Assembly (NCBI GenBank): GCA_017937095.1
Contig: JAGBEG010000004.1
Coordinates: 186,001-250,000 of the forward strand
From: Roseburia sp.
GTDB taxonomy: Bacteria > Bacillota > Clostridia > Lachnospirales > Lachnospiraceae
Direction: 5' to 3'
Length of the DNA stretch: 64,000 nt
Shown: one piece after another, positions 1 to 64,000 of the stretch
How positions within the stretch are numbered: the first letter of the stretch is position 1
Layout of the letters: the number at the start of each line of letters is the position of its first letter
Program-made: the position numbers and the translations under genes
The notes under the pieces: model-generated
Database searches by the model: none
What the model was told of the DNA's origin: nothing
Seen by the model: the letters and a program-made list of their open reading frames with translations, nothing else

Positions 1-2
1 TG

Positions 3-284
3 CTCGCACTGTCAAAGCGCGACAGCAAGGAATGCCTTCCTCTGATAAAAGCGCTGCTTGACTCCTGTTCTATCCCGTGGAATATGTCGGAATCGCCCTT
101 ATTTTCCCATATAACTACAAATACATCACCCGAAAAACAGAATGCGCAGCAATACTATGGAAGACAAATACTTCCGGGACTGATTGCCGCCTTTGAGCAG
201 GACGCACACTATGATTTTCTTCATGATGATGAGGAATTTCAGAAATTACTGGCGCAGTATAAGAAAGAGGGGCAGGCGCAATAG
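3..284 (+). CDS. C-terminal part of an unrecognised protein (5' end outside window)
   Basis: The frame is open from the left edge, so the ATG at 84 is probably an internal Met and not the start. About 93 residues are visible. They are mostly polar and end in a charged helix-like tail (HDDEEFQKLLAQYKKEGQAQ). No family motif is recognised. It converges on the Rpn-type nuclease gene, with about 20 bases between the two stops. The function is unknown. Confidence 0.6.
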   Translation, partial: LALSKRDSKECLPLIKALLDSCSIPWNMSESPLFSHITTNTSPEKQNAQQYYGRQILPGLIAAFEQDAHYDFLHDDEEFQKLLAQYKKEGQAQ

Positions 285-303
285 TGCCTGTCCCTCTTCG
301 GCT

Positions 304-1242
304 TCACCTATTCTCACGCGACATCCGGCAGTATTCCTCATACACCTGCGCATCCTGCCACTTGGGATGCTGCCCGATAATCTCACAAAGATGCGTGATT
401 ACTGTCACATCCTCCTCAAGAATGTCCGCAATCTGCTCCGGCGGCAAAGATTTCTGTATTTTCTTGCGCACCAACGATATCAGCTTTAGCTGCTCGCCCT
501 CTTCCAGAGCAATCTGGCGCTCATTTCTCAAATGCAGTTCCTCGTTATATTCCGTCAACAGCATATCTCTTACCTCCTGCCTGTTCTTGCTGAGAATGTC
601 TTCCAATATCCCTTTCCGAAGACATGTCTCCACCGCTTCATCTACCGCCTGACCAATTCTCATTTTATGCGACAGATTCTCACGGACGCACGCAACGAAT
701 TGTACATACTCCCGAAGTCTTTTGCTCTTCTCCATCAGCCACGCATTGCTTCCAAGATTAATATTCAGCATGACCGCCGTGCATTCTACACCCGGCAGCA
801 TTTTCGGATTTCCTTTCCCAAATGCATCACTCAGCTTTAAGACACTTCTCTCCGGCTCACTCTGCATCCCATTATAAAAGATAACAAACTGCGGCATCGG
901 CAATTCAATCCTCTTACTGCTATATAAATCCTGTCGTTCTCCCACCATCCCACGGTACAAGTCCGCGAAATAAAATAATCCACGCAGAGGCAGATTCGGA
1001 CTGTATGTGCTCTGATGCTCGTACAGGTTCAATACATCCATGACCAGAAAAGACAGGTCATTTCTCATCCCCATGTATACGACATCCTCCATCGTATTGA
1101 CCTCAATCGCCTCCGGGTCATCATATGCCGTATCGTTAATGGCATTGTACAGCTCAAGTAAATCCTTTTTCTCGCGAAAGATAAACTTGAACAACCGGTC
1201 CTTATACTCCCGGTTCACCTTTGTGGTTTCTTCCTTCTCCAT
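304..1242 (-). CDS. Rpn-family PD-(D/E)XK nuclease / putative transposase
   Basis: A 312-residue protein of the recombination-promoting nuclease (PDDEXK_2) type that is abundant in Lachnospiraceae. The nuclease core lies in the first third: an Asp in the NDLSFLV block (D62), then E75-x-Q77 in EHQSTY, followed by the family block LPLRGLFYFADLY. The last 100 residues are charged and helical and end in an 'IADILEEDVTVI' segment like that of other members. The start is supported by GGAGGTACTTC directly before the ATG. Family members are thought to cut DNA and promote recombination, but no substrate can be read from the sequence. A palindromic repeat block lies just upstream at 1424-1536. Confidence 0.8.
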   Translation of the reverse strand: MEKEETTKVNREYKDRLFKFIFREKKDLLELYNAINDTAYDDPEAIEVNTMEDVVYMGMRNDLSFLVMDVLNLYEHQSTYSPNLPLRGLFYFADLYRGMVGERQDLYSSKRIELPMPQFVIFYNGMQSEPERSVLKLSDAFGKGNPKMLPGVECTAVMLNINLGSNAWLMEKSKRLREYVQFVACVRENLSHKMRIGQAVDEAVETCLRKGILEDILSKNRQEVRDMLLTEYNEELHLRNERQIALEEGEQLKLISLVRKKIQKSLPPEQIADILEEDVTVITHLCEIIGQHPKWQDAQVYEEYCRMSRENR

Positions 1243-1654
1243 GAAGTACCTCCATTATAAATAATTTTTTCTTTCTTCGCAAGGAACATGCGAAAGTTCT
1301 CATACAGGGATCTTATAAGATGGCCTGTGACCTGAATATAGAATTGTGTTCTGACCCGGTATTATGACTACCGGAAAGATTCCCAGATATGTGAATTAAA
1401 TATTATAGCATGCCATTCGGCAGTATAATGTCTGACGATATTATACCATAGACGCACAGCGTCCATGGCTTTCGCCGTGGGCGACCGATGCCACTCCGCT
1501 TCGCTCCGGGCGGGTATAATGTCTGACGACATTATACCACATATTTTACATTTGTAAATATTTTTTAAGAATTGTACTCTCTGGCACACCCTTTTGGGTA
1601 AAAGTATTTCATATACGAAAGAGAGCGCTCACGCGTTCCCTTCTAACTATCCCG
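1243..1654. other. Intergenic region with palindromic repeats
   Basis: The stretch holds no credible gene. The short minus-strand frame at 1368-1589 simply translates the repeat. It contains the palindromic repeat block at 1424-1536, a small hairpin (TTCGCA/TGCGAA near 1276-1294) and the 12-bp palindrome ATCTTATAAGAT near 1310. The Rpn gene's ribosome-binding site is at its left edge. Confidence 0.6.
1401..1540 (+). repeat. Dispersed palindromic repeat, copy block A
   Basis: Two palindromes begin at 1424 and 1515, each with arms TATAATGTC and GACATTATA around TGAC. The first has one mismatch. Between them is a conserved spacer with GACGC/GCGTC arms, then GGCTTTCGCCGTGGGCGAC. The same unit, in the same orientation, is repeated with a 78-bp period near 49.6-49.8 kb. 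Here the period is 91 bp because the spacer carries about 13 extra bases. Confidence 0.8.
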
Positions 1655-1996
1655 CTATTTCTCGCCCTTCACGCGGTACTTCTTCTCAATCACCGTGACA
1701 TAGACTACCATCGCCCCGATTACCTCTGCAAGTACCCCCAATATCGAGATAACGATCCACGGCGAATTTTCTCCGGCAAGCATCGGCAGCCCAAGCAGTA
1801 CGAACAATGTGCCGAATCCAATAAAAAGCTTCCCCAATGCCCGGTTATATCCTCTTATGTCCCTCACGGGAAATACTTCTGCGTTTGCCCAAAAGCCGAA
1901 TGGAACAGGCTTTTTTGAGACAAAATCATAGATTCCAAGCACGATAAATGCCGCACCGACGGCTGCCCATATAAGAAATGCGATATACTCTGCCAT
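1655..1996 (-). CDS. Small membrane protein
   Basis: About 113 residues with roughly three hydrophobic helices: an N-terminal IAFLIWAAVGAAFIVLGIY, a central LFIGFGTLFVLLGLPML and a C-terminal WIVISILGVLAEVIGAMVVYV. The end is basic. A start at 1996 puts the first helix at the N-terminus. An in-frame ATG at 2056 is possible but would add a charged extension. It is the last gene of a padR-led minus-strand operon that also contains an SdpI-type and a DUF3784-type membrane protein, so a role in envelope stress or immunity is a guess from context. Confidence 0.6.
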   Translation of the reverse strand: MAEYIAFLIWAAVGAAFIVLGIYDFVSKKPVPFGFWANAEVFPVRDIRGYNRALGKLFIGFGTLFVLLGLPMLAGENSPWIVISILGVLAEVIGAMVVYVTVIEKKYRVKGEK

Positions 1997-2068
1997 ATCC
2001 CTGCCGCTCTCCTCTGATTTTGAAATGATCCGCCGACCGATTCTCCTGCCGCCCATTTATCCCTGCCG

Positions 2069-2455
2069 CTATACTCCCGTTTTGCGGTTGCCCTGCTTGT
2101 CAAACGTTCTCCGCAGCGCCCGCTCCGTCGGAAAAATACTGCCGATCAGCAGTATCGTCTGAATGACACATAAAATTCCGCCGACCGTTCCAACAGCATC
2201 TTCGCTCTTCCCCAGCACCGGAAGCATCGCCGCTATCGTAACCGGAAGCAGCGCCAGACCGCAAATGTACCACAGCTTTCCGCAATATTTATGCGCAAAC
2301 TCCCATGTCTCCTTGTTCTTCATGGACATGGCGGTGCGGTATCCGTATATGCCGTTGATTTCCTTTGGCGGATGTTTTAGAAAGACACGCCCGAAGCCAA
2401 TCATAACGACAGGCATCAATAAATCTGAAATCAGCATAAAAACCCAGAACCCCAT
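2069..2455 (-). CDS. SdpI-family membrane protein
   Basis: A 128-residue protein with an N-terminal helix, the SdpI-type block INGIYGYRTAMSMKNKETWEFA and two further membrane helices. SdpI in Bacillus gives immunity to the SdpC toxin and also sequesters a repressor, but most family members are uncharacterised. A good AAGGAGAG site lies seven bases before the ATG. It sits between the DUF3784 gene and the last small membrane gene of the padR operon. Confidence 0.75.
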   Translation of the reverse strand: MGFWVFMLISDLLMPVVMIGFGRVFLKHPPKEINGIYGYRTAMSMKNKETWEFAHKYCGKLWYICGLALLPVTIAAMLPVLGKSEDAVGTVGGILCVIQTILLIGSIFPTERALRRTFDKQGNRKTGV

Positions 2456-2485
2456 CCCGTCTCTCCTTTCCGATTTCCAAAATAC

Positions 2486-2821
2486 CTACGGCAGTAAATA
2501 TTTCGAAAATGCCTTTCGCGCATCCAGATGCACCTCTTTAAAAAGCAGGACAATCCAGACCGCATAGGCAATGATAGCGCTGTACCCGGAAATAAGCCAT
2601 GCGCCGACCGCCCCAAGCAGCATGACGATTGTCCATACCAGACACGTATTCCGCATATCTCTCGCCATATGACCCCGGTCATACCGGCTTTGCTCTTCTT
2701 TGGACAGCGTGTTAAAACCGGATATCAGAATCGCTGTCTTCTCCTTACCAATGCCGAAAACCAACGCCATTATGCCAAAACAGGGAACAAGCACCGCACA
2801 CATCCAGAATCCAATATTCAT
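2486..2821 (-). CDS. DUF3784 membrane protein
   Basis: A 111-residue protein with an N-terminal helix, the DUF3784 signature-like block LISGFNTLSKEEQSRYDR, and two C-terminal membrane helices (TIVMLLGAVGAWLI and IIAYAVWIVLLF). DUF3784 proteins are common in Firmicutes and have no assigned function. They often stand next to SdpI-like genes, as here. Confidence 0.7.
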   Translation of the reverse strand: MNIGFWMCAVLVPCFGIMALVFGIGKEKTAILISGFNTLSKEEQSRYDRGHMARDMRNTCLVWTIVMLLGAVGAWLISGYSAIIAYAVWIVLLFKEVHLDARKAFSKYLLP

Positions 2822-2914
2822 ATTACCCTTCTGCCCCTTTCAAGACTGTGTTTCCGCTTTTCGAATACACTTGCCATTTTATAACCAGGTTCCTGCCTTC
2901 TCACAGCCGCATTC

Positions 2915-3562
2915 CTACTTTATAAATAATCCCGCAAGCTTCATATCTTCGTCAAACGTCAATGTATAGGTCACACTCGCATTCTCATAGCTCACCGTCA
3001 TCTGACCGACCGCAAAACGCTTCCCCTGCTGCTTTATCTGCACCATATACGCTGTTCCATACGCCTGAAATGCTCCCCAATCGTCTGAAACTGTCGCCTT
3101 GGCGCTCTCCATATACTCTGCTGTGAGCACCGGCTGCATTTCCTCCGTCGCATTCGCCTGCATCGCCTCATAGTCTCCTCTGTCAAGCTCTGCAATGACT
3201 TCCTGCATCCCCGCCTCTACTGTCTTAGCATCGAAATATCCGCCCTTCGAAAGCTCGTATGTCTTCGGCAAAAACCAATAGATTCCGCACGCAATCAACA
3301 CGAGCGCCACTGCAATGCAGCCGGATATCTTCCAGCGCTTTCCCCTGCGGTACCGCTTTAATTCCGCCTCCGGGAGATTCTGGTTGAACTCCTCCGCAGC
3401 TTCGGCAGCACTTCCCATCCGCCCGATCACATGCTCTAAGGTCTCGCCTTCCTCCAGCTCCGCAGAAATATCGGATAACAACTGCTGCCTGATTTCTTTT
3501 CTCTTCTCCCGCCCGCATCTGACCTTCTTTACGACGGAATCCACATATTTCTCTGCGTTCAT
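2915..3562 (-). CDS. HAAS-type (DUF1700-like) N-domain membrane protein with DUF3887-like C-domain
   Basis: About 215 residues. The start at 3562 overlaps the padR stop as ATGA, the usual translational coupling for this pair. The N-terminal 80 residues form the helical domain found in PadR partners (MNAEKYVDSVVKKV...LLSDISAELEEG). One membrane helix follows (ISGCIAVALVLIACGIYWFL). The outside domain carries a DUF3887-like repeat pattern of acidic helices and a final beta segment (VTYTLTFDEDMKLAGLFIK). PadR/HAAS pairs are known to act together in sensing envelope conditions; the ligand is unknown here. Confidence 0.75.
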   Translation of the reverse strand: MNAEKYVDSVVKKVRCGREKRKEIRQQLLSDISAELEEGETLEHVIGRMGSAAEAAEEFNQNLPEAELKRYRRGKRWKISGCIAVALVLIACGIYWFLPKTYELSKGGYFDAKTVEAGMQEVIAELDRGDYEAMQANATEEMQPVLTAEYMESAKATVSDDWGAFQAYGTAYMVQIKQQGKRFAVGQMTVSYENASVTYTLTFDEDMKLAGLFIK

Positions 3563-3903
3563 ACCTCTTCCTCCTCCATGACCTGACGGATGCCCCGGGA
3601 AATCTGCCTCCACACATCTGCAATCTCCGGCAAAGTCTGTCTGCCCTTCTCCGTCATAGCGTAATATTTTCGCGGAACCTGCCTGTCCTTTGGCTCACTC
3701 CAACGGCTTTCTACCAGCCCCTCTTCCTCCAGCCGGTACAGAATCGGGTACAGCGTACCCTCTTTTAAGAGAAATACCGCTCCGCTCTTGTCCCGAAGCT
3801 CCGTAATCAACTGATACCCATATTTCGGTTCTTTTTCCAGAAGCTTTAAAACCAGAAGGTCCAGGACTCCTTTTTTCATCTGACGTTCATATTTTTCATT
3901 CAT
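3559..3903 (-). CDS. PadR-family transcriptional regulator
   Basis: A 114-residue winged-helix repressor of the PadR type. The core motifs LDLLVLKLLEKEPKYGYQL and KEGTLYPILYRLEEEGLVESRW are clear, as is the wing segment RKYYAMTEKG. It heads the operon of three small membrane proteins and the HAAS-type protein. A sigma-A promoter and an AT-rich inverted repeat directly overlap its control region at 3929-3980, which suggests autoregulation. Confidence 0.9.
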   Translation of the reverse strand: MNEKYERQMKKGVLDLLVLKLLEKEPKYGYQLITELRDKSGAVFLLKEGTLYPILYRLEEEGLVESRWSEPKDRQVPRKYYAMTEKGRQTLPEIADVWRQISRGIRQVMEEEEV

Positions 3904-3928
3904 AAATTACGTTCACGAATCGCTTTCT

Positions 3929-3980
3929 ATATACTTTGTATTACTAAGTATATTATAAAGCATATCGTTTACATTATCAA
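3929..3980 (-). promoter_or_regulatory. padR promoter with overlapping inverted repeat
   Basis: Read on the minus strand, TTGATA (3975-3980) and TATAAT (3952-3957) are separated by exactly 17 bases. Just downstream and touching the -10 box is an inverted repeat, ATATACTT and AAGTATAT (3929-3953), with a 9-base centre. This matches the general form of PadR operators (ATAC...GTAT). The likely role is autorepression of the padR operon. Confidence 0.75.
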
Positions 3981-3991
3981 GAGAAAGATTT

Positions 3992-4050
3992 TTTGCGGGC
4001 ATTTCGGGTTCTTTGCGGGCATTTCTGATTCTTTGCGGACATTTCTGACA
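3992..4050 (+). repeat. Three 20-bp direct repeats
   Basis: TTTGCGGGCATTTC-like units recur at 3993, 4013 and 4033 with a 20-bp period; the last unit differs at one base of the core (GCGGAC). They lie upstream of the padR promoter and downstream of the sirtuin fragment. The function is unknown. Confidence 0.65.
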
Positions 4051-4061
4051 AATGGACTCTG

Positions 4062-4262
4062 CTATTTCCCTCCTCGGCAGCAAAGTTGATTTAACACATC
4101 CGCGACATCACCCGCTATACAGATGCTGCGGTCTTTTATTTCCTCCGGCGCATTGGCGGCGTCCATATTCAGACATGCGTAGGTAGATTTGGGATTCCTG
4201 TATACCCGGTTCCAGAAATTGTACTTGATGATACCGAATGTGTTACGTTTATTGCGCACCAT
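4062..4262 (-). pseudogene. Sirtuin C-terminal fragment
   Basis: Sixty-six residues that align with the last part of the intact sirtuin at 5735-6709: GIIKY-FW, the STYACLN block and EEIKDRSICIAGDV correspond to GIIKYPFW, SIYACVN and TEIRNRSICINADI. The NAD-binding and catalytic parts are missing. Identity to the intact gene is only about half, so it is not a fresh duplicate. It starts directly after the stop of the broken AlbA_2 gene. Confidence 0.7.
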
Positions 4263-4267
4263 TTTTA

Positions 4268-5481
4268 TTATTTTATAACAGTGTAGTTGGTACTTCTTGC
4301 TTTTCCATTCTGCTTTAGCAAGTTGCCTTTTACCATTTTCCGAATGACTCTGGAAGCGGTAGATGTACTTACTTCAAGCAATTCGATTACATCATTTCTT
4401 GTAATAGCACCATGAGACCGGGCATATTCCAACACTTTTTCTTCCTTGCTCGGGCTTTTTTCAGCCCCGGCAGCAGAACATGTGATTGATTCTGCTTTCA
4501 GTGCAGAATCCTTTCGATTTTCATATTTTGCGTTAATGTTAGGCAATATGATCTTAAAAGCATTTTTGGTCGTTTCAATCGAAGGTTTTTCTTCCATGCC
4601 TTCGTATGCCTTCATAATCTTTCCCATTCCGGTACCGTAAGCTTCAATCAGGTGCAGCCGGTAGAACACATTCGCAAGATCCTGATTTCTGCATACGGAA
4701 ATGCCTAACATAATATCTTCCGGGTCAATTCCCGGCATCAATCCGCCAATCGATACAAATTCAATCCGGTCCGCATAAATACTGATAAGCGCACTGGCGC
4801 TAAAGGAATAATCGCGGTGAACCAGCAGATTTAGCAATGCCTCCCTGACGGCGATTTCCGGGTAGTCCCTGACATCGATTCTATACAACTTTTCTATGGT
4901 TGCACGGGTTTGATTGCGGAAATCGATAAAATCATAAACTTCATTCATTTGCTGCATCAGCGATCCGGCAAATTCCCGGCGATCCTTAAAAATTGTCTGA
5001 TCCGTTCCCTGAAAAACAGCGACTTTAATTGTATGGACGCATTGATCGGACAGAAGCAGACCTAAGTTGCTGTAAAGGTTGTCTTGATCGATCAGCTTCA
5101 AAGTACGCATTTGCTGTGGTCCAAACTCCACTTTCCGAAGCGCAAATTCTTTTTTTGTGGCTTCAAATGTAAGTTCCTGATTTAAGCAGCGCATAGCCTC
5201 AAAGCGGTCTCCATCCGTTTCCTTAATCATACGGCGAATTGCCGTGTCAGTGGCTGGAACAGAAGAATACCCCTGTCTGACATATACGCCCTCCGGACGC
5301 ATCCCCTTACCATATTGCTGATCTGCAAAGAAACGCCGTCAGGATCATCGAGCCCGACTACTGTACCGTCATCCCGGATGCCAATATACAGTTTGCCTCC
5401 GTCACAGTTAGCAAAAGCAATGATTTCCTTTTTTATATCGTCTACGACTAATTCTTTCAACTCTATGGTTTCACTTCCCAA
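4268..5481 (-). pseudogene. Broken AlbA_2 / HATPase_c_4 / HTH protein gene
   Basis: The N-terminal piece (5227-5481 frame) carries the AlbA_2 (Schlafen-type) core KKEIIAFANCDGGKLYIGIRDDGTVVGLDDPDG. The C-terminal piece (from 5302) begins at RPEGVYVRQGYSSVPA and carries the HATPase_c_4 region (VREALLNLLVHRDYSF...YGTGMGKIMKAYEG) and a C-terminal winged helix (NDVIELLEVSTSTASRVIRKM). The pieces are in different frames, and about 30-40 residues expected between 'QISNMVRG' and 'RPEGV' are absent, so a deletion plus frameshift is likely. The N-terminal piece needs a TTG start. A six-T run just upstream suggests a second one-base loss separating it from an ATG with a good GGAG site. Such proteins are putative transcription or defence-linked ATPases. 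Confidence 0.75.
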
Positions 5482-5530
5482 AAAAGCATAACGCCATCTC
5501 CTTTACCCATTCGCTGGACATATTATATCA

Positions 5531-5579
5531 AATCGGGTCATAATCGGGTCAATGTACCTGACCCGATTATGACCCGATT
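5531..5579. promoter_or_regulatory. Perfect 21-bp inverted repeat, possible operator
   Basis: Arms at 5531-5551 and 5559-5579 are exact reverse complements (core TGACCCGATTATGACCC) with a 7-base loop. Each arm contains two TGACCCG half-units, and two more degenerate units (TGACCCAATTTGACCCG) follow to about 5599. It lies between the sirtuin stop and the AlbA_2 gene start. The repeated half-site pattern fits an operator for an HTH protein, possibly the one encoded by the adjacent broken gene; this is inference. Confidence 0.6.
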
Positions 5580-5734
5580 GTGACCCAATTTGACCCGATG
5601 TTTTCATTATGCCCGCAAATATAGGAAAATATTAACATCAAAAGCGGTGCTATTTTTCAAGTTATAGAATTAAATCGTATCAATTCTACCCATTATTCTA
5701 ACCAGCGTTTGACACGATAATGGCGTCTGCTGTG

Positions 5735-6709
5735 TTATAACTGTTCGAATACCTTCACAATGTCTGCATTGATACAAATGGAACGGTTTCTGATTTCTGT
5801 TGGCGCAAAAGTTTCCCCCAGATTCACACAAGCGTATATGGATTGGAAATTCTCTGCCGTCATCCTCCAGAAAGGATATTTGATGATACCGGGTGTGTTA
5901 AACCCTACCCCCAGTTCCATATACAATATGCGAAGCCCCCTGTGCCGCCGCTCAAATAAGTCATACCGCTCCGCTGCCTGCTCCCACCCCGCATCCTGCA
6001 CAAACGTGTCGTCCGCCCGAAGATTCATCGTCATCGGCCTGCCGCAATGCGAACATACCGGAAGCAGCTCTGTCGGTACGCGCATCTGCACCCGTTTTCC
6101 GGCAGGAGCAAAAAGCCTGCCGTCCGCGCCAATCTCAAAGCCCTGAGACAATACCATTTTCTTTACAAGCGCTTCATTATCATATGTATCTGTATGGCAC
6201 GGTTCGCTGCACTGAAATAATCCGTAATCTCCCTGTGTATAGAAAAGACGGTGCTTATCAAAGCCTGCCTTTTGAAAGCAGTGGTCTACGTTTGTGGTAA
6301 GCACGAAATAGTCCTTATCACGCACCAGTTCATAGAGCGCATCATACACCGGCTTTGGCGCGCTCATATAACGGTTAATGTAGATATATCTGCTCCAGTA
6401 CGCCCAGTACTCCTCCAGCGACGCATACGGGTAAAAGCCGCCGGAATACATATCATGAAAATGATATGTTTCTTCAAAATCTGCAAAATATCTTTTAAAT
6501 CTTTCTCCCGTATATGTAAATCCTGCGGCGGTCGACAATCCGGCTCCCGCCCCGATGATAACCGCGTCCGCCTGTGCGATCGCCGTTCCAAGACGCTCTA
6601 TCTCCGTTCCATGGCATTCTGTCTCCGTTCCATGCCGTTCTGTCTCCGTTCCATGCCGCCCGGCCGCCTGCACATTCGCCGTTCCTATTTGAATTTTCCT
6701 GCTCTGCAT
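5735..6709 (-). CDS. SIR2-family (class M-like) NAD-dependent deacylase / ADP-ribosyltransferase
   Basis: A 324-residue sirtuin. It has the NAD-binding GAGAGLSTAAGFTY motif, TTNVDHCF (the TxNxD motif of sirtuins) and a CSHCGRP zinc half-site, with a final GIIKYPFW block. Class M sirtuins act on lipoylated carrier proteins with a macrodomain partner, but no macrodomain, lipoate ligase or GcvH-L gene is nearby. The start at 6709 has an AAAGGGTGG site. A longer open frame to 6892 overlaps the upstream gene and is rejected. The N-terminal linker contains a 7-residue tandem repeat (RHGTETE-like). It follows the ferredoxin-fusion gene by 34 bases and is probably cotranscribed with it. Confidence 0.8.
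   Translation of the reverse strand: MQSRKIQIGTANVQAAGRHGTETERHGTETECHGTEIERLGTAIAQADAVIIGAGAGLSTAAGFTYTGERFKRYFADFEETYHFHDMYSGGFYPYASLEEYWAYWSRYIYINRYMSAPKPVYDALYELVRDKDYFVLTTNVDHCFQKAGFDKHRLFYTQGDYGLFQCSEPCHTDTYDNEALVKKMVLSQGFEIGADGRLFAPAGKRVQMRVPTELLPVCSHCGRPMTMNLRADDTFVQDAGWEQAAERYDLFERRHRGLRILYMELGVGFNTPGIIKYPFWRMTAENFQSIYACVNLGETFAPTEIRNRSICINADIVKVFEQL
6594..6660 (-). repeat. 21-bp tandem repeat in sirtuin linker
   Basis: About three in-frame copies encode RHGTETE, RHGTETE/CHGTEIE and RLGTAIA directly before the Rossmann motif. The DNA unit contains TCCGTTCCATG. As 21 bp is a multiple of three, copy-number change would keep the frame. It may simply be slippage in a linker. Confidence 0.65.
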
Positions 6710-6743
6710 GACACACCACCCTTTCTGCAAATACGCGTTTTTA

Positions 6744-7364
6744 TTAATCCTCTCCGATGCGTCGGACGGCGCCGACCGGACAATGCTCGGAGCAATTTCC
6801 GCAGTGGAGACAATGCTCCTGCTGAATCGAATACTGCTCTCCTGCCGTGATACATTTCTGCGGACAATGCGAAAGACAAGTTCCACAGCCAATGCACTGC
6901 TCCGTGATGCGATAGCCCTTCCGCGTTTCTGTACCGCCGCCTATCGTATAAGTCTCACGGAAAATCGGGGAAACGCCAAGATGAAAATATTCGATCTGCG
7001 CCTGCCTGATTTCATAAATAATTCCAATTTCTCTCGTATCACCCGGATAGACATTTATCAGATACGGCTGTTCCGTAAAAATAATGTCCATCCATTTCTT
7101 CTGCTCCTCTGCGGGGGCAGTGACCGCTTTTGCCGAAACCCGGATCATTTCCTTATATTTCGTGTAGCCAAGAATCTGTACGCGTCCGTCCCGCTCCAAC
7201 TCCCGGGCAAATTCTTTTCCGCGCGCGGTGAAAAAGTACATCCCATCCGGCTCATAGTGAATTGCACTGATATTTCGTATCTGCGGCGCGCCGTGCGCAT
7301 CCACCGTGGCAAACGCCAGTACACCGACATATTCTAATTTTTTCAGACATGTTGCTGCATCCAT
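6744..7364 (-). CDS. Pyridoxamine-5'-phosphate-oxidase-like domain fused to a two-cluster ferredoxin
   Basis: A 206-residue fusion. Residues 1-130 resemble the split-barrel PNPOx-like flavin fold (GVLAFATVDAHGAPQIRNIS at the start). The C-terminal 60 residues carry two 4Fe-4S motifs, CIGCGTCLSHCPQKC and CLHCGNCSEHCPVG. It is likely a cytoplasmic electron-transfer flavin/Fe-S protein. It follows the radical SAM gene and the nitroreductase fragment on the same strand, so it may supply electrons to that system, but the link rests on position only. Confidence 0.85.
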   Translation of the reverse strand: MDAATCLKKLEYVGVLAFATVDAHGAPQIRNISAIHYEPDGMYFFTARGKEFARELERDGRVQILGYTKYKEMIRVSAKAVTAPAEEQKKWMDIIFTEQPYLINVYPGDTREIGIIYEIRQAQIEYFHLGVSPIFRETYTIGGGTETRKGYRITEQCIGCGTCLSHCPQKCITAGEQYSIQQEHCLHCGNCSEHCPVGAVRRIGED

Positions 7365-7435
7365 TTCTTATCCCTCCGCCTTTTCCTGAAATCTTACAGA
7401 CTTCCGGCAACCTTACGTTTTTTGTAATTTCATCT

Positions 7436-7636
7436 TCATGCTTTCATATTCATCATCCTCAGCTTCGCCGTCAATTCCTTATCATAAACTGCAACCATCA
7501 TGCTGCGCTGTCCGCCGCCCGCGCTTGGTGCATAATTTCCCGCTTCCAGTATTTTCTCCAAATCCTCACGCGCAATCTGTTCCTCTGTATATTTCCGAAT
7601 AGAATGACGCGCCTTAATAATTTCCATTAATTGCAT
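7436..7636 (-). pseudogene. Truncated nitroreductase-family gene
   Basis: Sixty-six residues match only the N-terminal part of nitroreductases (MEIIKARHSIRKYTEEQIAREDLEKILEAGNYAPSAGG, the FMN-binding start) and stop after 'RMMNMKA'. The family normally has 170-200 residues and works as an FMN dimer. The 71 bases to the next start hold no continuation. It overlaps the 3' end of the radical SAM gene by 10 bases and has its own GGGAGA site, so it was once translationally coupled to it. A retained function for such a short piece is unlikely. Confidence 0.75.
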
Positions 7637-8709
7637 AACGACTCTCCCGTTATCTCATTTTTCTGCTTCCAGCACTGCGGATCGACGTCATAGAAATCTC
7701 CATGCGCGCCGCTCGCAACCGCCGGACAGCCTCTGCACCACGGCTTTAACTCGCATTTCGCGCATTTCCTGAATTTATCATAATCGCGGTACTGCTCCAT
7801 CTGGCACACCCATACGTCCGCAAGCCGCTCCTCAAACACATTTGCGACCCTGCTGTTTTGCACTCTGCGGCAGGCGTACACGTCTCCCGTCGGAAGAATC
7901 GTCATATGGCAGTTCCCGCAGTTGCAGCCGCCGTAAATCATTCCCTCCTTTGCGTCCTTCGGAATTACAAATTCGCCTGTCTCATATTCATACAGCGTCC
8001 ACAAGTGATCCTTTTTGTTAAAATATGTCTCGCAGCCGGCCGCCCGGTACTCCTTGTATTTCTTATCGCAGACAGCAAGCAGGTTCCGGTATTCCTCCGG
8101 CGTCATTCCGGTGTCCTTTTCTTCGCTTGTCGGACAGTATCTTGCAAATGCAAATACATCCGCCTTGTGCGCTACCACGGTATCAATGATATCCGGTATC
8201 TCCTTTATATTCGTTCCCGAAACCGTTGTCATGATGACAGATGTAATTCCTGCCTTTTTAATGACAGCAATCTTTTCCAGCGTCGTATCAAAAGAGCCCG
8301 GCTTACGGAACCAGTCGTGCGTTTCCCTCATACCGTCAAGAGAGAGCTGGTATTTCTGACAGCCGCACGCCTTTAATCTGGTACAGACCTCATCCGTCAG
8401 ATGAAACGGATTTCCAAGAATCGTGAACGGAATTTCCTTTTCCTTCAGAAGCTCCATCAGCTTCCAGAAATCGGGATGAAGGATCGGATCTCCCCCCGTG
8501 ATGTAAAAATACGGAATCCGGTTGTATGTCCGGCAGAAATCCTCGCAGTTTGCAAGGACCTCCTGCATCTGCTCCCAAGTCATGCTGTCTAACTTCTTGC
8601 AGTTATCCTCAGAAAAAATGTAGCAATGCTTGCACCGCTGGTCGCAGTCATCCGTGATATGCCACTGAAAAGCGAAATACTGTTTTGCCTTCCCCAAATT
8701 TTGTTCCAT
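7627..8709 (-). CDS. Radical SAM/SPASM peptide maturase (ACGX-type system)
   Basis: A 360-residue radical SAM enzyme. The SAM/4Fe-4S motif is C22-x3-C26-x2-C29 in DDCDQRCKHCY, with a GGDP motif after it. The C-terminal SPASM domain has the Cys pattern GCNCGNCHMTILPTGDVYAC...CAKCELKPWCRGC...QCW for auxiliary clusters. Such enzymes install crosslinks or other changes on ribosomal peptides. The substrate is most likely the Cys-rich repeat peptide encoded just upstream (8892-9170). I recall a family annotated as the maturase of the 'ACGX system', and this pairing fits it. The chemistry of that system is not known to me. Confidence 0.85.
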   Translation of the reverse strand: MEQNLGKAKQYFAFQWHITDDCDQRCKHCYIFSEDNCKKLDSMTWEQMQEVLANCEDFCRTYNRIPYFYITGGDPILHPDFWKLMELLKEKEIPFTILGNPFHLTDEVCTRLKACGCQKYQLSLDGMRETHDWFRKPGSFDTTLEKIAVIKKAGITSVIMTTVSGTNIKEIPDIIDTVVAHKADVFAFARYCPTSEEKDTGMTPEEYRNLLAVCDKKYKEYRAAGCETYFNKKDHLWTLYEYETGEFVIPKDAKEGMIYGGCNCGNCHMTILPTGDVYACRRVQNSRVANVFEERLADVWVCQMEQYRDYDKFRKCAKCELKPWCRGCPAVASGAHGDFYDVDPQCWKQKNEITGESLCN

Positions 8710-8834
8710 CTCTATACCTTCTTTCCCGTTTCTTCTCTATATCAGTTACTGTTCACTCCGTTCACAGCAACACTCGCAAATCTCTTAAAATTACTTCGTG
8801 CAAATGGACTATCGTCCCTGCAATCCAGAGCCAG

Positions 8835-8866
8835 CGGTTCACTTTCCACAAACGAAAGTAAAACCG
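8835..8866 (-). other. Hairpin between peptide gene and maturase gene
   Basis: Arms CGGTTTTACTTTC and GAAAGTGAACCG flank a 7-base loop in the 182-bp gap. No T-tract follows, so it is more like an RNA processing or stability stem than a full terminator. Such stems commonly keep precursor-peptide mRNA more abundant than the enzyme mRNA; that role is inferred here. Confidence 0.5.
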
Positions 8867-8891
8867 TCTGACTCTGCACTCCCAGGCACTC

Positions 8892-9170
8892 TTACTTATC
8901 GCTTGCCCCGCAGGCACTTCCGCACGCTGCCGGCTTCTCTTCCGGCGCGCTCGCCCCACAGGCGCTTCCGCACGCCGCCGGTTTCTCTTCCGGCGCGCTC
9001 GCCCCGCAGGCACTTCCGCACGCCGCCGGTTTCTCTTCCGGGGCGCTTGCCCCGCAGGCGCTTCCGCACGCCGCCGGCTTCTCTTCCGGGGCGCTCGCCC
9101 CGCAGGCGCTTCCACACGCCGCCGATACCTTCTTGTCCTCGTTCCACTCTGCAATGTTTGATAATGCCAT
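8892..9170 (-). CDS. ACGX-repeat Cys-rich precursor peptide
   Basis: A 92-residue peptide. The leader-like start MALSNIAEWNEDKKVSA is followed by four copies of ACGSACGASAPEEKPA and a final ACGSACGASDK. This gives ten Cys, all in ACGS-ACGA pairs with CxxxC spacing. The start at 9170 is fixed by AGGAGG eight bases upstream; the longer frame to 9404 is not credible because it runs through a terminator. The next gene is a radical SAM/SPASM enzyme, so this is most likely a RiPP precursor whose Cys-Gly-Ser/Ala repeats are modified. There is no export gene nearby, so the product may act inside the cell or use a distant transporter. Confidence 0.85.
   Translation of the reverse strand: MALSNIAEWNEDKKVSAACGSACGASAPEEKPAACGSACGASAPEEKPAACGSACGASAPEEKPAACGSACGASAPEEKPAACGSACGASDK
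8895..9119 (-). repeat. 48-bp tandem repeat encoding the ACGX core
   Basis: Four full units and one partial unit of 48 bp, nearly identical at DNA level, with a few synonymous changes (mainly third-position G/C changes). Because 48 is divisible by three, other frames of the block are also open, which creates false Arg-rich frames. Confidence 0.85.
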
Positions 9171-9360
9171 AGCTTTTTCCTCCTGCTTATTCCGGGATAT
9201 ATTTCCCATATTTTTCAGACGTTTTTCCTTCGTCCTGACTGTATCATAGCAGGCTGCCGCTTCCCCGGAAAGTACGCACAAAAAAGTGCCATAGTTACCT
9301 TTTTGTAACATTTGTGTGTTTTCTGGCTTGACGCATGGAAAAAATTTTCGCCGGATAACG
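9171..9360 (-). promoter_or_regulatory. Leader of the ACGX peptide gene
   Basis: This region upstream of the peptide start holds an extended -10 type TGCTATGAT (minus strand, near 9242-9250) with only a weak -35, and a GCAC/GTGC hairpin with six-base loop near 9276-9289. AGGAGG is at 9179-9184. The promoter call is tentative. Confidence 0.35.
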
Positions 9361-9362
9361 CA

Positions 9363-9412
9363 AAAATGACAGAACGGCAAAATCATACCCTGCCGTTCTG
9401 TCATTTTCCTGT
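9363..9412 (-). terminator. Terminator after the isochorismatase-like gene
   Basis: Perfect 13-base arms (TGACAGAACGGCA and TGCCGTTCTGTCA on the minus strand, small loop) are followed by TTTTTG. The other strand also has a short T-run, so it may act both ways. It separates the ACGX cluster from the upstream genes. Confidence 0.8.
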
Positions 9413-9460
9413 AAAATTATATCATCCGTTAATATATGTTTCCCTTTATATGACGATTCT

Positions 9461-10033
9461 TTATAGCGCAGACTCCACATCGGCAACTGTAATCAGTGCA
9501 TCACGCTGCAAATACTTTATTGCCTTTAATGCATAACGGTGAGCTTCGTCGCTGGACCCGGCGACAGCATCGGTCACGACCCGGATATGGTAATCGTGCT
9601 GATGCGCGTCTACCGCCGTATAGTGAATACAGACATCTGTCAGTCCTCCGATCAGATACAGCGTATCCACATGAAGACCTTTGAGCAGAATTTCCAGATC
9701 CGTCCCGAAAAACGCGCTGTATCTCCTCTTGGAAATCAGATATTCTCCCTCGATGGGATAGGTCAGCTTCGCATAATCCGTATAAGGTGAACTTTCGATG
9801 CAATGAATCCCCTCCGAGCCGTCCAGCTCCCGCCCGAAATCTACCATATCCGGTCTGTGCACTTCCTTGATCTGGATAACAGGCAGCTTTTTTGCACGGA
9901 ACACATCCAACACGCGTTTGGCGTTGCGGATGCAATCCCACGCCGGATCATTCATGTTATCATCATTCATTTCCTTAAAATCCTCCTGCTGGATGTCAAT
10001 TACAAGCAGTGCACTTCTCTCTTCCATTTTCAT
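9461..10033 (-). CDS. Isochorismatase-like cysteine hydrolase
   Basis: A 190-residue hydrolase with the family triad D13 (LLVIDIQQ), K102 (LISKRRYSAFFGTDL) and C135 (GGLTDVCIHYTAVDA). Such enzymes hydrolyse nicotinamide, isochorismate or similar amides; the substrate cannot be told from the sequence. The start overlaps the end of the MATE gene by 38 bases and has an AAAGGA site, so the two are translationally linked. Confidence 0.85.
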   Translation of the reverse strand: MKMEERSALLVIDIQQEDFKEMNDDNMNDPAWDCIRNAKRVLDVFRAKKLPVIQIKEVHRPDMVDFGRELDGSEGIHCIESSPYTDYAKLTYPIEGEYLISKRRYSAFFGTDLEILLKGLHVDTLYLIGGLTDVCIHYTAVDAHQHDYHIRVVTDAVAGSSDEAHRYALKAIKYLQRDALITVADVESAL

Positions 10034-11363
10034 AATCTGTTGTTCCTTTCTGTCTGTTTTGAAATTTATAGCGTCTGTATATTACAAATCCAAGTAATGC
10101 AGTAAGACACTCCGTGATCGGATATGCAAGCCATACGCCGGTCATTCCCCATAATGCAGACAATAAGAATGCCAGCGGGATGATTAGGACAAGCCCTCTT
10201 AAAATCGAAAGAATCTGGGCAGGCAGTGCCTTTTCTATCGAAGTAAAAAATGTCGCCAAAATAATATTATACCCGACAAACGCCACCGATATGAAATACA
10301 GCTTAAGCCCCATCTCCGCAATCTGCTGTAATTCCCCATTGCTCTCACTGTTAAAGACCGCAGTGACCGGTCCTGCAAAAACAAATAGGAACAGATAGGC
10401 CACGCACGATACTACAAGCATGGTTGTCATAGAATATCGCAATATCACCCCTGCTTGTCTGCTATTTCCCGCGCCGTAAAAGGTGCTGATGAGCGGCTGC
10501 ACTCCCTGCGCAATCCCGGTGTATATGGCAACAATGACAAGGGAGATATTCGCAATGACGCCATAAGCGGCAACCCCCGTATTTCCCACCAATTTCAGTA
10601 TAATTGCATTAAAGGTAATCATTACGATTCCAGAGGAAACCTGGGCAATCAGCGACGGAAAACCTAACGACAAATCGTCTTTTACAATCGCGGCACTCAT
10701 TGTTACCTTTGCAAAATGAAAGGTGTTCTTCTTTCTCAGCCAATGCAACAGCATTATGATCATGCTGATTATCGGCGACAGGCCTGTGGCTAAAATAGCG
10801 CCGAAAATCCCCATTTTCATCGGGAAAATAAAGATATAATCAAGCACAATATTGGAAAAGCTGCCGATCAGCATTGCAATCATCGAAAGCTGCGGTCCAT
10901 TATCGTTTCTGACAAAACAGAGCAGCACATCATTTAGAACAAAGGCAGGCGCAAACAACAACAGCCAGCGCAAATAGGTATCCGTCATTTCCAATATGCT
11001 TACATCCGCACCCAAAAGCACGGACAGCCTGTTGGAGAAGAAAAAGCCAAGCAGGGCGAACGCCGCCGAAAACAGTATGGCAAGGTATATGGTATTCGTA
11101 TAGATCCGATTCACTTCCTCGTCTTTCCCCTGACTTTTGCAGACGGAAAATTTTGTTGCGCCGCCCATGCCGAGCATAAGCCCCGTTCCATGAATGAAGT
11201 TATAGACTGGAATCGCAAGGTTTAATGCGGCAAGTCCGTTTGTACCCAGACCTTTTGACACGAAAAACGTATCAGCCAGAATGTAGCAGGACACTCCCAG
11301 GGTTCCCAAAACGCTTAAGATTGTATAACGGGCAAAATCCCGCATACAGGACTGTTGTTCCAT
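9996..11363 (-). CDS. MATE-family efflux transporter
   Basis: A 455-residue protein with about 12 membrane helices in two halves and MATE-type sequence (DTFFVSKGLGTNGLAALNLAIPVYN near the N-terminus, GVAAYGVIANISLVIVAIYTGIAQGVQPLIS in the second half). MATE pumps export drugs or metabolites using Na+ or H+. RBS AAGGAGTG. The gene is preceded by a structured leader with a terminator-like hairpin and stands divergent from a marR gene, suggesting two layers of control. Confidence 0.9.
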   Translation of the reverse strand: MEQQSCMRDFARYTILSVLGTLGVSCYILADTFFVSKGLGTNGLAALNLAIPVYNFIHGTGLMLGMGGATKFSVCKSQGKDEEVNRIYTNTIYLAILFSAAFALLGFFFSNRLSVLLGADVSILEMTDTYLRWLLLFAPAFVLNDVLLCFVRNDNGPQLSMIAMLIGSFSNIVLDYIFIFPMKMGIFGAILATGLSPIISMIIMLLHWLRKKNTFHFAKVTMSAAIVKDDLSLGFPSLIAQVSSGIVMITFNAIILKLVGNTGVAAYGVIANISLVIVAIYTGIAQGVQPLISTFYGAGNSRQAGVILRYSMTTMLVVSCVAYLFLFVFAGPVTAVFNSESNGELQQIAEMGLKLYFISVAFVGYNIILATFFTSIEKALPAQILSILRGLVLIIPLAFLLSALWGMTGVWLAYPITECLTALLGFVIYRRYKFQNRQKGTTDYENGREKCTACN

Positions 11364-11380
11364 ATATTCACTCCTTAAAT

Positions 11381-11439
11381 CATAAAAATAGCGCCAGAGC
11401 TTTCTATCTTCAAAGGCCTAACGATAGAAAGTCTGACGC
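11381..11439 (-). terminator. Terminator-like hairpin inside the MATE leader (possible attenuator)
   Basis: On the minus strand, arms GCGTCAGACTTTCTATC and GATAGAAAGCTCTGGCGC with a 14-base loop are followed by TATTTTTATG. The structure ends about 18 bases before the MATE start codon. A terminator between promoter and gene indicates attenuation. Upstream in the leader a second stem can form around CCTTGCC/GGGTAAGG (11445-11463). Confidence 0.6.
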
Positions 11440-11487
11440 TTTACTCCTTACCCGGCGGCAAGGATATGCCAAGTTTTATACCAGCAA

Positions 11488-11516
11488 ATTGTACTACACA
11501 TAAACAAATAAATCAA
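11488..11516 (-). promoter_or_regulatory. MATE promoter
   Basis: TTGATT (11511-11516) and TACAAT (11488-11493) are 17 bases apart on the minus strand. Transcription would begin about 120 bases before the MATE start, giving a long structured leader. Confidence 0.65.
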
Positions 11517-11576
11517 TAGTAAACTTCTTGAATTTCCGTAAACTTTCTTTGTCAGCGTACAGGCTTCTGTTAAAAT

Positions 11577-11630
11577 AGTTGACAAATTCCACTATATGTG
11601 ATAATTTCAAGTAGTGGACAAAGTCAACTA
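11577..11630 (+). promoter_or_regulatory. marR promoter and twin MarR-type operators
   Basis: TTGACA at 11579-11584 is a good -35 with AT-rich -10 candidates near 11600-11607. Two related palindromes overlap it: TAGTTGAC-AAA-TTCCACTA (11577-11595, 6/8 match) and TAGTGGAC-AAA-GTCAACTA (11612-11630, 7/8 match). Their centres are 35 bp apart. The expected binder is the MarR protein encoded next. Confidence 0.65.
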
Positions 11631-11648
11631 TATAATTGGAGAGACAAT

Positions 11649-12098
11649 ATGAACGCCAAAAAAGAAGCCGTATTTAAACTACGCGAATTTAACCGATTCT
11701 ATATGCCTATGCTGGATCTGCTTGGAAATCACTATCTCGGCTCTGAGTACTCTGCCACCGAAGCGAGAGTCCTATTTGAGATATACAAGAAGGATGGATG
11801 CAACGCCGCTTATATCGCAAAGAAAATGAATATTGATAAGAGCTATCTGAGCAGAGTCCTAAAGAACCATGAAAAAAACGGGTATCTCAGAAGAACCGCA
11901 TCAAAAGAGGACTCACGGTCTTTTGACCTTCATCTGACCGAAGCAGGCATAGCAAGAACGCAGGATTTTATCCAAAAATCCAATCAGCAGATCGGGGAAA
12001 TCCTGACCTCTCTGAGCGCAGACGACTGCACAAAGCTGGCTGCTGCACTTGATACCATCACGGAGCTTTTAAAAACATGTAAAGAAACATGTGACTGA
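11649..12098 (+). CDS. MarR-family transcriptional regulator
   Basis: A 149-residue winged-helix regulator: ATEARVLFEIYKKDGCNAAYIAKKMNIDKSYLSRVLKNHEKNGYLRR is the DNA-binding helix-turn-helix and the wing is SKEDSRSFDLHLTEAG. The start at 11649 has GGAGAG six bases before the ATG; an upstream in-frame start at 11598 would lie in the operator. It is divergent from the MATE gene and followed at once by a GNAT gene, which suggests it controls both. Confidence 0.9.
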   Translation: MNAKKEAVFKLREFNRFYMPMLDLLGNHYLGSEYSATEARVLFEIYKKDGCNAAYIAKKMNIDKSYLSRVLKNHEKNGYLRRTASKEDSRSFDLHLTEAGIARTQDFIQKSNQQIGEILTSLSADDCTKLAAALDTITELLKTCKETCD

Positions 12099-12123
12099 CT
12101 TTTATTTTCAAGGAGGAATTTTC

Positions 12124-12591
12124 ATGAAAATCGTACCATATGATAAAAAGTACAAGACCGCCTTTATTGAGATGAACAAATTGTGGATTTCAGAAATGTT
12201 TACATTAGAAAAAGAAGACATGGCTGTCCTCGACAATATAGAAGATGTGCTTTTGCAGGGCGGACAAATATTCTTTGCCGTTTCCGAAAATGACGAGGTA
12301 ATGGCTTGCTGTATGATCGCCCCGCTCCCAAATGGGGAATGGGAGATCGAAAAATTCTGTGCCAAGGGAATGTATACCGGCACCGGGGCAGGAAGCGCCT
12401 GCCTTGCAGCATGTATTGAATATGCCAAGTCAAAGAAAATCGAGAAGATTGTTATCGTGTCAAACCGAAAATGCGTACACGCGATCCATCTGTATGAAAA
12501 ATACGGTTTTGTCGAGATTCCTGTGGACAAAGAAAAATTTCCCTTTGACCGGGCAGATATCGCATTTGAGCAAATTTTTCATTACGAATAA
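12124..12591 (+). CDS. GNAT-family N-acetyltransferase
   Basis: A 155-residue acetyltransferase. The acetyl-CoA binding region is EKFCAKGMYTGTGAGSACLAACIEYAKSKKIEKIVIVSNR (degenerate R/Q-x-x-G-x-G/A), and the C-terminal AIHLYEKYGF block is typical of the fold. AAGGAGGAATTTTC gives the start at 12124. It follows marR by 25 bases and is likely in the same transcript. The substrate is unknown. Confidence 0.85.
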   Translation: MKIVPYDKKYKTAFIEMNKLWISEMFTLEKEDMAVLDNIEDVLLQGGQIFFAVSENDEVMACCMIAPLPNGEWEIEKFCAKGMYTGTGAGSACLAACIEYAKSKKIEKIVIVSNRKCVHAIHLYEKYGFVEIPVDKEKFPFDRADIAFEQIFHYE

Positions 12592-12603
12592 ACATTCTAT
12601 CCG

Positions 12604-12632
12604 TTGCTTCCTGCCCCGACTTACATTATAAT
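12604..12632 (+). promoter_or_regulatory. Promoter before hxlR-type gene
   Basis: TTGCTT and TATAAT with a 17-base spacer. Further down, a near-perfect inverted repeat (CTGTTTAC and GTAAAACAG, 12693-12714) lies beside the ribosome-binding site and may be the HxlR operator. Confidence 0.55.
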
Positions 12633-12726
12633 CTGAGTGTAACATTCGATTTTGAACTATTGCAGATTCACAGGCCTTTATGAAAATGCAATCTGTTTAC
12701 TTTGTGTAAAACAGGGGGAAATTTTT

Positions 12727-13074
12727 ATGCTGACAAAGGAAGAATTACCGGAGTGTCCGGTGGCAACTACCGTTCAGTTGATCGGAAGCAAATGGAAGCT
12801 GCTCATTATCAGAAATCTCCGCCAGAGACCCTGGAGATTCAACGAATTGAAAAAAGATCTGGAGGGCATCAGCCAGAAAGTACTGACTGACAGCCTCCGC
12901 GCCTTAGAAGAGGACGGCATCGTTACCCGCACCGTGTATGCCGAAGTACCGCCGCGTGTGGAATATGCCTTAAGTGAGCTTGGCGAATCCATGGGACCAA
13001 TTCTCGACTCCATGGCGGAGTTTGGATACGCCTACAAAAGTCTTGCGGAAGCATCCGCCGCAGACAAAAAGTAA
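12727..13074 (+). CDS. HxlR-family transcriptional regulator
   Basis: A 115-residue winged-helix protein. The diagnostic blocks are CPVATTVQLIGSKWKLLIIRNLRQRPWRFNELKKDLEGISQKVLTDSLRALEEDGIV and the wing VPPRVEYALSELG. An N-terminal Cys (ECPV) is present, as in redox- or thiol-sensing members. The start at 12727 has AGGGGGAA seven bases before it. No clear target gene is adjacent, because it converges on dnaB. Confidence 0.9.
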   Translation: MLTKEELPECPVATTVQLIGSKWKLLIIRNLRQRPWRFNELKKDLEGISQKVLTDSLRALEEDGIVTRTVYAEVPPRVEYALSELGESMGPILDSMAEFGYAYKSLAEASAADKK

Positions 13075-13075
13075 A

Positions 13076-13100
13076 AAGCCCTGCCGGGCAGGATGCGCAT
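13076..13100 (-). terminator. Terminator after dnaB
   Basis: A GC-rich stem (CCTGCC and GGCAGG, very tight loop) is followed on the minus strand by GCTTTTTAC. It lies in the 27-bp gap between the converging hxlR-type and dnaB genes. Confidence 0.55.
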
Positions 13101-13101
13101 A

Positions 13102-14436
13102 TTACTTCTCCATATTCGCAAACTTCGTGTACTGCGGCAGCCATACCAGATTGACCGTACCGATCGGACCATTTCTCTGCTTCGCAATGATAATCTCGGA
13201 AATACCCTTCATATCTGAATCGTGATTATAGTAATCGTCACGGTAAATGAACATTACAACGTCGGCGTCCTGCTCGATTGCTCCCGACTCACGGAGATCG
13301 GAAAGCATCGGGCGGTGATCCGGTCTCTGCTCTACGGCTCGGGAGAGCTGCGACAGTGCGATGACCGGAACAGAAAGCTCTCTCGCCAGCGCCTTAAGAG
13401 ATCGCGAGATATCGGAAATCTCCTGCTGACGCGAATCCGTAGACTTCCCGGAACCGGACATCAACTGCAGGTAGTCAATGATGACAAGCTTTAAATCGTG
13501 CTCCAGCTTATATTTCCTGCACTTGCTGCGCATTTCGGAAATCGAGATACCCGGCGTGTCGTCGATAATCAGCTCGGAATTGCCGATGGTTCCCGCTCCC
13601 TCGATCAGCTTCTCCCAGTCCGCGTCGGAGAGATTACCGGTACGGAGCGCCTGCGCGTCCACCCTTGACTCAAGGGAGAAAAGTCGGTTCACAAGCTGCT
13701 CCTTGGACATCTCGAGCGAGAATATCGCGGTGCACATATTTTCATGAAACGCGACGTACTGCGCGATATTGAGCACGAACGCCGTCTTACCCATAGAAGG
13801 ACGCGCCGCGATCAGAATCAGATCGGAGGGCTGCAAGCCTGCCGTGCGGTAGTCCAGATCGATAAATCCGGTCGGGATTCCCGTTACCGTGCCGGAGGTC
13901 TTCGCCGCATTCTCGATTTTCTCGAGGGCGTTCATGACGACCTGACGGATCGGTACATAATCCCCGCCGCCTCCTCTGGTCGAAAGTAAGTCGAACACCT
14001 TCTTCTCCGTGATGTCCATGACCGTCTCGACGCTCTCCTTGCCGAGATAACACTCGTTCTCAATCTCTTCGTTCAGTTTGATGAGCTTTCTGCGCATCGA
14101 ATTGTCCTTCACGATCTGCGCATAATACTTCACATTCGCGGAGGTCGGCACTGCCGTCACGAGGTCGCGGACAAATTCCAGACTGGCAATCTCCGCCGGA
14201 ACATCCTTCTCCTTTAACTTGTTCTGCAAGGTCACCAGATCCACCGGAAGCCCCTTGTTATACAGCTCTATCATCGTATCAAACAGGACGCCATACTGCT
14301 GATGGTAGAAATCCTCACTGATGAGCATTTCCATCGCCGTCACAATCGCGTCCTTGTCCATGATCATGGAACCGATTACGGACTGCTCCGCCTCTAAGCT
14401 ATTCGGCATAATCCGTTTCATCAGCGCTTCTTCCAT
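13102..14436 (-). CDS. dnaB: Replicative DNA helicase DnaB
   Basis: A 444-residue hexameric helicase. The N-terminal primase-interacting domain begins MPNSLEAEQSVIGSMIMDKDAI. The C-terminal RecA-like domain has Walker A ARPSMGKTAF, the IIDYLQLM Walker B and the SQLSRAVEQRPDHRP arginine-finger region. It unwinds the fork and recruits primase. AGGAGG seven bases before the ATG fixes the start. It is the last gene of the gdpP-rplI-dnaB operon. Confidence 0.97.
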   Translation of the reverse strand: MEEALMKRIMPNSLEAEQSVIGSMIMDKDAIVTAMEMLISEDFYHQQYGVLFDTMIELYNKGLPVDLVTLQNKLKEKDVPAEIASLEFVRDLVTAVPTSANVKYYAQIVKDNSMRRKLIKLNEEIENECYLGKESVETVMDITEKKVFDLLSTRGGGGDYVPIRQVVMNALEKIENAAKTSGTVTGIPTGFIDLDYRTAGLQPSDLILIAARPSMGKTAFVLNIAQYVAFHENMCTAIFSLEMSKEQLVNRLFSLESRVDAQALRTGNLSDADWEKLIEGAGTIGNSELIIDDTPGISISEMRSKCRKYKLEHDLKLVIIDYLQLMSGSGKSTDSRQQEISDISRSLKALARELSVPVIALSQLSRAVEQRPDHRPMLSDLRESGAIEQDADVVMFIYRDDYYNHDSDMKGISEIIIAKQRNGPIGTVNLVWLPQYTKFANMEK

Positions 14437-14465
14437 GATAATCCTCCTTGCCTGTCAGTATCTTG

Positions 14466-14912
14466 TTACTCTTCTACTACATGAACGGTGAATTTCCCGG
14501 TTACCTTCGGGTGAAGCTTGATTGCTACCTCCGTCATGCCAAAGCTCTTGATCGGTTCAGGAAGCTGCATCTTCTTTTTGTCAAGCTCCATACCAAGCTG
14601 CTCTTTGGCTGCCTGGGCAATTTCCTTTGTGGAAACGGAACCGAAGGTACGTCCGCCCTCTCCGGCTTTCATCTTGACCGTTACCTTCTTGTCCTTTAAC
14701 TCCTCTGCCAGTGCGAGCGCCGCCTCATAATTCTCCTGCGCCACCTTATCCGCGTGCTGGTTCTGCAGCTTTAAGTCGTTCAGATTCTTCGGAGTTGCCT
14801 CCACGCCCAGCTTCTTCGGGAAAATCGCGTTTCTCGCGTAACCGTCGCTAACGTTTACAATATCACCTTTTTTTCCTAAGGACTTTACATCCTGCAACAA
14901 AATTACTTTCAT
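14466..14912 (-). CDS. rplI: 50S ribosomal protein L9
   Basis: A 148-residue L9. The N-domain [36 protein letters not shown] with its conserved GYARN loop, the long connecting helix and the C-terminal rRNA-binding domain ([17 protein letters not shown]) are all present. GGAGGTATGG precedes the ATG. It sits between gdpP and dnaB, a widespread Firmicutes order. Confidence 0.97.
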
Positions 14913-14985
14913 TTTCCATACCTCCTGCTCTGTTTCTTCCTGTCAATGCATGTCCTGCCGGACGCCTGCCCGGACTTTTTGTCTA

Positions 14986-17040
14986 TTACTCCTCGATATC
15001 GCCCTCTTTGAGCATCTCATCGATGGTGTCCTGAATAATGCGCTTTGCCTGCGACACCGTACAATCGGTGAGCTGCGCTCCCGCGACATTCAAGTGACCG
15101 CCGCCGCCGAGCCGCTCCATGATAAGCTGCACGTTAATCTCATCAATCGACCGCGAGCTGACGTAAATCTTGCCCTGATACTCGGTCAATACAAAGGACG
15201 CCTTGATTCCGACAATATTGAGAAGCTCGTTTGCCGCCTGCGCCCCTACGATCGTAGGACTCTCTACATTATCCGCAGGGCAGACCGAAATCGCAAATGC
15301 ACCGCGATATACCTCTGCGCGCCGCACTGCTTCCGCGCGCGCCTTGTATGCCGACATATCATTCCGAAGCATCTTGCGGACTCTCGTGACCTCTGCGCCG
15401 GCTCTTCTTAAATACGCCGCCGCCTCAAAGGTACGCACACCCGTTTTCGTCATAAAGTTATTCGTATCGATCAGAATACCCGCGTAGATACAATCCGCTT
15501 CATGGGGCTGCAGCACGATATTTTCCGAAAAATACTGCAATACCTCCGCAATCATCTCGCAGGCGCTCGATGCATACGGCTCTACATAGGAGAGAACCGG
15601 ATTCTCGATGACCTCCCGGTTCTGTCTGTGATGGTCAAATACACACACGGTATCGGTGCGCTTAAGAAGCTCCGGGCACTCCGTGTAGCTCGGCCGGTTG
15701 ACGTCTACGACCATGACCAGCGTATTGCGGTTCGTCAATAGAATCGCTTCCTCGCTCTTGATAAAGAGATCGGGCGGATAGCCCTTCTCCTCCGAAAAGC
15801 CCTCGACCAGCGGTCTGAGCGACGACGTCACCTCGTTTAGGACAATCTGCGCCTTCTTTCCAAGCACGCGCGCCGCACAGTACACGCCGATTGCCGCGCC
15901 GAGCGAATCCACGTCGCTGATGCTGTGTCCCATGATAATCACATGCTCGCGGCTCTCGATGACCTCACGCAGCGCATGTGCCTTGACGCGCGCTTTGACG
16001 CGGTTGTTGCGCTCTACCTGCTTCGTCTTGCCGCCATAGTAAGAGACGTCCTCGCCCTCACGCAGGACCACCTGATCGCCGCCTCGTCCGAGCGCGAGAT
16101 CAATCGACATTCTGGCATATTCATAATTCTGCGTATAGCTGTCGCTGCCTACGCCGATACCGATGGAAAGCGTGACCGCCATCTCATTTCCGACCTTGAC
16201 GGTCTTGACATCCTCAATAATACTGAAACGGTCTTCTCTGAGCTGCTCCAGATACTGCTTCTTAAACACGACAAAGTACCGATCCTTCTCAATCTTGCGG
16301 ACAAGCGCATCGATCTCGGTAAAGTATTTATTCACCTTGCGGTCAATGAGCGCAATAAGCAGGGAGCGCTTCACATCCTCGATGCTGTCAAGCGCCTCAT
16401 CGTAATTGTCAATATAGACAAGTCCGGCAACCAGGCGCTGCTCCTCATTCTCTTTCATGTAGCGGTTCAGCTCCGTCTCGTCGAACAGATATAGCGCCGT
16501 CAGATATTCGCTGCTGTCATCAATCGCCAAAATCGTGCTGTTCTCCGTCATCGAATCGAAATAAATCCTCCGCAGGGACACGCGGTAATATCTGTCGTTC
16601 AGCGTCACATACAGTGTCCCTTCCGTGTCATTCCGCTGAAGAAGCTCCTTCGTAAGCGTCGGGAACACAGTCATCACAGATTTGTGATACTTCTTATCCT
16701 TCCCCGTAATCGCCGTGAACTCCTCATTGACCCACAGAAATTTCGCATTAAAATCAATCAATGCATACGGAATCTCAAATTCATTCAAAAGCTGCTTCTG
16801 CACCGTGCCGTACTGCGTGGCGAAATTGATCAATTCGTCTATCAGCAACGGCTTATTGCGCAGGTACGACATCAGCATCACCAGAAAATATACCACCACG
16901 AAGCCGGAAAACATGAACCCCGTACCCGTATCTTCCATATAGACAACAACATTTATCGCAACCAGAAGAATCGTCAGCAGCAACGGCAAGTATAAATATG
17001 TACGAAGCTTTCCCTTCAACCTTACATTACTTTTCTTCAC
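14986..17040 (-). CDS. gdpP: GdpP-type cyclic-di-AMP phosphodiesterase
   Basis: A 684-residue membrane enzyme. It has two N-terminal transmembrane helices (YLPLLLTILLVAINVVVYM; GFMFSGFVVVYFLVMLMSYL), a PAS-like segment, a degenerate GGDEF domain and the DHH/DHHA1 phosphodiesterase. Catalytic motifs seen are GHSISDVDSLGAA, VDVNRPS, VFDHHRQ, GILIDTNNF and the DHHA1 GGGGHLNVAGAQ. It hydrolyses c-di-AMP and so affects wall and potassium homeostasis. The start codon is GTG with GGAGG upstream. It leads the rplI-dnaB operon. Confidence 0.95.
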   Translation of the reverse strand: MKKSNVRLKGKLRTYLYLPLLLTILLVAINVVVYMEDTGTGFMFSGFVVVYFLVMLMSYLRNKPLLIDELINFATQYGTVQKQLLNEFEIPYALIDFNAKFLWVNEEFTAITGKDKKYHKSVMTVFPTLTKELLQRNDTEGTLYVTLNDRYYRVSLRRIYFDSMTENSTILAIDDSSEYLTALYLFDETELNRYMKENEEQRLVAGLVYIDNYDEALDSIEDVKRSLLIALIDRKVNKYFTEIDALVRKIEKDRYFVVFKKQYLEQLREDRFSIIEDVKTVKVGNEMAVTLSIGIGVGSDSYTQNYEYARMSIDLALGRGGDQVVLREGEDVSYYGGKTKQVERNNRVKARVKAHALREVIESREHVIIMGHSISDVDSLGAAIGVYCAARVLGKKAQIVLNEVTSSLRPLVEGFSEEKGYPPDLFIKSEEAILLTNRNTLVMVVDVNRPSYTECPELLKRTDTVCVFDHHRQNREVIENPVLSYVEPYASSACEMIAEVLQYFSENIVLQPHEADCIYAGILIDTNNFMTKTGVRTFEAAAYLRRAGAEVTRVRKMLRNDMSAYKARAEAVRRAEVYRGAFAISVCPADNVESPTIVGAQAANELLNIVGIKASFVLTEYQGKIYVSSRSIDEINVQLIMERLGGGGHLNVAGAQLTDCTVSQAKRIIQDTIDEMLKEGDIEE

Positions 17041-17098
17041 AAGCCTGCCTCCATATTCCTGAAAAAAATAATATCGCTATTATAGTCACTTACCATGG

Positions 17099-17127
17099 AT
17101 TATACCATTTCGGAGACACAATATAAA
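17099..17127 (-). promoter_or_regulatory. Candidate gdpP operon promoter
   Basis: Minus strand TTTATA and TATAAT are separated by 17 bases. The -10 is perfect and the -35 is weak. Another -10-like TATAAT lies near 17077-17082. Confidence 0.45.
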
Positions 17128-17134
17128 GCCTTTT

Positions 17135-17215
17135 TTGCGTCCGCAGTGCAGACTGGGGACTGCGCACTGGGGACTGCGGACCGGACTGCGCACGCGCAGC
17201 AATTCAGCCGGAGTG
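17135..17215 (+). repeat. GC-rich short repeats (CAGTGC / GACTGCG units)
   Basis: Several copies of a ccgcagtgc / ggactgcgcac unit run in tandem without an open frame that looks like a gene. Related CCGCAGTGCgCACTCG units recur at 39170-39235. They look like a small dispersed intergenic element. Confidence 0.5.
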
Positions 17216-17223
17216 CCAAAGCA

Positions 17224-17268
17224 CGCAAAAAGAACCGCCCGAAGCAGCCTGGGCAGTTCTTTCTTATA
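17224..17268 (-). terminator. Terminator after the lipoprotein gene
   Basis: On the minus strand the arms AAAGAACTGCCC and GGGCGGTTCTTT (one G-U/mismatch position) flank a 10-base loop and are followed by TTGCG after a T-run. It is also fairly symmetrical for the other strand. Confidence 0.7.
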
Positions 17269-17325
17269 TCCGCTATATCTAGTTCGTCATATCTGTCCGC
17301 CTAAAAGCACCGCGGCGCAACCCCC

Positions 17326-17988
17326 TTATTCCTCCGCGCGCGGCGCCAGCGTCAGATAATTTCCCTTATCCATATCGTCGATCAGATTGTTGGAGAGAAT
17401 CTGCGTTCCGTCCTGCATCGGCATATTCTCCAGCAGCTCGTTGATCTCTGTCTGATACCCGCCATCCGGATTGTAGTGGCAAATACGGTATCCATCTTCC
17501 GCTCCTCTTCCGTATTCGTTGTAAATAATATCATGCCAGCCATTCGTGGTGTTCTTACTTATGGTAATCGGCGTATGTACGCCCTCAAAGGCTTCAAGAA
17601 CCGTAAATCCCCCCGCTTCGTCCTTTTGGAGAATCAACGCCGGATCACCGAACGGCACTTCCGTATATTCCCCGACAACGAACGCAAAAATCTCATCCGT
17701 ACCGTCATCATCCAGATCGATATAATTATAATAGTACCGGGTCTCGCTCAAATATTCCTGCGGAATCTGGTAGTAGGAAATCAAAAACGCCGCAAGCTCC
17801 GGGTATTCTTCCTTTTCTGCATATACCGTCTCCACAGAATATTCTGCCGCAGCCTCAAACCCCGACAGAAAAGATTCTTCGTGCTCCGAAACCTGCTCCT
17901 GCGCATCCGCCGTTTTATTCCCCTGACATCCCGCAAGTAATGCCGCCGTCACCATGACAAGCGCCAGCCTGCATCTGTTCCCTCTCAT
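17326..17988 (-). CDS. Lipoprotein of unknown function
   Basis: A 220-residue protein with a lipoprotein signal: MRGNRCRLALVMVTAALLAGCQGN, lipobox LLAGC. The mature part has an EF-hand-like or FG-GAP-like acidic stretch, YIDLDDDGTDEIFAFVVG. AGGAGG six bases before 17988 fixes the start; a longer frame to 18018 is not needed. The role is unknown; an extracellular surface location is expected. Confidence 0.75.
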   Translation of the reverse strand: MRGNRCRLALVMVTAALLAGCQGNKTADAQEQVSEHEESFLSGFEAAAEYSVETVYAEKEEYPELAAFLISYYQIPQEYLSETRYYYNYIDLDDDGTDEIFAFVVGEYTEVPFGDPALILQKDEAGGFTVLEAFEGVHTPITISKNTTNGWHDIIYNEYGRGAEDGYRICHYNPDGGYQTEINELLENMPMQDGTQILSNNLIDDMDKGNYLTLAPRAEE

Positions 17989-18123
17989 ATGTTCCTCCTG
18001 CCCTTCCCATGACTGCAAAACTCATAATCCTTATATTATATGATTCCCCCCTAATTGCCAAGCATATTCGTGCAATATTAAGGAAAGTTTTAGAATCACC
18101 GGGAGACGGGCAGGCGGAATGCG

Positions 18124-18318
18124 TCAATTGTCTTTTTCGCAGTTCATGTTATTCAGTCCGCAGGTCTTATCGTCCTCTTCGGGAACGCAATTCATGTTGT
18201 TAAGCCCGCAGGTCTTGTCGTCCTCTTCCTCACAATTCATGTTGTTGAGTCCGCAGGTCCTGTCATCCTCTTCTGTCATGCCGTTCTGATCCATGTAGCC
18301 GTACTTATTCTTCTCCAT
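18124..18318 (-). CDS. CGLNNMNC-repeat Cys-rich mini-protein
   Basis: A 64-residue acidic protein. After MEKNKYGYMDQNGMT come three copies of EEDDKTCGLNNMNC (first copy R for K), giving six Cys (22, 29, 37, 44, 53, 60), each pair spaced C-x6-C. AGGAGGATTTTTAC precedes the ATG, and a TTGCGG/TACAAT promoter is visible upstream, so it is a real gene. I do not recognise the family. The regular Cys pairs could bind metal, act as a thiol buffer or be a RiPP core. It is divergent from the AhpF-N-like gene and 0.9 kb from ahpC. Confidence 0.7.
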   Translation of the reverse strand: MEKNKYGYMDQNGMTEEDDRTCGLNNMNCEEEDDKTCGLNNMNCVPEEDDKTCGLNNMNCEKDN

Positions 18319-18370
18319 GTAAAAATCCTCCTTTTGATGACGCCGGATATGGCGATACTTTGATATTTTT

Positions 18371-18400
18371 ATTGTAGGTTGCCACCCACGCCTCCCGCAA
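18371..18400 (-). promoter_or_regulatory. Promoter of the Cys-repeat mini-protein
   Basis: Minus strand TTGCGG (18395-18400) and TACAAT (18371-18376) with 18-base spacing, about 50 bases upstream of the ATG. Confidence 0.5.
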
Positions 18401-18481
18401 TAGACAAAAGCTGGGAATTGTACAAACTATTCTCCCCGAAAACAGGGTATACTGGAATTATATACAAGGAGGTGTCTGCCT

Positions 18482-19147
18482 ATGTACCCAGTCAACACAT
18501 TTTCTGACCAAAGCCCTTTGATCGACGCGGAGCTTGAAGCGCAGCTTACGCCGCTTCTCAGAAAGCTGACCGGAGAACTCACGCTTTGTTCCATCATCGA
18601 CCCGGAGGAAGAGGCCAGCCGGGAGCTTGCCGTCTTCATCCGGCATTTCACGCGGCTGAGCGATAAATTGTCCTGCGAGTTCTACGCCCCGGACGAGAAT
18701 CCTGCCGCAGAACAGAAGCTGAACTGCCCGTTTCTCCCTGCAACGCTGCTGCGCAGGGACGGCGTATTCCAGAATGTCTCGTTTCACGGCATTCCCGGCG
18801 GAAAGGAAATCAACGCCTTTGTGCTCGCGCTCTACAACTGCGCCGGTCCCGGGCAGAAGCTTTCCCCATTCCTTAAGAAGAAGGTTCAGGCGCTCACAGC
18901 CGATATTTCCCTGACCGTCTGCGTCTCCCTCTCCTGCCATCACTGTGCAAACTTAGTCGCCGTCTGCCAGCAAATGGCGCTTTTAAACCCGCATATCCGT
19001 GCCTGCGCGATCGACGCGCGGCTATACCCAAAGTTCGTGGAAGCCGAAAAAATAGAGCGGGTACCGCTGCTGATCATAAACAACGACACCCGCGTCTTAG
19101 GCGATAAATCCATGGAAGAAGTCTATGCGCTGATCAAAGACCTCTGA
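18482..19147 (+). CDS. Thioredoxin-fold protein resembling the AhpF N-terminal domain
   Basis: A 221-residue protein with the length and layout of the two-thioredoxin-fold N-terminal domain of AhpF. The second fold carries the redox motif CVSLSCHHCANLV (CHHC), followed by ARLYPKFVEAEKIERVPLLIINN with the cis-Pro-type segment. The flavin reductase part of AhpF is missing. It likely passes electrons to the AhpC encoded convergently next to it; the upstream reductase would be elsewhere. AAGGAGGTGTCTGCCT gives the start. Confidence 0.8.
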   Translation: MYPVNTFSDQSPLIDAELEAQLTPLLRKLTGELTLCSIIDPEEEASRELAVFIRHFTRLSDKLSCEFYAPDENPAAEQKLNCPFLPATLLRRDGVFQNVSFHGIPGGKEINAFVLALYNCAGPGQKLSPFLKKKVQALTADISLTVCVSLSCHHCANLVAVCQQMALLNPHIRACAIDARLYPKFVEAEKIERVPLLIINNDTRVLGDKSMEEVYALIKDL

Positions 19148-19182
19148 TGCGCACGCCCTGCCGTCTTTTCTGTTGGTCTGCC

Positions 19183-19746
19183 CTACAGCAGACCAACCAG
19201 ATCAAGGCTCGGCTTTAACGTCTCCTCACCCGGCTTCCAGTTCGCAGGACACACCTCGTCTCCGTGTTCCTCCGCGAACTGGCACGCCTCAAGACGGCGA
19301 AGCAGCTCGGCTGCGTTTCTTCCGACATTTCCGGACAGCACCTCATAAGCTTTGATAATGCCCTGCGGATTTACGATGAAATCGGCGCGCTCCGCGACGC
19401 CTTCCTCCTCAATCATCACGTCGAGACTTCTCACCAGCCTTCCGGTCGGGTCGCCCAACATCGGATATGCGATCTTTCTGATACGCTCCGAGTGATCCCA
19501 CCACGCCTTGTGCACAAAATGCGTATCGCAGGACACTGCATAGATTTCACAGCCGTATTCTCTAAACTGCTCGTAATGGTTCTGTAAATCCTCTAACTCT
19601 GTGGGGCAGACAAATGTAAAATCCGCCGGATAAAAGAACAGCAGGCTCCATTTCCCCAGCAGATCTTCCTTCTTTACTTCCTTAAATTCCCGATTGTGGA
19701 ACGCCCATACCTTAAAGTCCTCTAATTCTTTTCCGATCAATGACAT
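19183..19746 (-). CDS. ahpC: Peroxiredoxin AhpC
   Basis: A 187-residue 2-Cys peroxiredoxin. The peroxidatic C47 lies in DFTFVCPTE and the resolving C166 in EVCPANWKPG. It reduces H2O2 and organic peroxides and is recharged by an AhpF-type domain such as the one encoded next door. The promoter is at 19870-19897. Confidence 0.97.
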   Translation of the reverse strand: MSLIGKELEDFKVWAFHNREFKEVKKEDLLGKWSLLFFYPADFTFVCPTELEDLQNHYEQFREYGCEIYAVSCDTHFVHKAWWDHSERIRKIAYPMLGDPTGRLVRSLDVMIEEEGVAERADFIVNPQGIIKAYEVLSGNVGRNAAELLRRLEACQFAEEHGDEVCPANWKPGEETLKPSLDLVGLL

Positions 19747-19869
19747 ATGATACCCTCCTTTGCTTATCGTTTCACCTTACGTCCGGTTTTATACCAAAGC
19801 ATCCGGCGTCTGGTTCTGGTCTGACTCCTGTTGATTCTGATTTTAGGATAATGAAAAAAGTAGGGATTT

Positions 19870-19897
19870 ACATTAGACATATTTATACTTTTGTCAA
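19870..19897 (-). promoter_or_regulatory. ahpC promoter
   Basis: Minus strand TTGACA (19892-19897) and TAATGT (19870-19875), spacing 16. No convincing PerR box could be made out. Confidence 0.55.
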
Positions 19898-19945
19898 AAA
19901 AAGAGCAGGATAACCTGACAAAGCCTGCATTTATCAGCGTTTATC

Positions 19946-19980
19946 AAAAAAGGAGACATTCCTTTTGGAATGTCTCCTTT
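19946..19980 (-). terminator. Terminator of the rpsF-ssb-rpsR operon
   Basis: Perfect 11-bp arms GGAGACATTCC and GGAATGTCTCC with a four-base loop, followed on the minus strand by TTTTTT. Confidence 0.9.
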
Positions 19981-20053
19981 ATCTCATAACAAAATCATCT
20001 GCAGTAAGCCACTCTCTGCGAATTTATTTGCTGCGAGTTTACTCACTGCGAAT

Positions 20054-20317
20054 TTATTCGCATACGTACGGCATCAATGCTACGTGACGAGCTCTCTTGA
20101 TCGCTACGGTAAGCGCTCTCTGATGCTTTGCACAGTTGCCTGTGATACGGCGAGGAAGAATCTTTCCTCTCTCAGAGATGTATCTCTTTAACTTGTTTGT
20201 GTCCTTGTAGTCGATGACATTGTCCTTGCCACAGAATACACAAACTTTTTTTCTTCTATGCATCGGGCGTCTCTTCATCGGAGCGCCTTCTTTGTCTGCT
20301 GCCTTATTGAAAGCCAT
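20054..20317 (-). CDS. rpsR: 30S ribosomal protein S18
   Basis: An 87-residue S18: [57 protein letters not shown] is diagnostic. It keeps the CxxC-type zinc residues (VCVFCG, NCAKH). Last gene of the rpsF-ssb-rpsR operon. Confidence 0.98.
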
Positions 20318-20362
20318 GATAATTACCTCCTGTTGATATCGTAAATTACTGTGTAATTTCCA

Positions 20363-20809
20363 TTAATTAAATGGTAACTCTTCATCGATTCCATCCGGAA
20401 TATTCATGAAGCCATCGCCTGCCGCGCTGCTCGGTGACGGGCGGTCGGAAGGTGTGTAACCGGAATTATTTCCACCGCCGGAAGCATTCTTGCTCTCCGC
20501 GAACTCTATGTTCTCTACAACAACATCTGTCGTATACACACGCTGTCCGTCCTTGTTGGTGTAGCTTCCGGTCTGAATACGTCCTTCCAGAGCGAATTTC
20601 GTTCCCTTACGTCCGAATCTCTCCAGAAACTCCGCCGTTCTGCCAAATGCAACGCAGTTAATAAAATCTGCCGTCTGCTCATCTCCGTCACGACGGAAAC
20701 GACGGTCTACCGCAAGCGAAAATCTTGCAATGGCAGTGGAGTTCTCACCCTGTGAGTAACGTACCTCTGCGTCTCTGGTCATTCTTCCCATAAGAATTAC
20801 TTTATTCAT
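20363..20809 (-). CDS. ssb: Single-stranded DNA-binding protein
   Basis: A 148-residue SSB. OB-fold start MNKVILMGRMTRDAEVRYSQGENSTAIARFSLAVDR, followed by a Gly/Ser/Pro linker and the acidic C-terminal tip DGIDEELPFN that docks partner proteins. The start at 20809 has GAGAGGAA upstream; the longer frame adds only the RBS region. Confidence 0.97.
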   Translation of the reverse strand: MNKVILMGRMTRDAEVRYSQGENSTAIARFSLAVDRRFRRDGDEQTADFINCVAFGRTAEFLERFGRKGTKFALEGRIQTGSYTNKDGQRVYTTDVVVENIEFAESKNASGGGNNSGYTPSDRPSPSSAAGDGFMNIPDGIDEELPFN

Positions 20810-20859
20810 ATTACGATTCCTCTCTTCCCTCAAACAAACCGTTATCAGTTCAAAGAATC

Positions 20860-21150
20860 TTATTTCTCGTCTTTTCTAACGCATAAGAAACGAAGAACGT
20901 TGTCCATGATGCGGACATCCTGCTCAACTGCTGCCGGAGCGGTCGGCTCTGCATCGAACTGAATAAAGTAGTAATAACCTTCGGTCATCTTCTGAACCTC
21001 GTAAGCTAACTTCTTCTTACCCCAGTCCTCTACTTCTGTTACAGTACCGCCGGCACGAGTGATGTACTCTTTTGCCTTCTCAACTGTCGCTGTTCTCGCA
21101 TCGTCTTCGATCTTTGCACTGACAACGAGTGCTAACTCATACTTATTCAT
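20860..21150 (-). CDS. rpsF: 30S ribosomal protein S6
   Basis: A 96-residue S6, MNKYELALVVSAKIEDDARTATVEKAKEYITRAGGTVTEVEDWGKKKLAYEV. AAGGAGGAAATTCGC before the ATG fixes the start at 21150 and rules out the longer frame to 21255. It leads the operon and pairs with S18 in the ribosome. Confidence 0.97.
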   Translation of the reverse strand: MNKYELALVVSAKIEDDARTATVEKAKEYITRAGGTVTEVEDWGKKKLAYEVQKMTEGYYYFIQFDAEPTAPAAVEQDVRIMDNVLRFLCVRKDEK

Positions 21151-21226
21151 GCGAATTTCCTCCTTTTGGTCTCTGGCCCACGCTTTCATTCGTGAGCAAG
21201 GAATAATTATTATATCACGAGCATCT

Positions 21227-21255
21227 ACTATAACATATTTTTTTTTGGCTTTCAA
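21227..21255 (-). promoter_or_regulatory. rpsF operon promoter
   Basis: Minus strand TTGAAA (21250-21255) and TATAGT (21227-21232) with a 17-base spacer. The leader then has a TCGTGA...TCACGA stem (about 21189-21220), a possible S6:S18 autoregulatory site; that role is inferred from other bacteria. Confidence 0.65.
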
Positions 21256-21288
21256 GACTTTTTGCGGATTTCTTTTGTATTTTTCACG

Positions 21289-22134
21289 TCAGATTCTTTT
21301 TATCGCACTCTTGGGACAACTGCCGATACACTTTCCGCAGCGGATGCACTCTGCGCTGTTCGGCTGTTCGTATACCTTGATTCCCATATCGCATTTTTTC
21401 GCGCAGAGACCGCACTGATTACATTTTTCCCGGTCTATCTCATAGCGGTACAGCGAAAACTTATTAAACAGCCCATACACTGCCCCCAGCGGACAGAGGT
21501 ATTTGCAGAAGGGGCGGTAAATCAGAATGGAGGACACCACCACCAGTACCAGTATCATGACCTTCCAGCCAAACAGGAATCCGATGGTCTTCTGCAGCCC
21601 CGGGTTCGTGGAAACCAGCGGTATACCGCCAAACAATGTGCCGGAGGGACAGATCAGCTTGCAGAACCATGGATTTCCGTAGCCCGCATACCCGGTCAGA
21701 AGCAGCGGCATCCCCACCACGAACACAATAAAAATCACGTACTTCAGATAGCGGAGCTGCCGGTCAAAAGGCACTTTTTTGATTTTTTTCACAAAGGGGA
21801 TCTTATAGAGCAGATCCTGCACCAGACCGAAAGGACAGAGCCAGCCGCACACGAACCGTCCCAGTGTTGCCCCCACGATCATCAGAAATCCGATGACGTA
21901 AAAGGAGAATTTATAATTCTTGCTCCCGATCACCGCCTGCAAGGAGCCGATCGGGCAGGAACCGATGGCGCCGGGGCAGGAATAGCAGTTCAAGCCCGGA
22001 ACGCAGATTTTCTTGCTTTCGCCCTGATATATTTTCCCTTTTGCAAATCCCAGGACATAGCCGTTTGTCAGCGCAGTAAATCCGATCTGGACAATCAGTC
22101 TGAGATTTCTTTTCAGCTTTTGCATTACATTCAT
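21289..22134 (-). CDS. Polyferredoxin membrane protein (NapH/CcoG-like 4Fe-4S protein)
   Basis: A 281-residue protein with about four membrane helices. Cys motifs are CVPGLNCYSCPGAIGSCP near the N-terminus, FVCGWLCPFG and KYLCPLG in the helical core (the CxxxCP type of membrane polyferredoxins), and two C-terminal clusters CNQCGLCAKKC and CIRCGKCIGSCP. It probably carries electrons across or along the membrane for the thiol-redox lipoprotein encoded two genes upstream. Confidence 0.85.
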   Translation of the reverse strand: MNVMQKLKRNLRLIVQIGFTALTNGYVLGFAKGKIYQGESKKICVPGLNCYSCPGAIGSCPIGSLQAVIGSKNYKFSFYVIGFLMIVGATLGRFVCGWLCPFGLVQDLLYKIPFVKKIKKVPFDRQLRYLKYVIFIVFVVGMPLLLTGYAGYGNPWFCKLICPSGTLFGGIPLVSTNPGLQKTIGFLFGWKVMILVLVVVSSILIYRPFCKYLCPLGAVYGLFNKFSLYRYEIDREKCNQCGLCAKKCDMGIKVYEQPNSAECIRCGKCIGSCPKSAIKRI

Positions 22135-22152
22135 TGGACTCCCTTCTCCTCT

Positions 22153-22302
22153 CTATCCGATACCGATACATTCCAGACAAATCATATTCGATTTCTTACC
22201 TACTGTTTCATGCTCGTCCCTGTGCACTCCGTAAGCCAGGGAAATACACCCCGCCAGCAGCAGAATCAGACCGATTCTCTGACATTTCAGCCATTTACTC
22301 AC
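22153..22302 (-). CDS. CD1871A-family CXXC mini-protein
   Basis: A 49-residue protein with one membrane helix (GLILLLAGCISLAYGVY-like) and the C-terminal motif ICLECIGIG. This size and motif are recognised from C. difficile CD1871A-type proteins. The start is GTG, overlapping the tlpA-like stop (GTGAGTAA), with GGAGG upstream. It sits between a TlpA lipoprotein and a polyferredoxin, so a membrane thiol relay is likely. Confidence 0.8.
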   Translation of the reverse strand: MSKWLKCQRIGLILLLAGCISLAYGVHRDEHETVGKKSNMICLECIGIG

Positions 22303-22951
22303 CGTCTGCCTCCTCCAGATATTCGTCAATTGTCTCCATCCAGCCCTGCGCATCCATAGAGCCCTCTACCTGCCCGATTATATTTCCCTCGGAGTCAACA
22401 AAATAGGTCGTCGGGAACGCCTGCAGGTTCTGCAGCAGCGCAGATTCGTGCATTTCCTCAGAAGCGACAAGCTGCTGGTAATTGGCCCCTGCTTTCGCAA
22501 GAATATCTTCCGCTGCGGCTCTCGACTCGTCGGAAATGCCCGCTTCCATCTCATAGAGCAACCCTTTGATGGCAACGCCCTTTCCCTCGTATGCCTTGCT
22601 GACCTCTTCCAGCTCCGGAATCTCATCTACACACGGCGTGCACCAGGTTCCCCACACGTTCACCACAGTCAGCCTGTTCTCTGCGAAAACATCCGCGTCT
22701 ACCTCTTCCCCGTTTAAGTCTGTCGTCTTCATATTTTTGAAGATATCCTCTCCGGCTGCCGCCTGCACACTGTCACTTTCTGCCGCATCCTCCTTTTGCG
22801 CTGTGTCTTCTGCCGCCTGTGCCGAAGCATCCGAAGTGACGCCCACCTCATTTGTCTTATTATCGCCGGCTGCCCCGCAGCCGCCTGCCATAAGCATTGT
22901 TCCAGTTAAAACTACAGTCATAAGTGTTATCCATTTCTTTTTTCTTCTCAT
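22295..22951 (-). CDS. TlpA/ResA-family thioredoxin lipoprotein
   Basis: A 218-residue lipoprotein: the signal MRRKKKWITLMTVVLTGTMLMAGGCG has a lipobox AGGC, then an Ala/Asp/Glu-rich linker and a thioredoxin domain with WGTWCTPCVDEIPEL (WCTPC active site) and the FPTTYFVDSEGNIIG cis-Pro segment. It is expected outside the membrane, reducing or oxidising thiols. Downstream are the CXXC mini-protein and the polyferredoxin on the same transcript. Confidence 0.9.
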   Translation of the reverse strand: MRRKKKWITLMTVVLTGTMLMAGGCGAAGDNKTNEVGVTSDASAQAAEDTAQKEDAAESDSVQAAAGEDIFKNMKTTDLNGEEVDADVFAENRLTVVNVWGTWCTPCVDEIPELEEVSKAYEGKGVAIKGLLYEMEAGISDESRAAAEDILAKAGANYQQLVASEEMHESALLQNLQAFPTTYFVDSEGNIIGQVEGSMDAQGWMETIDEYLEEADGE

Positions 22952-23030
22952 ATTTTTTTCCTCTCTGTTTTTGATGGATTTTGTTTACAGGCGTTACTAT
23001 ACGTTCCCAATGTGAAATGTATATGAAATA

Positions 23031-23066
23031 GAAAAAAATTTGCAGCAGTGCTACACTGCTGCAAAT
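23031..23066 (-). terminator. Terminator overlapping the histidine kinase stop
   Basis: Perfect 13-bp arms ATTTGCAGCAGTG and CACTGCTGCAAAT with the loop TAG, which is the kinase stop codon, followed by TTTTTTT. It separates the two-component genes from the tlpA-like genes, so the latter probably have their own, regulated promoter between 22952 and 23030. Confidence 0.85.
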
Positions 23067-24484
23067 TCTATGATAAAGCGCATTCCCTTTTCAAAGGGGA
23101 CAAACCGGTACGCTGCGCCGTTCGCCTCTAAGATTTCTTTTACAAGATACAGTCCCAGTCCGTTACCGCCCCGCTCGCGGCTCCTCTCGTAATCCGGACG
23201 GTAAAACGCCTCAAAAATGTGGGAAAGCTGCTCCTCCCCCAGCGGCTCGCAGGTATTTTCAATCACAAGCTGCCCGCCCCCGCCTTTTATGGCGATCTCG
23301 CCGCCGCAATCCGTGTAGCGCACCGCGTTTCCGATCAGATTGGAGCACACCTTCCGGAACATATCCCGGTTCATCTCCACCACAAACGATTCTTCGAGCT
23401 CTACCGTGACCGCAAGCTCCTTTGACCTTACAAGCACCTCGTACTGCGCCAGAATGTCTTCTATCTCTGTCTGCACCGGCAGCCGCTCCCGCTCTGCATC
23501 CGGCATATGCTCCTTAAGTCTGGTCGCCGACAGAATGTCCTGCACCATCGCCGTAAGCGTGTCCACCGTCTCCACGCAGGATGCGAGATACGTCTCGTGA
23601 TCCTTGTATTTTCCCACATTATACTGCATATTTTCCAAAAGAATCCGCAAGGAGGCAAGCGGCGTCTTAAGCTCGTGGGACGCCGCCCGCAGGAAGTCCA
23701 CCTTTGCCCGCTCCATCTCGGAAATATATTTGTTCTCCTTTTCCAGCGCATCTATTTTCTCCCAGAGCTGCGCGTAGACGCCATTGATCTGTTTTGCCAA
23801 AATCCCAATCTCATCTTCGCTTGTCACCGCAAAGTAAGCATCTTCCTTAAGCTGCTCCATGTCTTTTGTTTTCTCCACCATCTGAATCACCGGTTTCGTG
23901 ATTTTCCGGGAGCACACATAGGCAAACAATACGGAAAACAACAGAGAAATCCCCATAACAACAGGAAACATCGTTTTCATGACTTCCTTTGTCTGACCGA
24001 CAGGCTGCGCATTCGCCATCAGCAAAAGCTGCATTACTCTGCCGTCGCAGCTTACCGCCCGCGTCTCCTGAATCAGAATTGTCTCAAGCCCCGCCATGTC
24101 CTCCACGTCAATCTGCATTTGCGGTATCTGCTCTGTCATATCCGCGCCGCTGCCTTCCTGCGGCGTCTCACTGTCCTCTCCGTCCAGATACGCAACACGG
24201 ACATAGAACCCCTGATAGTATTCCTCCGTATCGCCTGCCCTTAAAATAATGTTGATATTGTTGTACTCTGCGTAAGTCTTTAAGATTTCCTTTGCAGAAT
24301 CAAAACTGACATCCTGCACCATATTTTTCAGGATCTCACAGCTTTTCTCCAACTGCCGTTCCATGTTATTCGTATAAAAAACCGGAAGGAACACATACAG
24401 TGACATATAACATACAACGATCATCACGCAAAGAAGGGACAGCGCAGAAAGAAATATTTTCGGAAAAAGCTTCATTTTCTTCAT
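23051..24484 (-). CDS. Sensor histidine kinase
   Basis: A 477-residue kinase. An N-terminal helix (IFLSALSLLCVMIVVCYMSLYVFL), an outside sensor of about 140 residues, a second helix, a HAMP linker (YVCSRKITKPVIQMVEKTKDM) and the kinase core with the phospho-acceptor SHELKTPLASLRILLENMQ, N-box FRKVCSNLIGNAVRY and G-box GGNGLGLYLVKEIL. The ATG overlaps the response-regulator stop (ATGA). Confidence 0.95.
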   Translation of the reverse strand: MKKMKLFPKIFLSALSLLCVMIVVCYMSLYVFLPVFYTNNMERQLEKSCEILKNMVQDVSFDSAKEILKTYAEYNNINIILRAGDTEEYYQGFYVRVAYLDGEDSETPQEGSGADMTEQIPQMQIDVEDMAGLETILIQETRAVSCDGRVMQLLLMANAQPVGQTKEVMKTMFPVVMGISLLFSVLFAYVCSRKITKPVIQMVEKTKDMEQLKEDAYFAVTSEDEIGILAKQINGVYAQLWEKIDALEKENKYISEMERAKVDFLRAASHELKTPLASLRILLENMQYNVGKYKDHETYLASCVETVDTLTAMVQDILSATRLKEHMPDAERERLPVQTEIEDILAQYEVLVRSKELAVTVELEESFVVEMNRDMFRKVCSNLIGNAVRYTDCGGEIAIKGGGGQLVIENTCEPLGEEQLSHIFEAFYRPDYERSRERGGNGLGLYLVKEILEANGAAYRFVPFEKGMRFIIEFAAV

Positions 24485-25131
24485 TGTTCTATCTTATACC
24501 CCACATTTTTCACGGTCACAATACAATCGAGATGCAATTTTTTGCGAAGGTTCTTGATATAGACATCCACCACGCGGTCATAGGGCGCTTCTTCCTGCCC
24601 CCATATCTGGTCTAAAATCTGCTCCCGGCTCAATGCCTGTCCCCTGTGGGCGAGCAGCACAGACAGCAGCTTTAGCTCCATGGGCTTTACGTCAACGTCC
24701 TTTCCCTCATAAGTCGCATGGTAACCGGAAAAATCCACCTCCGCTTCCCCATAACGCCACAGCCGGCATTCCTGATAATGACTCCGCATCAGCGCCTCGA
24801 TCCGCTTTTTTAAGATCATCAGGGAAAATGGCTTGCTCATATAGTCATCTGCAAGCTCGTCAAAGCTTTGAATCTGGGTCTGCTCATCGCTCATCGCCGT
24901 CAGCATCAGCACCGGAACAGCGCTCGTTCTGCGTATTTCGCGCAAGACCTGTATTCCGTCCAGCTTTGGCAGCATGATATCGAGCACGATCAGATGAATT
25001 GTTTCCGTTTGAAACAGCCTTAAGCCCTCCGCGCCGTCCGCCGCCTCGTACACGCCGTATCCCTGTTCCCTCAAAAATTCTGCAACGCCCTCACGGATCA
25101 GCGCTTCGTCCTCAACCACCAGAATATTCAT
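24481..25131 (-). CDS. OmpR/PhoB-family response regulator
   Basis: A 216-residue regulator. Receiver: MNILVVEDEALIREGVAEFL, phospho-Asp in LIVLDIMLPKLDG, Lys in SKPFSL. C-terminal winged helix: LKLLSVLLAHRGQALSREQILDQIWG...VDVYIKNLRKKL. The start at 25131 has GGGGGAG upstream. It is paired with the histidine kinase and most likely controls the tlpA-CXXC-polyferredoxin genes beside it. Confidence 0.95.
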   Translation of the reverse strand: MNILVVEDEALIREGVAEFLREQGYGVYEAADGAEGLRLFQTETIHLIVLDIMLPKLDGIQVLREIRRTSAVPVLMLTAMSDEQTQIQSFDELADDYMSKPFSLMILKKRIEALMRSHYQECRLWRYGEAEVDFSGYHATYEGKDVDVKPMELKLLSVLLAHRGQALSREQILDQIWGQEEAPYDRVVDVYIKNLRKKLHLDCIVTVKNVGYKIEQ

Positions 25132-25164
25132 TTTTGTCTCCCCCTGCACCAGCAAACTACATTT

Positions 25165-25350
25165 TTATTCTTTTTTGCGAATTTCTTTTGTGTTTTTCTC
25201 GACGAGCTTCCTCGCAATCATGATCTGATGCCCGCAGCCTGTGCATTTGAGCCGGAAATCCGCTCCGACGCGCAGAACCTCCCACTCGCTGCTGCCGCAG
25301 GGATGCTGTTTTTTCAGGCGCACGATATCGCCTACTTCGTATTTGTCCAT
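25165..25350 (-). CDS. DUF951-family small protein
   Basis: A 61-residue protein, MDKYEVGDIVRLKKQHPCGSSEWEVLRVGADFRLKCTGCGHQIMIARKLVEK. It has the PCGS and CTGCGH Cys pairs expected of a small zinc ribbon. DUF951 proteins are widespread in Firmicutes and commonly sit near ychF or rpsF, with no confirmed function. Confidence 0.85.
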   Translation of the reverse strand: MDKYEVGDIVRLKKQHPCGSSEWEVLRVGADFRLKCTGCGHQIMIARKLVEKNTKEIRKKE

Positions 25351-25458
25351 AACATACCTCCATTTTCTGATTATATTTTAAATGAGATCAGAGTCTTTCT
25401 TAATTGTGCTCATCTCCTAGCTGTTATATGTTGGTAATGCGTTCTGCAAACTACTTTT

Positions 25459-25911
25459 TTAGAATGTATAATACATAAAATTGTTATTTTTCTTAAATCC
25501 ATAATCGGTGTACAGCAACACTCCCATATCAGACGCCGTGATCTGTACAACAGAGCAACCGTAATTCTTAGCTTCATTTACTACTTTATCAAGCAGTATT
25601 CTGGCAATTCCCTTCCTTCGGTATTCCTTTCTAACGTACATGCTTGATAACAAACCGATTTTCCCGGAAGGGCAGCTATAATAAGGCGGCTTTTCAACAA
25701 ATGACATACCGCTTGTTCCTATGATTTTTCCCTCATCAACCGCCAGCCATGAGACAAATGTCTTGTCGTTTAAGTGCCTTGTGTAATAATCTTGGAGATT
25801 TGGTTTTAAATCAAATGTTGCTTCTGCTCCCTCTTCCTGTAATTGCTGCATTCTCATTTCGATAAATATGTCTAAATCCGCCTCAGCCAGCTTTCTGTAT
25901 TCAATTGCCAT
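25459..25911 (-). CDS. GNAT-family N-acetyltransferase
   Basis: A 150-residue acetyltransferase with the classic motif A MYVRKEYRRKGIARILLDKVVNEAKNYG (R-R-K-G-I-A), and the C-terminal DMGVLLYTDYGFKKNN. The substrate is unknown. It stands alone, with an intergenic space on each side. Confidence 0.9.
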   Translation of the reverse strand: MAIEYRKLAEADLDIFIEMRMQQLQEEGAEATFDLKPNLQDYYTRHLNDKTFVSWLAVDEGKIIGTSGMSFVEKPPYYSCPSGKIGLLSSMYVRKEYRRKGIARILLDKVVNEAKNYGCSVVQITASDMGVLLYTDYGFKKNNNFMYYTF

Positions 25912-25960
25912 ATCATTACCTCCTCAAATAGCGATTTCTTTTCCAGAAATCCTTTCCCTA

Positions 25961-26539
25961 TTATACATTTCGCAAATCAAGCGTTCCGATGTTCTGCAAA
26001 TAGTAAATAATCGTCTTTTTAATGTCTGCTGTGCCATCCTGCATATCATTTTCAATCCAACCAGTAATTATATTCCATATTCCGCCAATATTAAAGAGAA
26101 CAATGTATTGTGAAAGAATGGATGCTGCGCCAGCGTTCTGTTCCGGAATATTTCGGGTTATTTTCTTATGTTCAATCGGAAGAAGCTGGTTTAGCTTTAA
26201 GAGGATTAAGTATAACAAGTTGTTGTTCCGAAGCAAAAAGAGCAACTGGCGGTTGCTTTCACAAAATAAAAATATAATATCCAGCATTTGAATCAAAGAA
26301 TATTCATCTTGCTCCTTTATAGCCTCCAGATACTGATACAAAATAGTGTCGATATAGGAATTTAATATATCGTCTTTCGAAAGAAAGTTCCGATAAAATG
26401 TTTTTCTTGAAATGCCCGATTCCAGTAATATGTGTTTTACGGTTATCTCACGATAAGGGTATTGTTTCATCAGACGCAGTAAAGTTTCCGTAAGTGCCTT
26501 TTTAGAACGCAGGGCACTTGGATTCTGTGATGGATTCAT
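25961..26539 (-). CDS. TetR-family transcriptional regulator
   Basis: A 192-residue TetR protein. The HTH is LTETLLRLMKQYPYREITVKHILLESGISRKTFYRNFLSKDDIL, followed by a helical ligand domain. The ATG at 26539 is preferred. An alternative GTG at 26557 lies inside a perfect TGACAC/GTGTCA palindrome that looks like its operator. Divergent HXXEE gene upstream, probably its target. Confidence 0.85.
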   Translation of the reverse strand: MNPSQNPSALRSKKALTETLLRLMKQYPYREITVKHILLESGISRKTFYRNFLSKDDILNSYIDTILYQYLEAIKEQDEYSLIQMLDIIFLFCESNRQLLFLLRNNNLLYLILLKLNQLLPIEHKKITRNIPEQNAGAASILSQYIVLFNIGGIWNIITGWIENDMQDGTADIKKTIIYYLQNIGTLDLRNV

Positions 26540-26551
26540 AAACTCCCTTTC

Positions 26552-26577
26552 TGACACTTATTTGCAAAATTGTGTCA
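26552..26577. promoter_or_regulatory. Candidate TetR operator
   Basis: TGACAC (26552-26557) and GTGTCA (26572-26577) are exact inverted arms with 14 bases between. A further half-site ATGACACAAT lies at about 26710 before the HXXEE gene. Confidence 0.5.
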
Positions 26578-26608
26578 CTTACCTCATATGTCTTGTGACT
26601 GCTGTTTT

Positions 26609-26700
26609 CTCATTATATCATGAATCAGAGATTCATGAACGGCATTCGCCGCTCGCCGAACATGCCTGCATGTTCTTCTCGCTTGCGCTCATTGTATCAT
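26609..26700 (+). repeat. Small two-hairpin element flanked by 13-bp direct repeats
   Basis: Two perfect hairpins, TCATGAATC-aga-GATTCATGA (26618-26638) and GAACATGC-ct-GCATGTTC (26658-26675), lie between near-identical direct repeats CTCATTATATCAT (26609-26621) and CTCATTGTATCAT (26688-26700), which match at 12 of 13 bases. The layout suggests a MITE- or REP-like insertion with a target duplication. Confidence 0.55.
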
Positions 26701-26748
26701 AGGGGCAAACATGACACAATAGTTTACTTTTTGAGAGGGGGAAATTTT

Positions 26749-27150
26749 ATGGAAAAATATATATGGCTATTTCCAATCATATTTATGGTCCATGACATGG
26801 AAGAAATCATTGGATTCGGCATATGGCTTCAAAGAAACCAGAAAATGCTTGCAGAATATTTTAAGCTCTTGTGGTTGGGCGGATTTATCGCGTGCACACT
26901 GCATTTTATCGTTCACATCGGACAGTCAGTCTTTATCAGAAAGTATATTCCCGCCCTGATAACCAGCATGATTTGTTTGCCGATTAGCATTTGGATCATT
27001 TCAGAATGTATTTCTATATTAGAGTGCAAGACGGAGAAGATCGTATTATTCGATTTTATCGGAATAATCATTGTTTCGGTGAATGTGAAATTTGCACAGT
27101 CTCTCATAGGATTTTTTACAAAAAAGGCGGGGATAAATACAGATTCTTAA
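26749..27150 (+). CDS. HXXEE-domain membrane protein
   Basis: A 133-residue membrane protein. MEKYIWLFPIIFMVHDMEEIIGFGIWL contains the H15-D-M-E18-E19 motif that names the family; three or four hydrophobic segments follow. GAGGGGGAAATTTT precedes the ATG. Members I recall are longer, around 160-180 residues, so a middle segment after 'KMLAEYFK' may be missing here. The function of the family is unknown. Confidence 0.75.
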   Translation: MEKYIWLFPIIFMVHDMEEIIGFGIWLQRNQKMLAEYFKLLWLGGFIACTLHFIVHIGQSVFIRKYIPALITSMICLPISIWIISECISILECKTEKIVLFDFIGIIIVSVNVKFAQSLIGFFTKKAGINTDS

Positions 27151-27221
27151 ATATTTTCGATAAAAGCTACGGGTGACTATCGATAAACCCGATTATAGAA
27201 CAATAAAAATGTTGTTTTCAC

Positions 27222-27250
27222 TTGCTATTTCCGTTGCAATCGCTTATAAT
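27222..27250 (+). promoter_or_regulatory. Promoter of the second Rpn-type gene
   Basis: TTGCTA and TATAAT with a 17-base spacer, about 140 bases upstream of the start codon at 27391. Confidence 0.6.
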
Positions 27251-27390
27251 TATCTTACTTTCGTAGATATTCATTCTACTATATTTTCAACATGACTTCT
27301 ATTTCAGAAGTTCTATTTATGCAGATTTTCTGCATCTGGCGAATCGCCATATATACCACGATCGAAACTATTTCAAAGGAGAACCTGCCT

Positions 27391-28287
27391 ATGACAAACA
27401 CGCAGATTGTAACTGCAAATCACAAACATCGCCCTCTTGAAGAACTGAATCTAATCGATGATTTTCTATTTCAGGAAATGCTGTCGCATGAAGATGGGGA
27501 AGAATTTTGCCGGATACTTCTTCGAACAATTCTAAATCGTCCTATCCGAAAGGTGAAAATCATTCCGCAGAAGGCAATTTCCGGCATTGATACAAACCAT
27601 CATGGTATCCGTATGGATGCTTATATCGAAGAATTTTCCGACACACCTTTATCTCCTGAGGCGGTCATTACTGACTCTAATGTCATGCCCGACATCTACG
27701 ATATGGAACCGAATAAGCAATACGAGAAACACACTCTACCACGGCGGATGCGCTACTATCACGGTATACTTGATACACAGTTTCTCTCTGCAGGTGCTGA
27801 TTACGACAAGCTTCCCAACATAGTAATTATTACAATACTTCCATATGACCCTTTTGGCAGAAACCGTATGGTATACACTATCGCGAATCAATGTCTTGAG
27901 GATTCCTCTATTCCATACGATGACGGTGCCCGGAAAATCTTTTTGTATACAAAAGGCACTGCCGGAAATCCTAGTCAGGAACTGAAAGATATGTTAAACT
28001 ATATAGAAGCAACAAGTGAAAAAAATGTAACAAACCCGGATATTGCAACCATCCACCGCTTTGTAGAAAAGCTTAAGCACAAAAAGGAGGTCGGCATTAA
28101 CTATATGAAATCATGGGAACTTGAAAAAATGTACCGGAAACAGGGTCTGGCAGAAGGTATCAAGGCTCTGGTGACAACCTGTCAGGAACTTGGCATTTCC
28201 CAGAGTGAGACAACTTCCAAAATCATGCAGAAGCTATCTATCGAACAGGCAGACGCAGAAGATTACGTCCGCCGCTTCTGGCAGTAA
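27391..28287 (+). CDS. Rpn-family PD-(D/E)XK nuclease / putative transposase
   Basis: A 298-residue protein. The N-terminal LIDDFLFQEMLSHEDGEEFCRILLRTILNRPIRKV and GIDTNHHGIRMDAYIEEF (R-x-D-A-Y) followed by PDIYDMEPNKQYEKHTLPRRMRYYHGILD (the D...E-x-N/Q-K core, then YYHG) match the PDDEXK/Rpn subfamily common in clostridia. AAAGGAGAACCTGCCT gives the start at 27391. A longer frame to 27292 would lie in the promoter region. It belongs to a different subfamily from the gene at 304-1242. Confidence 0.8.
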   Translation: MTNTQIVTANHKHRPLEELNLIDDFLFQEMLSHEDGEEFCRILLRTILNRPIRKVKIIPQKAISGIDTNHHGIRMDAYIEEFSDTPLSPEAVITDSNVMPDIYDMEPNKQYEKHTLPRRMRYYHGILDTQFLSAGADYDKLPNIVIITILPYDPFGRNRMVYTIANQCLEDSSIPYDDGARKIFLYTKGTAGNPSQELKDMLNYIEATSEKNVTNPDIATIHRFVEKLKHKKEVGINYMKSWELEKMYRKQGLAEGIKALVTTCQELGISQSETTSKIMQKLSIEQADAEDYVRRFWQ

Positions 28288-28293
28288 CTTCCC

Positions 28294-28986
28294 CTACTCT
28301 CCCGCTGCTTTCACAGGATGCCGGATGACCGTCTTTAATTTCTCCGGGGCGCAGCGGCGCACATCGCTTAGATAGATCTCATGATGCCGCCGCCCGTCCG
28401 TAAAATCAAGCTCATAACCCTGCGCTTTTACATATTCATCCATCTGACGGATGGTCGCTGGCTCATCATCGTAGGGTCCGATGTGCATACACTGCACGCA
28501 CAGCCCTTCCGTAATGCTTAAAAATTCCACCTTCGAAAAATCTGTTTTCTTTTTCTGCGTTGCTTCCGCAACCGCCCACTCAAAGTCTGCCTTTGTCACA
28601 AATTCCGGCACACGGATCACGGAAATCCACTCGAAGGTCTCCTTGTGGGCATAATCGATCCCGCACACGTCTTCCCGCCTGTCGGTCCGGTCGGTTCGCG
28701 CCAAAGCATCCGCCGTATGCCGCGCACCCTGCCACCAGAAACCTTCCAGCGGCGGCACAACATAGTCGAAGTAGCCCTCGATCCGGTGATCTCCCTTATA
28801 GCTCATCTTAATCGTAAATGCAATTCCGTAAAGCAGACCAATCGCTTCCTTGTATGCGCCGCCCTCCTCGTTCGGATCTCCTTTCCCGCGCACCGCAAGG
28901 AACTTCATTGTGGGAATCTCCACAATCTCCGGTTTCTTCTTCGGCAGATAAAATTCTTTGTACTCTTTCTTGTAATCAAATGCCAT
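28294..28986 (-). CDS. GyrI-like small-molecule-binding domain protein
   Basis: A 230-residue protein of the GyrI-like/SOUL-like fold: KPEIVEIPTMKFLAVRGKGDPNEEGGAYKEAIGLLYGIAFTIKM and the C-terminal CMHIGPYDDEPATIRQMDEYVKAQGYEL, which are diagnostic. AGGAGGAACGGG sets the start at 28986. Some family members hydrolyse small electrophiles or bind drugs; the ligand is unknown here. Confidence 0.85.
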   Translation of the reverse strand: MAFDYKKEYKEFYLPKKKPEIVEIPTMKFLAVRGKGDPNEEGGAYKEAIGLLYGIAFTIKMSYKGDHRIEGYFDYVVPPLEGFWWQGARHTADALARTDRTDRREDVCGIDYAHKETFEWISVIRVPEFVTKADFEWAVAEATQKKKTDFSKVEFLSITEGLCVQCMHIGPYDDEPATIRQMDEYVKAQGYELDFTDGRRHHEIYLSDVRRCAPEKLKTVIRHPVKAAGE

Positions 28987-29024
28987 CCCGTTCCTCCTGT
29001 CTGCGGTGTTCCGCAAGCATTTTC

Positions 29025-31172
29025 TCAAATTACTTCTCCGGCATCGTCGTCATGCAAAATATGCGTTCCCAAAATTCCCGCGAGATTCCACGGATCTTTT
29101 TCCACTGCCAGTCTGTAAAATTGCTTCGCTCTGTCCTTATTCCCCATCTTATACGCGATCAGCCCCATCAGCGCATAAGTGTCAGCGCTGATATGCTTCC
29201 TCTGGCGTTTTGCCAATGCTGCGGCGTATTCTTCTGCTTTCTTCCGGTTTCCCATGTAAATCCAATATATTGCCATCTGGATCGTATTTCGATCCGCAAA
29301 TTCCAGATCGTCAACAAACTGTTCTTCCGGCGTCCGATTCCAGTCATCGGAATATGTTTCTTCCACAATTTTCATAAATTCCTTTGCATGGGCATTGGAT
29401 TTATTTGTATTTCCTGCTTCAGAATATACCTGCATCAGCCGAAGGTGCATCAGATGATAGTCATTTTTTTCCCCCTTCAATACAAACGCGCTGATTGCCA
29501 GCTCATAATATTCTGCCGCATTAATCGGATCATTCAGATAATATTGATAGCACTCCGCGATTTTACGCGCACACGCATAATCCCATGTACTGTATTTGTG
29601 CTTTCTGAAATTTTCCTCCATTTTTCTTACTTCGGGCATATATTTCTTCATCTGTAGGGCAATTCTTTCCCGCTCATTATGACTTGCTGCCGCTCCGTAA
29701 TTTAATTCCAATATTCCAAGCGCCCGCCGCGGAATCATCATGTCAATCTGCTCATACTGCGCCTGTGCTTTCGCCCACTGCTTCGAATTTCTATAAAGGT
29801 AAAACAGACACCAGCGGAATCTGCTGCCGGAAGCGCAATGTGCCTGAGCATCACGCCCTTTTTTATACCACGTTTCAGCCTGCGCGACAGCTCCCAGCTT
29901 CTCATAACACTCACCGATGCACTGATATACATCAAGATCCGATCTGTTCTTGTTCCTTTCTTCTGCGACCATTTTAAATATGTCTAAAGCTTCTTTATAT
30001 CGATGCAGTCTCATCAGGGACAACGCCTTGTAGAAATAATGCTCCAAATTATATGAATTGTGTTCCGTCAGATACTCACTTACCTGTAATACCCTTCCCC
30101 ACATATTTGCAGCCGCATATACCTTCTCCAGCACTCCATAGACTCTATTTTTCCCTGCTGCATTTCTTTCACCCGACAATTGAATATTCAGCGACAATAA
30201 TGCTGCTTTCAGATAAATCCGGTTTCTTGTTTCCTGCAAAAGCTTTAAGGAAGACCCGCTTAATCTCCCATAGACCTCTCTGTCACCCGGATCTGCGGCA
30301 AGTATTTTCAAATCATAGCGAAATGCTTTTTTATACTCTTTCTTTCTGGAATAACAGGATGATAAAGCCCTGTAAACATCACATTCCCTGTAATGTCCTT
30401 CACATACCTTCTCCACCTCCAAAAGAGTCTTTATTGCTACATCTGTAAGTGATTCATAAAGAGCCGCCTGATACCCGCACATATAGAGATATTCTATATC
30501 GTATTCATGCTCAAGCGCCAATTTGGCGTATTTATACCGTTCCCCTTTTTGGCGTTGAAGCTCTCCGGGAATAAAAAACTGCCTCTGGTAATATGCCTCC
30601 GCCAGGATATGCGCAGGAAATTTCTCCGGTTCGCGGAAATTCCCTTTTTCCAGATCATCAAGGCATTTTGCGTACAACCCAGGGTCCGGAAAACCAAAAT
30701 CCAGCTCCGGTTCATCCCAACAATCCTCTTCTTCCAAGCCGCTTTCCTCTTCCTCCGAGCCGCTTTCCTCTTCCTCCGAGCCGCTTTCTTCTTCCCCCGA
30801 GCCGCTTTCCCCTTCCTCCGAGCCGCTTTCTTCTTCTTCTAAATCGCAGTCTTCCTCATATTTCGCGTAATATTCATCCTCACGGCGGCTCGCCTCATGA
30901 CATCTCGCCAGCGCTTCCTGCATCTGCGCCACCATCTGTATTGCCTCAAGGTACAATGAGATATCTGCACAGTCTATATTTCCCTCATGCTTCACATACT
31001 CCAATGCAGCCTCATAAGCTGCTCTCATGCATACGAACTCGCTTAATTGTGCTTCCTGCTCCTGCAAGGTCATGATTCTTTTGTGGTAAACCATCTGAAT
31101 GATCGATTTATCTAAGGTCGGTTTCATACCGAAACAGGAAAATGCATCTTCCACCCTTATACACGTATCCAT
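29025..31172 (-). CDS. TPR-repeat protein with acidic Ser/Glu repeats
   Basis: A 715-residue cytoplasmic protein. A helical N-domain (to about residue 105) is followed by an acidic low-complexity tract of repeated EEESGSEE units (about residues 107-150), then many tetratricopeptide repeats (e.g. HYFYKALSLMRLHRYKEALDIFKMVAEE, YQCIGECYEKLGAVAQAETWYKKGRDA, TYALMGLIAYKMGNKDRAKQFYRLAVEKDP). It is a scaffolding-type protein with unknown partners. It follows the DUF1287 gene in the same direction by 16 bases. Confidence 0.8.
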   Translation of the reverse strand: MDTCIRVEDAFSCFGMKPTLDKSIIQMVYHKRIMTLQEQEAQLSEFVCMRAAYEAALEYVKHEGNIDCADISLYLEAIQMVAQMQEALARCHEASRREDEYYAKYEEDCDLEEEESGSEEGESGSGEEESGSEEEESGSEEEESGLEEEDCWDEPELDFGFPDPGLYAKCLDDLEKGNFREPEKFPAHILAEAYYQRQFFIPGELQRQKGERYKYAKLALEHEYDIEYLYMCGYQAALYESLTDVAIKTLLEVEKVCEGHYRECDVYRALSSCYSRKKEYKKAFRYDLKILAADPGDREVYGRLSGSSLKLLQETRNRIYLKAALLSLNIQLSGERNAAGKNRVYGVLEKVYAAANMWGRVLQVSEYLTEHNSYNLEHYFYKALSLMRLHRYKEALDIFKMVAEERNKNRSDLDVYQCIGECYEKLGAVAQAETWYKKGRDAQAHCASGSRFRWCLFYLYRNSKQWAKAQAQYEQIDMMIPRRALGILELNYGAAASHNERERIALQMKKYMPEVRKMEENFRKHKYSTWDYACARKIAECYQYYLNDPINAAEYYELAISAFVLKGEKNDYHLMHLRLMQVYSEAGNTNKSNAHAKEFMKIVEETYSDDWNRTPEEQFVDDLEFADRNTIQMAIYWIYMGNRKKAEEYAAALAKRQRKHISADTYALMGLIAYKMGNKDRAKQFYRLAVEKDPWNLAGILGTHILHDDDAGEVI
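30728..30850 (-). repeat. Tandem repeat encoding the acidic Glu/Ser tract
   Basis: About five in-frame copies of a 24-bp unit (GAGGAAGAGGAAAGCGGCTC-like) encode EEEESGSE. Copy number may vary without a frameshift. Confidence 0.65.
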
Positions 31173-31188
31173 ATATTTTATCCTCTCA

Positions 31189-31848
31189 TTACTCTGCTAT
31201 CCGGTAATGTCCCTCGATTTCTCCCCATATTTCCAGAATATCTTCTTCATAGGAAGCCTGAATCGGATTTGCATTGTGCAGGACGAACGGTATTCCCTTC
31301 TTATTTCTGTGCTCCGAAACAATCCCGATATGCCCTTCCCATATGACGATATCCCCCGCCTGCCATTCTTCTATTTCCGTAATGTCTGTCGTCAAAGGTA
31401 TCGCCGTATGCGCAAAGTATATTTTCAGATTCTTTACCCGGCGAAAATCAATGTACGGATCAGGCTGCTCGATCTCATAATCTTCCCGGTGACTTAAAAT
31501 GTCCTCGTTCACCAGCCACATGAGATCATATCCCGCACCCTTCATGGCATTTGCGACAACGTCCGTGCACACGCCATATTCATCATTTGAATACCCGGTT
31601 TCTGCGTAATATTTGCTTTTATACTTTGGCTTTGTATCTAAATACTCGTGCGCAGAATTTAAAATATCCGTCTGATCATCTATGCCGTCCCCGTCCTCGT
31701 CGTTCTGACTGACATATGCCGTTATCCCAAAATCCTCGTTCGTATATTTCCGATGCGGGATATAGTTAAAACGGTATAACACATAAATTCCCAACAGCAG
31801 CACGATCAAAATTGCCGCGCACAGTAAAATTTTCTTTTTTTGTTTCAT
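31189..31848 (-). CDS. DUF1287 (NlpC/P60-like) membrane-anchored protein
   Basis: A 219-residue protein: an N-terminal anchor (ILLCAAILIVLLLGIYVLY) and an outside domain with YGVCTDVVANAMKGAGYDL, DIVIWEGHIGIVSEHRN and a final HYRI. These are the DUF1287 catalytic-type blocks: a Cys in GVCTDV and a His in GHIGIV, the pattern of NlpC/P60 papain-like peptidases. It may act on peptidoglycan or other amide bonds. Its ATG directly abuts the stop of the YoaP-like gene. Confidence 0.8.
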   Translation of the reverse strand: MKQKKKILLCAAILIVLLLGIYVLYRFNYIPHRKYTNEDFGITAYVSQNDEDGDGIDDQTDILNSAHEYLDTKPKYKSKYYAETGYSNDEYGVCTDVVANAMKGAGYDLMWLVNEDILSHREDYEIEQPDPYIDFRRVKNLKIYFAHTAIPLTTDITEIEEWQAGDIVIWEGHIGIVSEHRNKKGIPFVLHNANPIQASYEEDILEIWGEIEGHYRIAE

Positions 31849-32613
31849 TTACATCGCCTCATTTATCATTTTCTCAAATTTCTTTTCCGATAAAATCTCG
31901 TTTGTCATGTAGCTTCCATTATAAAACAGACAAAACGTAGTAACCGGAGCGGGCGCGTCCTGTGCCTGCTCCGCTGACTCAAACCGGATTGCCGAAAACG
32001 CCGCACCGTTTCGCGCAGCGATCTCCGCGAGCAGCGGTACATATTTTGCTGTAAACGGACACTGGTGCGTATAATATAAAACATATCCCGCTGTTTCGAG
32101 CTTCGGATGCTTCGCCCTTTCCCTAAAATGCGGTGTCTCCGCAGCCGCATCAAACGGCAGATACATCAGTTCAAAATAAGGCTCCGCCGTATCCGCTGTC
32201 CGAAAGCCCTTATATTTCAGGTACTTCGGATCAGAAAGAAACGCCATCTTTTTCCTTGCGGACAGGATGACCAGTCCCTTTTTCCTTTGTGCCCGGGCAT
32301 CACAGATACAGGCATCAAGCAGCAGATTGGAATAGCCCTTCCCCTTGTATTGCCCGGATACCCACAGACAATCAATATACATATATCCTGCCGCCTCAAT
32401 CGGCGCCCACGCCTTTTCCGCCGGGATATATTCGATAAAGCACTTGCCCCGGACATTCAGCTTTTTAAATACAAGCCCATTCGCGAAACGTGCTTTCATC
32501 CATTCCTTTTTCGCCCGGACCCCAAGTCCTGCCTGCCCGCCGTCACTGTCTGCAATCGCACAGCAGATGTGCTCCTTTTCAATATTTTCCGCTGTTACAT
32601 TGATTAATTCCAT
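31849..32613 (-). CDS. GNAT acetyltransferase with YoaP-like C-domain
   Basis: A 254-residue protein. The N-terminal GNAT fold has the motif CLWVSGQYKGKGYSNLLLDACI (Q-x-K-G-K-G), and the C-terminal half (GYVLYYTHQCPFTAKYVPLLAEIA...) is the YoaP-type thioredoxin-like extension with a lone Cys. The start at 32613 has GGAAGGAGATATCCT upstream. The substrate is unknown. Confidence 0.85.
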   Translation of the reverse strand: MELINVTAENIEKEHICCAIADSDGGQAGLGVRAKKEWMKARFANGLVFKKLNVRGKCFIEYIPAEKAWAPIEAAGYMYIDCLWVSGQYKGKGYSNLLLDACICDARAQRKKGLVILSARKKMAFLSDPKYLKYKGFRTADTAEPYFELMYLPFDAAAETPHFRERAKHPKLETAGYVLYYTHQCPFTAKYVPLLAEIAARNGAAFSAIRFESAEQAQDAPAPVTTFCLFYNGSYMTNEILSEKKFEKMINEAM

Positions 32614-32763
32614 AGGATATCTCCTTCCATGTATCTGCCCCGGAAACTCCTTCCTCTTCTGTTTCATGATACGGACAGACCACGTTCCGTTTTTTGTATC
32701 TTAACAGATAAATCCTGACATCCTATGTCATATTTTCTCTTCTTCTGCTGCTTTGGCGGTCTT

Positions 32764-33657
32764 TCAGACTTTATTTTTCTCGTAAATTTTTCTTGCCTGC
32801 TCCGCTAAGACCTCCCGCAGATATTCCGGCTCGACCACTGTCACGTCGCACCCAAAGGACAGCAGATAATTTACAAGCCACACATCCTCCGGCATCCGGC
32901 TTCTCACAAGGATTGTTCCGTCTTCCTGCGGTGTGATCTGACTTATATCAAATTCGTCATAGACCCGGTATGCTCCCTCTCTGGAAAAACGAAGTACGAT
33001 GTCGCAGAGCCTTGCTTCCCCTCCGTCCTTTTCCTTGGGAAATGACATCGGCACAAATACCTCTGCAAACATTGTCGCCTCAGCAATCCTGCTGATTTTA
33101 AAGACCCTGAAATCCTGCCTTTCCATACAATACGCCTTGACATACCAGTTGCCCGATTTGCATAAAAGCTTTAAAGGCTGAATTTTTCGCCGCTTCACGC
33201 TGCCGTTTGCCCCGGCATAGAGGATTTCAACGACCCGGTGCGATAAAATGGCGGTTTTCAATAATTCAAATTTTTGCTCCTCCCACGGAGCGCAGCCCCA
33301 TTTCGAAAAATCTATCTCCACCCAGTTCTCCGGCTGTATGCCAAAAAGGGCGGACAGCTTTCTTAACACGTCGCCTTCCGCCTGTTCTATCACCGCAAGA
33401 TTCTGTATCGCGTCCAGTATCGTCCGCTTTTCTGCATTTGAAAACAGCGCCTTATCCAGAACGAAGTCTTCCATCAGCCGGACACCGCCGCCCCGTCCCT
33501 GCTCTGCATAGACAGGGATTCCCGCCTCGCTTAAGGCGTCGATATCCCGGTAAATCGTCCGGACCGATACCTCGAATTTTTCTGCCAGTTCCGCCCCGGT
33601 CGCCTGCCCCTTTTCGAGCAGGTAATATAAAATATGAAATAAGCGGCTTTCCTTCAT
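32764..33657 (-). CDS. YafY-type HTH/WYL-domain transcriptional regulator
   Basis: A 297-residue regulator. The HTH_11 region is MKESRLFHILYYLLEKGQATGAELAEKFEVSVRTIYRDIDALSEAGIPV, followed by GRGGGVRL; the WYL domain includes IQPLKLLCKSGNWYVKAYCMERQDFRVFKISRI; a WCX C-terminal extension follows. It starts 8 bases after the sirtuin stop, so the two are probably one transcript. Confidence 0.9.
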   Translation of the reverse strand: MKESRLFHILYYLLEKGQATGAELAEKFEVSVRTIYRDIDALSEAGIPVYAEQGRGGGVRLMEDFVLDKALFSNAEKRTILDAIQNLAVIEQAEGDVLRKLSALFGIQPENWVEIDFSKWGCAPWEEQKFELLKTAILSHRVVEILYAGANGSVKRRKIQPLKLLCKSGNWYVKAYCMERQDFRVFKISRIAEATMFAEVFVPMSFPKEKDGGEARLCDIVLRFSREGAYRVYDEFDISQITPQEDGTILVRSRMPEDVWLVNYLLSFGCDVTVVEPEYLREVLAEQARKIYEKNKV

Positions 33658-33664
33658 TTTACCC

Positions 33665-34390
33665 TCACACCTCAATCTGCCCGAAGACCTCGCCAAGCCC
33701 CGCCTGAATCAAGAGGTCAGCCCGCGCATCCATCGGCGTCGTCGATTTGTTGATGAGCACCAGCTTGTTCCCCCTGTAATAATCGATCAGCCCCGCCGCC
33801 GGGTAGACCGCAAGCGAAGTTCCCCCAATAATGAGCATGTCCGCATGACTGATGTAAAAAACTGCATCCTCCAAGGTCTGCTGATCGAGTCCCTCCTCGT
33901 AGAGTACGACATCCGGCTTTATTTCTCCGCCGCACTCATCACAGAGCGGAACTTTTGTGTTCGAATTAAGGATATATTCCGCATCAAATCCTTTCCCGCA
34001 TTTTCTACAATAATTCCGGTGCACGCTGCCATGGAGTTCTAAGACCTTTTTGCTTCCTGCTTTCTGATGGAGCCCGTCGATGTTCTGCGTGACGACTGCC
34101 TTTACCTTTCCCGCCGCCTCAAGCTCGGCGAGCTTCTTATGCGTCGTGTTCGGCTCTGCGGTAAGACAGAGCATCTTATCACGGTAAAAACGATAGAACT
34201 CCTCCGTATTTCTCATATAGAAGGAATGGCTCAGGATCGTCTCCGGCGGATAATCATATTTCTGGTTATAAAGCCCGTCCACACTGCGGAAATCCGGTAT
34301 TCCGCTCTCCGTCGATACGCCTGCGCCGCCGAAAAATACGATGTTGTCCGATTCCTTTACCATTTGTAAAAACTGTTCGATATTTGTCAT
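33665..34390 (-). CDS. cobB: NAD-dependent protein deacylase, Sir2 family
   Basis: A 241-residue classical sirtuin: FFGGAGVSTESGIPDFRS, TQNIDGLHQKAG, catalytic His in ELHGSVHRN, zinc Cys in YCRKCGKGF and PLCDECGGEIKPDVVLYEE. It removes acyl groups from lysines using NAD+. It precedes the WYL-regulator gene. Confidence 0.95.
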   Translation of the reverse strand: MTNIEQFLQMVKESDNIVFFGGAGVSTESGIPDFRSVDGLYNQKYDYPPETILSHSFYMRNTEEFYRFYRDKMLCLTAEPNTTHKKLAELEAAGKVKAVVTQNIDGLHQKAGSKKVLELHGSVHRNYCRKCGKGFDAEYILNSNTKVPLCDECGGEIKPDVVLYEEGLDQQTLEDAVFYISHADMLIIGGTSLAVYPAAGLIDYYRGNKLVLINKSTTPMDARADLLIQAGLGEVFGQIEV

Positions 34391-34494
34391 GGTGCACGCC
34401 TCCCTTTTCTGTTTATTATAACAGGCAATCAGTTTTTCAGCATCATAAAAATAGGAATAGCCGGAGTATTAAGTAGTACGAACTACATTAATTC

Positions 34495-34523
34495 TTGCTT
34501 TTGCATAATAAAACTATTATAAT
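34495..34523 (+). promoter_or_regulatory. Promoter of the LXG toxin module
   Basis: TTGCTT and TATAAT with a 17-base spacer. Nearby inverted elements GTAGT-acga-ACTAC (34474-34487) and GAACT-ataa-AGTTC (about 34527-34541) flank it and could bind a regulator. Confidence 0.65.
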
Positions 34524-34563
34524 AATGAACTATAAAGTTCGTAGAAAGGAGCTGCTTATAAAC

Positions 34564-34836
34564 ATGAAACTAGATATTTCTTATGAAGCTGCAAAAATGC
34601 ACCACTTAAAGCTGCAACAGACCTCCTCTGCTTACACAGAAATCACACTGCCTTCTATTCAAGGAAGTAATACTCCGGCATGCAACGAGGCAGAGACAAT
34701 CCGGAGCGAGATTATAGACTTACTGTCACAATATTCCTCTGTAGCTGCCAGAGATGCGGAGCATATTGAATTACTTGCAAGCTATTTTAAAGAAACAGAC
34801 GAGTACCATAAATCAAAAATATCAACATTTCTATGA
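34564..34836 (+). CDS. Small helical LXG-partner protein (DUF3130/TIGR04197-like)
   Basis: A 90-residue helical protein: MKLDISYEAAKMHHLKLQQTSSAYTEI near the start, VAARDAEHIELLASYFKETDEYHKSKISTFL at the end. It resembles the short WXG100-like proteins that partner LXG toxins in type VII secretion (Lap1-type). Position first in a toxin operon supports this. The match is judged by size, helix layout and neighbours. Confidence 0.65.
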   Translation: MKLDISYEAAKMHHLKLQQTSSAYTEITLPSIQGSNTPACNEAETIRSEIIDLLSQYSSVAARDAEHIELLASYFKETDEYHKSKISTFL

Positions 34837-35210
34837 GGTCTCATATGGATAAAACACAAAAGCAGCAGGAAATACACTGCACCTTTTCCCAGAAAATACA
34901 GGAACTTCAAAGGCAACAGGATGATGTACAAAACAAACAGCGGCAGCTTTCGGAAGCACAGGATGAATTTTGTGATTTTCGCACTGAACTGCAAATCCTA
35001 ATAGAAAATATAAAAATATCATATGGCGAGGCGCATGCCAATTGGCTGTATGAATATGAACAAGAACTTTCAGACGAATATCGTAAAATAGAAGCGAAAT
35101 ACGTCAATGAACGCGAAGCGTTAGAACAAGAGCGAAAACGACTCTATCAACTTGAAGATAAATATTACAAAGAAAAGGAACAACAACTCATACTTCTGGA
35201 CAAAGAATAA
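34833..35210 (+). CDS. Coiled-coil LXG-partner protein (Lap2-like)
   Basis: A 125-residue, strongly charged coiled coil (KQQEIHCTFSQKIQELQRQQDDVQNKQRQLSEAQDEF... ALEQERKRLYQLEDKYYKEKEQQLILL). ATGA overlap with the preceding gene couples them. LXG operons usually hold two such helical proteins, which bind the LXG domain to form the secretion complex. Confidence 0.65.
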   Translation: MRSHMDKTQKQQEIHCTFSQKIQELQRQQDDVQNKQRQLSEAQDEFCDFRTELQILIENIKISYGEAHANWLYEYEQELSDEYRKIEAKYVNEREALEQERKRLYQLEDKYYKEKEQQLILLDKE

Positions 35211-35230
35211 GGATACATAGGTGAATACAA

Positions 35231-36835
35231 ATGGGAATTGAAATATATCCACAAACACTAAAAAGCTGTCTTTCGACTGTCAATCTTGAATTACAACAAA
35301 TATTGGAAGCGACTACTCTGTATAAAAATAGTATTGAGGCATTTATTGGAGAAGAAAATCTGACCAGTATTGCCTACGGCAGCGAAAAAGATTACATGCG
35401 CTGGGGGCATCTGCCCGCTATACAAGCACAGGTTTCTGCCATCCGCGCTTACGCAGATGCAAATCAAAAACATATTTTCTTGATTGATGCTTATCTATCG
35501 GGCGAATATTATTTAAACGAAGATATCTTGCAGGAGCAACTCCTGCGTGTCCAACAGATGCTGCAATGGGCGCTGCTCTTACAGGCGCAGGGTGTATATG
35601 AGATCTTAGACCGCCTGCGATTGGAGCTGCAACGCAAATTAGACAATCTATACGAATTTGCGTACGCATCTGCTGGGATTTATACAGCAATGCGAACAAA
35701 CCTTGACCTTATGGTAAGCCTTAGTGCTGTAGTGACAAATACAGTCTACAAATCCGATACAAATACCTATTTACGTCCAACAAGCTCTGGGAAAGAGAAG
35801 AAAAATACACCGGCAACGATGACGAAACAAGAGTTTTCTAATATCATGACGGAACAATTCGGCTTCGACAAGCGCACTGGAGAGATTATGTATGATGTCT
35901 ATATGGCAATACAGAAAGAGTATGAGGATAAAACGCAGCAGGAGCGGGATTGGTATTTTGCAAGAGCGTTGAGTCAATTGGGGGATTATAATTCGAAAAA
36001 AGCAAATATTGGTCCCGTGAAAATAGAAACGAACGCATGGAGAAAAGGTGCAGGATGGGTATATAAATATGACGAAGAGGAGTCCTACTTCTGTAATACA
36101 TTGGGTCTAAGTGAGAATGATTACACGTATCTCCGCTATATGCTCCGACTGCAACACTTTATAACAAGTAAGCCTGAAGATTATAGTTATGGTGCTCTCC
36201 TCTACTTATGGGCATACGATCCATCCGATTTTGCAAGTTGGAAAAAAAATATGGAGACTGCAACAGGAACCGAATTAAGTGATATAGCATATGTAAAAAA
36301 GTATAAATTGTTATATGATCAACTTAAAGACAACGGCGACTGCTCCCATATGTTCTACACTATCTCCGCAAATTTAATTGACAATGGTCACAAAGTTGAC
36401 AACAGCTGGAAAAATATTGGCGCACCAGATTTATCCTGGTCCAATGCCGATGTACGCAAAGATATTACCGGATGGCTCGGGGATGCTGTCTATCTGGGTG
36501 ACGAAAACCAAACGTCCTTTGGAACCGATGACTACATCGCCGATTTGGATGCGGATAACCTTGCTCACCGTTGTTTGACAGACAACGACCTCTTAAGTAG
36601 TATGCAGGACTATTATACCAATATATCGAATGGAAATGCGGATGAAGTGCGCACAAGGGAATTTTTAAAAAACAATTCCTTTGAAGATGTTGAGAAAACA
36701 ATTTTTGATATTATATCATGCAATGATGCCAACAAGGACGGTTTCGTCAACACTATTGATTTAAAAGAAAATAGCGTCTACTCTGACACTTATGACTTTC
36801 TCATGAAACTGAAAAAATACCAAGATAATAAATAA
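35231..36835 (+). CDS. LXG-domain type VII secreted toxin, TelC-like
   Basis: A 534-residue protein. The N-terminal 200 residues are helical and LXG-like (AYGSEKDYMRWGHLPAIQAQVSAIRAYADANQKHIFLIDAYLSG). The C-terminal part has an aspartate-rich region at about residues 411-445 (DITGWLGDA ... DDYIADLDADN), consistent with the TelC lipid II phosphatase family, which is of similar length (about 550 residues). The TelC call rests on this and on the TipC-like neighbour, not on a search. Such toxins act outside the cell on peptidoglycan precursor. No type VII core gene is in the window. Confidence 0.6.
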   Translation: MGIEIYPQTLKSCLSTVNLELQQILEATTLYKNSIEAFIGEENLTSIAYGSEKDYMRWGHLPAIQAQVSAIRAYADANQKHIFLIDAYLSGEYYLNEDILQEQLLRVQQMLQWALLLQAQGVYEILDRLRLELQRKLDNLYEFAYASAGIYTAMRTNLDLMVSLSAVVTNTVYKSDTNTYLRPTSSGKEKKNTPATMTKQEFSNIMTEQFGFDKRTGEIMYDVYMAIQKEYEDKTQQERDWYFARALSQLGDYNSKKANIGPVKIETNAWRKGAGWVYKYDEEESYFCNTLGLSENDYTYLRYMLRLQHFITSKPEDYSYGALLYLWAYDPSDFASWKKNMETATGTELSDIAYVKKYKLLYDQLKDNGDCSHMFYTISANLIDNGHKVDNSWKNIGAPDLSWSNADVRKDITGWLGDAVYLGDENQTSFGTDDYIADLDADNLAHRCLTDNDLLSSMQDYYTNISNGNADEVRTREFLKNNSFEDVEKTIFDIISCNDANKDGFVNTIDLKENSVYSDTYDFLMKLKKYQDNK

Positions 36836-36845
36836 GGGAGTAACT

Positions 36846-37481
36846 ATGAAAAAAAGAAAACATATTCTATTATCTGCTATTTTACTTATCATACTTTTCT
36901 TAGCAATTGCATGTATAATTTATATAAAAGGGAGAACTACAATGGATAAAATTTTCTTTGCAGCAGCGACCTATAACTTCAAAACTTTTAATCAAGTACC
37001 GGAACTTGATCCTGTTTCTAATGAAGACACTGCACAATTTGAAAACTTTGGCGGAATGAGTATTCGGTATAAGGAAGAATACCTTTCAAACGGAATTACT
37101 GCAAAACTGTTTATTCCTGCTGAAGAAAAACAGAAAAACATTCAAATTCATGCTACAATGGATATTTCTAATACCACAATTATTATTATGGACATAACTT
37201 ACAACGATACACAACACACCCTCACTTATGAACCGATTTCTGTTTCTTACTCCCACAAAGACACCTTATTGGTCGAGCATTATTTTGATAGTGAAAGCAT
37301 CATGCGCTTTCTGTGGGAAAACGACGTTACCAAACAGGATATTTCTGATTTCCAAGACTACATCCTCTATGACGTTGTTGTCAAAACATGGACAGACGCT
37401 CATAACGAAGATTTTGAAAAAGAACGGGAAAAGGTAGAATGCATGACAAAAATCGACAATACTTTCTCTTTTCCCGAATAA
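36846..37481 (+). CDS. Membrane-anchored immunity protein, TipC-like
   Basis: A 211-residue protein with one N-terminal helix (ILLSAILLIILFLAIACIIYI) and an outside domain. The C-terminal stretch (LWENDVTKQDISDFQDYILYDVVVKTWTDAHNE) resembles the end of TipC-family immunity proteins. TipC neutralises TelC outside the membrane. It starts 10 bases after the toxin stop with a GGGAG site. Confidence 0.65.
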   Translation: MKKRKHILLSAILLIILFLAIACIIYIKGRTTMDKIFFAAATYNFKTFNQVPELDPVSNEDTAQFENFGGMSIRYKEEYLSNGITAKLFIPAEEKQKNIQIHATMDISNTTIIIMDITYNDTQHTLTYEPISVSYSHKDTLLVEHYFDSESIMRFLWENDVTKQDISDFQDYILYDVVVKTWTDAHNEDFEKEREKVECMTKIDNTFSFPE

Positions 37482-37484
37482 CTC

Positions 37485-38150
37485 CTAAAACGCAAACATC
37501 AGAAACAACACCAGCCACGTTTTCTTAATGTCTCTTCCAACCACAAGATACGCCACGCCAAACAGGAAACCATAGACAAGCCCGTTCAATCCCGTTACAA
37601 GGCTTCCCTTGGTAAAAATGTGCGCCAGACCCCAGGTCAGCCCGCAGATGATTCCGCCATACGGGATGTCTCGCTTTTTAAACACTGTCTCGCAAAGCCT
37701 CTGTCCGAACACGACAATCAGCATAAAAAGCACCGTCTCAAACGCATAATAAACATACTGGAACACAAACACCGGAAGCGTCTTATTTTGAAACTCTTTT
37801 AAAACCTTAAAACCACCCCAGTCAAGATAGTTGATCCCAATCGCAACGACAACACAGCAGACGGCTACAATCCACTGCCAGAGCTTCATCGGCTCGCCCT
37901 TTTCCATAAGAGAAAACCCGCAGCTTTTTTTCGCGTCATGTCCAACCCAGAGCGCCACCAGCCCCCACGTTACACAGGTGATCGTCCAATGCAGAATGTT
38001 CTGTGCCGTTGTCCATTCCTGCATCGGCGCGCCATAAATCATCGGCTCAATCAAAAACGCCCACAAAACCTCTAAGCCAAGACCGCCGAACGCTGTCATT
38101 GCCAGCCAGAAATAATTCCATCCCAGTTTCTTTGTCGTATTCATTTCCAT
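37485..38150 (-). CDS. Polytopic membrane protein, CPBP-like
   Basis: A 221-residue protein with six or seven hydrophobic helices. GGIICGLTWGLAHIF resembles the G-x-x-W-x-x-x-H motif of CPBP (CAAX/bacteriocin-processing) intramembrane proteases, but the EExxxR motif is not obvious (FETVLF instead), so protease activity is doubtful. It converges on the TipC-like gene. Confidence 0.55.
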   Translation of the reverse strand: MEMNTTKKLGWNYFWLAMTAFGGLGLEVLWAFLIEPMIYGAPMQEWTTAQNILHWTITCVTWGLVALWVGHDAKKSCGFSLMEKGEPMKLWQWIVAVCCVVVAIGINYLDWGGFKVLKEFQNKTLPVFVFQYVYYAFETVLFMLIVVFGQRLCETVFKKRDIPYGGIICGLTWGLAHIFTKGSLVTGLNGLVYGFLFGVAYLVVGRDIKKTWLVLFLMFAF

Positions 38151-38256
38151 AACTTACCTCCTGATTCGTTGTCCATTACCCGCTCCACTGCGGCGCGGAC
38201 TCTCCGTTGCTCTGTTTCTGTTTTTTGTTTCTGTTACTTTGCAGCTCCCGTTTCTG

Positions 38257-38688
38257 TTACTTTGCAGCTCCTGCTTCCCTGACCTCCTGCAACAGGCGGT
38301 TCGCCTTCTTTATCTCAAAATAAAGCGAAATGTAGTACACTGCCGCCGCAATCACATACGGCACTGTAAATGACCAGAACATATCACGGTATGCATCCTC
38401 ATGCAGCTCCACAAAAAAACCTGAAATCCATATCACAAGCATGACTGCTGCAATCAGCACCACATACTGTCCCGCCATTACTGCAATCAACGGAAAGCGC
38501 TCCAGCCGGTAATGCTGTGAAAGTACGAATGTTCCCAGCGCGGAAAATCCAAACATCAGCAGCAGATTTTCCTGATCGTTGCCAAATATCCCCCCGAAAA
38601 CCGCTTCTACGACAATTTTACCAAGTACCAGACAGGTAAAAACCACGCATATTGTCGATAAAAAATTGCTTTTATCTATCAGCTTCAT
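38257..38688 (-). CDS. DUF3021-like membrane protein
   Basis: A 143-residue protein with four membrane helices (LSTICVVFTCLVLGKIVVEAVFGG; ... VVLIAAVMLVIWISGFFV; IAAAVYYISLYFEIK). The ATG overlaps the stop of the LytTR gene. LytTR plus DUF3021 pairs are frequent in Firmicutes, and the membrane partner probably controls the DNA-binding one. Confidence 0.7.
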   Translation of the reverse strand: MKLIDKSNFLSTICVVFTCLVLGKIVVEAVFGGIFGNDQENLLLMFGFSALGTFVLSQHYRLERFPLIAVMAGQYVVLIAAVMLVIWISGFFVELHEDAYRDMFWSFTVPYVIAAAVYYISLYFEIKKANRLLQEVREAGAAK

Positions 38689-39137
38689 TGTCTCTCCTCC
38701 TTTTTCTGTTTTAAATACTCCATGAACTCTTTCTTGAACGCCCGGGAAAGCACGAGCCGTTCCCCGTTTTCCAGTGTCAGATGCATCCGCATGTTAAGAT
38801 CCGGCACAATTTTTTCAATATGGCTCATATTTACCGCAGCAGCCTTCCCGATCTGAAGAAATCCGCTCTCCTGATACCGGGCAAGAAAACTTCGCAGCGT
38901 CTCGTCGATTTCCCAGACTCCCGACTTCAAATACGCAAAACAGTGACGCTCCACGACCTCCACATAATAAATTTCGTTCAGATACAGCCGCCGCTGCTCC
39001 CCCTCGCTCCTGCCGTAAAGTACCTGCTCCGCTTCCAGAAAGGACATCAGATTCGTAATCTGTGCGTTCTTTTCCCGGTAGTAGACGTCAACGCGATCCT
39101 CCCGAAGCGCTTCTTCCTGATAGTAATTGATTTTCAT
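38685..39137 (-). CDS. LytTR-domain transcriptional regulator
   Basis: A 150-residue regulator without a receiver domain. LytTR region: LNEIYYVEVVERHCFAYLKSGVWEIDETLRSFLARYQESGFLQIGKAAAVNMSHIEKIVPDLNMRMHLTLENGERLVLSRAFKKEF. AAGGGGAG precedes the ATG at 39137; the longer frame to 39341 runs through a repeat element and is rejected. Confidence 0.85.
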   Translation of the reverse strand: MKINYYQEEALREDRVDVYYREKNAQITNLMSFLEAEQVLYGRSEGEQRRLYLNEIYYVEVVERHCFAYLKSGVWEIDETLRSFLARYQESGFLQIGKAAAVNMSHIEKIVPDLNMRMHLTLENGERLVLSRAFKKEFMEYLKQKKEERQ

Positions 39138-39164
39138 ATGCTCCCCTTGCTCCTCGATTTTCCT

Positions 39165-39335
39165 AAGTCCGCAGTGCGCGTTCGATTCCGCAGTGCACAC
39201 TCGATTCCGCAGTGCGCACTCGCGAGCAAAGCTCGCTCGCGCGGCAGCTCTGCTGACGCTTGGGCTATTCGCCCTATCAATCCGCAAAGAAACAAATATT
39301 CCCGTGCAAGCACGGATATTTGTTTCTTCACGTCT
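39165..39335 (+). repeat. Dispersed intergenic element with direct repeats and long hairpin
   Basis: Three 20-bp direct units (TCGATTCCGCAGTGCaCACTCG-type, 39180-39232) are followed by GCGAGC/GCTCGC palindromes and a long hairpin at about 39289-39330 with arms AAGAAACAAATAT and ATATTTGTTTCTT plus CCGTG/CACGG. Related CAGTGC units occur at 17135-17215. The hairpin may also terminate the upstream hydrolase transcript. The frames across it have no supporting RBS. Confidence 0.6.
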
Positions 39336-39436
39336 TGGCACTGCTCATTGCTTATGTGGACATTATACCAATTATTGCTTTTCGCACAATAGGTTTTCGC
39401 GTATCCTGCATCTTAGGCATACATGACCTGCGATTT

Positions 39437-40186
39437 TTACTTTTCTGATTGATATACACACCGAAAGAATTTTTCAAGAATAGGATTCAGTTCTTTTGCA
39501 TTGCGCATAGGGAAGTCGTGATTTGCACCTTGTAACGTGATCGTCTTGCACCTCGAATTTTCGGAAAGCAATGCAAGAGAGACTTTCATATCTCTTGTCT
39601 CCCTGCTGCCGCAAATCGCCAACATGGGAATGTCTGCTGTTTTATATTCAGGAAGCTTTGACAAGTCTAATGTATTAATAAAAAAAGCTCGGTACGCCTG
39701 TGAGGTGATTTTCCTTGCATATTCCGCCATATAATTCCTCTGCTCCGCCGTGTATCGCCAATATTTTCCCTGAAGACGCACTTACCATTTCCAGTGAAGC
39801 ATTTTTACAGATAATTCGGAAGCAGAGCAATACATTTGAATGGTTTTGGGTCTGGGGTTTACCCATGCGCTTAAGAATACAGCGAAATGAAACCGCTCGG
39901 GCTTTCTGCTTACAAGCATTATTGCAATCTGTGCTCCCAGAGAATGACCGATCACACCGATTCGCTCTTTATGTAAACTATCAATCAAAGCAAACAGTTC
40001 TTTTATGGTATTTTTCGGGTCATATATTTTATTAGCCGCCTTTCCTGCTCCCGGCAGATGCGGCACGATAAGGTGATATCTGTCAGCGAAATCATATTGC
40101 TGGCAAAAGGTATCCAGCGTACCTGCTCCATGTAAAAGCAATATCGTTGGATTGTTTATACTCCCGTATTCATCGTAATGCAGCAT
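39437..40186 (-). pseudogene. Alpha/beta hydrolase gene with in-frame TAA
   Basis: A 249-codon reading frame interrupted by one TAA at 39782-39784. The first part has the oxyanion/lid start LLLHGAGTLDTF and nucleophile elbow GHSLGAQ. After the stop the same frame goes on with LQGKYWRYTAEQRNYMAEYARKITSQAYRAFF...IPMLAICGSRETRDMK and the final catalytic His in GANHDFPM. One substitution would restore it. Preceded by another hydrolase and overlapping it by 17 bases. Confidence 0.8.
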
Positions 40187-40985
40187 GATTATTTACTCCT
40201 GTAATGAAATCCTCTATTTCTCGGTTTACCTGTTCCGGATTATCCCCGTTCGCAAAATGCTTTGCTTTCTTTATAAAATGCAAAGGATAACCCGTTTGTT
40301 TCGCCCATTCCTTACAATATGTTCTGACTTTTCCTGTGCTGTCCTTTTCTCCTACAAGTATCAATACAGGAAACAGAAATGCGGCATCTTTATTTTCTCT
40401 GGAAAAGTATTCATATGCCACCCGCATTTGTTCGATAATTTCTGCTTTTGAAAGTGGTCCTAGCATAGACATCATTTTTTGATAAGAATACCTGCTCATA
40501 GATACTGACCATGCCATACTTTTTCGCAGGATATTTGCAGGAAAACATTCTGCCATCGGAGCGGCTTGCTTCAACCACCACAAATCCGACCTGGAGTAAT
40601 AACGCAGACCTAATGGCGTTGTGTCTAATGCAATCAATCCTTTCACCATATCAGGATACATAGCGCCAAAATGCTGGCTTGGATAACCGCCCATAGACAT
40701 CCCCACGAAAAACGCTTTTTTAATGCACTCTGTCTGTAAAATATCGTGCAATATTTCTGCCGTATCCCGATAGGAGAACTCATCATAGGGTCTTGACAAT
40801 CCATGCATGGGGACATCCCAGAGAATTATCGTATAATGCCCTGCAAAATATTCTACCTGCTTTTCAAACATTGTATGGTCTGCCGTTACCCCATGCGTAA
40901 AAACAATACAGTCCGCCGCACTCTCTTTTTTGTCAATCCAATAATGTACCGTCCCGCCTTTTGCAGAAATTGTCCTGTGCTGCAT
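40170..40985 (-). CDS. Alpha/beta-fold hydrolase
   Basis: A 271-residue hydrolase: IVFTHGVTADHTMF (oxyanion), WDVPMHGLSRP, nucleophile elbow GMSMGGYPSQ and the catalytic His in KKAKHFANGDNPEQV, with ILVGEKDSTGK providing the Asp region. The start at 40985 follows the tetR stop by a few bases with GGGGGTG as site, so it is part of the tetR operon. The substrate is unknown. Confidence 0.85.
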   Translation of the reverse strand: MQHRTISAKGGTVHYWIDKKESAADCIVFTHGVTADHTMFEKQVEYFAGHYTIILWDVPMHGLSRPYDEFSYRDTAEILHDILQTECIKKAFFVGMSMGGYPSQHFGAMYPDMVKGLIALDTTPLGLRYYSRSDLWWLKQAAPMAECFPANILRKSMAWSVSMSRYSYQKMMSMLGPLSKAEIIEQMRVAYEYFSRENKDAAFLFPVLILVGEKDSTGKVRTYCKEWAKQTGYPLHFIKKAKHFANGDNPEQVNREIEDFITGVNNHAALR

Positions 40986-40990
40986 TGGAT

Positions 40991-41605
40991 TTACACCCCC
41001 TTTTTCGTATAAATCTTTTTCCAAAGATCAATTAAGTCAAGAAACTCCCGCTCAATTTCATCCGGGATAACACGGTCCAAACGGTATTTTTTCAACATAT
41101 ACCCGTCGACTGCATAGAAAATTTCATCATACATCATTTCCAGATTCATATCGTCCCGAAATTCCGACAGATCCATCTTTTCAAATACGATCCTTTTGCT
41201 TGCGTTGCTGACGTCGGAATAATTTTCCTGAATGACTTCCTGAATTTCCGGGATGGTCTCGTAATATGCCCTCAACGAAAACGCGTACATATACGGGTAA
41301 TCACGCATCAGAGCACATTTTGACAACAAACTTCTCTTGAGCATTTCAAAAAAATCGTTTGTTTCCAAAGTGTTATATTCTCTAACCGCTTTTCTTGTCA
41401 TCTCAATGGCGTTCGACCACAGGTACATATATAATTCCTTTTTGTTTCCAAAGTAATGAAAGAGCAATGCTTTCGAAATACCGCCTTCATCCGCGATTTC
41501 TGACATAGGAGCTTTCCTGTAGCTGTTCTGAGAAAACACCTTATATGCGGCATTTATGATCCGTTGCTGTTTTTCCAACGGGAGTTTAAAAAACTTGTCG
41601 TTCAT
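40991..41605 (-). CDS. TetR-family transcriptional regulator
   Basis: A 204-residue regulator, HTH: EKQQRIINAAYKVFSQNSYRKAPMSEIADEGGISKALLFHYFGNKKELYMYL. CAAGGAGATTGTAAG sets the start at 41605; the frame to 41779 is not real. It leads an operon with two alpha/beta hydrolases, which it probably represses. Confidence 0.9.
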   Translation of the reverse strand: MNDKFFKLPLEKQQRIINAAYKVFSQNSYRKAPMSEIADEGGISKALLFHYFGNKKELYMYLWSNAIEMTRKAVREYNTLETNDFFEMLKRSLLSKCALMRDYPYMYAFSLRAYYETIPEIQEVIQENYSDVSNASKRIVFEKMDLSEFRDDMNLEMMYDEIFYAVDGYMLKKYRLDRVIPDEIEREFLDLIDLWKKIYTKKGV

Positions 41606-41620
41606 CTTACAATCTCCTTG

Positions 41621-41637
41621 TTGACCGTATCGGTTAA
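41621..41637. promoter_or_regulatory. Candidate TetR operator
   Basis: Palindrome TTGACCG-tat-CGGTTAA (one mismatch in seven) immediately upstream of the tetR start region; a further GTTGACCGT half-site lies at about 41660. Confidence 0.5.
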
Positions 41638-41798
41638 TATTGGATATAGTATAAATCCGTTGACCGTTTTTGAGAAGATACCCGATAGGATTCATTGCCT
41701 GGAAAATAGTATTAAACGATGGCAGACGGGTTGAAATGGCAGACAGACGCACACGAAAAACAGCAGCAACCATTCTCATGATTACTGCTGCTAATAAG

Positions 41799-41872
41799 TT
41801 GCGGGAACAGGATTTGAACCTGTGACCTTCGGGTTATGAGCCCGACGAGCTTCCAGACTGCTCCATCCCGCG
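41799..41872 (-). tRNA. Initiator tRNA-fMet (CAU)
   Basis: A 74-base cloverleaf on the minus strand with anticodon CAT, TTCAAAT T-loop and AGTCTGGAA D-loop. The acceptor arm has the C1-A72 mismatch, and the anticodon stem has three G-C pairs (TCGGG...CCCGA), which mark it as the initiator. CCA is not encoded. A strong promoter lies just upstream (41892-41920). Confidence 0.95.
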
Positions 41873-41891
41873 CTGTTTGTTGACATAATGT

Positions 41892-41920
41892 ATTATATCC
41901 CTTTTGTACCGACTTGTCAA
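41892..41920 (-). promoter_or_regulatory. Promoter of initiator tRNA
   Basis: TTGACA and TATAAT with a 17-base spacer on the minus strand: a near-consensus sigma-A promoter about 20 bases before the tRNA. Confidence 0.85.
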
Positions 41921-42113
41921 ATCCTTACTTTCACACTCTGATACGCTATTGACAATATCTCCTACATTGTGCGGAAGATATGCCTTTCACCCATACATTT
42001 ACCTCGGCATTCTGTGCACAATATCGCCCCCGGCGACCATACGCAATTGCCTCGACAGCACGTGCGCAACGCCGCCCTTCCGGCGCTGCAGAAAGTATCG
42101 CCATCCGGCGCGC

Positions 42114-43043
42114 TCAGTCCTCGAACAACGGTGTGGAAAAGTACCGCTCCGCCGTGTCCGGGAGCACCGTGACTACCGTTTTGCCCGGTCCGAGCACTCT
42201 CGCAAGCTTCCTCGCCGCCGCTACATTCGTGCCGCTTGAGATACCGCACATAATGCCTTCCTCCGAAGCCAGCGCCTTCGACGTAGAAATCGCCTCTTCA
42301 TCTGTGACGATGCAGATTTCATCATAGATGCTCTGATTCAGAATATCCGGGATGATACCGTCGCCGATTCCCATCTGAATATGCGTACCGATCGAACCGC
42401 CGGAAAGAATTGCCGCATGTTCCGGCTCCACCGCCCAGATCGTCATATCCGGGTTCTTCTCCTTTAGCACCTCGCCGATTCCGGTGATTGTACCGCCTGT
42501 TCCGATGCCGGAGCAGAAACCGTGAATCGGTCCGTCCACCTGCTCTAAGATTTCCAGTCCGGTCTGGCTTCTGTGCACCGCCGGATTTGCCGGGTTCTCG
42601 AACTGCTGCGGAACAAACACGTCCGGATTCTCCGCCGCCATGCGAAGCGCGGTATTTAAACATTCCTCGATGCACGCGCCGATATTTCCGTCGTCATGAA
42701 TCAAAATGACCTCGGCGCCGTAATGCTGCACAAGCTTTCTGCGCTCCTCACTGACAGAATCCGGCATAATGATGACCGTCCGGTAACCGCGCACTGCGCC
42801 TACGAGAGCAAGACCGATTCCCTGATTGCCGCTGGTCGGTTCCACAATGACCGTGTCCTTCCCGATCTTCCCCTGTCTCTCTGCCTCTCTGATCATATTA
42901 TATGCGGTTCTCGTCTTAATAGAACCTCCAACATTAAGTCCCTCAAATTTTACAAGAATCTCGGCGGCATTCTCCTCTGCCAGATGATTTAGCCGGATCA
43001 GCGGCGTATGTCCCATTGCTTCTAATATATTATTGTAAATCAT
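42114..43043 (-). CDS. cysK: Cysteine synthase
   Basis: A 309-residue PLP enzyme. PLP Lys is K43 in GGSIKTRTAYNMI (most members have KDR, here KTR). Other blocks: VEPTSGNQGIGLA (substrate loop), GTGGTITGIGEVLKE (phosphate loop) and GISSGTNVAAA. It makes cysteine from O-acetylserine and sulfide. Confidence 0.92.
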   Translation of the reverse strand: MIYNNILEAMGHTPLIRLNHLAEENAAEILVKFEGLNVGGSIKTRTAYNMIREAERQGKIGKDTVIVEPTSGNQGIGLALVGAVRGYRTVIIMPDSVSEERRKLVQHYGAEVILIHDDGNIGACIEECLNTALRMAAENPDVFVPQQFENPANPAVHRSQTGLEILEQVDGPIHGFCSGIGTGGTITGIGEVLKEKNPDMTIWAVEPEHAAILSGGSIGTHIQMGIGDGIIPDILNQSIYDEICIVTDEEAISTSKALASEEGIMCGISSGTNVAAARKLARVLGPGKTVVTVLPDTAERYFSTPLFED

Positions 43044-43101
43044 TTTCTTTTCCTCCTAAAAATGAAATGTAAAATTCGGGCATCCTTCCTGCCGGAGACT
43101 C

Positions 43102-43626
43102 CTACATGTACTTCGCCAGTACAACACTCGCCGCCGTTCCCGCGAACGTTGCAATCAATGCGCCTACAAGCGTATATCTACTTTTCTTGACCTTCGCAGT
43201 CATAAAATAGACCGACATCGTATAAAAGATCGTCTCCGTACTGCTCATCATGATGGACGCCATCCGCCCGAGCAGCGAATCCGCGCCGTACTCCTTATAA
43301 ATATCAAGAAGCAGCCCTGTCGCCGCGGAGGAAGAGAACATCTTCACCACCGTGACCGGAAGAAGCTCCGGCGGAAATCCCAGATATTTCGTAAAATGAC
43401 CGCATATCTGCGAAAAAAACTCCAAAAAACCAGAGGCCCGCAGGATTCCGACTGCCACCATCAGTCCGATTAACGTCGGCATGATGCCTATGACCGTCTG
43501 AAATCCGTCTCTGGCCCCTTCGATAAATTCCTCGTAAATATTCTGCTTATTCAGCAGACCGTAACCGACAATACCGAAAATCAGAAGCGGTATCATCACG
43601 TCCGACAAAAACATCATCACTTTCAT
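43102..43626 (-). CDS. spmB: Spore maturation protein SpmB
   Basis: A 174-residue nucleoside-recognition (Gate) domain protein: GARDGFQTVIGIMPTLIGLMVAVGILRASG and MFSSSAATGLLLDIYKEYGADSLLGRMASIMMSSTETIFYTMSVYF. With SpmA it is needed for spore core dehydration in Bacillus. Here it is separated from spmA by a c-di-GMP gene, and the RBS is weak. Confidence 0.92.
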   Translation of the reverse strand: MKVMMFLSDVMIPLLIFGIVGYGLLNKQNIYEEFIEGARDGFQTVIGIMPTLIGLMVAVGILRASGFLEFFSQICGHFTKYLGFPPELLPVTVVKMFSSSAATGLLLDIYKEYGADSLLGRMASIMMSSTETIFYTMSVYFMTAKVKKSRYTLVGALIATFAGTAASVVLAKYM

Positions 43627-43682
43627 AATGCACCCGGCTTGCGCTCTTAGTACATTATATTGGTAAAAACAGGCGAATATAC

Positions 43683-45341
43683 TTACTCGATGCCATTCGC
43701 AAGCTTCTCATACTGTGCCTGCGGCATCGGTTTTGCAAAGTAGTAGCCCTGAATATAATCACAGCCGAGATTCGTCAGCAGATCGACCTGTTCCTTCTCC
43801 TCGACGCCCTCCGCGATAACTGTCATATCAAGGGATTCCGCCATCTTTATGACCGCCTCGATAATCTTCGCGCCCTTCTCTGCGGTATTGCCCTTAGAGA
43901 AAAACTTCATGTCAATCTTAAGAACATCAAGGTCAAGATCCTTTAAGACGTTAAGCGACGAGTAACCGCTGCCGAAATCATCCATCAGAATCGTAAATCC
44001 GGCTTTATGTAAATATTTGATCGCGCTCTGAAGCGTTCTCGCATCCTCAGAAAATACGCTCTCCGTCAATTCCAGATGCAGATACTTCGGCGGTATCTTA
44101 TATTTCTCAACCAGATTGATGAGCGTCTCCAAAAACTGCGGGTTGTAAAGATTTACCCGGGAGACATTCACCGAAATCGGCGCGGGCTCCCTGCCCTCGT
44201 CAAGCTCCGCGCGGATGAACTGACAGACCTTCTCCCAGACATAATAATCCAGCTTGGTGATAAAACCGTTTTTCTCGAATACAGGAACAAATTCATCCGG
44301 CGGTATCAGCGTACCGTTGGGTCTCTGCCAGCGCACCAGCGCCTCCGCTCCATGCGGGCTCATATCCTCAAGATCATACTTGGGCTGGAAATAGACGATG
44401 AACTGCTCCTCCTCCAGAGCGGTGTCCATCTCATCAATAATATGCTGCTCCTGTATGAGCCTGTCGCTCAGTTCCTTTGTATACAAAACGTCATGCACCA
44501 TGTACTGATTCTTACACTGCGCCGCTGCAAGCGCCGCGTTGTCGTGCATGATCGCAACATCCATATCGCGGTCCTCAATGAGATAAATACCGGAACAGGT
44601 CTCCAGATAATAGTGTACCTGATGCCCTTTGATTTCCCCACGGATACGGTTTAAAATCCGATGGATATCGTCACTGCTGTCATATGGCATACAGATTCCG
44701 AAAATATCTGCGCCGATTCTGCCGAACGTTCCTTTTCCGTATTCCTCCATCGCCCCGCGGATCGCATTTGCGACAATCCCAATCAGACGGTCTCCCTCTC
44801 TCGAACCGTAGAACGCATTGATCATGCGGAAACGATCAATGTCAAAATGAATAAACGCGAACTGCTGCCCCGCGCCGTGATCCAGCATATCTCTTGTCAT
44901 CTGATAGAACTTCAACTGACTGTAGACACCTGTCAGTGAATCATACTCTAAGAACCTCACCTTGCTCTTCTCAATCGCATTGCGCACGCGAAACCGGATA
45001 ATCTCCCGGTGAAACTCCTTTGGAATGAAATCCCACGCGCCAAGCTCCAGACATCTGCACTCATTGTCGGAGTCATCATTTGTCGTTGATACGATGACCG
45101 GAATGTAACGGTACTCCTCTATCTTACGGTATTCCTCCAGAAACTGGAATCCGTCCATGACCGGCATGACAAGATCCAGAATAATCAGCGCTATATGCTC
45201 GTTCTCACGGGAAAGGATGTCAAGCGCTTCCTTTCCGTTCTCCGCTTCCAGAATAAAATATTCGTCCTTTAGTATCTCCTCGAAGGCTGCCCGGATTAAT
45301 TTCCCGTCGTCTACGACCAGAATATGATTTCTTCTTCCCAT
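43683..45341 (-). CDS. Response regulator with GGDEF and EAL domains
   Basis: A 552-residue protein. Receiver domain: HILVVDDGKLIRAAFEEIL, phospho-Asp in LIILDLVMPVMDG. GGDEF domain is degenerate (GRIGADIFGI in place of GG[D/E]EF), so cyclase activity is unlikely. EAL domain is intact: EALVRWQRPNG, LELTESV, DDFGSGYSSL and AEGVEEKEQ, predicting c-di-GMP phosphodiesterase activity. It lies between spmA and spmB in the same direction. Confidence 0.92.
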   Translation of the reverse strand: MGRRNHILVVDDGKLIRAAFEEILKDEYFILEAENGKEALDILSRENEHIALIILDLVMPVMDGFQFLEEYRKIEEYRYIPVIVSTTNDDSDNECRCLELGAWDFIPKEFHREIIRFRVRNAIEKSKVRFLEYDSLTGVYSQLKFYQMTRDMLDHGAGQQFAFIHFDIDRFRMINAFYGSREGDRLIGIVANAIRGAMEEYGKGTFGRIGADIFGICMPYDSSDDIHRILNRIRGEIKGHQVHYYLETCSGIYLIEDRDMDVAIMHDNAALAAAQCKNQYMVHDVLYTKELSDRLIQEQHIIDEMDTALEEEQFIVYFQPKYDLEDMSPHGAEALVRWQRPNGTLIPPDEFVPVFEKNGFITKLDYYVWEKVCQFIRAELDEGREPAPISVNVSRVNLYNPQFLETLINLVEKYKIPPKYLHLELTESVFSEDARTLQSAIKYLHKAGFTILMDDFGSGYSSLNVLKDLDLDVLKIDMKFFSKGNTAEKGAKIIEAVIKMAESLDMTVIAEGVEEKEQVDLLTNLGCDYIQGYYFAKPMPQAQYEKLANGIE

Positions 45342-45416
45342 ACGCTCACCGTCTTTCTGAAAAACAACGCTGGTACTTACTCTCTATACCTATTATAAGT
45401 GGTTTCCAATGATTCA

Positions 45417-46019
45417 TCAATGATTTTTTACTTTGCAGAAGATGACTGCCGCAAGCGTACTGCATATCGTTGCGAGCAGTCCCGGACCTACAATCGCCGC
45501 CGGATTCACGCTCCCGTACTGGCTGCGGTAGGCGATGATATTGACCGGAATAAGCTGCAAGGAGGAAATATTGATAATCAGAAACGTGCACATTTCATCC
45601 GTGGCTATGTCCGGCGCCCGTTTGGCGGATATGCCCTGTTTTTTGCATTTCTCGAGGTTCAATTCCTGCAGCGCTTCCATCGCCTTAAGCCCCGCCGGAG
45701 TTGCCGCCCAGCCAAGCCCGAAAATATTGGCGATCATATTGGTCGCAATATATTTATTTGCAATATGCCCCTCGGGAATCCCGGGAAACAGAAACCGCAG
45801 GACGGGGCGCATCCTTCTTGACAGCCCCTCAATGATGCCGGATTTCTCCGCAATTTTCATCAGCCCCACCCAGAACGACATCACGCCCATCATTGCGATA
45901 CACAGGGTCACCGCCTCTTTTGCCGAATCGAGCGCCGCCGTGGTGAGCTCCGGCAATGTCCCGTGAAATGCGGCGAAGACAACGCCGATTAATATCATAA
46001 AAGCCCAGAGATAATTCAT
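45417..46019 (-). CDS. spmA: Spore maturation protein SpmA
   Basis: A 200-residue Gate-domain protein, ALDSAKEAVTLCIAMMGVMSFWVGLMKIAEKSGII and NMIANIFGLGWAATPAGLKAM, LIINISSLQLIPVNIIAYRSQYGS. A good CGGAGC site precedes the ATG. Partner of SpmB. Confidence 0.92.
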   Translation of the reverse strand: MNYLWAFMILIGVVFAAFHGTLPELTTAALDSAKEAVTLCIAMMGVMSFWVGLMKIAEKSGIIEGLSRRMRPVLRFLFPGIPEGHIANKYIATNMIANIFGLGWAATPAGLKAMEALQELNLEKCKKQGISAKRAPDIATDEMCTFLIINISSLQLIPVNIIAYRSQYGSVNPAAIVGPGLLATICSTLAAVIFCKVKNH

Positions 46020-46240
46020 TTATTGCTCCGTTCCAAAGCATAGAAATGCTTCATTTTATTTGATACATATATATTCATGAAAATTTGAATAATTACGTTT
46101 TCTGTGTCATATGATATGCTAATTCGTCCGTGTGCAAAGCGCGTTCCTGCGGTAATGCCGTATGCTCTCCCGTGGCAGTGCGGTATGCTTTTCCACATCG
46201 GTGCAGCAGCGTTTTGCACACACTTATATGAGGTGTTTTT

Positions 46241-48088
46241 TTGAAACAGAATCATTCGAAACGTACCGCGGTTGGTACGATCCTTCTCCTTTTTACCCTC
46301 TGCACCTTTTTGCTCTGCTCCTGCGCGCTCCCTTTTGGCGGCGCATCCGGCGCGCGGGACGATAGCGCATCGTCCGGTTTTTCGGACAGCCAGACCTCCG
46401 GCTTAAGCAGCGATAAATCTGCCGGGGATTTCGATTCCTTTCTCGAAGCATTTTTCCGCTCGGAGGTGCAATCGAATACGATCAATCTTCATTTTACGCT
46501 TTCCAATCCGGAAAATTACGGCATCACGGAAACCCCGATCACACTCGGCGTGATCTCAGACGAAGCAGTCCAAAAATCGCACGCCTCCCTTGAGAATACT
46601 ATTTCTGCGCTGGAAAGCTACAACTACGACTCGCTTTCTCCCAAACAGCAGCTCACCTATGATATTTTGTGCGATTATCTGCAAACAGAGCTTTCCGCCT
46701 CCGACCTGACGCTCTACGATGAAATTCTGCGCCCGTCGACCGGAATCCAGGCGCAGCTCCCCGTCCTCTATGAGGAATACCGCTTCTACGACAAGCAGGA
46801 TATCGAAGATTATCTGGCGCTTATCGCCTTAACGGACGACTATTTTTCCCAGATCATAGATTTTGAGAAGGAAAAAGCGCATGAAGGGCTTTTTATGTCC
46901 GACTTTGCGTGTGATACAATCATCTCGCAGTGCGAGACCTTTGCCGCCAACCCGGATTCCCATTATCTGATTCTGACCTTCAATCATAAGGTCGACGCCA
47001 TGACAGAACTGACCGATTCCGAGCGGGAGCAATACAAAGAAAAGAATGCCGCGCTTGTAAAGGAGCATATTCTCCCCGCTTATGAGAATCTTGCATCCGC
47101 GCTCACGGAGCTGCTTGGAAGCGGCAAAAACGATCAGGGACTTTGCTATTTTCCGGACGGAAAAGAATTTTACGAGTATCTGGTCTATCACAATACGGGA
47201 AGCTCTTCGGACGCAAAAGAGCTTGAAACGCGGATCAGTGAAACGAGAACCACCGATCTCACCGAGGCTGCACTGCTTCTGGCGGAACACCCCGAACTGA
47301 AGTCCGCCGGAAATGACGCCACCTTAAGCGGTATGGACTGCATTGCGACATTGAATGTCCTGCAGGACGCCATGCTTGAGGATTTCCCGGCGGCGCCCGA
47401 TACGGAATTTACGGTCAGCTACATCGACGAATGTATGGAAGACTATATGGCTCCCGCCTTCTACATCACCGCGCCGATTGACAATTACGAGAAAAATTCC
47501 ATTTTTATCAACGCGTCAACGGACTCCACGTCGATGCGCTATTTTACAACACTTGCGCACGAGGGCTTCCCCGGTCACCTCTATCAGACCGTCATGTCCT
47601 ACGAAGCCGGGCTTTCTCCCGTCCGCTCAATCCTTAATTTCCCGGGCTATGTGGAAGGATGGGCTACATATGTAGAAATGATTTCCTATAAATATGCCGG
47701 ACTGGACGAAAATCTCGCGAAGCTGCTGTCCTTAAATCAGTCCGCGCTTTTAAGCCTGTATGCCTCGACGGATCTTGGCATTCACTACGACGGCTGGTCC
47801 TTTTCAGACACCGTCGCTTTCTGGAAGGATTACGGCATCACCGACCAGGAGGCGCTGCGCGAGATCTACGAGCTGATCGTGGAGGAACCGGCGCATTATC
47901 TGAAATATTATGTGGGATATATGGAATTTCGGGCTTTAAAAGAAAAGGCGCAGGAAACCTACGGCAGCGCCTACAGCGATATCGCTTTTCATAAGGCGGT
48001 GCTTGAGATTGGGCCTGCACCGTTTGCGATTGTAGAAAAGTATCTGGATGATTATTATATGGCGGGGGAAGCGGCTCCCGGGGAATAG
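46241..48088 (+). CDS. DUF885-family lipoprotein, putative metallopeptidase
   Basis: A 615-residue lipoprotein with TTG start (GAGGTG site) and lipobox LLCSC. The long catalytic domain has the zinc-binding-like motif H440-E441-GFPGH446 in TTLAHEGFPGHLYQT, followed by VEGWATYVEMISYKYAG, the usual DUF885 sequence. Such proteins are secreted or anchored peptidases of unknown substrate. Confidence 0.85.
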   Translation: MKQNHSKRTAVGTILLLFTLCTFLLCSCALPFGGASGARDDSASSGFSDSQTSGLSSDKSAGDFDSFLEAFFRSEVQSNTINLHFTLSNPENYGITETPITLGVISDEAVQKSHASLENTISALESYNYDSLSPKQQLTYDILCDYLQTELSASDLTLYDEILRPSTGIQAQLPVLYEEYRFYDKQDIEDYLALIALTDDYFSQIIDFEKEKAHEGLFMSDFACDTIISQCETFAANPDSHYLILTFNHKVDAMTELTDSEREQYKEKNAALVKEHILPAYENLASALTELLGSGKNDQGLCYFPDGKEFYEYLVYHNTGSSSDAKELETRISETRTTDLTEAALLLAEHPELKSAGNDATLSGMDCIATLNVLQDAMLEDFPAAPDTEFTVSYIDECMEDYMAPAFYITAPIDNYEKNSIFINASTDSTSMRYFTTLAHEGFPGHLYQTVMSYEAGLSPVRSILNFPGYVEGWATYVEMISYKYAGLDENLAKLLSLNQSALLSLYASTDLGIHYDGWSFSDTVAFWKDYGITDQEALREIYELIVEEPAHYLKYYVGYMEFRALKEKAQETYGSAYSDIAFHKAVLEIGPAPFAIVEKYLDDYYMAGEAAPGE

Positions 48089-48117
48089 CTTCCCCGGGGA
48101 ACGGGGGCTCCCTGCTT

Positions 48118-49542
48118 TTAACGGAGCTCTCCCCAGACCTCCCCGCACAGTTCCTCACAGTATTCTTTTGAAAAAGCGCCATCCTGCTGCACGATTGCAT
48201 TTTCTGCGGCAAGCGCATCCGTGTAATCGGACAGGCGGTAGACCGTCACGCCGTTTATGCCCTCCGACACATGGCAGACGAGCGGCGTCACATCATAATC
48301 TACGATAAAGGCTTCGCCGTTATCCATTCCGACGGTAATCTGCGCCATCCCGCCGACCATCCGGTTTGCAATACCCTCCCCAAAGCTTGCCGTCCAGTTC
48401 ACGAAGTTGCCAATGGAATAATAGACAAGCATTTCATTGCCCTTTTCGTCCGTGACCCACTCCACCGGTTCGATCACGTGCGGATGCGTTCCAATCACCA
48501 GATCAACACCATTTTCCAGAAAAAGCTTTGTCCAGTACTTCTGCTTCGCATCCGGCGCAAGCTGGTACTCTGTTCCCCAATGCGGGCAGACCACAACGAA
48601 ATCCGCCAGTTCCTGCGCTTTCGCAAGGTCTGCTGTTACCTTCTCTTCGTCTAAGAGATTTACCACGTAGGGCATGTCCGCAGGAAGAGCAATCCCGTTT
48701 GTCCCGTAGGTGTAATTCAAAATGGCAATGCGGATGCCGTCCTGCTCATAGACGTAAATCTGATCATCCTGCGCATCCTGACTCTCATTGATGCCGAGCA
48801 CCGCTATTTCGGGATATTGCTGCTTCCAAAAGGAAAGACAGTTTTGGACGCCCCGCTTCCCCTGATCGAGCGTGTGGTTCGTCGCGTGAAGCACCACATC
48901 AAATCCGGCGTCCACAAGCGCATCCCCCAGTTCATACGGTGCATTAAAGCTCGGATATCCCGACACGCCAAGTTCTTCCCCTCCGATGATGACCTCCTCG
49001 TTGACGAGTGCAAGGTCGGCTGCCTCAATGTCGTCCTTCACATTGGAAAAGATTGCGTCAAAGTTGTATCTTCCGTCCTCCTGCACGCCGCTCTCCGCGA
49101 CAGGCGTATGAAGCAGAATGTCTCCTACCATTATAAGAGACACTTCTTTTCCTTTATATTCACTAGTATCTCCGTTTTCGACATTGTTTTCTGTCTTATC
49201 TGTCTCTTTTATCTCGCTGGGTTTCTGCGCCGCATCTGTGTGATTTGTTCCTTCTGCCTGACTTGATTGTGGTGTCGTGTCTGCCTTATTTGTTTCTTGT
49301 GCCGATTCTGCATCCGACTCGTCGGTAGTTCCCTGCTGTCCGGATGGTTTCCCCGGACTGTTGTCCTCTGCCAGATCTTCTTCCGGTACTTGTGTGACCG
49401 TTTGCAGGTTGCTCTCTGTCGTGTCTATGTGATTAAAATATGCGATTGTCTCCTGCCTGTCACAGGCGGTAATTGTGGTGCTAATTATAGCTATCATTGT
49501 AGTTGTAATGCAAATCCGCTGCGCGGTCTTTGATCTGTTCAT
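48118..49542 (-). CDS. CapA-family lipoprotein (metallophosphatase-like)
   Basis: A 474-residue protein. A signal with lipobox-like TTITAC, a long Ser/Thr/Glu linker (about residues 45-130) and a CapA/PGA_cap domain: VGDILLHTPV, LVNEEVIIG (close to NxE), ATNHTLDQG, CPHWGTEY and IGTHPHVIEPVEW (metal-binding His). CapA proteins take part in poly-glutamate capsule making in Bacillus, but most homologues are surface hydrolases of unknown use. Confidence 0.88.
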   Translation of the reverse strand: MNRSKTAQRICITTTMIAIISTTITACDRQETIAYFNHIDTTESNLQTVTQVPEEDLAEDNSPGKPSGQQGTTDESDAESAQETNKADTTPQSSQAEGTNHTDAAQKPSEIKETDKTENNVENGDTSEYKGKEVSLIMVGDILLHTPVAESGVQEDGRYNFDAIFSNVKDDIEAADLALVNEEVIIGGEELGVSGYPSFNAPYELGDALVDAGFDVVLHATNHTLDQGKRGVQNCLSFWKQQYPEIAVLGINESQDAQDDQIYVYEQDGIRIAILNYTYGTNGIALPADMPYVVNLLDEEKVTADLAKAQELADFVVVCPHWGTEYQLAPDAKQKYWTKLFLENGVDLVIGTHPHVIEPVEWVTDEKGNEMLVYYSIGNFVNWTASFGEGIANRMVGGMAQITVGMDNGEAFIVDYDVTPLVCHVSEGINGVTVYRLSDYTDALAAENAIVQQDGAFSKEYCEELCGEVWGELR

Positions 49543-50007
49543 TGTGTATTTTCCCTATCTCATTTGATCTGCTGCTGCCAATGTGGGCGACTCATGCGCA
49601 CAAGGCGCGTATAATGTCTGACGACATTATGCCATAGACGCACTGCGTCCATAGCTTTCGCCGTGGGCGACTCATGCCATTCGGCAGTATAATGTCTGAC
49701 GACATTATGCCATAGACGCACTGCGTCCATGGCTTTCGCCGTGGGCGACCCATGCCATTCGGCAGTATAATGTCTGACGACATTATACTATAGAAATGGC
49801 TAGAAAACTACTGTGGATGCTTGCAATGACATATGGCATTTGCTATAATCGATACAAAGCATATCGATTCTGAATTTCACATACATGATGTCTGACATCA
49901 TATCTTATTTGGCTTTCTACCAGTCTGATTTTTAAGAAATCTGTGCTTTTATTCCATTTTTACAAATGCACAGGATTTCTTAAGATACCAGGACGGGGCA
50001 GGAATAT
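49543..50007. other. Intergenic region carrying repeat block B
   Basis: The stretch carries no real gene. It contains three tandem 78-bp palindromic units (49610-49790), then a related shorter palindrome ATGATGTC-t-GACATCAT at 49885-49901. Further right begins the nuclease remnant. Small frames across the repeats only translate them. Confidence 0.65.
49580..49790 (+). repeat. 78-bp tandem palindromic repeat, copy block B
   Basis: Palindromes start at 49610, 49688 and 49766, exactly 78 bp apart, each with TATAATGTC and GACATTAT(A/G) arms around TGAC. Each unit also has GACGC/GCGTC and a GGCTTTCGCCGTGGGCGAC segment. Orientation is the same as in block A at 1401-1540. Confidence 0.88.
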
Positions 50008-50343
50008 GTGATTCCTTTTTGCATTGGCTTTCCGGGGAACCTGTGCAAGAAGGAGGATTTTCTCAGAAAAAACAAAGCGGAGGTAGTTGCCATGAGTATT
50101 TTTGAATATGACGAGGAAGCCGTGATGGCTCTGATACGGAGTGATGAGAGGGAAGACGGAAGAAATGAGGGTCTCCTTCAGGCAAGGCAGGAATCTGTTC
50201 TGGAGCTCCTCGAAGATTTTGGGGAGATACCGGAATCATTGCGTATAAAAATTTGTGAAGAAACAAATCTCGATACACTAAAGCGCTGGCATAAGCTTGC
50301 CGCCAAAACCGATTCCATTGAACAATTTGTTGCCGCAATGTAA
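50008..50343 (+). pseudogene. C-terminal remnant of an Rpn-family nuclease gene
   Basis: The segment FLRKNKAEVVAMSIFEYDEEAVMALIRSDEREDG matches the hinge between the nuclease core and charged tail of Rpn-type proteins. The catalytic part is missing, and the frame upstream has decayed. A GGAGGT site before the Met at 50092 could still give an 83-residue product. Confidence 0.65.
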
Positions 50344-50347
50344 ACGA

Positions 50348-50390
50348 AGGCTGCCGCATTCACAATTTTGATGCGGCAGCCTCTTTCTAT
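50348..50390 (+). terminator. Bidirectional terminator between Rpn remnant and rsmI
   Basis: Perfect 12-bp arms AGGCTGCCGCAT and ATGCGGCAGCCT, 11-base loop, with CTTTCTATT following on the plus strand. The minus-strand side is less T-rich. Confidence 0.8.
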
Positions 50391-50394
50391 TCTC

Positions 50395-51243
50395 CTAACC
50401 CTCACGTGAAAGCAGCGCCTGATAGACCTCACGCTTACTGACGCCGCGATCCTTTGCGACCTGCTTCATCGCTTCCTTGCGGTCGATGCCCTGTCCTTCA
50501 TAGACCGCCATGTGCTCCTCAATGGACATATTTTCCCACGCTTTCTGTTCCTCTTTTTTTATTTCCTCGAATGTCTTTCCTTCAATGACTAAGACATATT
50601 CCCCGCGCGGTTCATTGTCTTTATAGTAATTAAGAATTTCAGAAAATGTCGTTAATGTCTTTTCTTCATAGCGTTTTGTCAGTTCTCTGCAGACGGTAAG
50701 CCTCCGCTCTCCAAGTGCCTCATAAAGCTCTTCTAAGGTCTTCACAAGATGGTGAGGCGCTTCATAAAGGATGATGGTTCTCGTTTCATTTACAAGCCCG
50801 GCGAGCACAGCCGCACGTTCCTTTTTCTCCCTCGGAAGAAATGCTTCGAATGCAAACCGCCTTGTGGGAAGTCCCGACATGGTAAGCGCTGTAATACACG
50901 CCGCAGGTCCCGGAAGAGACGTCACCTCGATGCCCTCCTCATAGCAGATTCGCACGAGATCCTCTCCGGGGTCGGAGATTCCCGGCGTCCCCGCATCTGT
51001 GATAAGTGCGATATCAAGCCCTTCCCGCAGCTTATCAACAAGCTGATATGCCTTCTCAATTTTATTGAACTCGTGATAGCTTGTCATGGGTGTCTTAATG
51101 TCAAAGTGGTTTAACAGCTTAATGGAATTTCTGGTGTCCTCCGCCGCAATCAGGTCGACTTCCTTTAAGGTGCGCAAGACCCGGTATGTGATATCCTCTA
51201 AGTTTCCGATTGGCGTCGCACACAGATATAATTTTCCTGCCAT
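50395..51243 (-). CDS. rsmI: 16S rRNA 2'-O-ribose C1402 methyltransferase
   Basis: A 282-residue tetrapyrrole-methylase-fold enzyme: KLYLCATPIGNLEDITYRVLRTLKEVDLIAAEDTR, the ALITDAGTPGISDPGEDLVR block and SLPGPAACITALTMSGLPT. It methylates C1402 of 16S rRNA. Confidence 0.96.
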   Translation of the reverse strand: MAGKLYLCATPIGNLEDITYRVLRTLKEVDLIAAEDTRNSIKLLNHFDIKTPMTSYHEFNKIEKAYQLVDKLREGLDIALITDAGTPGISDPGEDLVRICYEEGIEVTSLPGPAACITALTMSGLPTRRFAFEAFLPREKKERAAVLAGLVNETRTIILYEAPHHLVKTLEELYEALGERRLTVCRELTKRYEEKTLTTFSEILNYYKDNEPRGEYVLVIEGKTFEEIKKEEQKAWENMSIEEHMAVYEGQGIDRKEAMKQVAKDRGVSKREVYQALLSREG

Positions 51244-51255
51244 GATGATTCTCCT

Positions 51256-52434
51256 TTATTTCACATAGTACTTCTTCACTCTGCCCGTCTCATCCATCGA
51301 AAGAACCGCCTGACCGGACAACCTGATTATCTCATCCTGCTGCTCTCCCGTTTGCAGACAATCAGAAGCTCCTTCATAAAACAGGCGCAATGCAAAGAAA
51401 TTACTTCCGTAAATCTGATTTTCAACCTTGAACATGTTCATGGGATCGTACCCGCAGATTTCAAAATCTCCCGTCACCTCCGTAGATGCTTTTTCTATGA
51501 AATCCCGGATGACTTTCTCCCGCTCATGCCTGCGTTTGCTTAAGATTTCTTCCATCACATCCACCTGACCGGACAGACGTTCCGCTAAAATCTCCCGGAT
51601 GAACCTTCTCTCTGCGCCGACCTCATGCACCATAGGGACACCTGCCTCCTTCGCTGCAAGAAGCAGCAATGTTCCCACATAGTAGGACTGATTTCTCACA
51701 TCAAACATATCCTGTGAAAGCTGTCTCAACCGGGATTGGTACGCTGCCACCCGCGCACGGTACTTCTGCGGAGAAAGCATGTAAAGTGCGATTGTTCCCA
51801 CATATTCTGCCATTCCCTCTACCGTCTCTACTCCGTCCTCATAACAAATCTTAGAGCCAAAAGATTGCAGTCTTGCCTGCCGCAGGGTCAGAAACTCCCG
51901 CAAAAGCTCCCGGCATTCTTTTTTGTCCGCCGTATCAAGTGTCTGTGCCAGAACCTTATTTTCCACATATTTTATCCGAAAATTGTCTGTCTCCATCGGA
52001 TAATCCAGCGCTTCTATATCATCCGGAAACCGCGTCTCACCTTGCTCCATCTGAAATGCATGGAACATCTCATGCACCATTCCTGCCGTGAGGATATCCA
52101 CATCAAATCTATTTTCCGGAGAATTTTCCACAGTAATGAACTCTCTCTTTGTGGAGAACTCTCTCTTTGCGGAGGACTCCCACTCAGCGGAGGACTCTCC
52201 CCCCACAGACAATTCTTCTCCGATATTCCAGATGGCAAGCTGCCTGCCCTCAAACGTTATGGTAGTATTCGCCAGAAAACGTTCATCCCAAGGAATCTCA
52301 CGCTCCTTTAAATACACAACATCTTTCGTATAAAGCGCAAACCCGTATCGATGAAAGCCCTTCCAGAGCGCCTCGAAATCAATCTCCTTCATCCGCTCTT
52401 CCACTGCTGCATAGAGAGTTCTGATATCCTGCAT
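51256..52434 (-). CDS. Zincin-like (HExxH) protein of unknown function
   Basis: A 392-residue protein without a signal peptide. The metalloprotease motif H121-E122-M-F-H125 lies in TAGMVHEMFHAFQMEQG, followed further down by a possible third ligand region (DGVETVEGMAEYVG). No family name comes to mind. A tandem low-complexity patch (SSAEWESSAKREFSTKREF) precedes the motif. The start at 52434 has a GGAGG site. Confidence 0.7.
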   Translation of the reverse strand: MQDIRTLYAAVEERMKEIDFEALWKGFHRYGFALYTKDVVYLKEREIPWDERFLANTTITFEGRQLAIWNIGEELSVGGESSAEWESSAKREFSTKREFITVENSPENRFDVDILTAGMVHEMFHAFQMEQGETRFPDDIEALDYPMETDNFRIKYVENKVLAQTLDTADKKECRELLREFLTLRQARLQSFGSKICYEDGVETVEGMAEYVGTIALYMLSPQKYRARVAAYQSRLRQLSQDMFDVRNQSYYVGTLLLLAAKEAGVPMVHEVGAERRFIREILAERLSGQVDVMEEILSKRRHEREKVIRDFIEKASTEVTGDFEICGYDPMNMFKVENQIYGSNFFALRLFYEGASDCLQTGEQQDEIIRLSGQAVLSMDETGRVKKYYVK

Positions 52435-52569
52435 AGTCGCCTCCGTTCTAAGATTGCTGCAAGAAATACCCATCCGCCCATCTTTTTATCACCTTTTTGA
52501 TAATCCCATTATAAACAGCGGCTTCTTCCATCTTCAATTTGAAATCAGGCGACTTTTTCCTAGTACATT

Positions 52570-52941
52570 TTATGTTGCACACAACAGTGTAAGACACCCT
52601 TTGGCAAATTCCGCGCTCCCTCTTAAGATAAAACGTCCCACTTTCGTTTTGTTATCATAATAATATGAAAACAAATCATTTTCCGCGCTATTGCCATTCA
52701 CATATTCAAGGATCGTCTCGCACAATTTCATTAGCTCTTCCTCCGTTCCCGGAGAATCGTAAACCAGACACGCAGACGGGCTCCTTTTTCTTTCTTCCCT
52801 GCAAAAATCTCCGACAATCGCCTGTGACTTAATCTTTACGCCTTGCATTACATAGTCGGAAGCAAAAAAATCCTGTATATCTTCTTTCGAAAAATACCAC
52901 TTTCCCTTTTTGTGAGCTGGCACCAAAAATGTCAATTCCAC
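52570..52941 (-). CDS. Hypothetical protein, possibly a DNA-binding accessory protein
   Basis: A 123-residue soluble protein: PAHKKGKWYFSKEDIQDFFASDYVMQGVKIKSQAIVGDFCRE at the start looks like the C-terminal half of an excisionase-like HTH protein whose N-terminal helices are missing. The rest is an alpha/beta segment with no recognised motif. It is the last host-like gene before the AT-rich edge of the prophage module. Confidence 0.45.
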   Translation of the reverse strand: MELTFLVPAHKKGKWYFSKEDIQDFFASDYVMQGVKIKSQAIVGDFCREERKRSPSACLVYDSPGTEEELMKLCETILEYVNGNSAENDLFSYYYDNKTKVGRFILRGSAEFAKGCLTLLCAT

Positions 52942-53070
52942 TCACTTAAAATGTCAAAAAACTTTGTATCTTCAAATTTAAAATAAAAATCGATCTTTTT
53001 CTTTGATTATTTTATCACATAAAATAGACGTAAAACATATTTTTAATGTAATTTAAAAATATATAAAATA

Positions 53071-53457
53071 ATGTTTTCCCAATTCATTTCGTCAAACGAT
53101 GCTTTAGCGACATTAGGGAAAATGTATACACAAACGTCAACTTTAACCGATGTTACAGCCGGAAAAGGCTATAATAACCAAGCAAGCGTATCTGTTCCCG
53201 AAGGTAAATATATTATTATACGCGAAGTTTATCGCAGCGGCAGTTTTAACGATTCGACAATCACGTTGAGAGTTGGAACATCAACAAATGCCGGGGGGAA
53301 TGTAAAATCAGCGACCATGAATAATAGTATATTACAACACATTTCATACCTATGCCTTGATGCTCCTACGGATATTAGCACCTGTGTCGTTATTGATGCC
53401 GTTTCGACGACAGGGCAAACCGTGATTGTCAGAACAACGGCAATAAAAATCGGGTAA
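53071..53457 (+). CDS. Silent alternative C-terminus of the phage tail fibre
   Basis: A frame on the opposite strand from all other phage genes, with no ribosome-binding site. It runs MFSQFISSNDALATLGKMYTQTSTLTDVTAG... for 128 residues, with beta-rich knob-like sequence. Its NDALA codons are the same 16 bases, in the same phase, as NDALA in the tail-fibre gene facing it, where the two form an inverted repeat (53094-53109 and 53741-53756). Inversion would join it in frame to the tail-fibre stem. It is thus likely a cassette that is expressed only after inversion. Confidence 0.75.
   Translation: MFSQFISSNDALATLGKMYTQTSTLTDVTAGKGYNNQASVSVPEGKYIIIREVYRSGSFNDSTITLRVGTSTNAGGNVKSATMNNSILQHISYLCLDAPTDISTCVVIDAVSTTGQTVIVRTTAIKIG
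53094..53109 (+). other. Left arm of a 16-bp inverted repeat (putative inversion site)
   Basis: AAACGATGCTTTAGCG, the exact reverse complement of 53741-53756. It codes NDALA in the plus-strand cassette. Confidence 0.75.
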
Positions 53458-53464
53458 TAAACGC

Positions 53465-55270
53465 TTATGTAAATACATCCTTCTTGACGCATAAAACTGT
53501 TGCAGTCATTGTTAAATTATCAATGGCAGAATCAGTTATATTGTATACATCTGCCCGAATATAGACGCTCGTGATCTGAAGCCCCATATTAGTAAGCTTG
53601 TTTGACGATAATCTATAACTCAACACACCAATGGGGGTATAGCCTGATGGAAGCGTGTAAGGTGATATTACAGCCGTCCCAGCATGGGCAGGTAATGATT
53701 TAGGCGCATCAGCAGTACCCATGACTACTTTCAGACAAGACGCTAAAGCATCGTTTTGCGCAGCAATTTCCCGCCCCAGTTCATCAGTGTCGTTTGCTAA
53801 CCATGCAATTGCCTGCGTCACAGTTCCGCCGTGATCTGATATATCCGTATTGCCGAGCATCTTATACAGATACCGGACGTTTTTAAACATCGTAGACACC
53901 TTTTTTAAAATCGACTTATGCTTTTCTCCGCTTTTCAGCACATCCACATCCGTCCATACATTTGCCTCTGCCGCATCCGCGCTCTCGAAGGTGACTGTAT
54001 TCTCCGCAGAATCCCCGCCCTCCGGCAGCGCACCGATATTTTCCGGTGTCAGATCAACAAGCCCCTGTCGGTATGTAGCTTCCTTTGCTCCCTTGACGCC
54101 GCCGACCGCCGTACCCGCCATACAATCCCACTTGCCGTCTGCTGTCAGATATACGTTCGTTCCGGCAGAATAAGCATGTCCTGCGCCCTCGTTAAAAGTA
54201 TCATCTGTCGTAAAATCATCCGAGATATTATACATATACCCCGCCTGCGCTGTGACGGTGGCAAGCTGCGCATAGGTAATCGTTCCCATCGGCATAAGCG
54301 CGCCCTGCAACCCCTGTGCAATACGCTTCGCCTGCTCATAATAATACATAGAATTATCCGTAGCATCATTCTCACGAATAGCCCCTTCGGTCCCAACAGC
54401 ATAACTTTTCGAGAGGTCTGCATAATTTCCCGCCTGTTTTGAGCTTGCATTTGCTTCATCTGCCATAGCACCCGCCAGTTCCGCTGATTCTCCTGCGTTT
54501 GCGGCATCTTGCGCCGCCTGCTCTGCTTTCGCGGTGGCAGTCTGCGCCGCCGCCGTAGCTTTGGCGGCAGATTCTCCCGCGTTCGTCTCGCTGACTTTTG
54601 ATGCCGCCGCTGATTCTCCGGCATTCGTTTCGCTTGTTTTAGCTGCGTCCGCAGACGCTCCAGATTCCAACGCAGATTGTTCTGCCGCCGCTGCCGAATC
54701 CGCCGCCCGTGTAGCGAATTTTTCTGCATTGGCTTCATTTTCTGCCGCCGCCATCTGACTCGCCTGCGCTTTTGCTGTCTCTACTTTTATGTCTGCAAGA
54801 TAGTTTGGCTGTAAATGCTTCTCCTCAATGCTGCCCTCTTTGACAATTGCAGATACTTTCCCAGCGGCATCCACTGAAAAAGCAATTGTATCTGTATCTA
54901 AAAATTCATACTGTGTAATTAGCGCTGACATGTCTATGTACTTGGTTGTCCCATCATCAAGGGTAATAATAAGTTGCTGTGTCTGCGGATCATAGCCAAA
55001 ATTGACTGCCAGTTTTTCCAGCATAGTATCAATGGTCGCCGTTGCACCATTATAATAGGAAATGGTAAAGATACCTGTAGCACGGTCAAGTACAATACTT
55101 TCGATCAGCTTTGCCGCCTCGGTCTTATCAAACTTCATTGTGTCCAAGCCAATGATCCGATTGTCCATTTCATCCATAGCAACATCTATCTTCTTCAAAT
55201 TCGATTTGCCCAGTGGTGTTGTGTCATTTGGGCGATTCTCCCAGTTAATCTGGTTATATGCTTTATTCAT
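53465..55270 (-). CDS. Phage tail fibre with exchangeable C-terminus
   Basis: A 601-residue fibre. The start at 55270 overlaps the stop of the previous gene and has GGAGGG before it. N-terminal attachment (NKAYNQINWENRPNDTTPLGKSNLKKIDVAMDEMD), an Ala-rich coiled-coil stem (about residues 175-290, many A-A-x-x-A heptads and ETNAGESAA repeats), then a receptor-binding C-domain. At NDALA the gene meets a putative inversion site; the last 97 residues are the segment that would be swapped. Confidence 0.85.
   Translation of the reverse strand: MNKAYNQINWENRPNDTTPLGKSNLKKIDVAMDEMDNRIIGLDTMKFDKTEAAKLIESIVLDRATGIFTISYYNGATATIDTMLEKLAVNFGYDPQTQQLIITLDDGTTKYIDMSALITQYEFLDTDTIAFSVDAAGKVSAIVKEGSIEEKHLQPNYLADIKVETAKAQASQMAAAENEANAEKFATRAADSAAAAEQSALESGASADAAKTSETNAGESAAASKVSETNAGESAAKATAAAQTATAKAEQAAQDAANAGESAELAGAMADEANASSKQAGNYADLSKSYAVGTEGAIRENDATDNSMYYYEQAKRIAQGLQGALMPMGTITYAQLATVTAQAGYMYNISDDFTTDDTFNEGAGHAYSAGTNVYLTADGKWDCMAGTAVGGVKGAKEATYRQGLVDLTPENIGALPEGGDSAENTVTFESADAAEANVWTDVDVLKSGEKHKSILKKVSTMFKNVRYLYKMLGNTDISDHGGTVTQAIAWLANDTDELGREIAAQNDALASCLKVVMGTADAPKSLPAHAGTAVISPYTLPSGYTPIGVLSYRLSSNKLTNMGLQITSVYIRADVYNITDSAIDNLTMTATVLCVKKDVFT
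53741..53756 (-). other. Right arm of a 16-bp inverted repeat (putative inversion site)
   Basis: On the minus strand AAACGATGCTTTAGCG, codes NDALA in the tail-fibre gene, in the same codon phase as the left arm. The 631 bases between hold the two converging C-terminal ends. Confidence 0.75.
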
Positions 55271-57353
55271 TCTTTTTTCCCTCCAATACTTTGATTCTAT
55301 CATTTTGTGATTGCACAGTAGCGATTAAATCCGCTATCAGTTCCAAATAATCGAGTGTGAGATATGTCGCCCCTCCTGCGCCGGTATTCTCCCCGCACAC
55401 CGCCCAATCCTCCACACCGATTGCCTCCTGTACCTTCTGTGCAATCAGCCCGTGTCTGTAATGCCCATCCACATCATAGTTGTATTTGAACCGGCAAGGC
55501 TCCTGCGCATAGATAAATTGTGCTCGCTCATATATGTCAAGCGGTTCTATGTCATGTTTAAGACGGGCATCCGAATAGGATTCCCAACCATATGAGGATA
55601 TTCCCATACCATCATCCCGTAAAAAGGCTACTAAATCCCCGCAAGAGACTCCAATCTGGTTATATTGGACAATCGCGCTCCGCCCGCCGCCGTTTGCATA
55701 CATACCGTCATTCCCAATGCCGATTTCCGTCTCACCACGGGTAAAATGTATAAGATTGGGATTTCCCTCCGTATCGCCTGCGTCGATGTGCATATACCCG
55801 CCTGTCATCTCTACTTTTCCAACAAGTTCCAGCCGCTCCGAAGCTATCTTGACTGTCTCTGCCGACTGATTGATTTCCGATATAACATTATTCTTTTCTA
55901 CCTTATGCGTTATCTGCTCCGCATTTTGTTCGATACTGCTTGACATAGATTTGTATTGCGATTGCGCATTATCCTTGGTCTCGTAGTTTTCGGAAACCTC
56001 TGACTTGATACTGTTTGCCGTTTGCGAGATACTGGACTGTAATTTCTTCTCTACCTCAGATGTCTCATCTTTTGTTGTATAACTGTTCGCCGCATCGGTT
56101 CGTATTTCTTCGGCGGTCTGGGTGATGGTCGATGTAAGATTTTTCTCCACATCTTTAATTTCCAGTTTGGTTTCCTCTACCGTGCGCTCCAACACATTGG
56201 TCTTGCCTTTGAGTTGGATAATCGACCGATTCACAGCGTTTACTTTCTCCGAATACTCCTTCACTCCCTCCGCAGAATAAGCGTCTCTTAATGCCTGTAT
56301 GCCTTTCAGGGTTCTCTTTAATATGTAAGATTCCACAATCTCATACTTGGTCGTAAGCCGTACTGCATCCCCGACCTCAAAGCAGGGATTTCCTTTGACA
56401 TCCGCTTCAAACGGACGATAAGCAATCTCTGTGATGACACTGAATAAATTATTGGCAATCCGTTCAAGATCAGCAGCCAATTTCCCATACACCAAGAAGT
56501 TATCCTCGACGATATAGCAGTTGCTCCCAGTTCCCACAATCGAGCCGATATCGTTCTCCTCCTGCCGAATCTGCAGCTTGTCAATTTTGTGTGTCACAAA
56601 ATCCTCATATTGGCAGTTAATGTATATACTCTTACCGATTCGGGTGGACTGCGGGTCTGCCGGGTAAAGATCTTCTGCCGGATAAAGATCTTCCGCCGGG
56701 TAAAGCCCTTCTATATACTTTTCTAAAAATACATAGCGGAATTTCCCATCCCGCCCGATATGACCGAAGCAGCCGTTAATCTCGCAAATAGCTGTGATAA
56801 CATCCTTGCCGCTGATCTGTGACGGCTCGATCGTTTTTTCAACGACCATATCGTCATTTACAAGGTCGATTTCTTCCTGCTCGAGCCCGAAGTTATCAAT
56901 GAAGCTTGTCCGAAACTGCTTAAGCGTGACGGTACTGGTCTTATCCGGCAGAATTGCGTTGTACCAATCCGCCACATCTGCTTTGATAATGTCATACATG
57001 GCATCATAGGCAATGATATCCCGGTATCTCCGATCAGCGGTGGGCTTGTCAGAAAAGACCTTGTATCTGCCAAACTGAAAAGAGACATCGGTGTTTTGAT
57101 CCAATGTCTCCGTGACGGTCAACCATTTATCTTTAAGTGGGATAAACACATTTGAAATTTTAAATTTTATAGAACTCGCTTCACAACATCCGAATCGCAG
57201 TTCAGATTTTGAACACAAACTCTCCGTTAGTTGAAATTGCTCTGAATGCAGCTCCGTGTTTGTAATTGTCACCAACTTGTCTTCCGTCTGTATCACGAGT
57301 TGTATGTCGACACTATCCTGTGTATAAAGGTCAGCATATTTGTATTCGATCAT
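55263..57353 (-). CDS. Phage tail tip/spike with peptidase S74 chaperone domain
   Basis: A 696-residue protein. The N-terminal half is a tail-tip baseplate-like part (ITNTELHSEQFQLTESLCS...), the centre is coiled coil (many TEE/KIK heptads), and the C-terminal 100 residues are an intramolecular chaperone autoprotease with the S74 motif SDARLKHDI and HRHGLIAQKVQEAIG. The fold is cut off after trimerisation. A small in-frame repeat YPAEDLYPAEDLYPAD (about 18 bp per unit) is in the N-terminal half. Confidence 0.85.
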   Translation of the reverse strand: MIEYKYADLYTQDSVDIQLVIQTEDKLVTITNTELHSEQFQLTESLCSKSELRFGCCEASSIKFKISNVFIPLKDKWLTVTETLDQNTDVSFQFGRYKVFSDKPTADRRYRDIIAYDAMYDIIKADVADWYNAILPDKTSTVTLKQFRTSFIDNFGLEQEEIDLVNDDMVVEKTIEPSQISGKDVITAICEINGCFGHIGRDGKFRYVFLEKYIEGLYPAEDLYPAEDLYPADPQSTRIGKSIYINCQYEDFVTHKIDKLQIRQEENDIGSIVGTGSNCYIVEDNFLVYGKLAADLERIANNLFSVITEIAYRPFEADVKGNPCFEVGDAVRLTTKYEIVESYILKRTLKGIQALRDAYSAEGVKEYSEKVNAVNRSIIQLKGKTNVLERTVEETKLEIKDVEKNLTSTITQTAEEIRTDAANSYTTKDETSEVEKKLQSSISQTANSIKSEVSENYETKDNAQSQYKSMSSSIEQNAEQITHKVEKNNVISEINQSAETVKIASERLELVGKVEMTGGYMHIDAGDTEGNPNLIHFTRGETEIGIGNDGMYANGGGRSAIVQYNQIGVSCGDLVAFLRDDGMGISSYGWESYSDARLKHDIEPLDIYERAQFIYAQEPCRFKYNYDVDGHYRHGLIAQKVQEAIGVEDWAVCGENTGAGGATYLTLDYLELIADLIATVQSQNDRIKVLEGKKNE

Positions 57354-57365
57354 CGTTTCTCCTAA

Positions 57366-57773
57366 CTAATATCCTATAAAAGCAAACCGTATTGCATTGT
57401 AATATATCCTTCCATCTTTTGTTCCATATATGGATGTTTTGGGGTCTGGCATATACATTTCTTGCGTAATGTATTCATTCAGTTCCGGCACATAAACCGT
57501 TGCCAGCACTTTTCTTTCGGAATAATTAATATAATTTCTGCTAATATTCCACATCAACTCCCCGAAGGTGATATCTGTCAGCATCGGTGGTGTCTCAAAT
57601 TCTACTTTAACAGGCGCGTGCTCCAACGCCGTCCGATGTAATACACCGTTAGCGTCGCGATAACTGTCTAAGTCCTGCACATTACGTGTTACATTGTAGC
57701 TCTTCAAAAATATGTACTTATCATCGGGGATTATATAATCCCCGACTTTTATCAAAAATCCGCTATATGCCAT
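57366..57773 (-). CDS. DUF6711-like phage tail protein
   Basis: A 135-residue protein MAYSGFLIKVGDYIIPDDKYIFLKSYNVTRNVQDLDSYRDANGVLHR, followed by ...PPMLTDITFGELMWNISRNYIN. It lies between tape-measure and tail-tip genes as is usual for this small siphophage tail family. The precise role is unknown. Confidence 0.7.
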   Translation of the reverse strand: MAYSGFLIKVGDYIIPDDKYIFLKSYNVTRNVQDLDSYRDANGVLHRTALEHAPVKVEFETPPMLTDITFGELMWNISRNYINYSERKVLATVYVPELNEYITQEMYMPDPKTSIYGTKDGRIYYNAIRFAFIGY

Positions 57774-57795
57774 TACATCACCTCTACCTCAAACC

Positions 57796-60700
57796 TCAAT
57801 GCACAAATGCCTCCTCTCCGGTACGTCCGTAATACTCATCACATTCCTCTTTTACTACATTAAATATTGATGTTGAGTCAATCCCGGAATCCTTTGCCAG
57901 AATCTGTCTAAGCAACTGATTTTGTTCGCGAAGAAGCTGATTTTGCTCCGAGTTTGCATCTCTCACGCCTGCTGCAATACCCTCCACAATCTGTCCATTG
58001 TTTGCTACCGCAGTCTTACCATTCGAAAATTTTCCAACCATTTCCTCATGATTCGCCAGAAATAAACCATCCTCTGGGAATCCACCATTTGCAAACATCG
58101 GTAAATTACCAAGTTTAACAGTAGTGTTTTTCCCGCTGATCGGATTCGTGATATTAAATGTAAGTTTCTGATTGAGCCACGTTGCAAATCCATTCCAGAT
58201 ATTTTGGGCTGCAGACACTGCATTATTAAACGCAGCGCTTAGTCCTTCCCGAATACCGCTAAAATTCCATTTACTACTTGTGAAATATGGGACAACATGA
58301 CTATTCCACCACGCATAAATTCCAGTCGTTTTCCACCATCCGGTAAATTCGTTCCACTTTGTTGTAATTCCCTCTTTCATACCTTTCGCAACGCTTAACC
58401 ATTTCTCACGTGTGAACCACGGCGCTACATGGGTATTCCACCATTCCGGCACTCCGGCGCTTCCCCACCATGCGGAAAATTCATCCCACTTACCCGATAA
58501 GGATGTCTTGATATTATCGCCGAGACCACTCCACTTTTCTGCCGTGAACCATGGCGCAACATCATTTGTATACCAATCGCTTATCTTTTGGGAAATTTGC
58601 ATCAGATCAGCCTCATCCAGAATGCTGCTTCCAAGTTCGAAACTTCCGCTGCCGCCGCCATGCTTCCGCTGCCTAGAAGATAGTATACTGTCAATTTCCT
58701 GCTCAATCGGATCGAATATATTCTGCAGCCACTTTCCAATCGATCCGCCGTCAGTTGCCGATGTAATCTCTTCTCCAATGAACTCGATCGGATGTGAGAA
58801 AAATTTGAAAAACTTCGTATCCTTAATTCCACAGTTTTCAAATGCCCTGTCAAATTTTTCTTTATCAAGCCCTAATATATTTACCAGAATACTGCTTCCC
58901 AGTTCGTAGCCCAGTCCGAAGAGTGCATCCTCAATCGCTTTCACAATTTCCCAAGCCAGCCCCGCAAAATCAATTACAATACCGCCCCAGTCAATAGACG
59001 ACAGGAACTCACCAATCTTTTTCCCGACGTCTTCCCACCTGATTTTTTCAACGGCGGTAGTGATGAACTTAAGCAGCCCTCTCGCCCATGTACTCACCGC
59101 TTTACCTGATGCCTTAAAGTCATACGTCTCGAAAAATCTGTTCATGCCTGCTGCCACTGATGATCCAAAATTCTTCCAGTCAAAGGTTGTAGCAAAAGCT
59201 AATGACGCATATACAGTCGTATTTAACGCCCCTGCAATCGTTTTCCCTAATTCGCCAAACAACTCTGGTGTAATAAGTCCATTCAGAAACGTTGCTAAAC
59301 CAGTGCCGAACTTGCTTGCCCCTGCATAGATGCTTTCCCAATCTATACTTTCCAGTTGCTCCGTCAACTTTTTGCTGATGATTCTGCCTAAGTCATAAAA
59401 ATCAGCATTTTCCCAACATTCCTTGAGTTTTTCCGCCCACTTTGCATATTTTGATTCTACCTCTTCCGTCGTGAACATATCCCCTGTTCCGCTACCCGAT
59501 CCTGAACCCGATCCTGATCCGGAACTTGTGTTGGAACTGAGATTATTCAGCTCATCGAATCCGGCAAGCTGCCCTTTAAGGTTCTTGGCGGACGCTGCCG
59601 ACTTATCCAGACTTGCAGCATAGTCTTTTTGCACCTTGACAGCTTTTGTCCATGTGCTCTGTCCTGTCAGTGCCGCGATAAGCTGTGCGATTGCATTCGC
59701 CGCGCCGATAACATAATTGATAAGTCTGTCTAAGATCGGCGTTACAATCTGCAAAACTGGAGCAAAAGCAGTCGCAAACGCGTTTTTAAGTGTCTGTAAA
59801 CTGCTGTATAAAGTAGAAAGCGACTGATTGACCTCAGTGCTCTCCTTTGCCAGATTCTGCATCCCTTCCTTGACTGCACTGATCGATCCTTGAATCAGAA
59901 AGCTTGCAAACATGAATTTTGCGCTGAGCGCTACAGCGTTAAAAATACCACCCAGCTTTTTGCTCTCACCGCCCATCCCATTCATGGCGCTTTTTACCCG
60001 GTTTATTGTCTGGATTCCACTCTTAAGGCGCTGCAGAAAGGATGTAACCCGCGAGGTGGCATTTTTAACACTGCCAGATGTCTCACGGATTTTACGGTTC
60101 ATCTGGCTTATTTTCGCACTGGTTCCCGGCGGGCTTGTACTATTGAGCATAGCATCCAGTTTTTCTTTCGTCGTGCCAGCTTCATTCTTCATTCGTTCCA
60201 TCTTGCGCGTCTCTGCCTCAATCCGCGCCTCCAATTCCCGCGCTGATGTAGACAGTTCCGGATTCATCCTTACTTCTGCAAGCCTCGCTTTTAATGCCTC
60301 GACCTTGCGCCCTAATGCTTCGTACTTCGGATCGAGCGCATCCAACTGATTCGATAATTTCTGCAGCGTGCCGGAACTTCCGCCATTTTTCGCCGCCATT
60401 TCTGCAATTTCGTACTGGTCAAGCAGCGATTCCATTTTTCGTCTGACAACATCAAATTCTTTCTCCGCAGATTTTAGCTGTCTTTCCAGACCAGACACGC
60501 TCTGATCACGGCTCATACCACCAATAAGGTCGTCATATTTACTTTTCAACCCATTGATAACATCCTGCTGCTGTACAATTCGCTCCTTTTGCCTTTCTAG
60601 CTGACTATTAAGACTTTCCATTTCCTTTCTAGCCTTGTCAGTCCGAACTCCGCCCATTGCCTGATTTATCTTTGCTGTTTCGCTGTTGATTGCATCTCGC

Positions 60701-60810
60701 GCCTTCTTTGTCTCTGCTTTCACGGTGTCCATATCCTTCTTGTAGCCACTAAGCGCGACTCGGATTGCAACCTTAAGCTCTGTCAAAGTCTTACTTTCCG
60801 TTTGTTGCAC
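57796..60810 (-). CDS. Phage tail tape measure protein
   Basis: A 1004-residue protein with a long helical N-terminal half (coiled coil; KAETKKARDAINSETAKINQAMGGV), a hydrophobic centre (LFMFASFLIQGSISAVKEGM-like) and C-terminal Trp-rich repeats (WYTNDVAPWFTAEKWSGL / WWNTHVAPWFTREKWLSV / WWNSHVVPYFTSSKW), and a Gly/Ser-rich stretch at ~440. Length sets the tail length of siphophages. It overlaps the preceding gene by 20 bases. Confidence 0.95.
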   Translation of the reverse strand: MQQTESKTLTELKVAIRVALSGYKKDMDTVKAETKKARDAINSETAKINQAMGGVRTDKARKEMESLNSQLERQKERIVQQQDVINGLKSKYDDLIGGMSRDQSVSGLERQLKSAEKEFDVVRRKMESLLDQYEIAEMAAKNGGSSGTLQKLSNQLDALDPKYEALGRKVEALKARLAEVRMNPELSTSARELEARIEAETRKMERMKNEAGTTKEKLDAMLNSTSPPGTSAKISQMNRKIRETSGSVKNATSRVTSFLQRLKSGIQTINRVKSAMNGMGGESKKLGGIFNAVALSAKFMFASFLIQGSISAVKEGMQNLAKESTEVNQSLSTLYSSLQTLKNAFATAFAPVLQIVTPILDRLINYVIGAANAIAQLIAALTGQSTWTKAVKVQKDYAASLDKSAASAKNLKGQLAGFDELNNLSSNTSSGSGSGSGSGSGTGDMFTTEEVESKYAKWAEKLKECWENADFYDLGRIISKKLTEQLESIDWESIYAGASKFGTGLATFLNGLITPELFGELGKTIAGALNTTVYASLAFATTFDWKNFGSSVAAGMNRFFETYDFKASGKAVSTWARGLLKFITTAVEKIRWEDVGKKIGEFLSSIDWGGIVIDFAGLAWEIVKAIEDALFGLGYELGSSILVNILGLDKEKFDRAFENCGIKDTKFFKFFSHPIEFIGEEITSATDGGSIGKWLQNIFDPIEQEIDSILSSRQRKHGGGSGSFELGSSILDEADLMQISQKISDWYTNDVAPWFTAEKWSGLGDNIKTSLSGKWDEFSAWWGSAGVPEWWNTHVAPWFTREKWLSVAKGMKEGITTKWNEFTGWWKTTGIYAWWNSHVVPYFTSSKWNFSGIREGLSAAFNNAVSAAQNIWNGFATWLNQKLTFNITNPISGKNTTVKLGNLPMFANGGFPEDGLFLANHEEMVGKFSNGKTAVANNGQIVEGIAAGVRDANSEQNQLLREQNQLLRQILAKDSGIDSTSIFNVVKEECDEYYGRTGEEAFVH

Positions 60811-61216
60811 CTCCCCTCTGTCTGTTTACGCGATACGCATGATGTATGCGCTGCGCCTTATAAAGCTGCATCTCGGCGGACAACTCAGTTTTTTGTTTCT
60901 TATCAATGCTGTTGTTGTCTTGTATATCTGCAGTAAATAATTCCGGCAGAAGCCGCACCATGGAAGCCTCGGAAATATCCTCTCCATTCACCGCCATCGC
61001 CATTTTTTTTATCAGATTGCTGCCAAACACATCTAAAATTGATATCCACTGTTGCAGGATCTCCTTTTCACGCTGCTGCTTACGTCGTGCGTAACTCTCG
61101 ATCAGGTCGATTGCCTCATTGACCGATACACTGTAAAAGAGTTTGGGTGTATACTCACAATCCAAAAATCTTTTGTACAGTTCCTGCATTAGTGCCGCCT
61201 GCTGCTCATATGTCAC
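60791..61216 (-). CDS. Phage tail assembly chaperone-like protein (second)
   Basis: A 141-residue helical protein in the place of the second tail chaperone gene, directly before tape measure. The ATG overlaps the first chaperone's stop. Acidic/basic helices (ESYARRKQQREKEILQQWISILDVFG). Identification is by position and size. Confidence 0.7.
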   Translation of the reverse strand: MTYEQQAALMQELYKRFLDCEYTPKLFYSVSVNEAIDLIESYARRKQQREKEILQQWISILDVFGSNLIKKMAMAVNGEDISEASMVRLLPELFTADIQDNNSIDKKQKTELSAEMQLYKAQRIHHAYRVNRQRGGATNGK

Positions 61217-61686
61217 ATATCTTCCTGAATTTTCTTCATCGTGTCGGACATTTCCTCCGCCACTGTCGGAGAGAAAAAACCAGATACCATGTAAATCTGG
61301 AGATAGACATCAACATACAAATTCATCTGTGTGCCGCCCGCCTCCATGTACTTCTCATACAAATCCATGACATTTTTAAGCCTGATACCATGATTCCACG
61401 GCACTGCTGCTGCATGGATGATCTGTAGCATCGTCGTAAGCGGCGGGATATTGTTCTCGTCACCCATGAGTGTTATCAGGTTCTTCCGGAATTTCTTTTC
61501 CAGTTCCAAGGTCTGCGGCGTAGTGAGTTTCAATTTCACTTCTTCATCACCGATTTTCCAAAAAGCAAATGCAGGACGCATCTGCTTTTTTTCCTCTATG
61601 TTCACGATGTTGGTCGTGCTCTCCTCTACTCCGGCTGCCATCTCCGCATCGTTCTCATAAGCTTCATTGTTCAAAAAATTTTCCAT
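61213..61686 (-). CDS. Phage tail assembly chaperone-like protein (first)
   Basis: A 157-residue protein in front of the second chaperone gene. EEKKQMRPAFAFWKIGDEEVKLKLTTPQTLELEKKFRKNLITLM is typical of these tail chaperones in Firmicutes siphophages. Many phages make a frameshift fusion here, but here an ATGA overlap serves instead. Confidence 0.75.
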   Translation of the reverse strand: MENFLNNEAYENDAEMAAGVEESTTNIVNIEEKKQMRPAFAFWKIGDEEVKLKLTTPQTLELEKKFRKNLITLMGDENNIPPLTTMLQIIHAAAVPWNHGIRLKNVMDLYEKYMEAGGTQMNLYVDVYLQIYMVSGFFSPTVAEEMSDTMKKIQEDM

Positions 61687-61745
61687 GACGTTTTCCTCCT
61701 ATAACGCTAATGCCATACCGTTTCCGGTATGGCATAGTCAAATTA

Positions 61746-62159
61746 TTATGTTGGGTCTGTTACAATAATATCGCTCTGCAGCGCCATCTTCACGGACAGA
61801 TCAATGACCGTATTCGTACCTCCCCCGCGCTTAAAACCAATTGACGGAATTGCTGCGTAGCTGAATTTCGTCCCGTCCGTCCACATCTCCTCAAATTCAA
61901 GAATCGTATTACTGTCCGCATACTCCCGGAGCATCCGGTAAGTGGTGTTCTCCTTGTTGCCCTCATACACAAACGTATATTCCATGTCTCCATAATCGCC
62001 GACTCCATATTCATACCGCTTATTTCCGGCGGTAATCGGGGTGTTCTCGACCTTTTCCTTTTCATTATCTATGTCCGGCACAGTCTTTAAGTTCGGTAAA
62101 TCCGTATAGTCTTCTGTTCCGGGGACCCGGTAGCCTAATAAAGTACCATTTGCTAACAT
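61746..62159 (-). CDS. Phage tail tube protein
   Basis: A 137-residue beta-rich protein: MLANGTLLGYRVPGTEDYTDLPNLKTVPDIDNEKEKVENTPITAGNKRYEYGVGDYGDMEYTFVYEG. The length and the LANGTLL... opening fit the short major tail proteins of clostridial siphophages. Next to terminator and chaperone genes. Confidence 0.85.
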   Translation of the reverse strand: MLANGTLLGYRVPGTEDYTDLPNLKTVPDIDNEKEKVENTPITAGNKRYEYGVGDYGDMEYTFVYEGNKENTTYRMLREYADSNTILEFEEMWTDGTKFSYAAIPSIGFKRGGGTNTVIDLSVKMALQSDIIVTDPT

Positions 62160-62171
62160 TGTTCATCCTCC

Positions 62172-62537
62172 TTACGGCGGCGATACGATACGCCCATCAT
62201 TTTCATAGACGATGCCCTCGTACCGCATGATTTTGTGTTTCCGCTGCGTCTCATTGTTGTCTGCGCAGCTTGTTCTCTTCAAGCCGAGTTCTGCATTCAT
62301 CTTTTCATCCACAGCACAGGCAAGTGCTGACGTGCTTTTTTTATTCCAGATATCAATACGGTAGCGTACGTAAGAATTGCACACCCGATTCCCGGACATC
62401 TCATGTGCTTTGTTCTCTTCCTCCGTATACTGTATCTGTGTCTCGGCGGTAAAATCATCTGGGAAGCTGTCCGATACATTTTCACATCCTGCAATTTCCT
62501 CCAGCAGCTCCAATATCCTACTTTTCAGATTTATCAT
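62172..62537 (-). CDS. Phage tail terminator-like protein
   Basis: A 121-residue protein preceding the tail tube gene (MINLKSRILELLEEIAGCENVSDSFPDDFTAETQIQYTEEENKAH...). This is the place of tail terminator (DUF3168-like) proteins. Identified by position and size. The ATG overlaps the previous stop by four bases. Confidence 0.65.
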   Translation of the reverse strand: MINLKSRILELLEEIAGCENVSDSFPDDFTAETQIQYTEEENKAHEMSGNRVCNSYVRYRIDIWNKKSTSALACAVDEKMNAELGLKRTSCADNNETQRKHKIMRYEGIVYENDGRIVSPP

Positions 62538-63019
62538 CCGCTTCTCCTTTCAAGGATTTTCTCAATTTCCTTTGACAGCTTTGCCTTAATCTGATCCTCG
62601 TTATCCTTTAACGCCGGATAAAGATATGGCTGTGCGGGCTGCCCGGCGATATACCGGATGCCCGCGTCTGTCTCACTGACAAGCCCGGGGATTCTTCCTC
62701 GCCATTTTTCCGTTGTATAAGTCACATCCACCTCCGGTGATACCCCTGCATGATTTGCCGCCCCGACCGGACCCGTGCCAAACTCGACGTATACCGCATG
62801 ATCGGAGTTGGTGTGTACTGTTGATACAATCTCCGCGTCGGCTGCTTTTTCTGTCGTGTGGTCGATAGACTTGCGCAAATCTCCGGTATCGACCGGAACA
62901 CGCAGTCGTGCATCATCCCGGACAAATTCGCCGCATGCATCAACAGCTTGCATCACCTCATCCTCTATATCAGCCAAATCACCCAGCTTTGCAAGATAAT
63001 CTTCCATCCCTTCAATCAT
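62534..63019 (-). CDS. HK97 gp10-family phage protein
   Basis: A 161-residue protein: MEDYLAKLGDLADIEDEVMQAVDACGEFVRDDARLRVPVDTGDLRKSIDHTTEKAADAEIVSTVHTNSDHAVYVEFGTGP. The PVDTG-LRKSI and YVEFGTGP blocks are diagnostic. It connects head and tail. Confidence 0.9.
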   Translation of the reverse strand: MIEGMEDYLAKLGDLADIEDEVMQAVDACGEFVRDDARLRVPVDTGDLRKSIDHTTEKAADAEIVSTVHTNSDHAVYVEFGTGPVGAANHAGVSPEVDVTYTTEKWRGRIPGLVSETDAGIRYIAGQPAQPYLYPALKDNEDQIKAKLSKEIEKILERRSG

Positions 63020-63390
63020 CGCATTTTCTCCAGTATGATACGCAAATGGGAAAACGGGTGTATCGCGATAATCCGATAATCCGGCGGCTGTTCAGGGGTA
63101 GCATAGATGCAGACGCCGTCACCGACCGCCATACTATATTCCTTTTCACCGAACCAGTACGTCTCCACTCCGTTTTCCACTGTCACAGTATAGGGTTCGT
63201 CATACAGCAGTTTCTTCTGCCACTGCTGCACATTTCCCATCTGTACATTCTGCATCTGACCGCTGCCCGAACACACAGTCGCACTTATCTTGACCGCCAC
63301 ATCCGTAAATACCGCGTATTTTTCTCCATCCTCGCCCTTCACGACAACTTTCTTTTTCAGCCAGCATTCTCGCTTGTTCTTAAGCTTCAT
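63016..63390 (-). CDS. Phage head-closure/connector-like protein
   Basis: A 124-residue beta-rich protein between a head-tail connector and a gp10-type protein. MKLKNKRECWLKKKVVVKGEDGEKYAVFTDVAVKI. No definite family, position points to the head-closure slot. Confidence 0.6.
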   Translation of the reverse strand: MKLKNKRECWLKKKVVVKGEDGEKYAVFTDVAVKISATVCSGSGQMQNVQMGNVQQWQKKLLYDEPYTVTVENGVETYWFGEKEYSMAVGDGVCIYATPEQPPDYRIIAIHPFSHLRIILEKMR

Positions 63391-63694
63391 TCGCGACTAC
63401 CGCCTGTTTCAGCTTCCGGTGCGCAAGCACACGCTTCATGAGATCGTCCGGGATATCTTTTGTATAGGCATTATGCACGCTGACATCTCCTTCTGTCCGG
63501 CTCTCTTCCCCCTCCGCCATCATACGTCTTGCATATACCTCGGCAAGTGATAACTGAAGATTACGCATGTTAGCGGGTATAGATGTCCTGTTTGTAACAT
63601 CCATAATCATTCCCGCTGCGTCGTTAAGCGCCTGCTGCAGCATATCACTGTCGGCATCCTTCATTCTTAAGGTCAATTCCTCGATCAGTTCCAT
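63380..63694 (-). CDS. Phage head-tail connector protein (gp6-like)
   Basis: A 104-residue helical protein: MELIEELTLRMKDADSDMLQQALNDAAGMIMDVTNRTSIPANMRNLQLSLAEVYARRMMAEGEESRTEGDVSV. The helical layout and place after the capsid-side genes fit the gp6/gp15 connector family. Confidence 0.75.
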   Translation of the reverse strand: MELIEELTLRMKDADSDMLQQALNDAAGMIMDVTNRTSIPANMRNLQLSLAEVYARRMMAEGEESRTEGDVSVHNAYTKDIPDDLMKRVLAHRKLKQAVVANEA

Positions 63695-63704
63695 GCTGCA
63701 CCTC

Positions 63705-64000
63705 CTATTCGCCTAAATCAGTTTCCTGCGCCGGATCAGCTCCCTGTGCCGGGTCTGCCTGCTGCCGTGCCGGATCAGTTCCCTGCGCCGGGTCCGCCTG
63801 CTGCTGCGCCGAATCAGCTCCCTGTGCCGGGTCTGCCTGCTGCTGCGCCGGATCAGTTCCCTGTGCCGGGTCTGCCTGCTGCTGCGCCGGATCAGTTCCC
63901 TGTGCCGGGTCTGCCTGCTGCTGCGTCGGATCAGTTTCCTGTGCCGAAGTTACCTGCTGATCCAACGTCTCCGTCAGTTCCAGCAATTCCTTCTTCCCCG
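63705..64000 (-). CDS. Partial phage-region protein with DPAQQQ repeats (5' end outside window)
   Basis: The frame is open to the right edge. After a short helical GKKELLELTETLDQQVTSAQET come repeated 12-residue units of the DPAQQQADPAQGT type, about six copies. The sequence is acidic, Gln/Ala/Pro-rich and likely disordered. Position just before the head-tail connector would suit a capsid-associated protein or a small HeH/LEM-type phage protein, but no identification is possible. Confidence 0.5.
   Translation of the reverse strand, partial: GKKELLELTETLDQQVTSAQETDPTQQQADPAQGTDPAQQQADPAQGTDPAQQQADPAQGADSAQQQADPAQGTDPARQQADPAQGADPAQETDLGE
63720..63955 (-). repeat. 36-bp tandem repeat encoding DPAQQQADPAQG units
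   Basis: About six nearly perfect units, all multiples of three bases (TGCTGCTGCGCCGGATCAG on the plus strand). Variation is limited to a few codons (TD/AD, QQ/RQ). Confidence 0.75.

What the first reader, a model, noticed from the sequence alone, without database searches (positions are those of the whole stretch)
53071..55270. Invertible C-terminal cassette of a phage tail fibre
A 16-bp exact inverted repeat at 53094-53109 and 53741-53756 reads NDALA in the same frame in both orientations. On the right the minus-strand fibre gene runs through it to a stop at 53465. On the left an RBS-less plus-strand frame runs through it to a stop at 53457. Flipping the 631 bases between would put the alternative 116-residue end (TLGKMYTQ...) on the same stem without any frameshift. 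This is the layout of Mu-type and similar host-range switches. No recombinase is seen in the window.
Basis: partly seen in the sequence, partly recalled or inferred. Interest (0 to 1): 0.85.

Follow-up and report, generated by a model that had tools for sequence, protein, structure and literature searches.

The report
Flippable phage tail-fibre tip, no recombinase
A Mu-like virus lodged in a bacterium's genome carries two alternative ends for its tail fibre, arranged so that flipping a short piece of DNA could swap them, yet no flipping enzyme was found in it; related phages use the same layout, two of them with an enzyme right beside it.

Summary
In detail: an exact 16-bp inverted repeat (53094-53109 / 53741-53756), same codon phase on both sides, two convergent open ends with stops 7 bp apart. 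It lies 183 bp inside the right end of a complete 30,140-bp Mu-like transposable prophage (MuA, MuB, Gam, GemA, Mor; 5-bp target duplication), a place like that of Mu's G segment (recalled). No serine or tyrosine recombinase was found in the prophage. The same stem-site-tip|tip-site layout recurs in 14 other cassettes at 13 loci sharing this fibre stem; under fixed limits 9 of 31 stem anchors show it against 69 of 6762 control anchors. Two of those loci (L152, L155) carry a Xer-like tyrosine recombinase right beside the cassette. The host genome has a close relative of those enzymes, next to an hsdS-like gene on another contig. Two pairs of homologous tips in relatives give dN/dS 0.10 and 0.21. 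I conclude: a tyrosine-type invertible fibre-tip cassette without an enzyme of its own, flipped in trans or now locked. Flipping is not shown: one orientation of one genome was available. Closest known: the Rin shufflon of bifidobacterial prophages and an orphan inversion described with it.

The parts
52906..52910 (.). CTTTT, one copy of the 5-bp target-site duplication (other copy at L006:19051-19055 = contig position 269051-269055)
52911..64000 (-). right-hand part of a 30,140-bp Mu-like transposable prophage; right terminus TGTGA at 52911, left terminus outside the window at L006:19050 (contig 269050)
   Evidence: ends, length; MuA, MuB, Gam, GemA, Mor
53094..53109 (+). distal crossover-site copy AAACGATGCTTTAGCG
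53741..53756 (-). proximal crossover-site copy inside the fibre gene, just past the conserved stem end
53095..53457 (+). silent alternative fibre tip, 120 aa from NDALA to TAA, no start signal of its own seen
53465..53755 (-). active fibre tip, 96 aa from NDALA to TAA
53465..55270 (-). tail-fibre gene (601 aa from the ATG with GGAGGG upstream); constant stem 53757-55270
53789..54016 (-). conserved stem end (MFKNVRYLYKMLG...) shared with other phage fibres; ends 32 nt before the proximal site
55263..57353 (-). upstream tail protein with C-terminal endosialidase-chaperone domain (Peptidase_S74)
52570..52905 (-). distal part of the host gene interrupted by the prophage (HTH-like by eye; rest from L006:19051 onward)

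Best explanation
This is a two-state invertible tail-fibre tip cassette of the tyrosine-recombinase type. The fibre gene's constant stem ends in a short crossover site; beyond it lie two alternative tips, convergent and tail to tail, with an inverted copy of the site at the far end. Recombination between the two sites would flip the 631 bp between them and put the other tip on the stem in frame. No recombinase was found in the prophage, so the enzyme would have to come in trans (a host or co-resident tyrosine recombinase; the one beside hsdS on contig C7 is the nearest own relative of the cassette-linked enzymes), or the cassette is now locked. Shown: anatomy, phase, absence of serine and tyrosine recombinases from the complete prophage, the same architecture in other phages, adjacent recombinases in two of them, purifying selection on two pairs of homologous tips. 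Inferred: that inversion happens here, that the tips bind receptors, and which enzyme acts.
For: Anatomy and phase. Alternative tip looks coding. Same layout in 14 other cassettes at 13 loci, L132 and L143 being weak, plus one more in L181. Stem anchors 9 of 31 positive (own included) against 69 of 6762 control anchors. L152: one active and three silent tips marked by four sites, the last site overlapping the end of a tyrosine-recombinase frame (sites 5224, 5771, 6041, 6373-6384; frame 6381-7475); L155: recombinase frame opens at 3557, distal site ends at 3553. Tip pairs: dN/dS 0.21 (L178/L179, both silent) and 0.10 (two copies in L180). Homology ends at the site in L083/L109 (5782), L139/L163 (5233/5209) and L126/L129 (1733). 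Two genomes of the same genus carry AAACGAAACTTTAGCG, 14 of 16 identical to the own site, near the stem/tip junction: G023 in a cassette, G027 as a single copy. Host recombinase C7:154723-155814: E 1.4e-60 to the L152 enzyme and in one group (100/99) with seven phage recombinases in a 17-row tree. Own stem-side site GCAAAA-CGATGC-TTTAGC resembles a tyrosine-recombinase core, two half-sites around an asymmetric spacer (my reading).
Against: No opposite orientation has been seen; no second copy or near relative of this prophage was found, but the collections hold one genome per species and the tools may leave out records very near the window's genome. Neither tip has a detectable relative (alternative tip; active tip: only, viral and phage collections). 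22 of 31 stem anchors lack the cassette under the limits, so the stem does not require it; five loci counted as cassettes are among those 22 rows (L132, L143, L146, L152, L173). The TAAAC core also occurs in stems without a cassette. No close copy of the own site lies near the hsdS-linked recombinase. A model of the alternative tip was useless (pLDDT 40).
Confidence: 0.72

Rival explanations
1. Frozen cassette: an ancestor flipped its tips with a linked recombinase, which has been lost; the repeat and second tip are a recent fossil and the phage is locked in the present state. (Overlaps the second branch of the best explanation.)
For: No serine or tyrosine recombinase in the complete prophage; relatives exist with a linked enzyme and with a single tip and no such enzyme nearby (L151).
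Against: Both arms are still identical over 16 bp and the silent tip is still open over 120 codons. Cassettes with no recombinase match in the fetched stretch also occur elsewhere (L178-L181, L132, L139, L143, L146, L163, L164), as expected if supply in trans is common, though these are fragments.
Confidence: 0.3
2. The repeat is a by-product of ordinary module exchange at the stem/tip boundary: a second tip was picked up in reverse with a stretch of stem, and no inversion ever took place.
For: Homology breaks near this boundary also between phages without a detected cassette (for example L140/L157); the codons there are conserved in non-cassette stems.
Against: Recurrent layout with spacers that differ between phages but are identical between the two arms of one phage; linked recombinases in L152 and L155; enrichment over control anchors.
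Confidence: 0.08
3. A serine (Gin/Cin/Hin-type) invertase supplied in trans flips the segment, as in Mu.
For: Position next to the right end of a Mu-like phage, as the Mu G segment (layout of Mu recalled, not from a call).
Against: The only PF00239 match in the genome lies in a 520-aa frame, not a small invertase; recombinases beside such cassettes in relatives are tyrosine recombinases.
Confidence: 0.04
4. The plus-strand frame 53071-53457 is an independent small gene and the inverted repeat is a coincidence.
For: It has an ATG.
Against: No ribosome-binding site seen and a 23% G+C leader; NDALA in phase in both frames; the same arrangement in relatives.
Confidence: 0.03

Closest known systems
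Rin shufflon of Bifidobacterium prophages (PMC6109161; passages and section 8 read) and its likeness in Eggerthella lenta prophages (PMC8778435; passages read)
   Same: Short asymmetric repeat inside the receptor-binding-protein gene and inverted copies beyond it; constant N-terminus, C-termini of about 95-100 residues; in L152 and L155 a tyrosine recombinase is adjacent.
   Different: No recombinase found in the prophage here; two tips only; the phage is transposable and Mu-like; the site sequence differs from the published 11-bp and 8-bp repeats.
Orphan ~500-bp inversion of bifidophages Bb423phi2/689b-1 (PMC6109161 section 8)
   Same: 3' end of a gene and a small gene exchanged at a short repeat with no recombinase flanking the locus; the authors suggest an invertase in trans.
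   Different: There the inversion was seen between two phages but the genes had no identifiable function; here inversion was not seen but the gene is a tail fibre.
Mu G segment / Gin and P1 C segment / Cin (details recalled; systems named in PMC6109161 section 8)
   Same: Invertible 3' ends of a tail-fibre gene, in Mu near the right end of a transposable phage.
   Different: Serine invertase and 26-bp sites there; no serine invertase here.
Haloviruses phiCh1, phiH1, ChaoS9: invertible tail-fibre module with Int1 (PMC6471424; passages read)
   Same: Tyrosine recombinase flips tail-fibre gene ends.
   Different: The recombinase lies between the fibre genes; archaeal viruses.
Roseburia phage Jekyll, LR596902
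   Same: Same fibre stem (52.8% identity over residues 8-502 of the query).
   Different: Single long tip, no qualifying inverted cassette; annotated with an integrase.
Bacillus phage BalMu-1
   Same: Closest named relative by Mu-like transposase (41%).
   Different: Annotated with a tail sheath and, near its right end, with Avd and a reverse transcriptase instead of an inversion cassette.

Membership tests
Mu-like transposable phage | MuA transposase (rve plus Mu-transpos_C), MuB ATPase, Gam, GemA, Mor | tested here: met
   Mu-transpos_C 1.6e-14, rve 6.4e-11, phrog_296 4.1e-69 for the MuB-like protein, Phage_Mu_Gam 5.9e-33, GemA 3.7e-16, Mor 5.4e-15
Mu-like transposable phage | TG...CA ends with a 5-bp target duplication in host DNA | tested here: met
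   TGTGA at both ends, CTTTT on both sides, one open host frame of 154 codons when the flanks are joined; other chance end pairs were less alike
Gin/Cin/Min serine inversion systems | linked serine invertase | tested here: not met
   one PF00239 match in the genome, frame 520 aa, on contig C7
Gin/Cin/Min serine inversion systems | 26-bp dyad site with 2-bp core, and an enhancer | not tested
   only the 16-bp identity was measured; an enhancer needs experiment
Rin-type tyrosine tip shufflon | in-frame short inverted repeat at the constant/variable boundary, with alternative ends of about 100 aa | tested here: met
   16 bp; ends of 96 and 120 aa
Rin-type tyrosine tip shufflon | linked tyrosine recombinase | tested here: not met
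   none in the prophage; linkage is met in relatives L152 and L155
Rin-type tyrosine tip shufflon | inversion observed | not testable with these tools
   no reads and no second strain of this prophage

The most novel reading that the evidence does not exclude
A transposable phage that has dispensed with an invertase and borrows the host's own hsdS-linked tyrosine recombinase, so that one host enzyme switches both the cell's restriction specificity and the resident prophage's fibre tip. This would couple what the cell resists to what its phage binds.
Probability: 0.15. Interest if true: 0.85.

Novelty: new variant of a known kind. Interest (0 to 1): 0.6.

Why it matters
It points to a family of fibre-tip inversion cassettes in phages that share one stem module and occur in bacterial genomes (some titled Lachnospiraceae) and in viral contigs, some with a linked Xer-like recombinase and some with none in reach. 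The orphan form makes the question whether phages borrow host invertases directly testable, since the prophage is complete and the candidate host enzymes are few. It also puts recombinases linked to fibre tips and one next to an hsdS-like gene into one enzyme group.

Tried and rejected
Serine-type reading of the site (a palindrome around TT with 7 of 11 matches in each copy, counted by eye): dropped when relatives turned out to carry tyrosine recombinases. TAAAC core as a cassette-specific mark: rejected, it is common in stems without a cassette. The 16-mer in viral contigs: 22 stretches with one match each, none paired within the stretch. Mu-like relatives by transposase (G041, G098, MT835475, BalMu-1; 36-42% in the transposase): their matches lie in the early, head and lysis genes, none in the tail end. 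Relatives of the full fibre by peptide patterns: none in viral contigs or genome contigs; tips: none. Structure of the alternative tip: pLDDT 40, not used. Near-identical loci in opposite orientation: none seen among 35 loci compared (read by eye, matches over 80 nt). Inverted repeats beside host recombinases (7 loci) and beside hsdS: nothing like the phage site. L160 and L158 have repeats flanking the recombinase gene itself: not resolved. One search also flagged L045, L056/L141, L109 and L158 (11-12 bp repeats); I took these for chance and did not carry them into. Invertases of other kinds (for example DEDD/Piv type) were looked for only through the Pfam scans of 33 prophage proteins.

Full report
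1. Observation. The window carries an exact 16-bp inverted repeat, AAACGATGCTTTAGCG, at 53094-53109 and, inverted, at 53741-53756, with 631 nt between the arms. These are the only two exact copies in the 3.89-Mb genome. None of 60 second-order Markov versions of the window holds such a repeat with arms 200-1000 nt apart. Both arms begin at codon position 3 and read N-D-A-L-A in their frames; the stops of the two convergent frames are 7 bp apart. The fibre gene's likely start is ATG 55270 behind GGAGGG; the plus frame at 53071 shows no ribosome-binding site and has a 23% G+C leader. The 345 nt of the alternative end stay open in 3 of 5000 shuffles, and its frame is the best of six by codon usage of the neighbouring late genes, a modest signal (2.3% of shuffles score as high).

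2. Surroundings. The element is a complete Mu-like prophage. Its transposase has Mu-transpos_C, rve and DDE_2 domains, followed by a MuB-like ATPase, Gam, GemA and Mor. Its ends are TGTGA at window 52911 and at L006:19050, with CTTTT on both sides; joining the flanks gives one open host frame of 154 codons. The prophage is therefore 30,140 bp, and the distal site lies 183 bp from its right end. Serine and tyrosine recombinases are absent: the genome-wide PF00239 and PF00589 matches (1 and 13 rows) all lie elsewhere, a tyrosine-recombinase profile hits none of 369 prophage frames of 40 codons or more, even at E 10, and Pfam scans of 33 prophage proteins show no recombinase but MuA.

3. Relatives. 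The whole fibre matches 13 of 62 genus genomes, own included, and one phage record, Jekyll; peptide-pattern scans gave none. The end of the stem is shared more widely. A profile of nine stem ends found matches in 5 of 397 family genomes and 8 of 62 genus genomes, own included in both, and in 35 viral loci out of 59 pattern matches. Scanning for an inverted repeat near the stem end with an in-frame convergent open end and reading the sites and tips gave, besides the window, 14 cassettes at 13 loci: L083 (two), L126, L127, L129, L132, L139, L143, L146, L152, L155, L163, L164, L173. L132 (12 bp) and L143 (different site, tips alike) are weak; L126 and L129 come from one genome, L163 and L164 from records with one genome number; L144 is identical to L139. 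Repeats of 11-12 bp flagged at L045, L056/L141, L109 and L158 were set aside as chance. L181, the larger stretch around L173, holds a second cassette.

4. Control. With fixed limits (at least 13 bp, arm within 60 nt of the stem end, at least 60 open codons), 9 of 31 stem anchors with 600 nt or more downstream were positive (L083 twice, window, L127, L129, L139, L155, L163, L164) against 69 of 6762 random anchors in long frames of the same loci. Of 46 rows, 15 had too little downstream sequence, L126 among them; 26 duplicate loci had been dropped by hand. Five loci counted as cassettes fail these limits (L132, L143, L146, L152, L173). Some loci give more than one row, and control anchors may touch cassettes, so the contrast is rough.

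5. Enzyme. In L152 the active tip and three silent tips are marked by four copies of TAAATGACTCTT; the last copy (6373-6384) overlaps the end of a tyrosine-recombinase frame (6381-7475). phmmer with that protein finds L155:3557-4591, just past L155's distal site (ends 3553), then L148/L149, L160, L145 and L158 on contigs with this type of fibre, and the host protein at C7:154723-155814 (E 1.4e-60); the next own protein scores 8e-26. In a 17-row tree the host protein groups with seven phage recombinases (100/99), apart from eight other own recombinases and the L083 integrase; one row in the group (from G361) is on a long branch, and three weak own matches (C9, C16, C19) were not put in. NCBIfam scores the host protein, L155 and L148 above the cut-off of NF040815 and L152 below it. 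The host gene lies downstream of an hsdS-like gene (Methylase_S, 4.8e-34) and a DUF3990 gene. No close copy of the own site was found there. Stretches around cassettes in G431, G112 and G023 (L178-L181) and L132, L139, L143, L146, L163, L164 hold no tyrosine-recombinase match; the L083 record has one, an integrase-type protein 651 bp past its second cassette, and no serine recombinase. That integrase could be the flipping enzyme there; it is outside the L152 group.

6. Are silent tips used? Two pairs of homologous tips could be compared: L178/L179 silent tips, 70 of 103 residues identical, dN/dS 0.21; two tip copies in L180, 86 of 109, dN/dS 0.10. Silent DNA under purifying selection is expected if it is expressed from time to time. 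The window's own silent tip has no known relative, so the test cannot be made on it.

7. Site. Own copies read GCAAAA-CGATGC-TTTAGC (stem side) and GTCAAA-CGATGC-TTTAGC (distal). Two genomes of the same genus carry AAACGAAACTTTAGCG, 14 of 16 identical, near the same protein position: G023 in a cassette (inverted partner AAACGAAACTTTCAC) and G027 as a single copy in the 14 kb read. Half-sites around an asymmetric spacer fit a tyrosine recombinase; this is inference. The TAAAC core also occurs in stems without cassettes, so it is not a mark of inversion. Homology between relatives ends at the site in three pairs with at least one cassette (L083/L109, L139/L163, L126/L129), but tip exchange without inversion would also give this, and L112/L131 stay alike past it to the contig end.

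8. Conclusion. A tyrosine-type invertible fibre-tip cassette without an enzyme of its own, in a Mu-like phage: 0.72 that it is such a cassette, flipped in trans or now locked; 0.3 that it is at present locked (the two overlap). It works like Rin; it is not a full Rin member because the linked recombinase was tested for and is absent. It is not a Gin system. The nearest published orphan inversion is in bifidophages (PMC6109161 section 8), where supply in trans was proposed. One search also listed a paper on the serine recombinase PinQ and cryptic prophage DNA (PMC12529663, listing only).

9. Literature. Ten searches of open-licence PMC papers brought up no description of such cassettes in Lachnospiraceae phages; subscription papers and preprints were not covered. 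PMC8042965 was seen in passages and did not bear on this.

Noticed in passing
L152:5224-7475: Four-site fibre-tip shufflon (one active tip, three silent) with an adjacent Xer-like tyrosine recombinase; its relative L151 (87% over 4.7 kb) has one tip and only an integrase in the stretch held.
   Followed up: partly
L181:8910-10876 (G023:C144): Two fibre genes in tandem, each with its own inverted cassette (TAAACAAAGCTTTCACGA, 18 bp; TCGCTAAACGAAACTTT, 17 bp).
   Followed up: partly
L180:10186-10823: A further pair of convergent tip-like frames, one a diverged copy of the silent tip at 7913-8243, so this phage may hold four tips.
   Followed up: partly
L160:6044-7335: A 55-bp perfect inverted repeat flanks the recombinase gene itself, so the enzyme gene may lie in an invertible segment.
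   Followed up: no
L083:8963-10812: An integrase-type tyrosine recombinase lies 651 bp past the second fibre cassette.
   Followed up: no
L175:12692-15814 (C7): hsdS-like gene, DUF3990 gene, short unknown gene and tyrosine recombinase in a row; no hsdM or hsdR recognised by eye in the ORF list.
   Followed up: partly
L006:16555-17178: 207-aa protein near the MuA gene with weak similarity to the Mu transposase C-terminal domain (8.2e-4, below cut-off).
   Followed up: no
L006:7240-7578: 112-aa protein with weak similarity to TnsD (2.1e-6, below cut-off) and to helix-turn-helix domains.
   Followed up: no
L080 (NC_030945) 36659-38386: BalMu-1, the closest named relative by transposase, is annotated with Avd and a reverse transcriptase near its right end, another tail-diversifying device in a similar place.
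   Followed up: no
window 63705-63986: Minus-strand frame made of repeats of the kind QQADPAQGTDPAQ, next to the prophage head genes.
   Followed up: no
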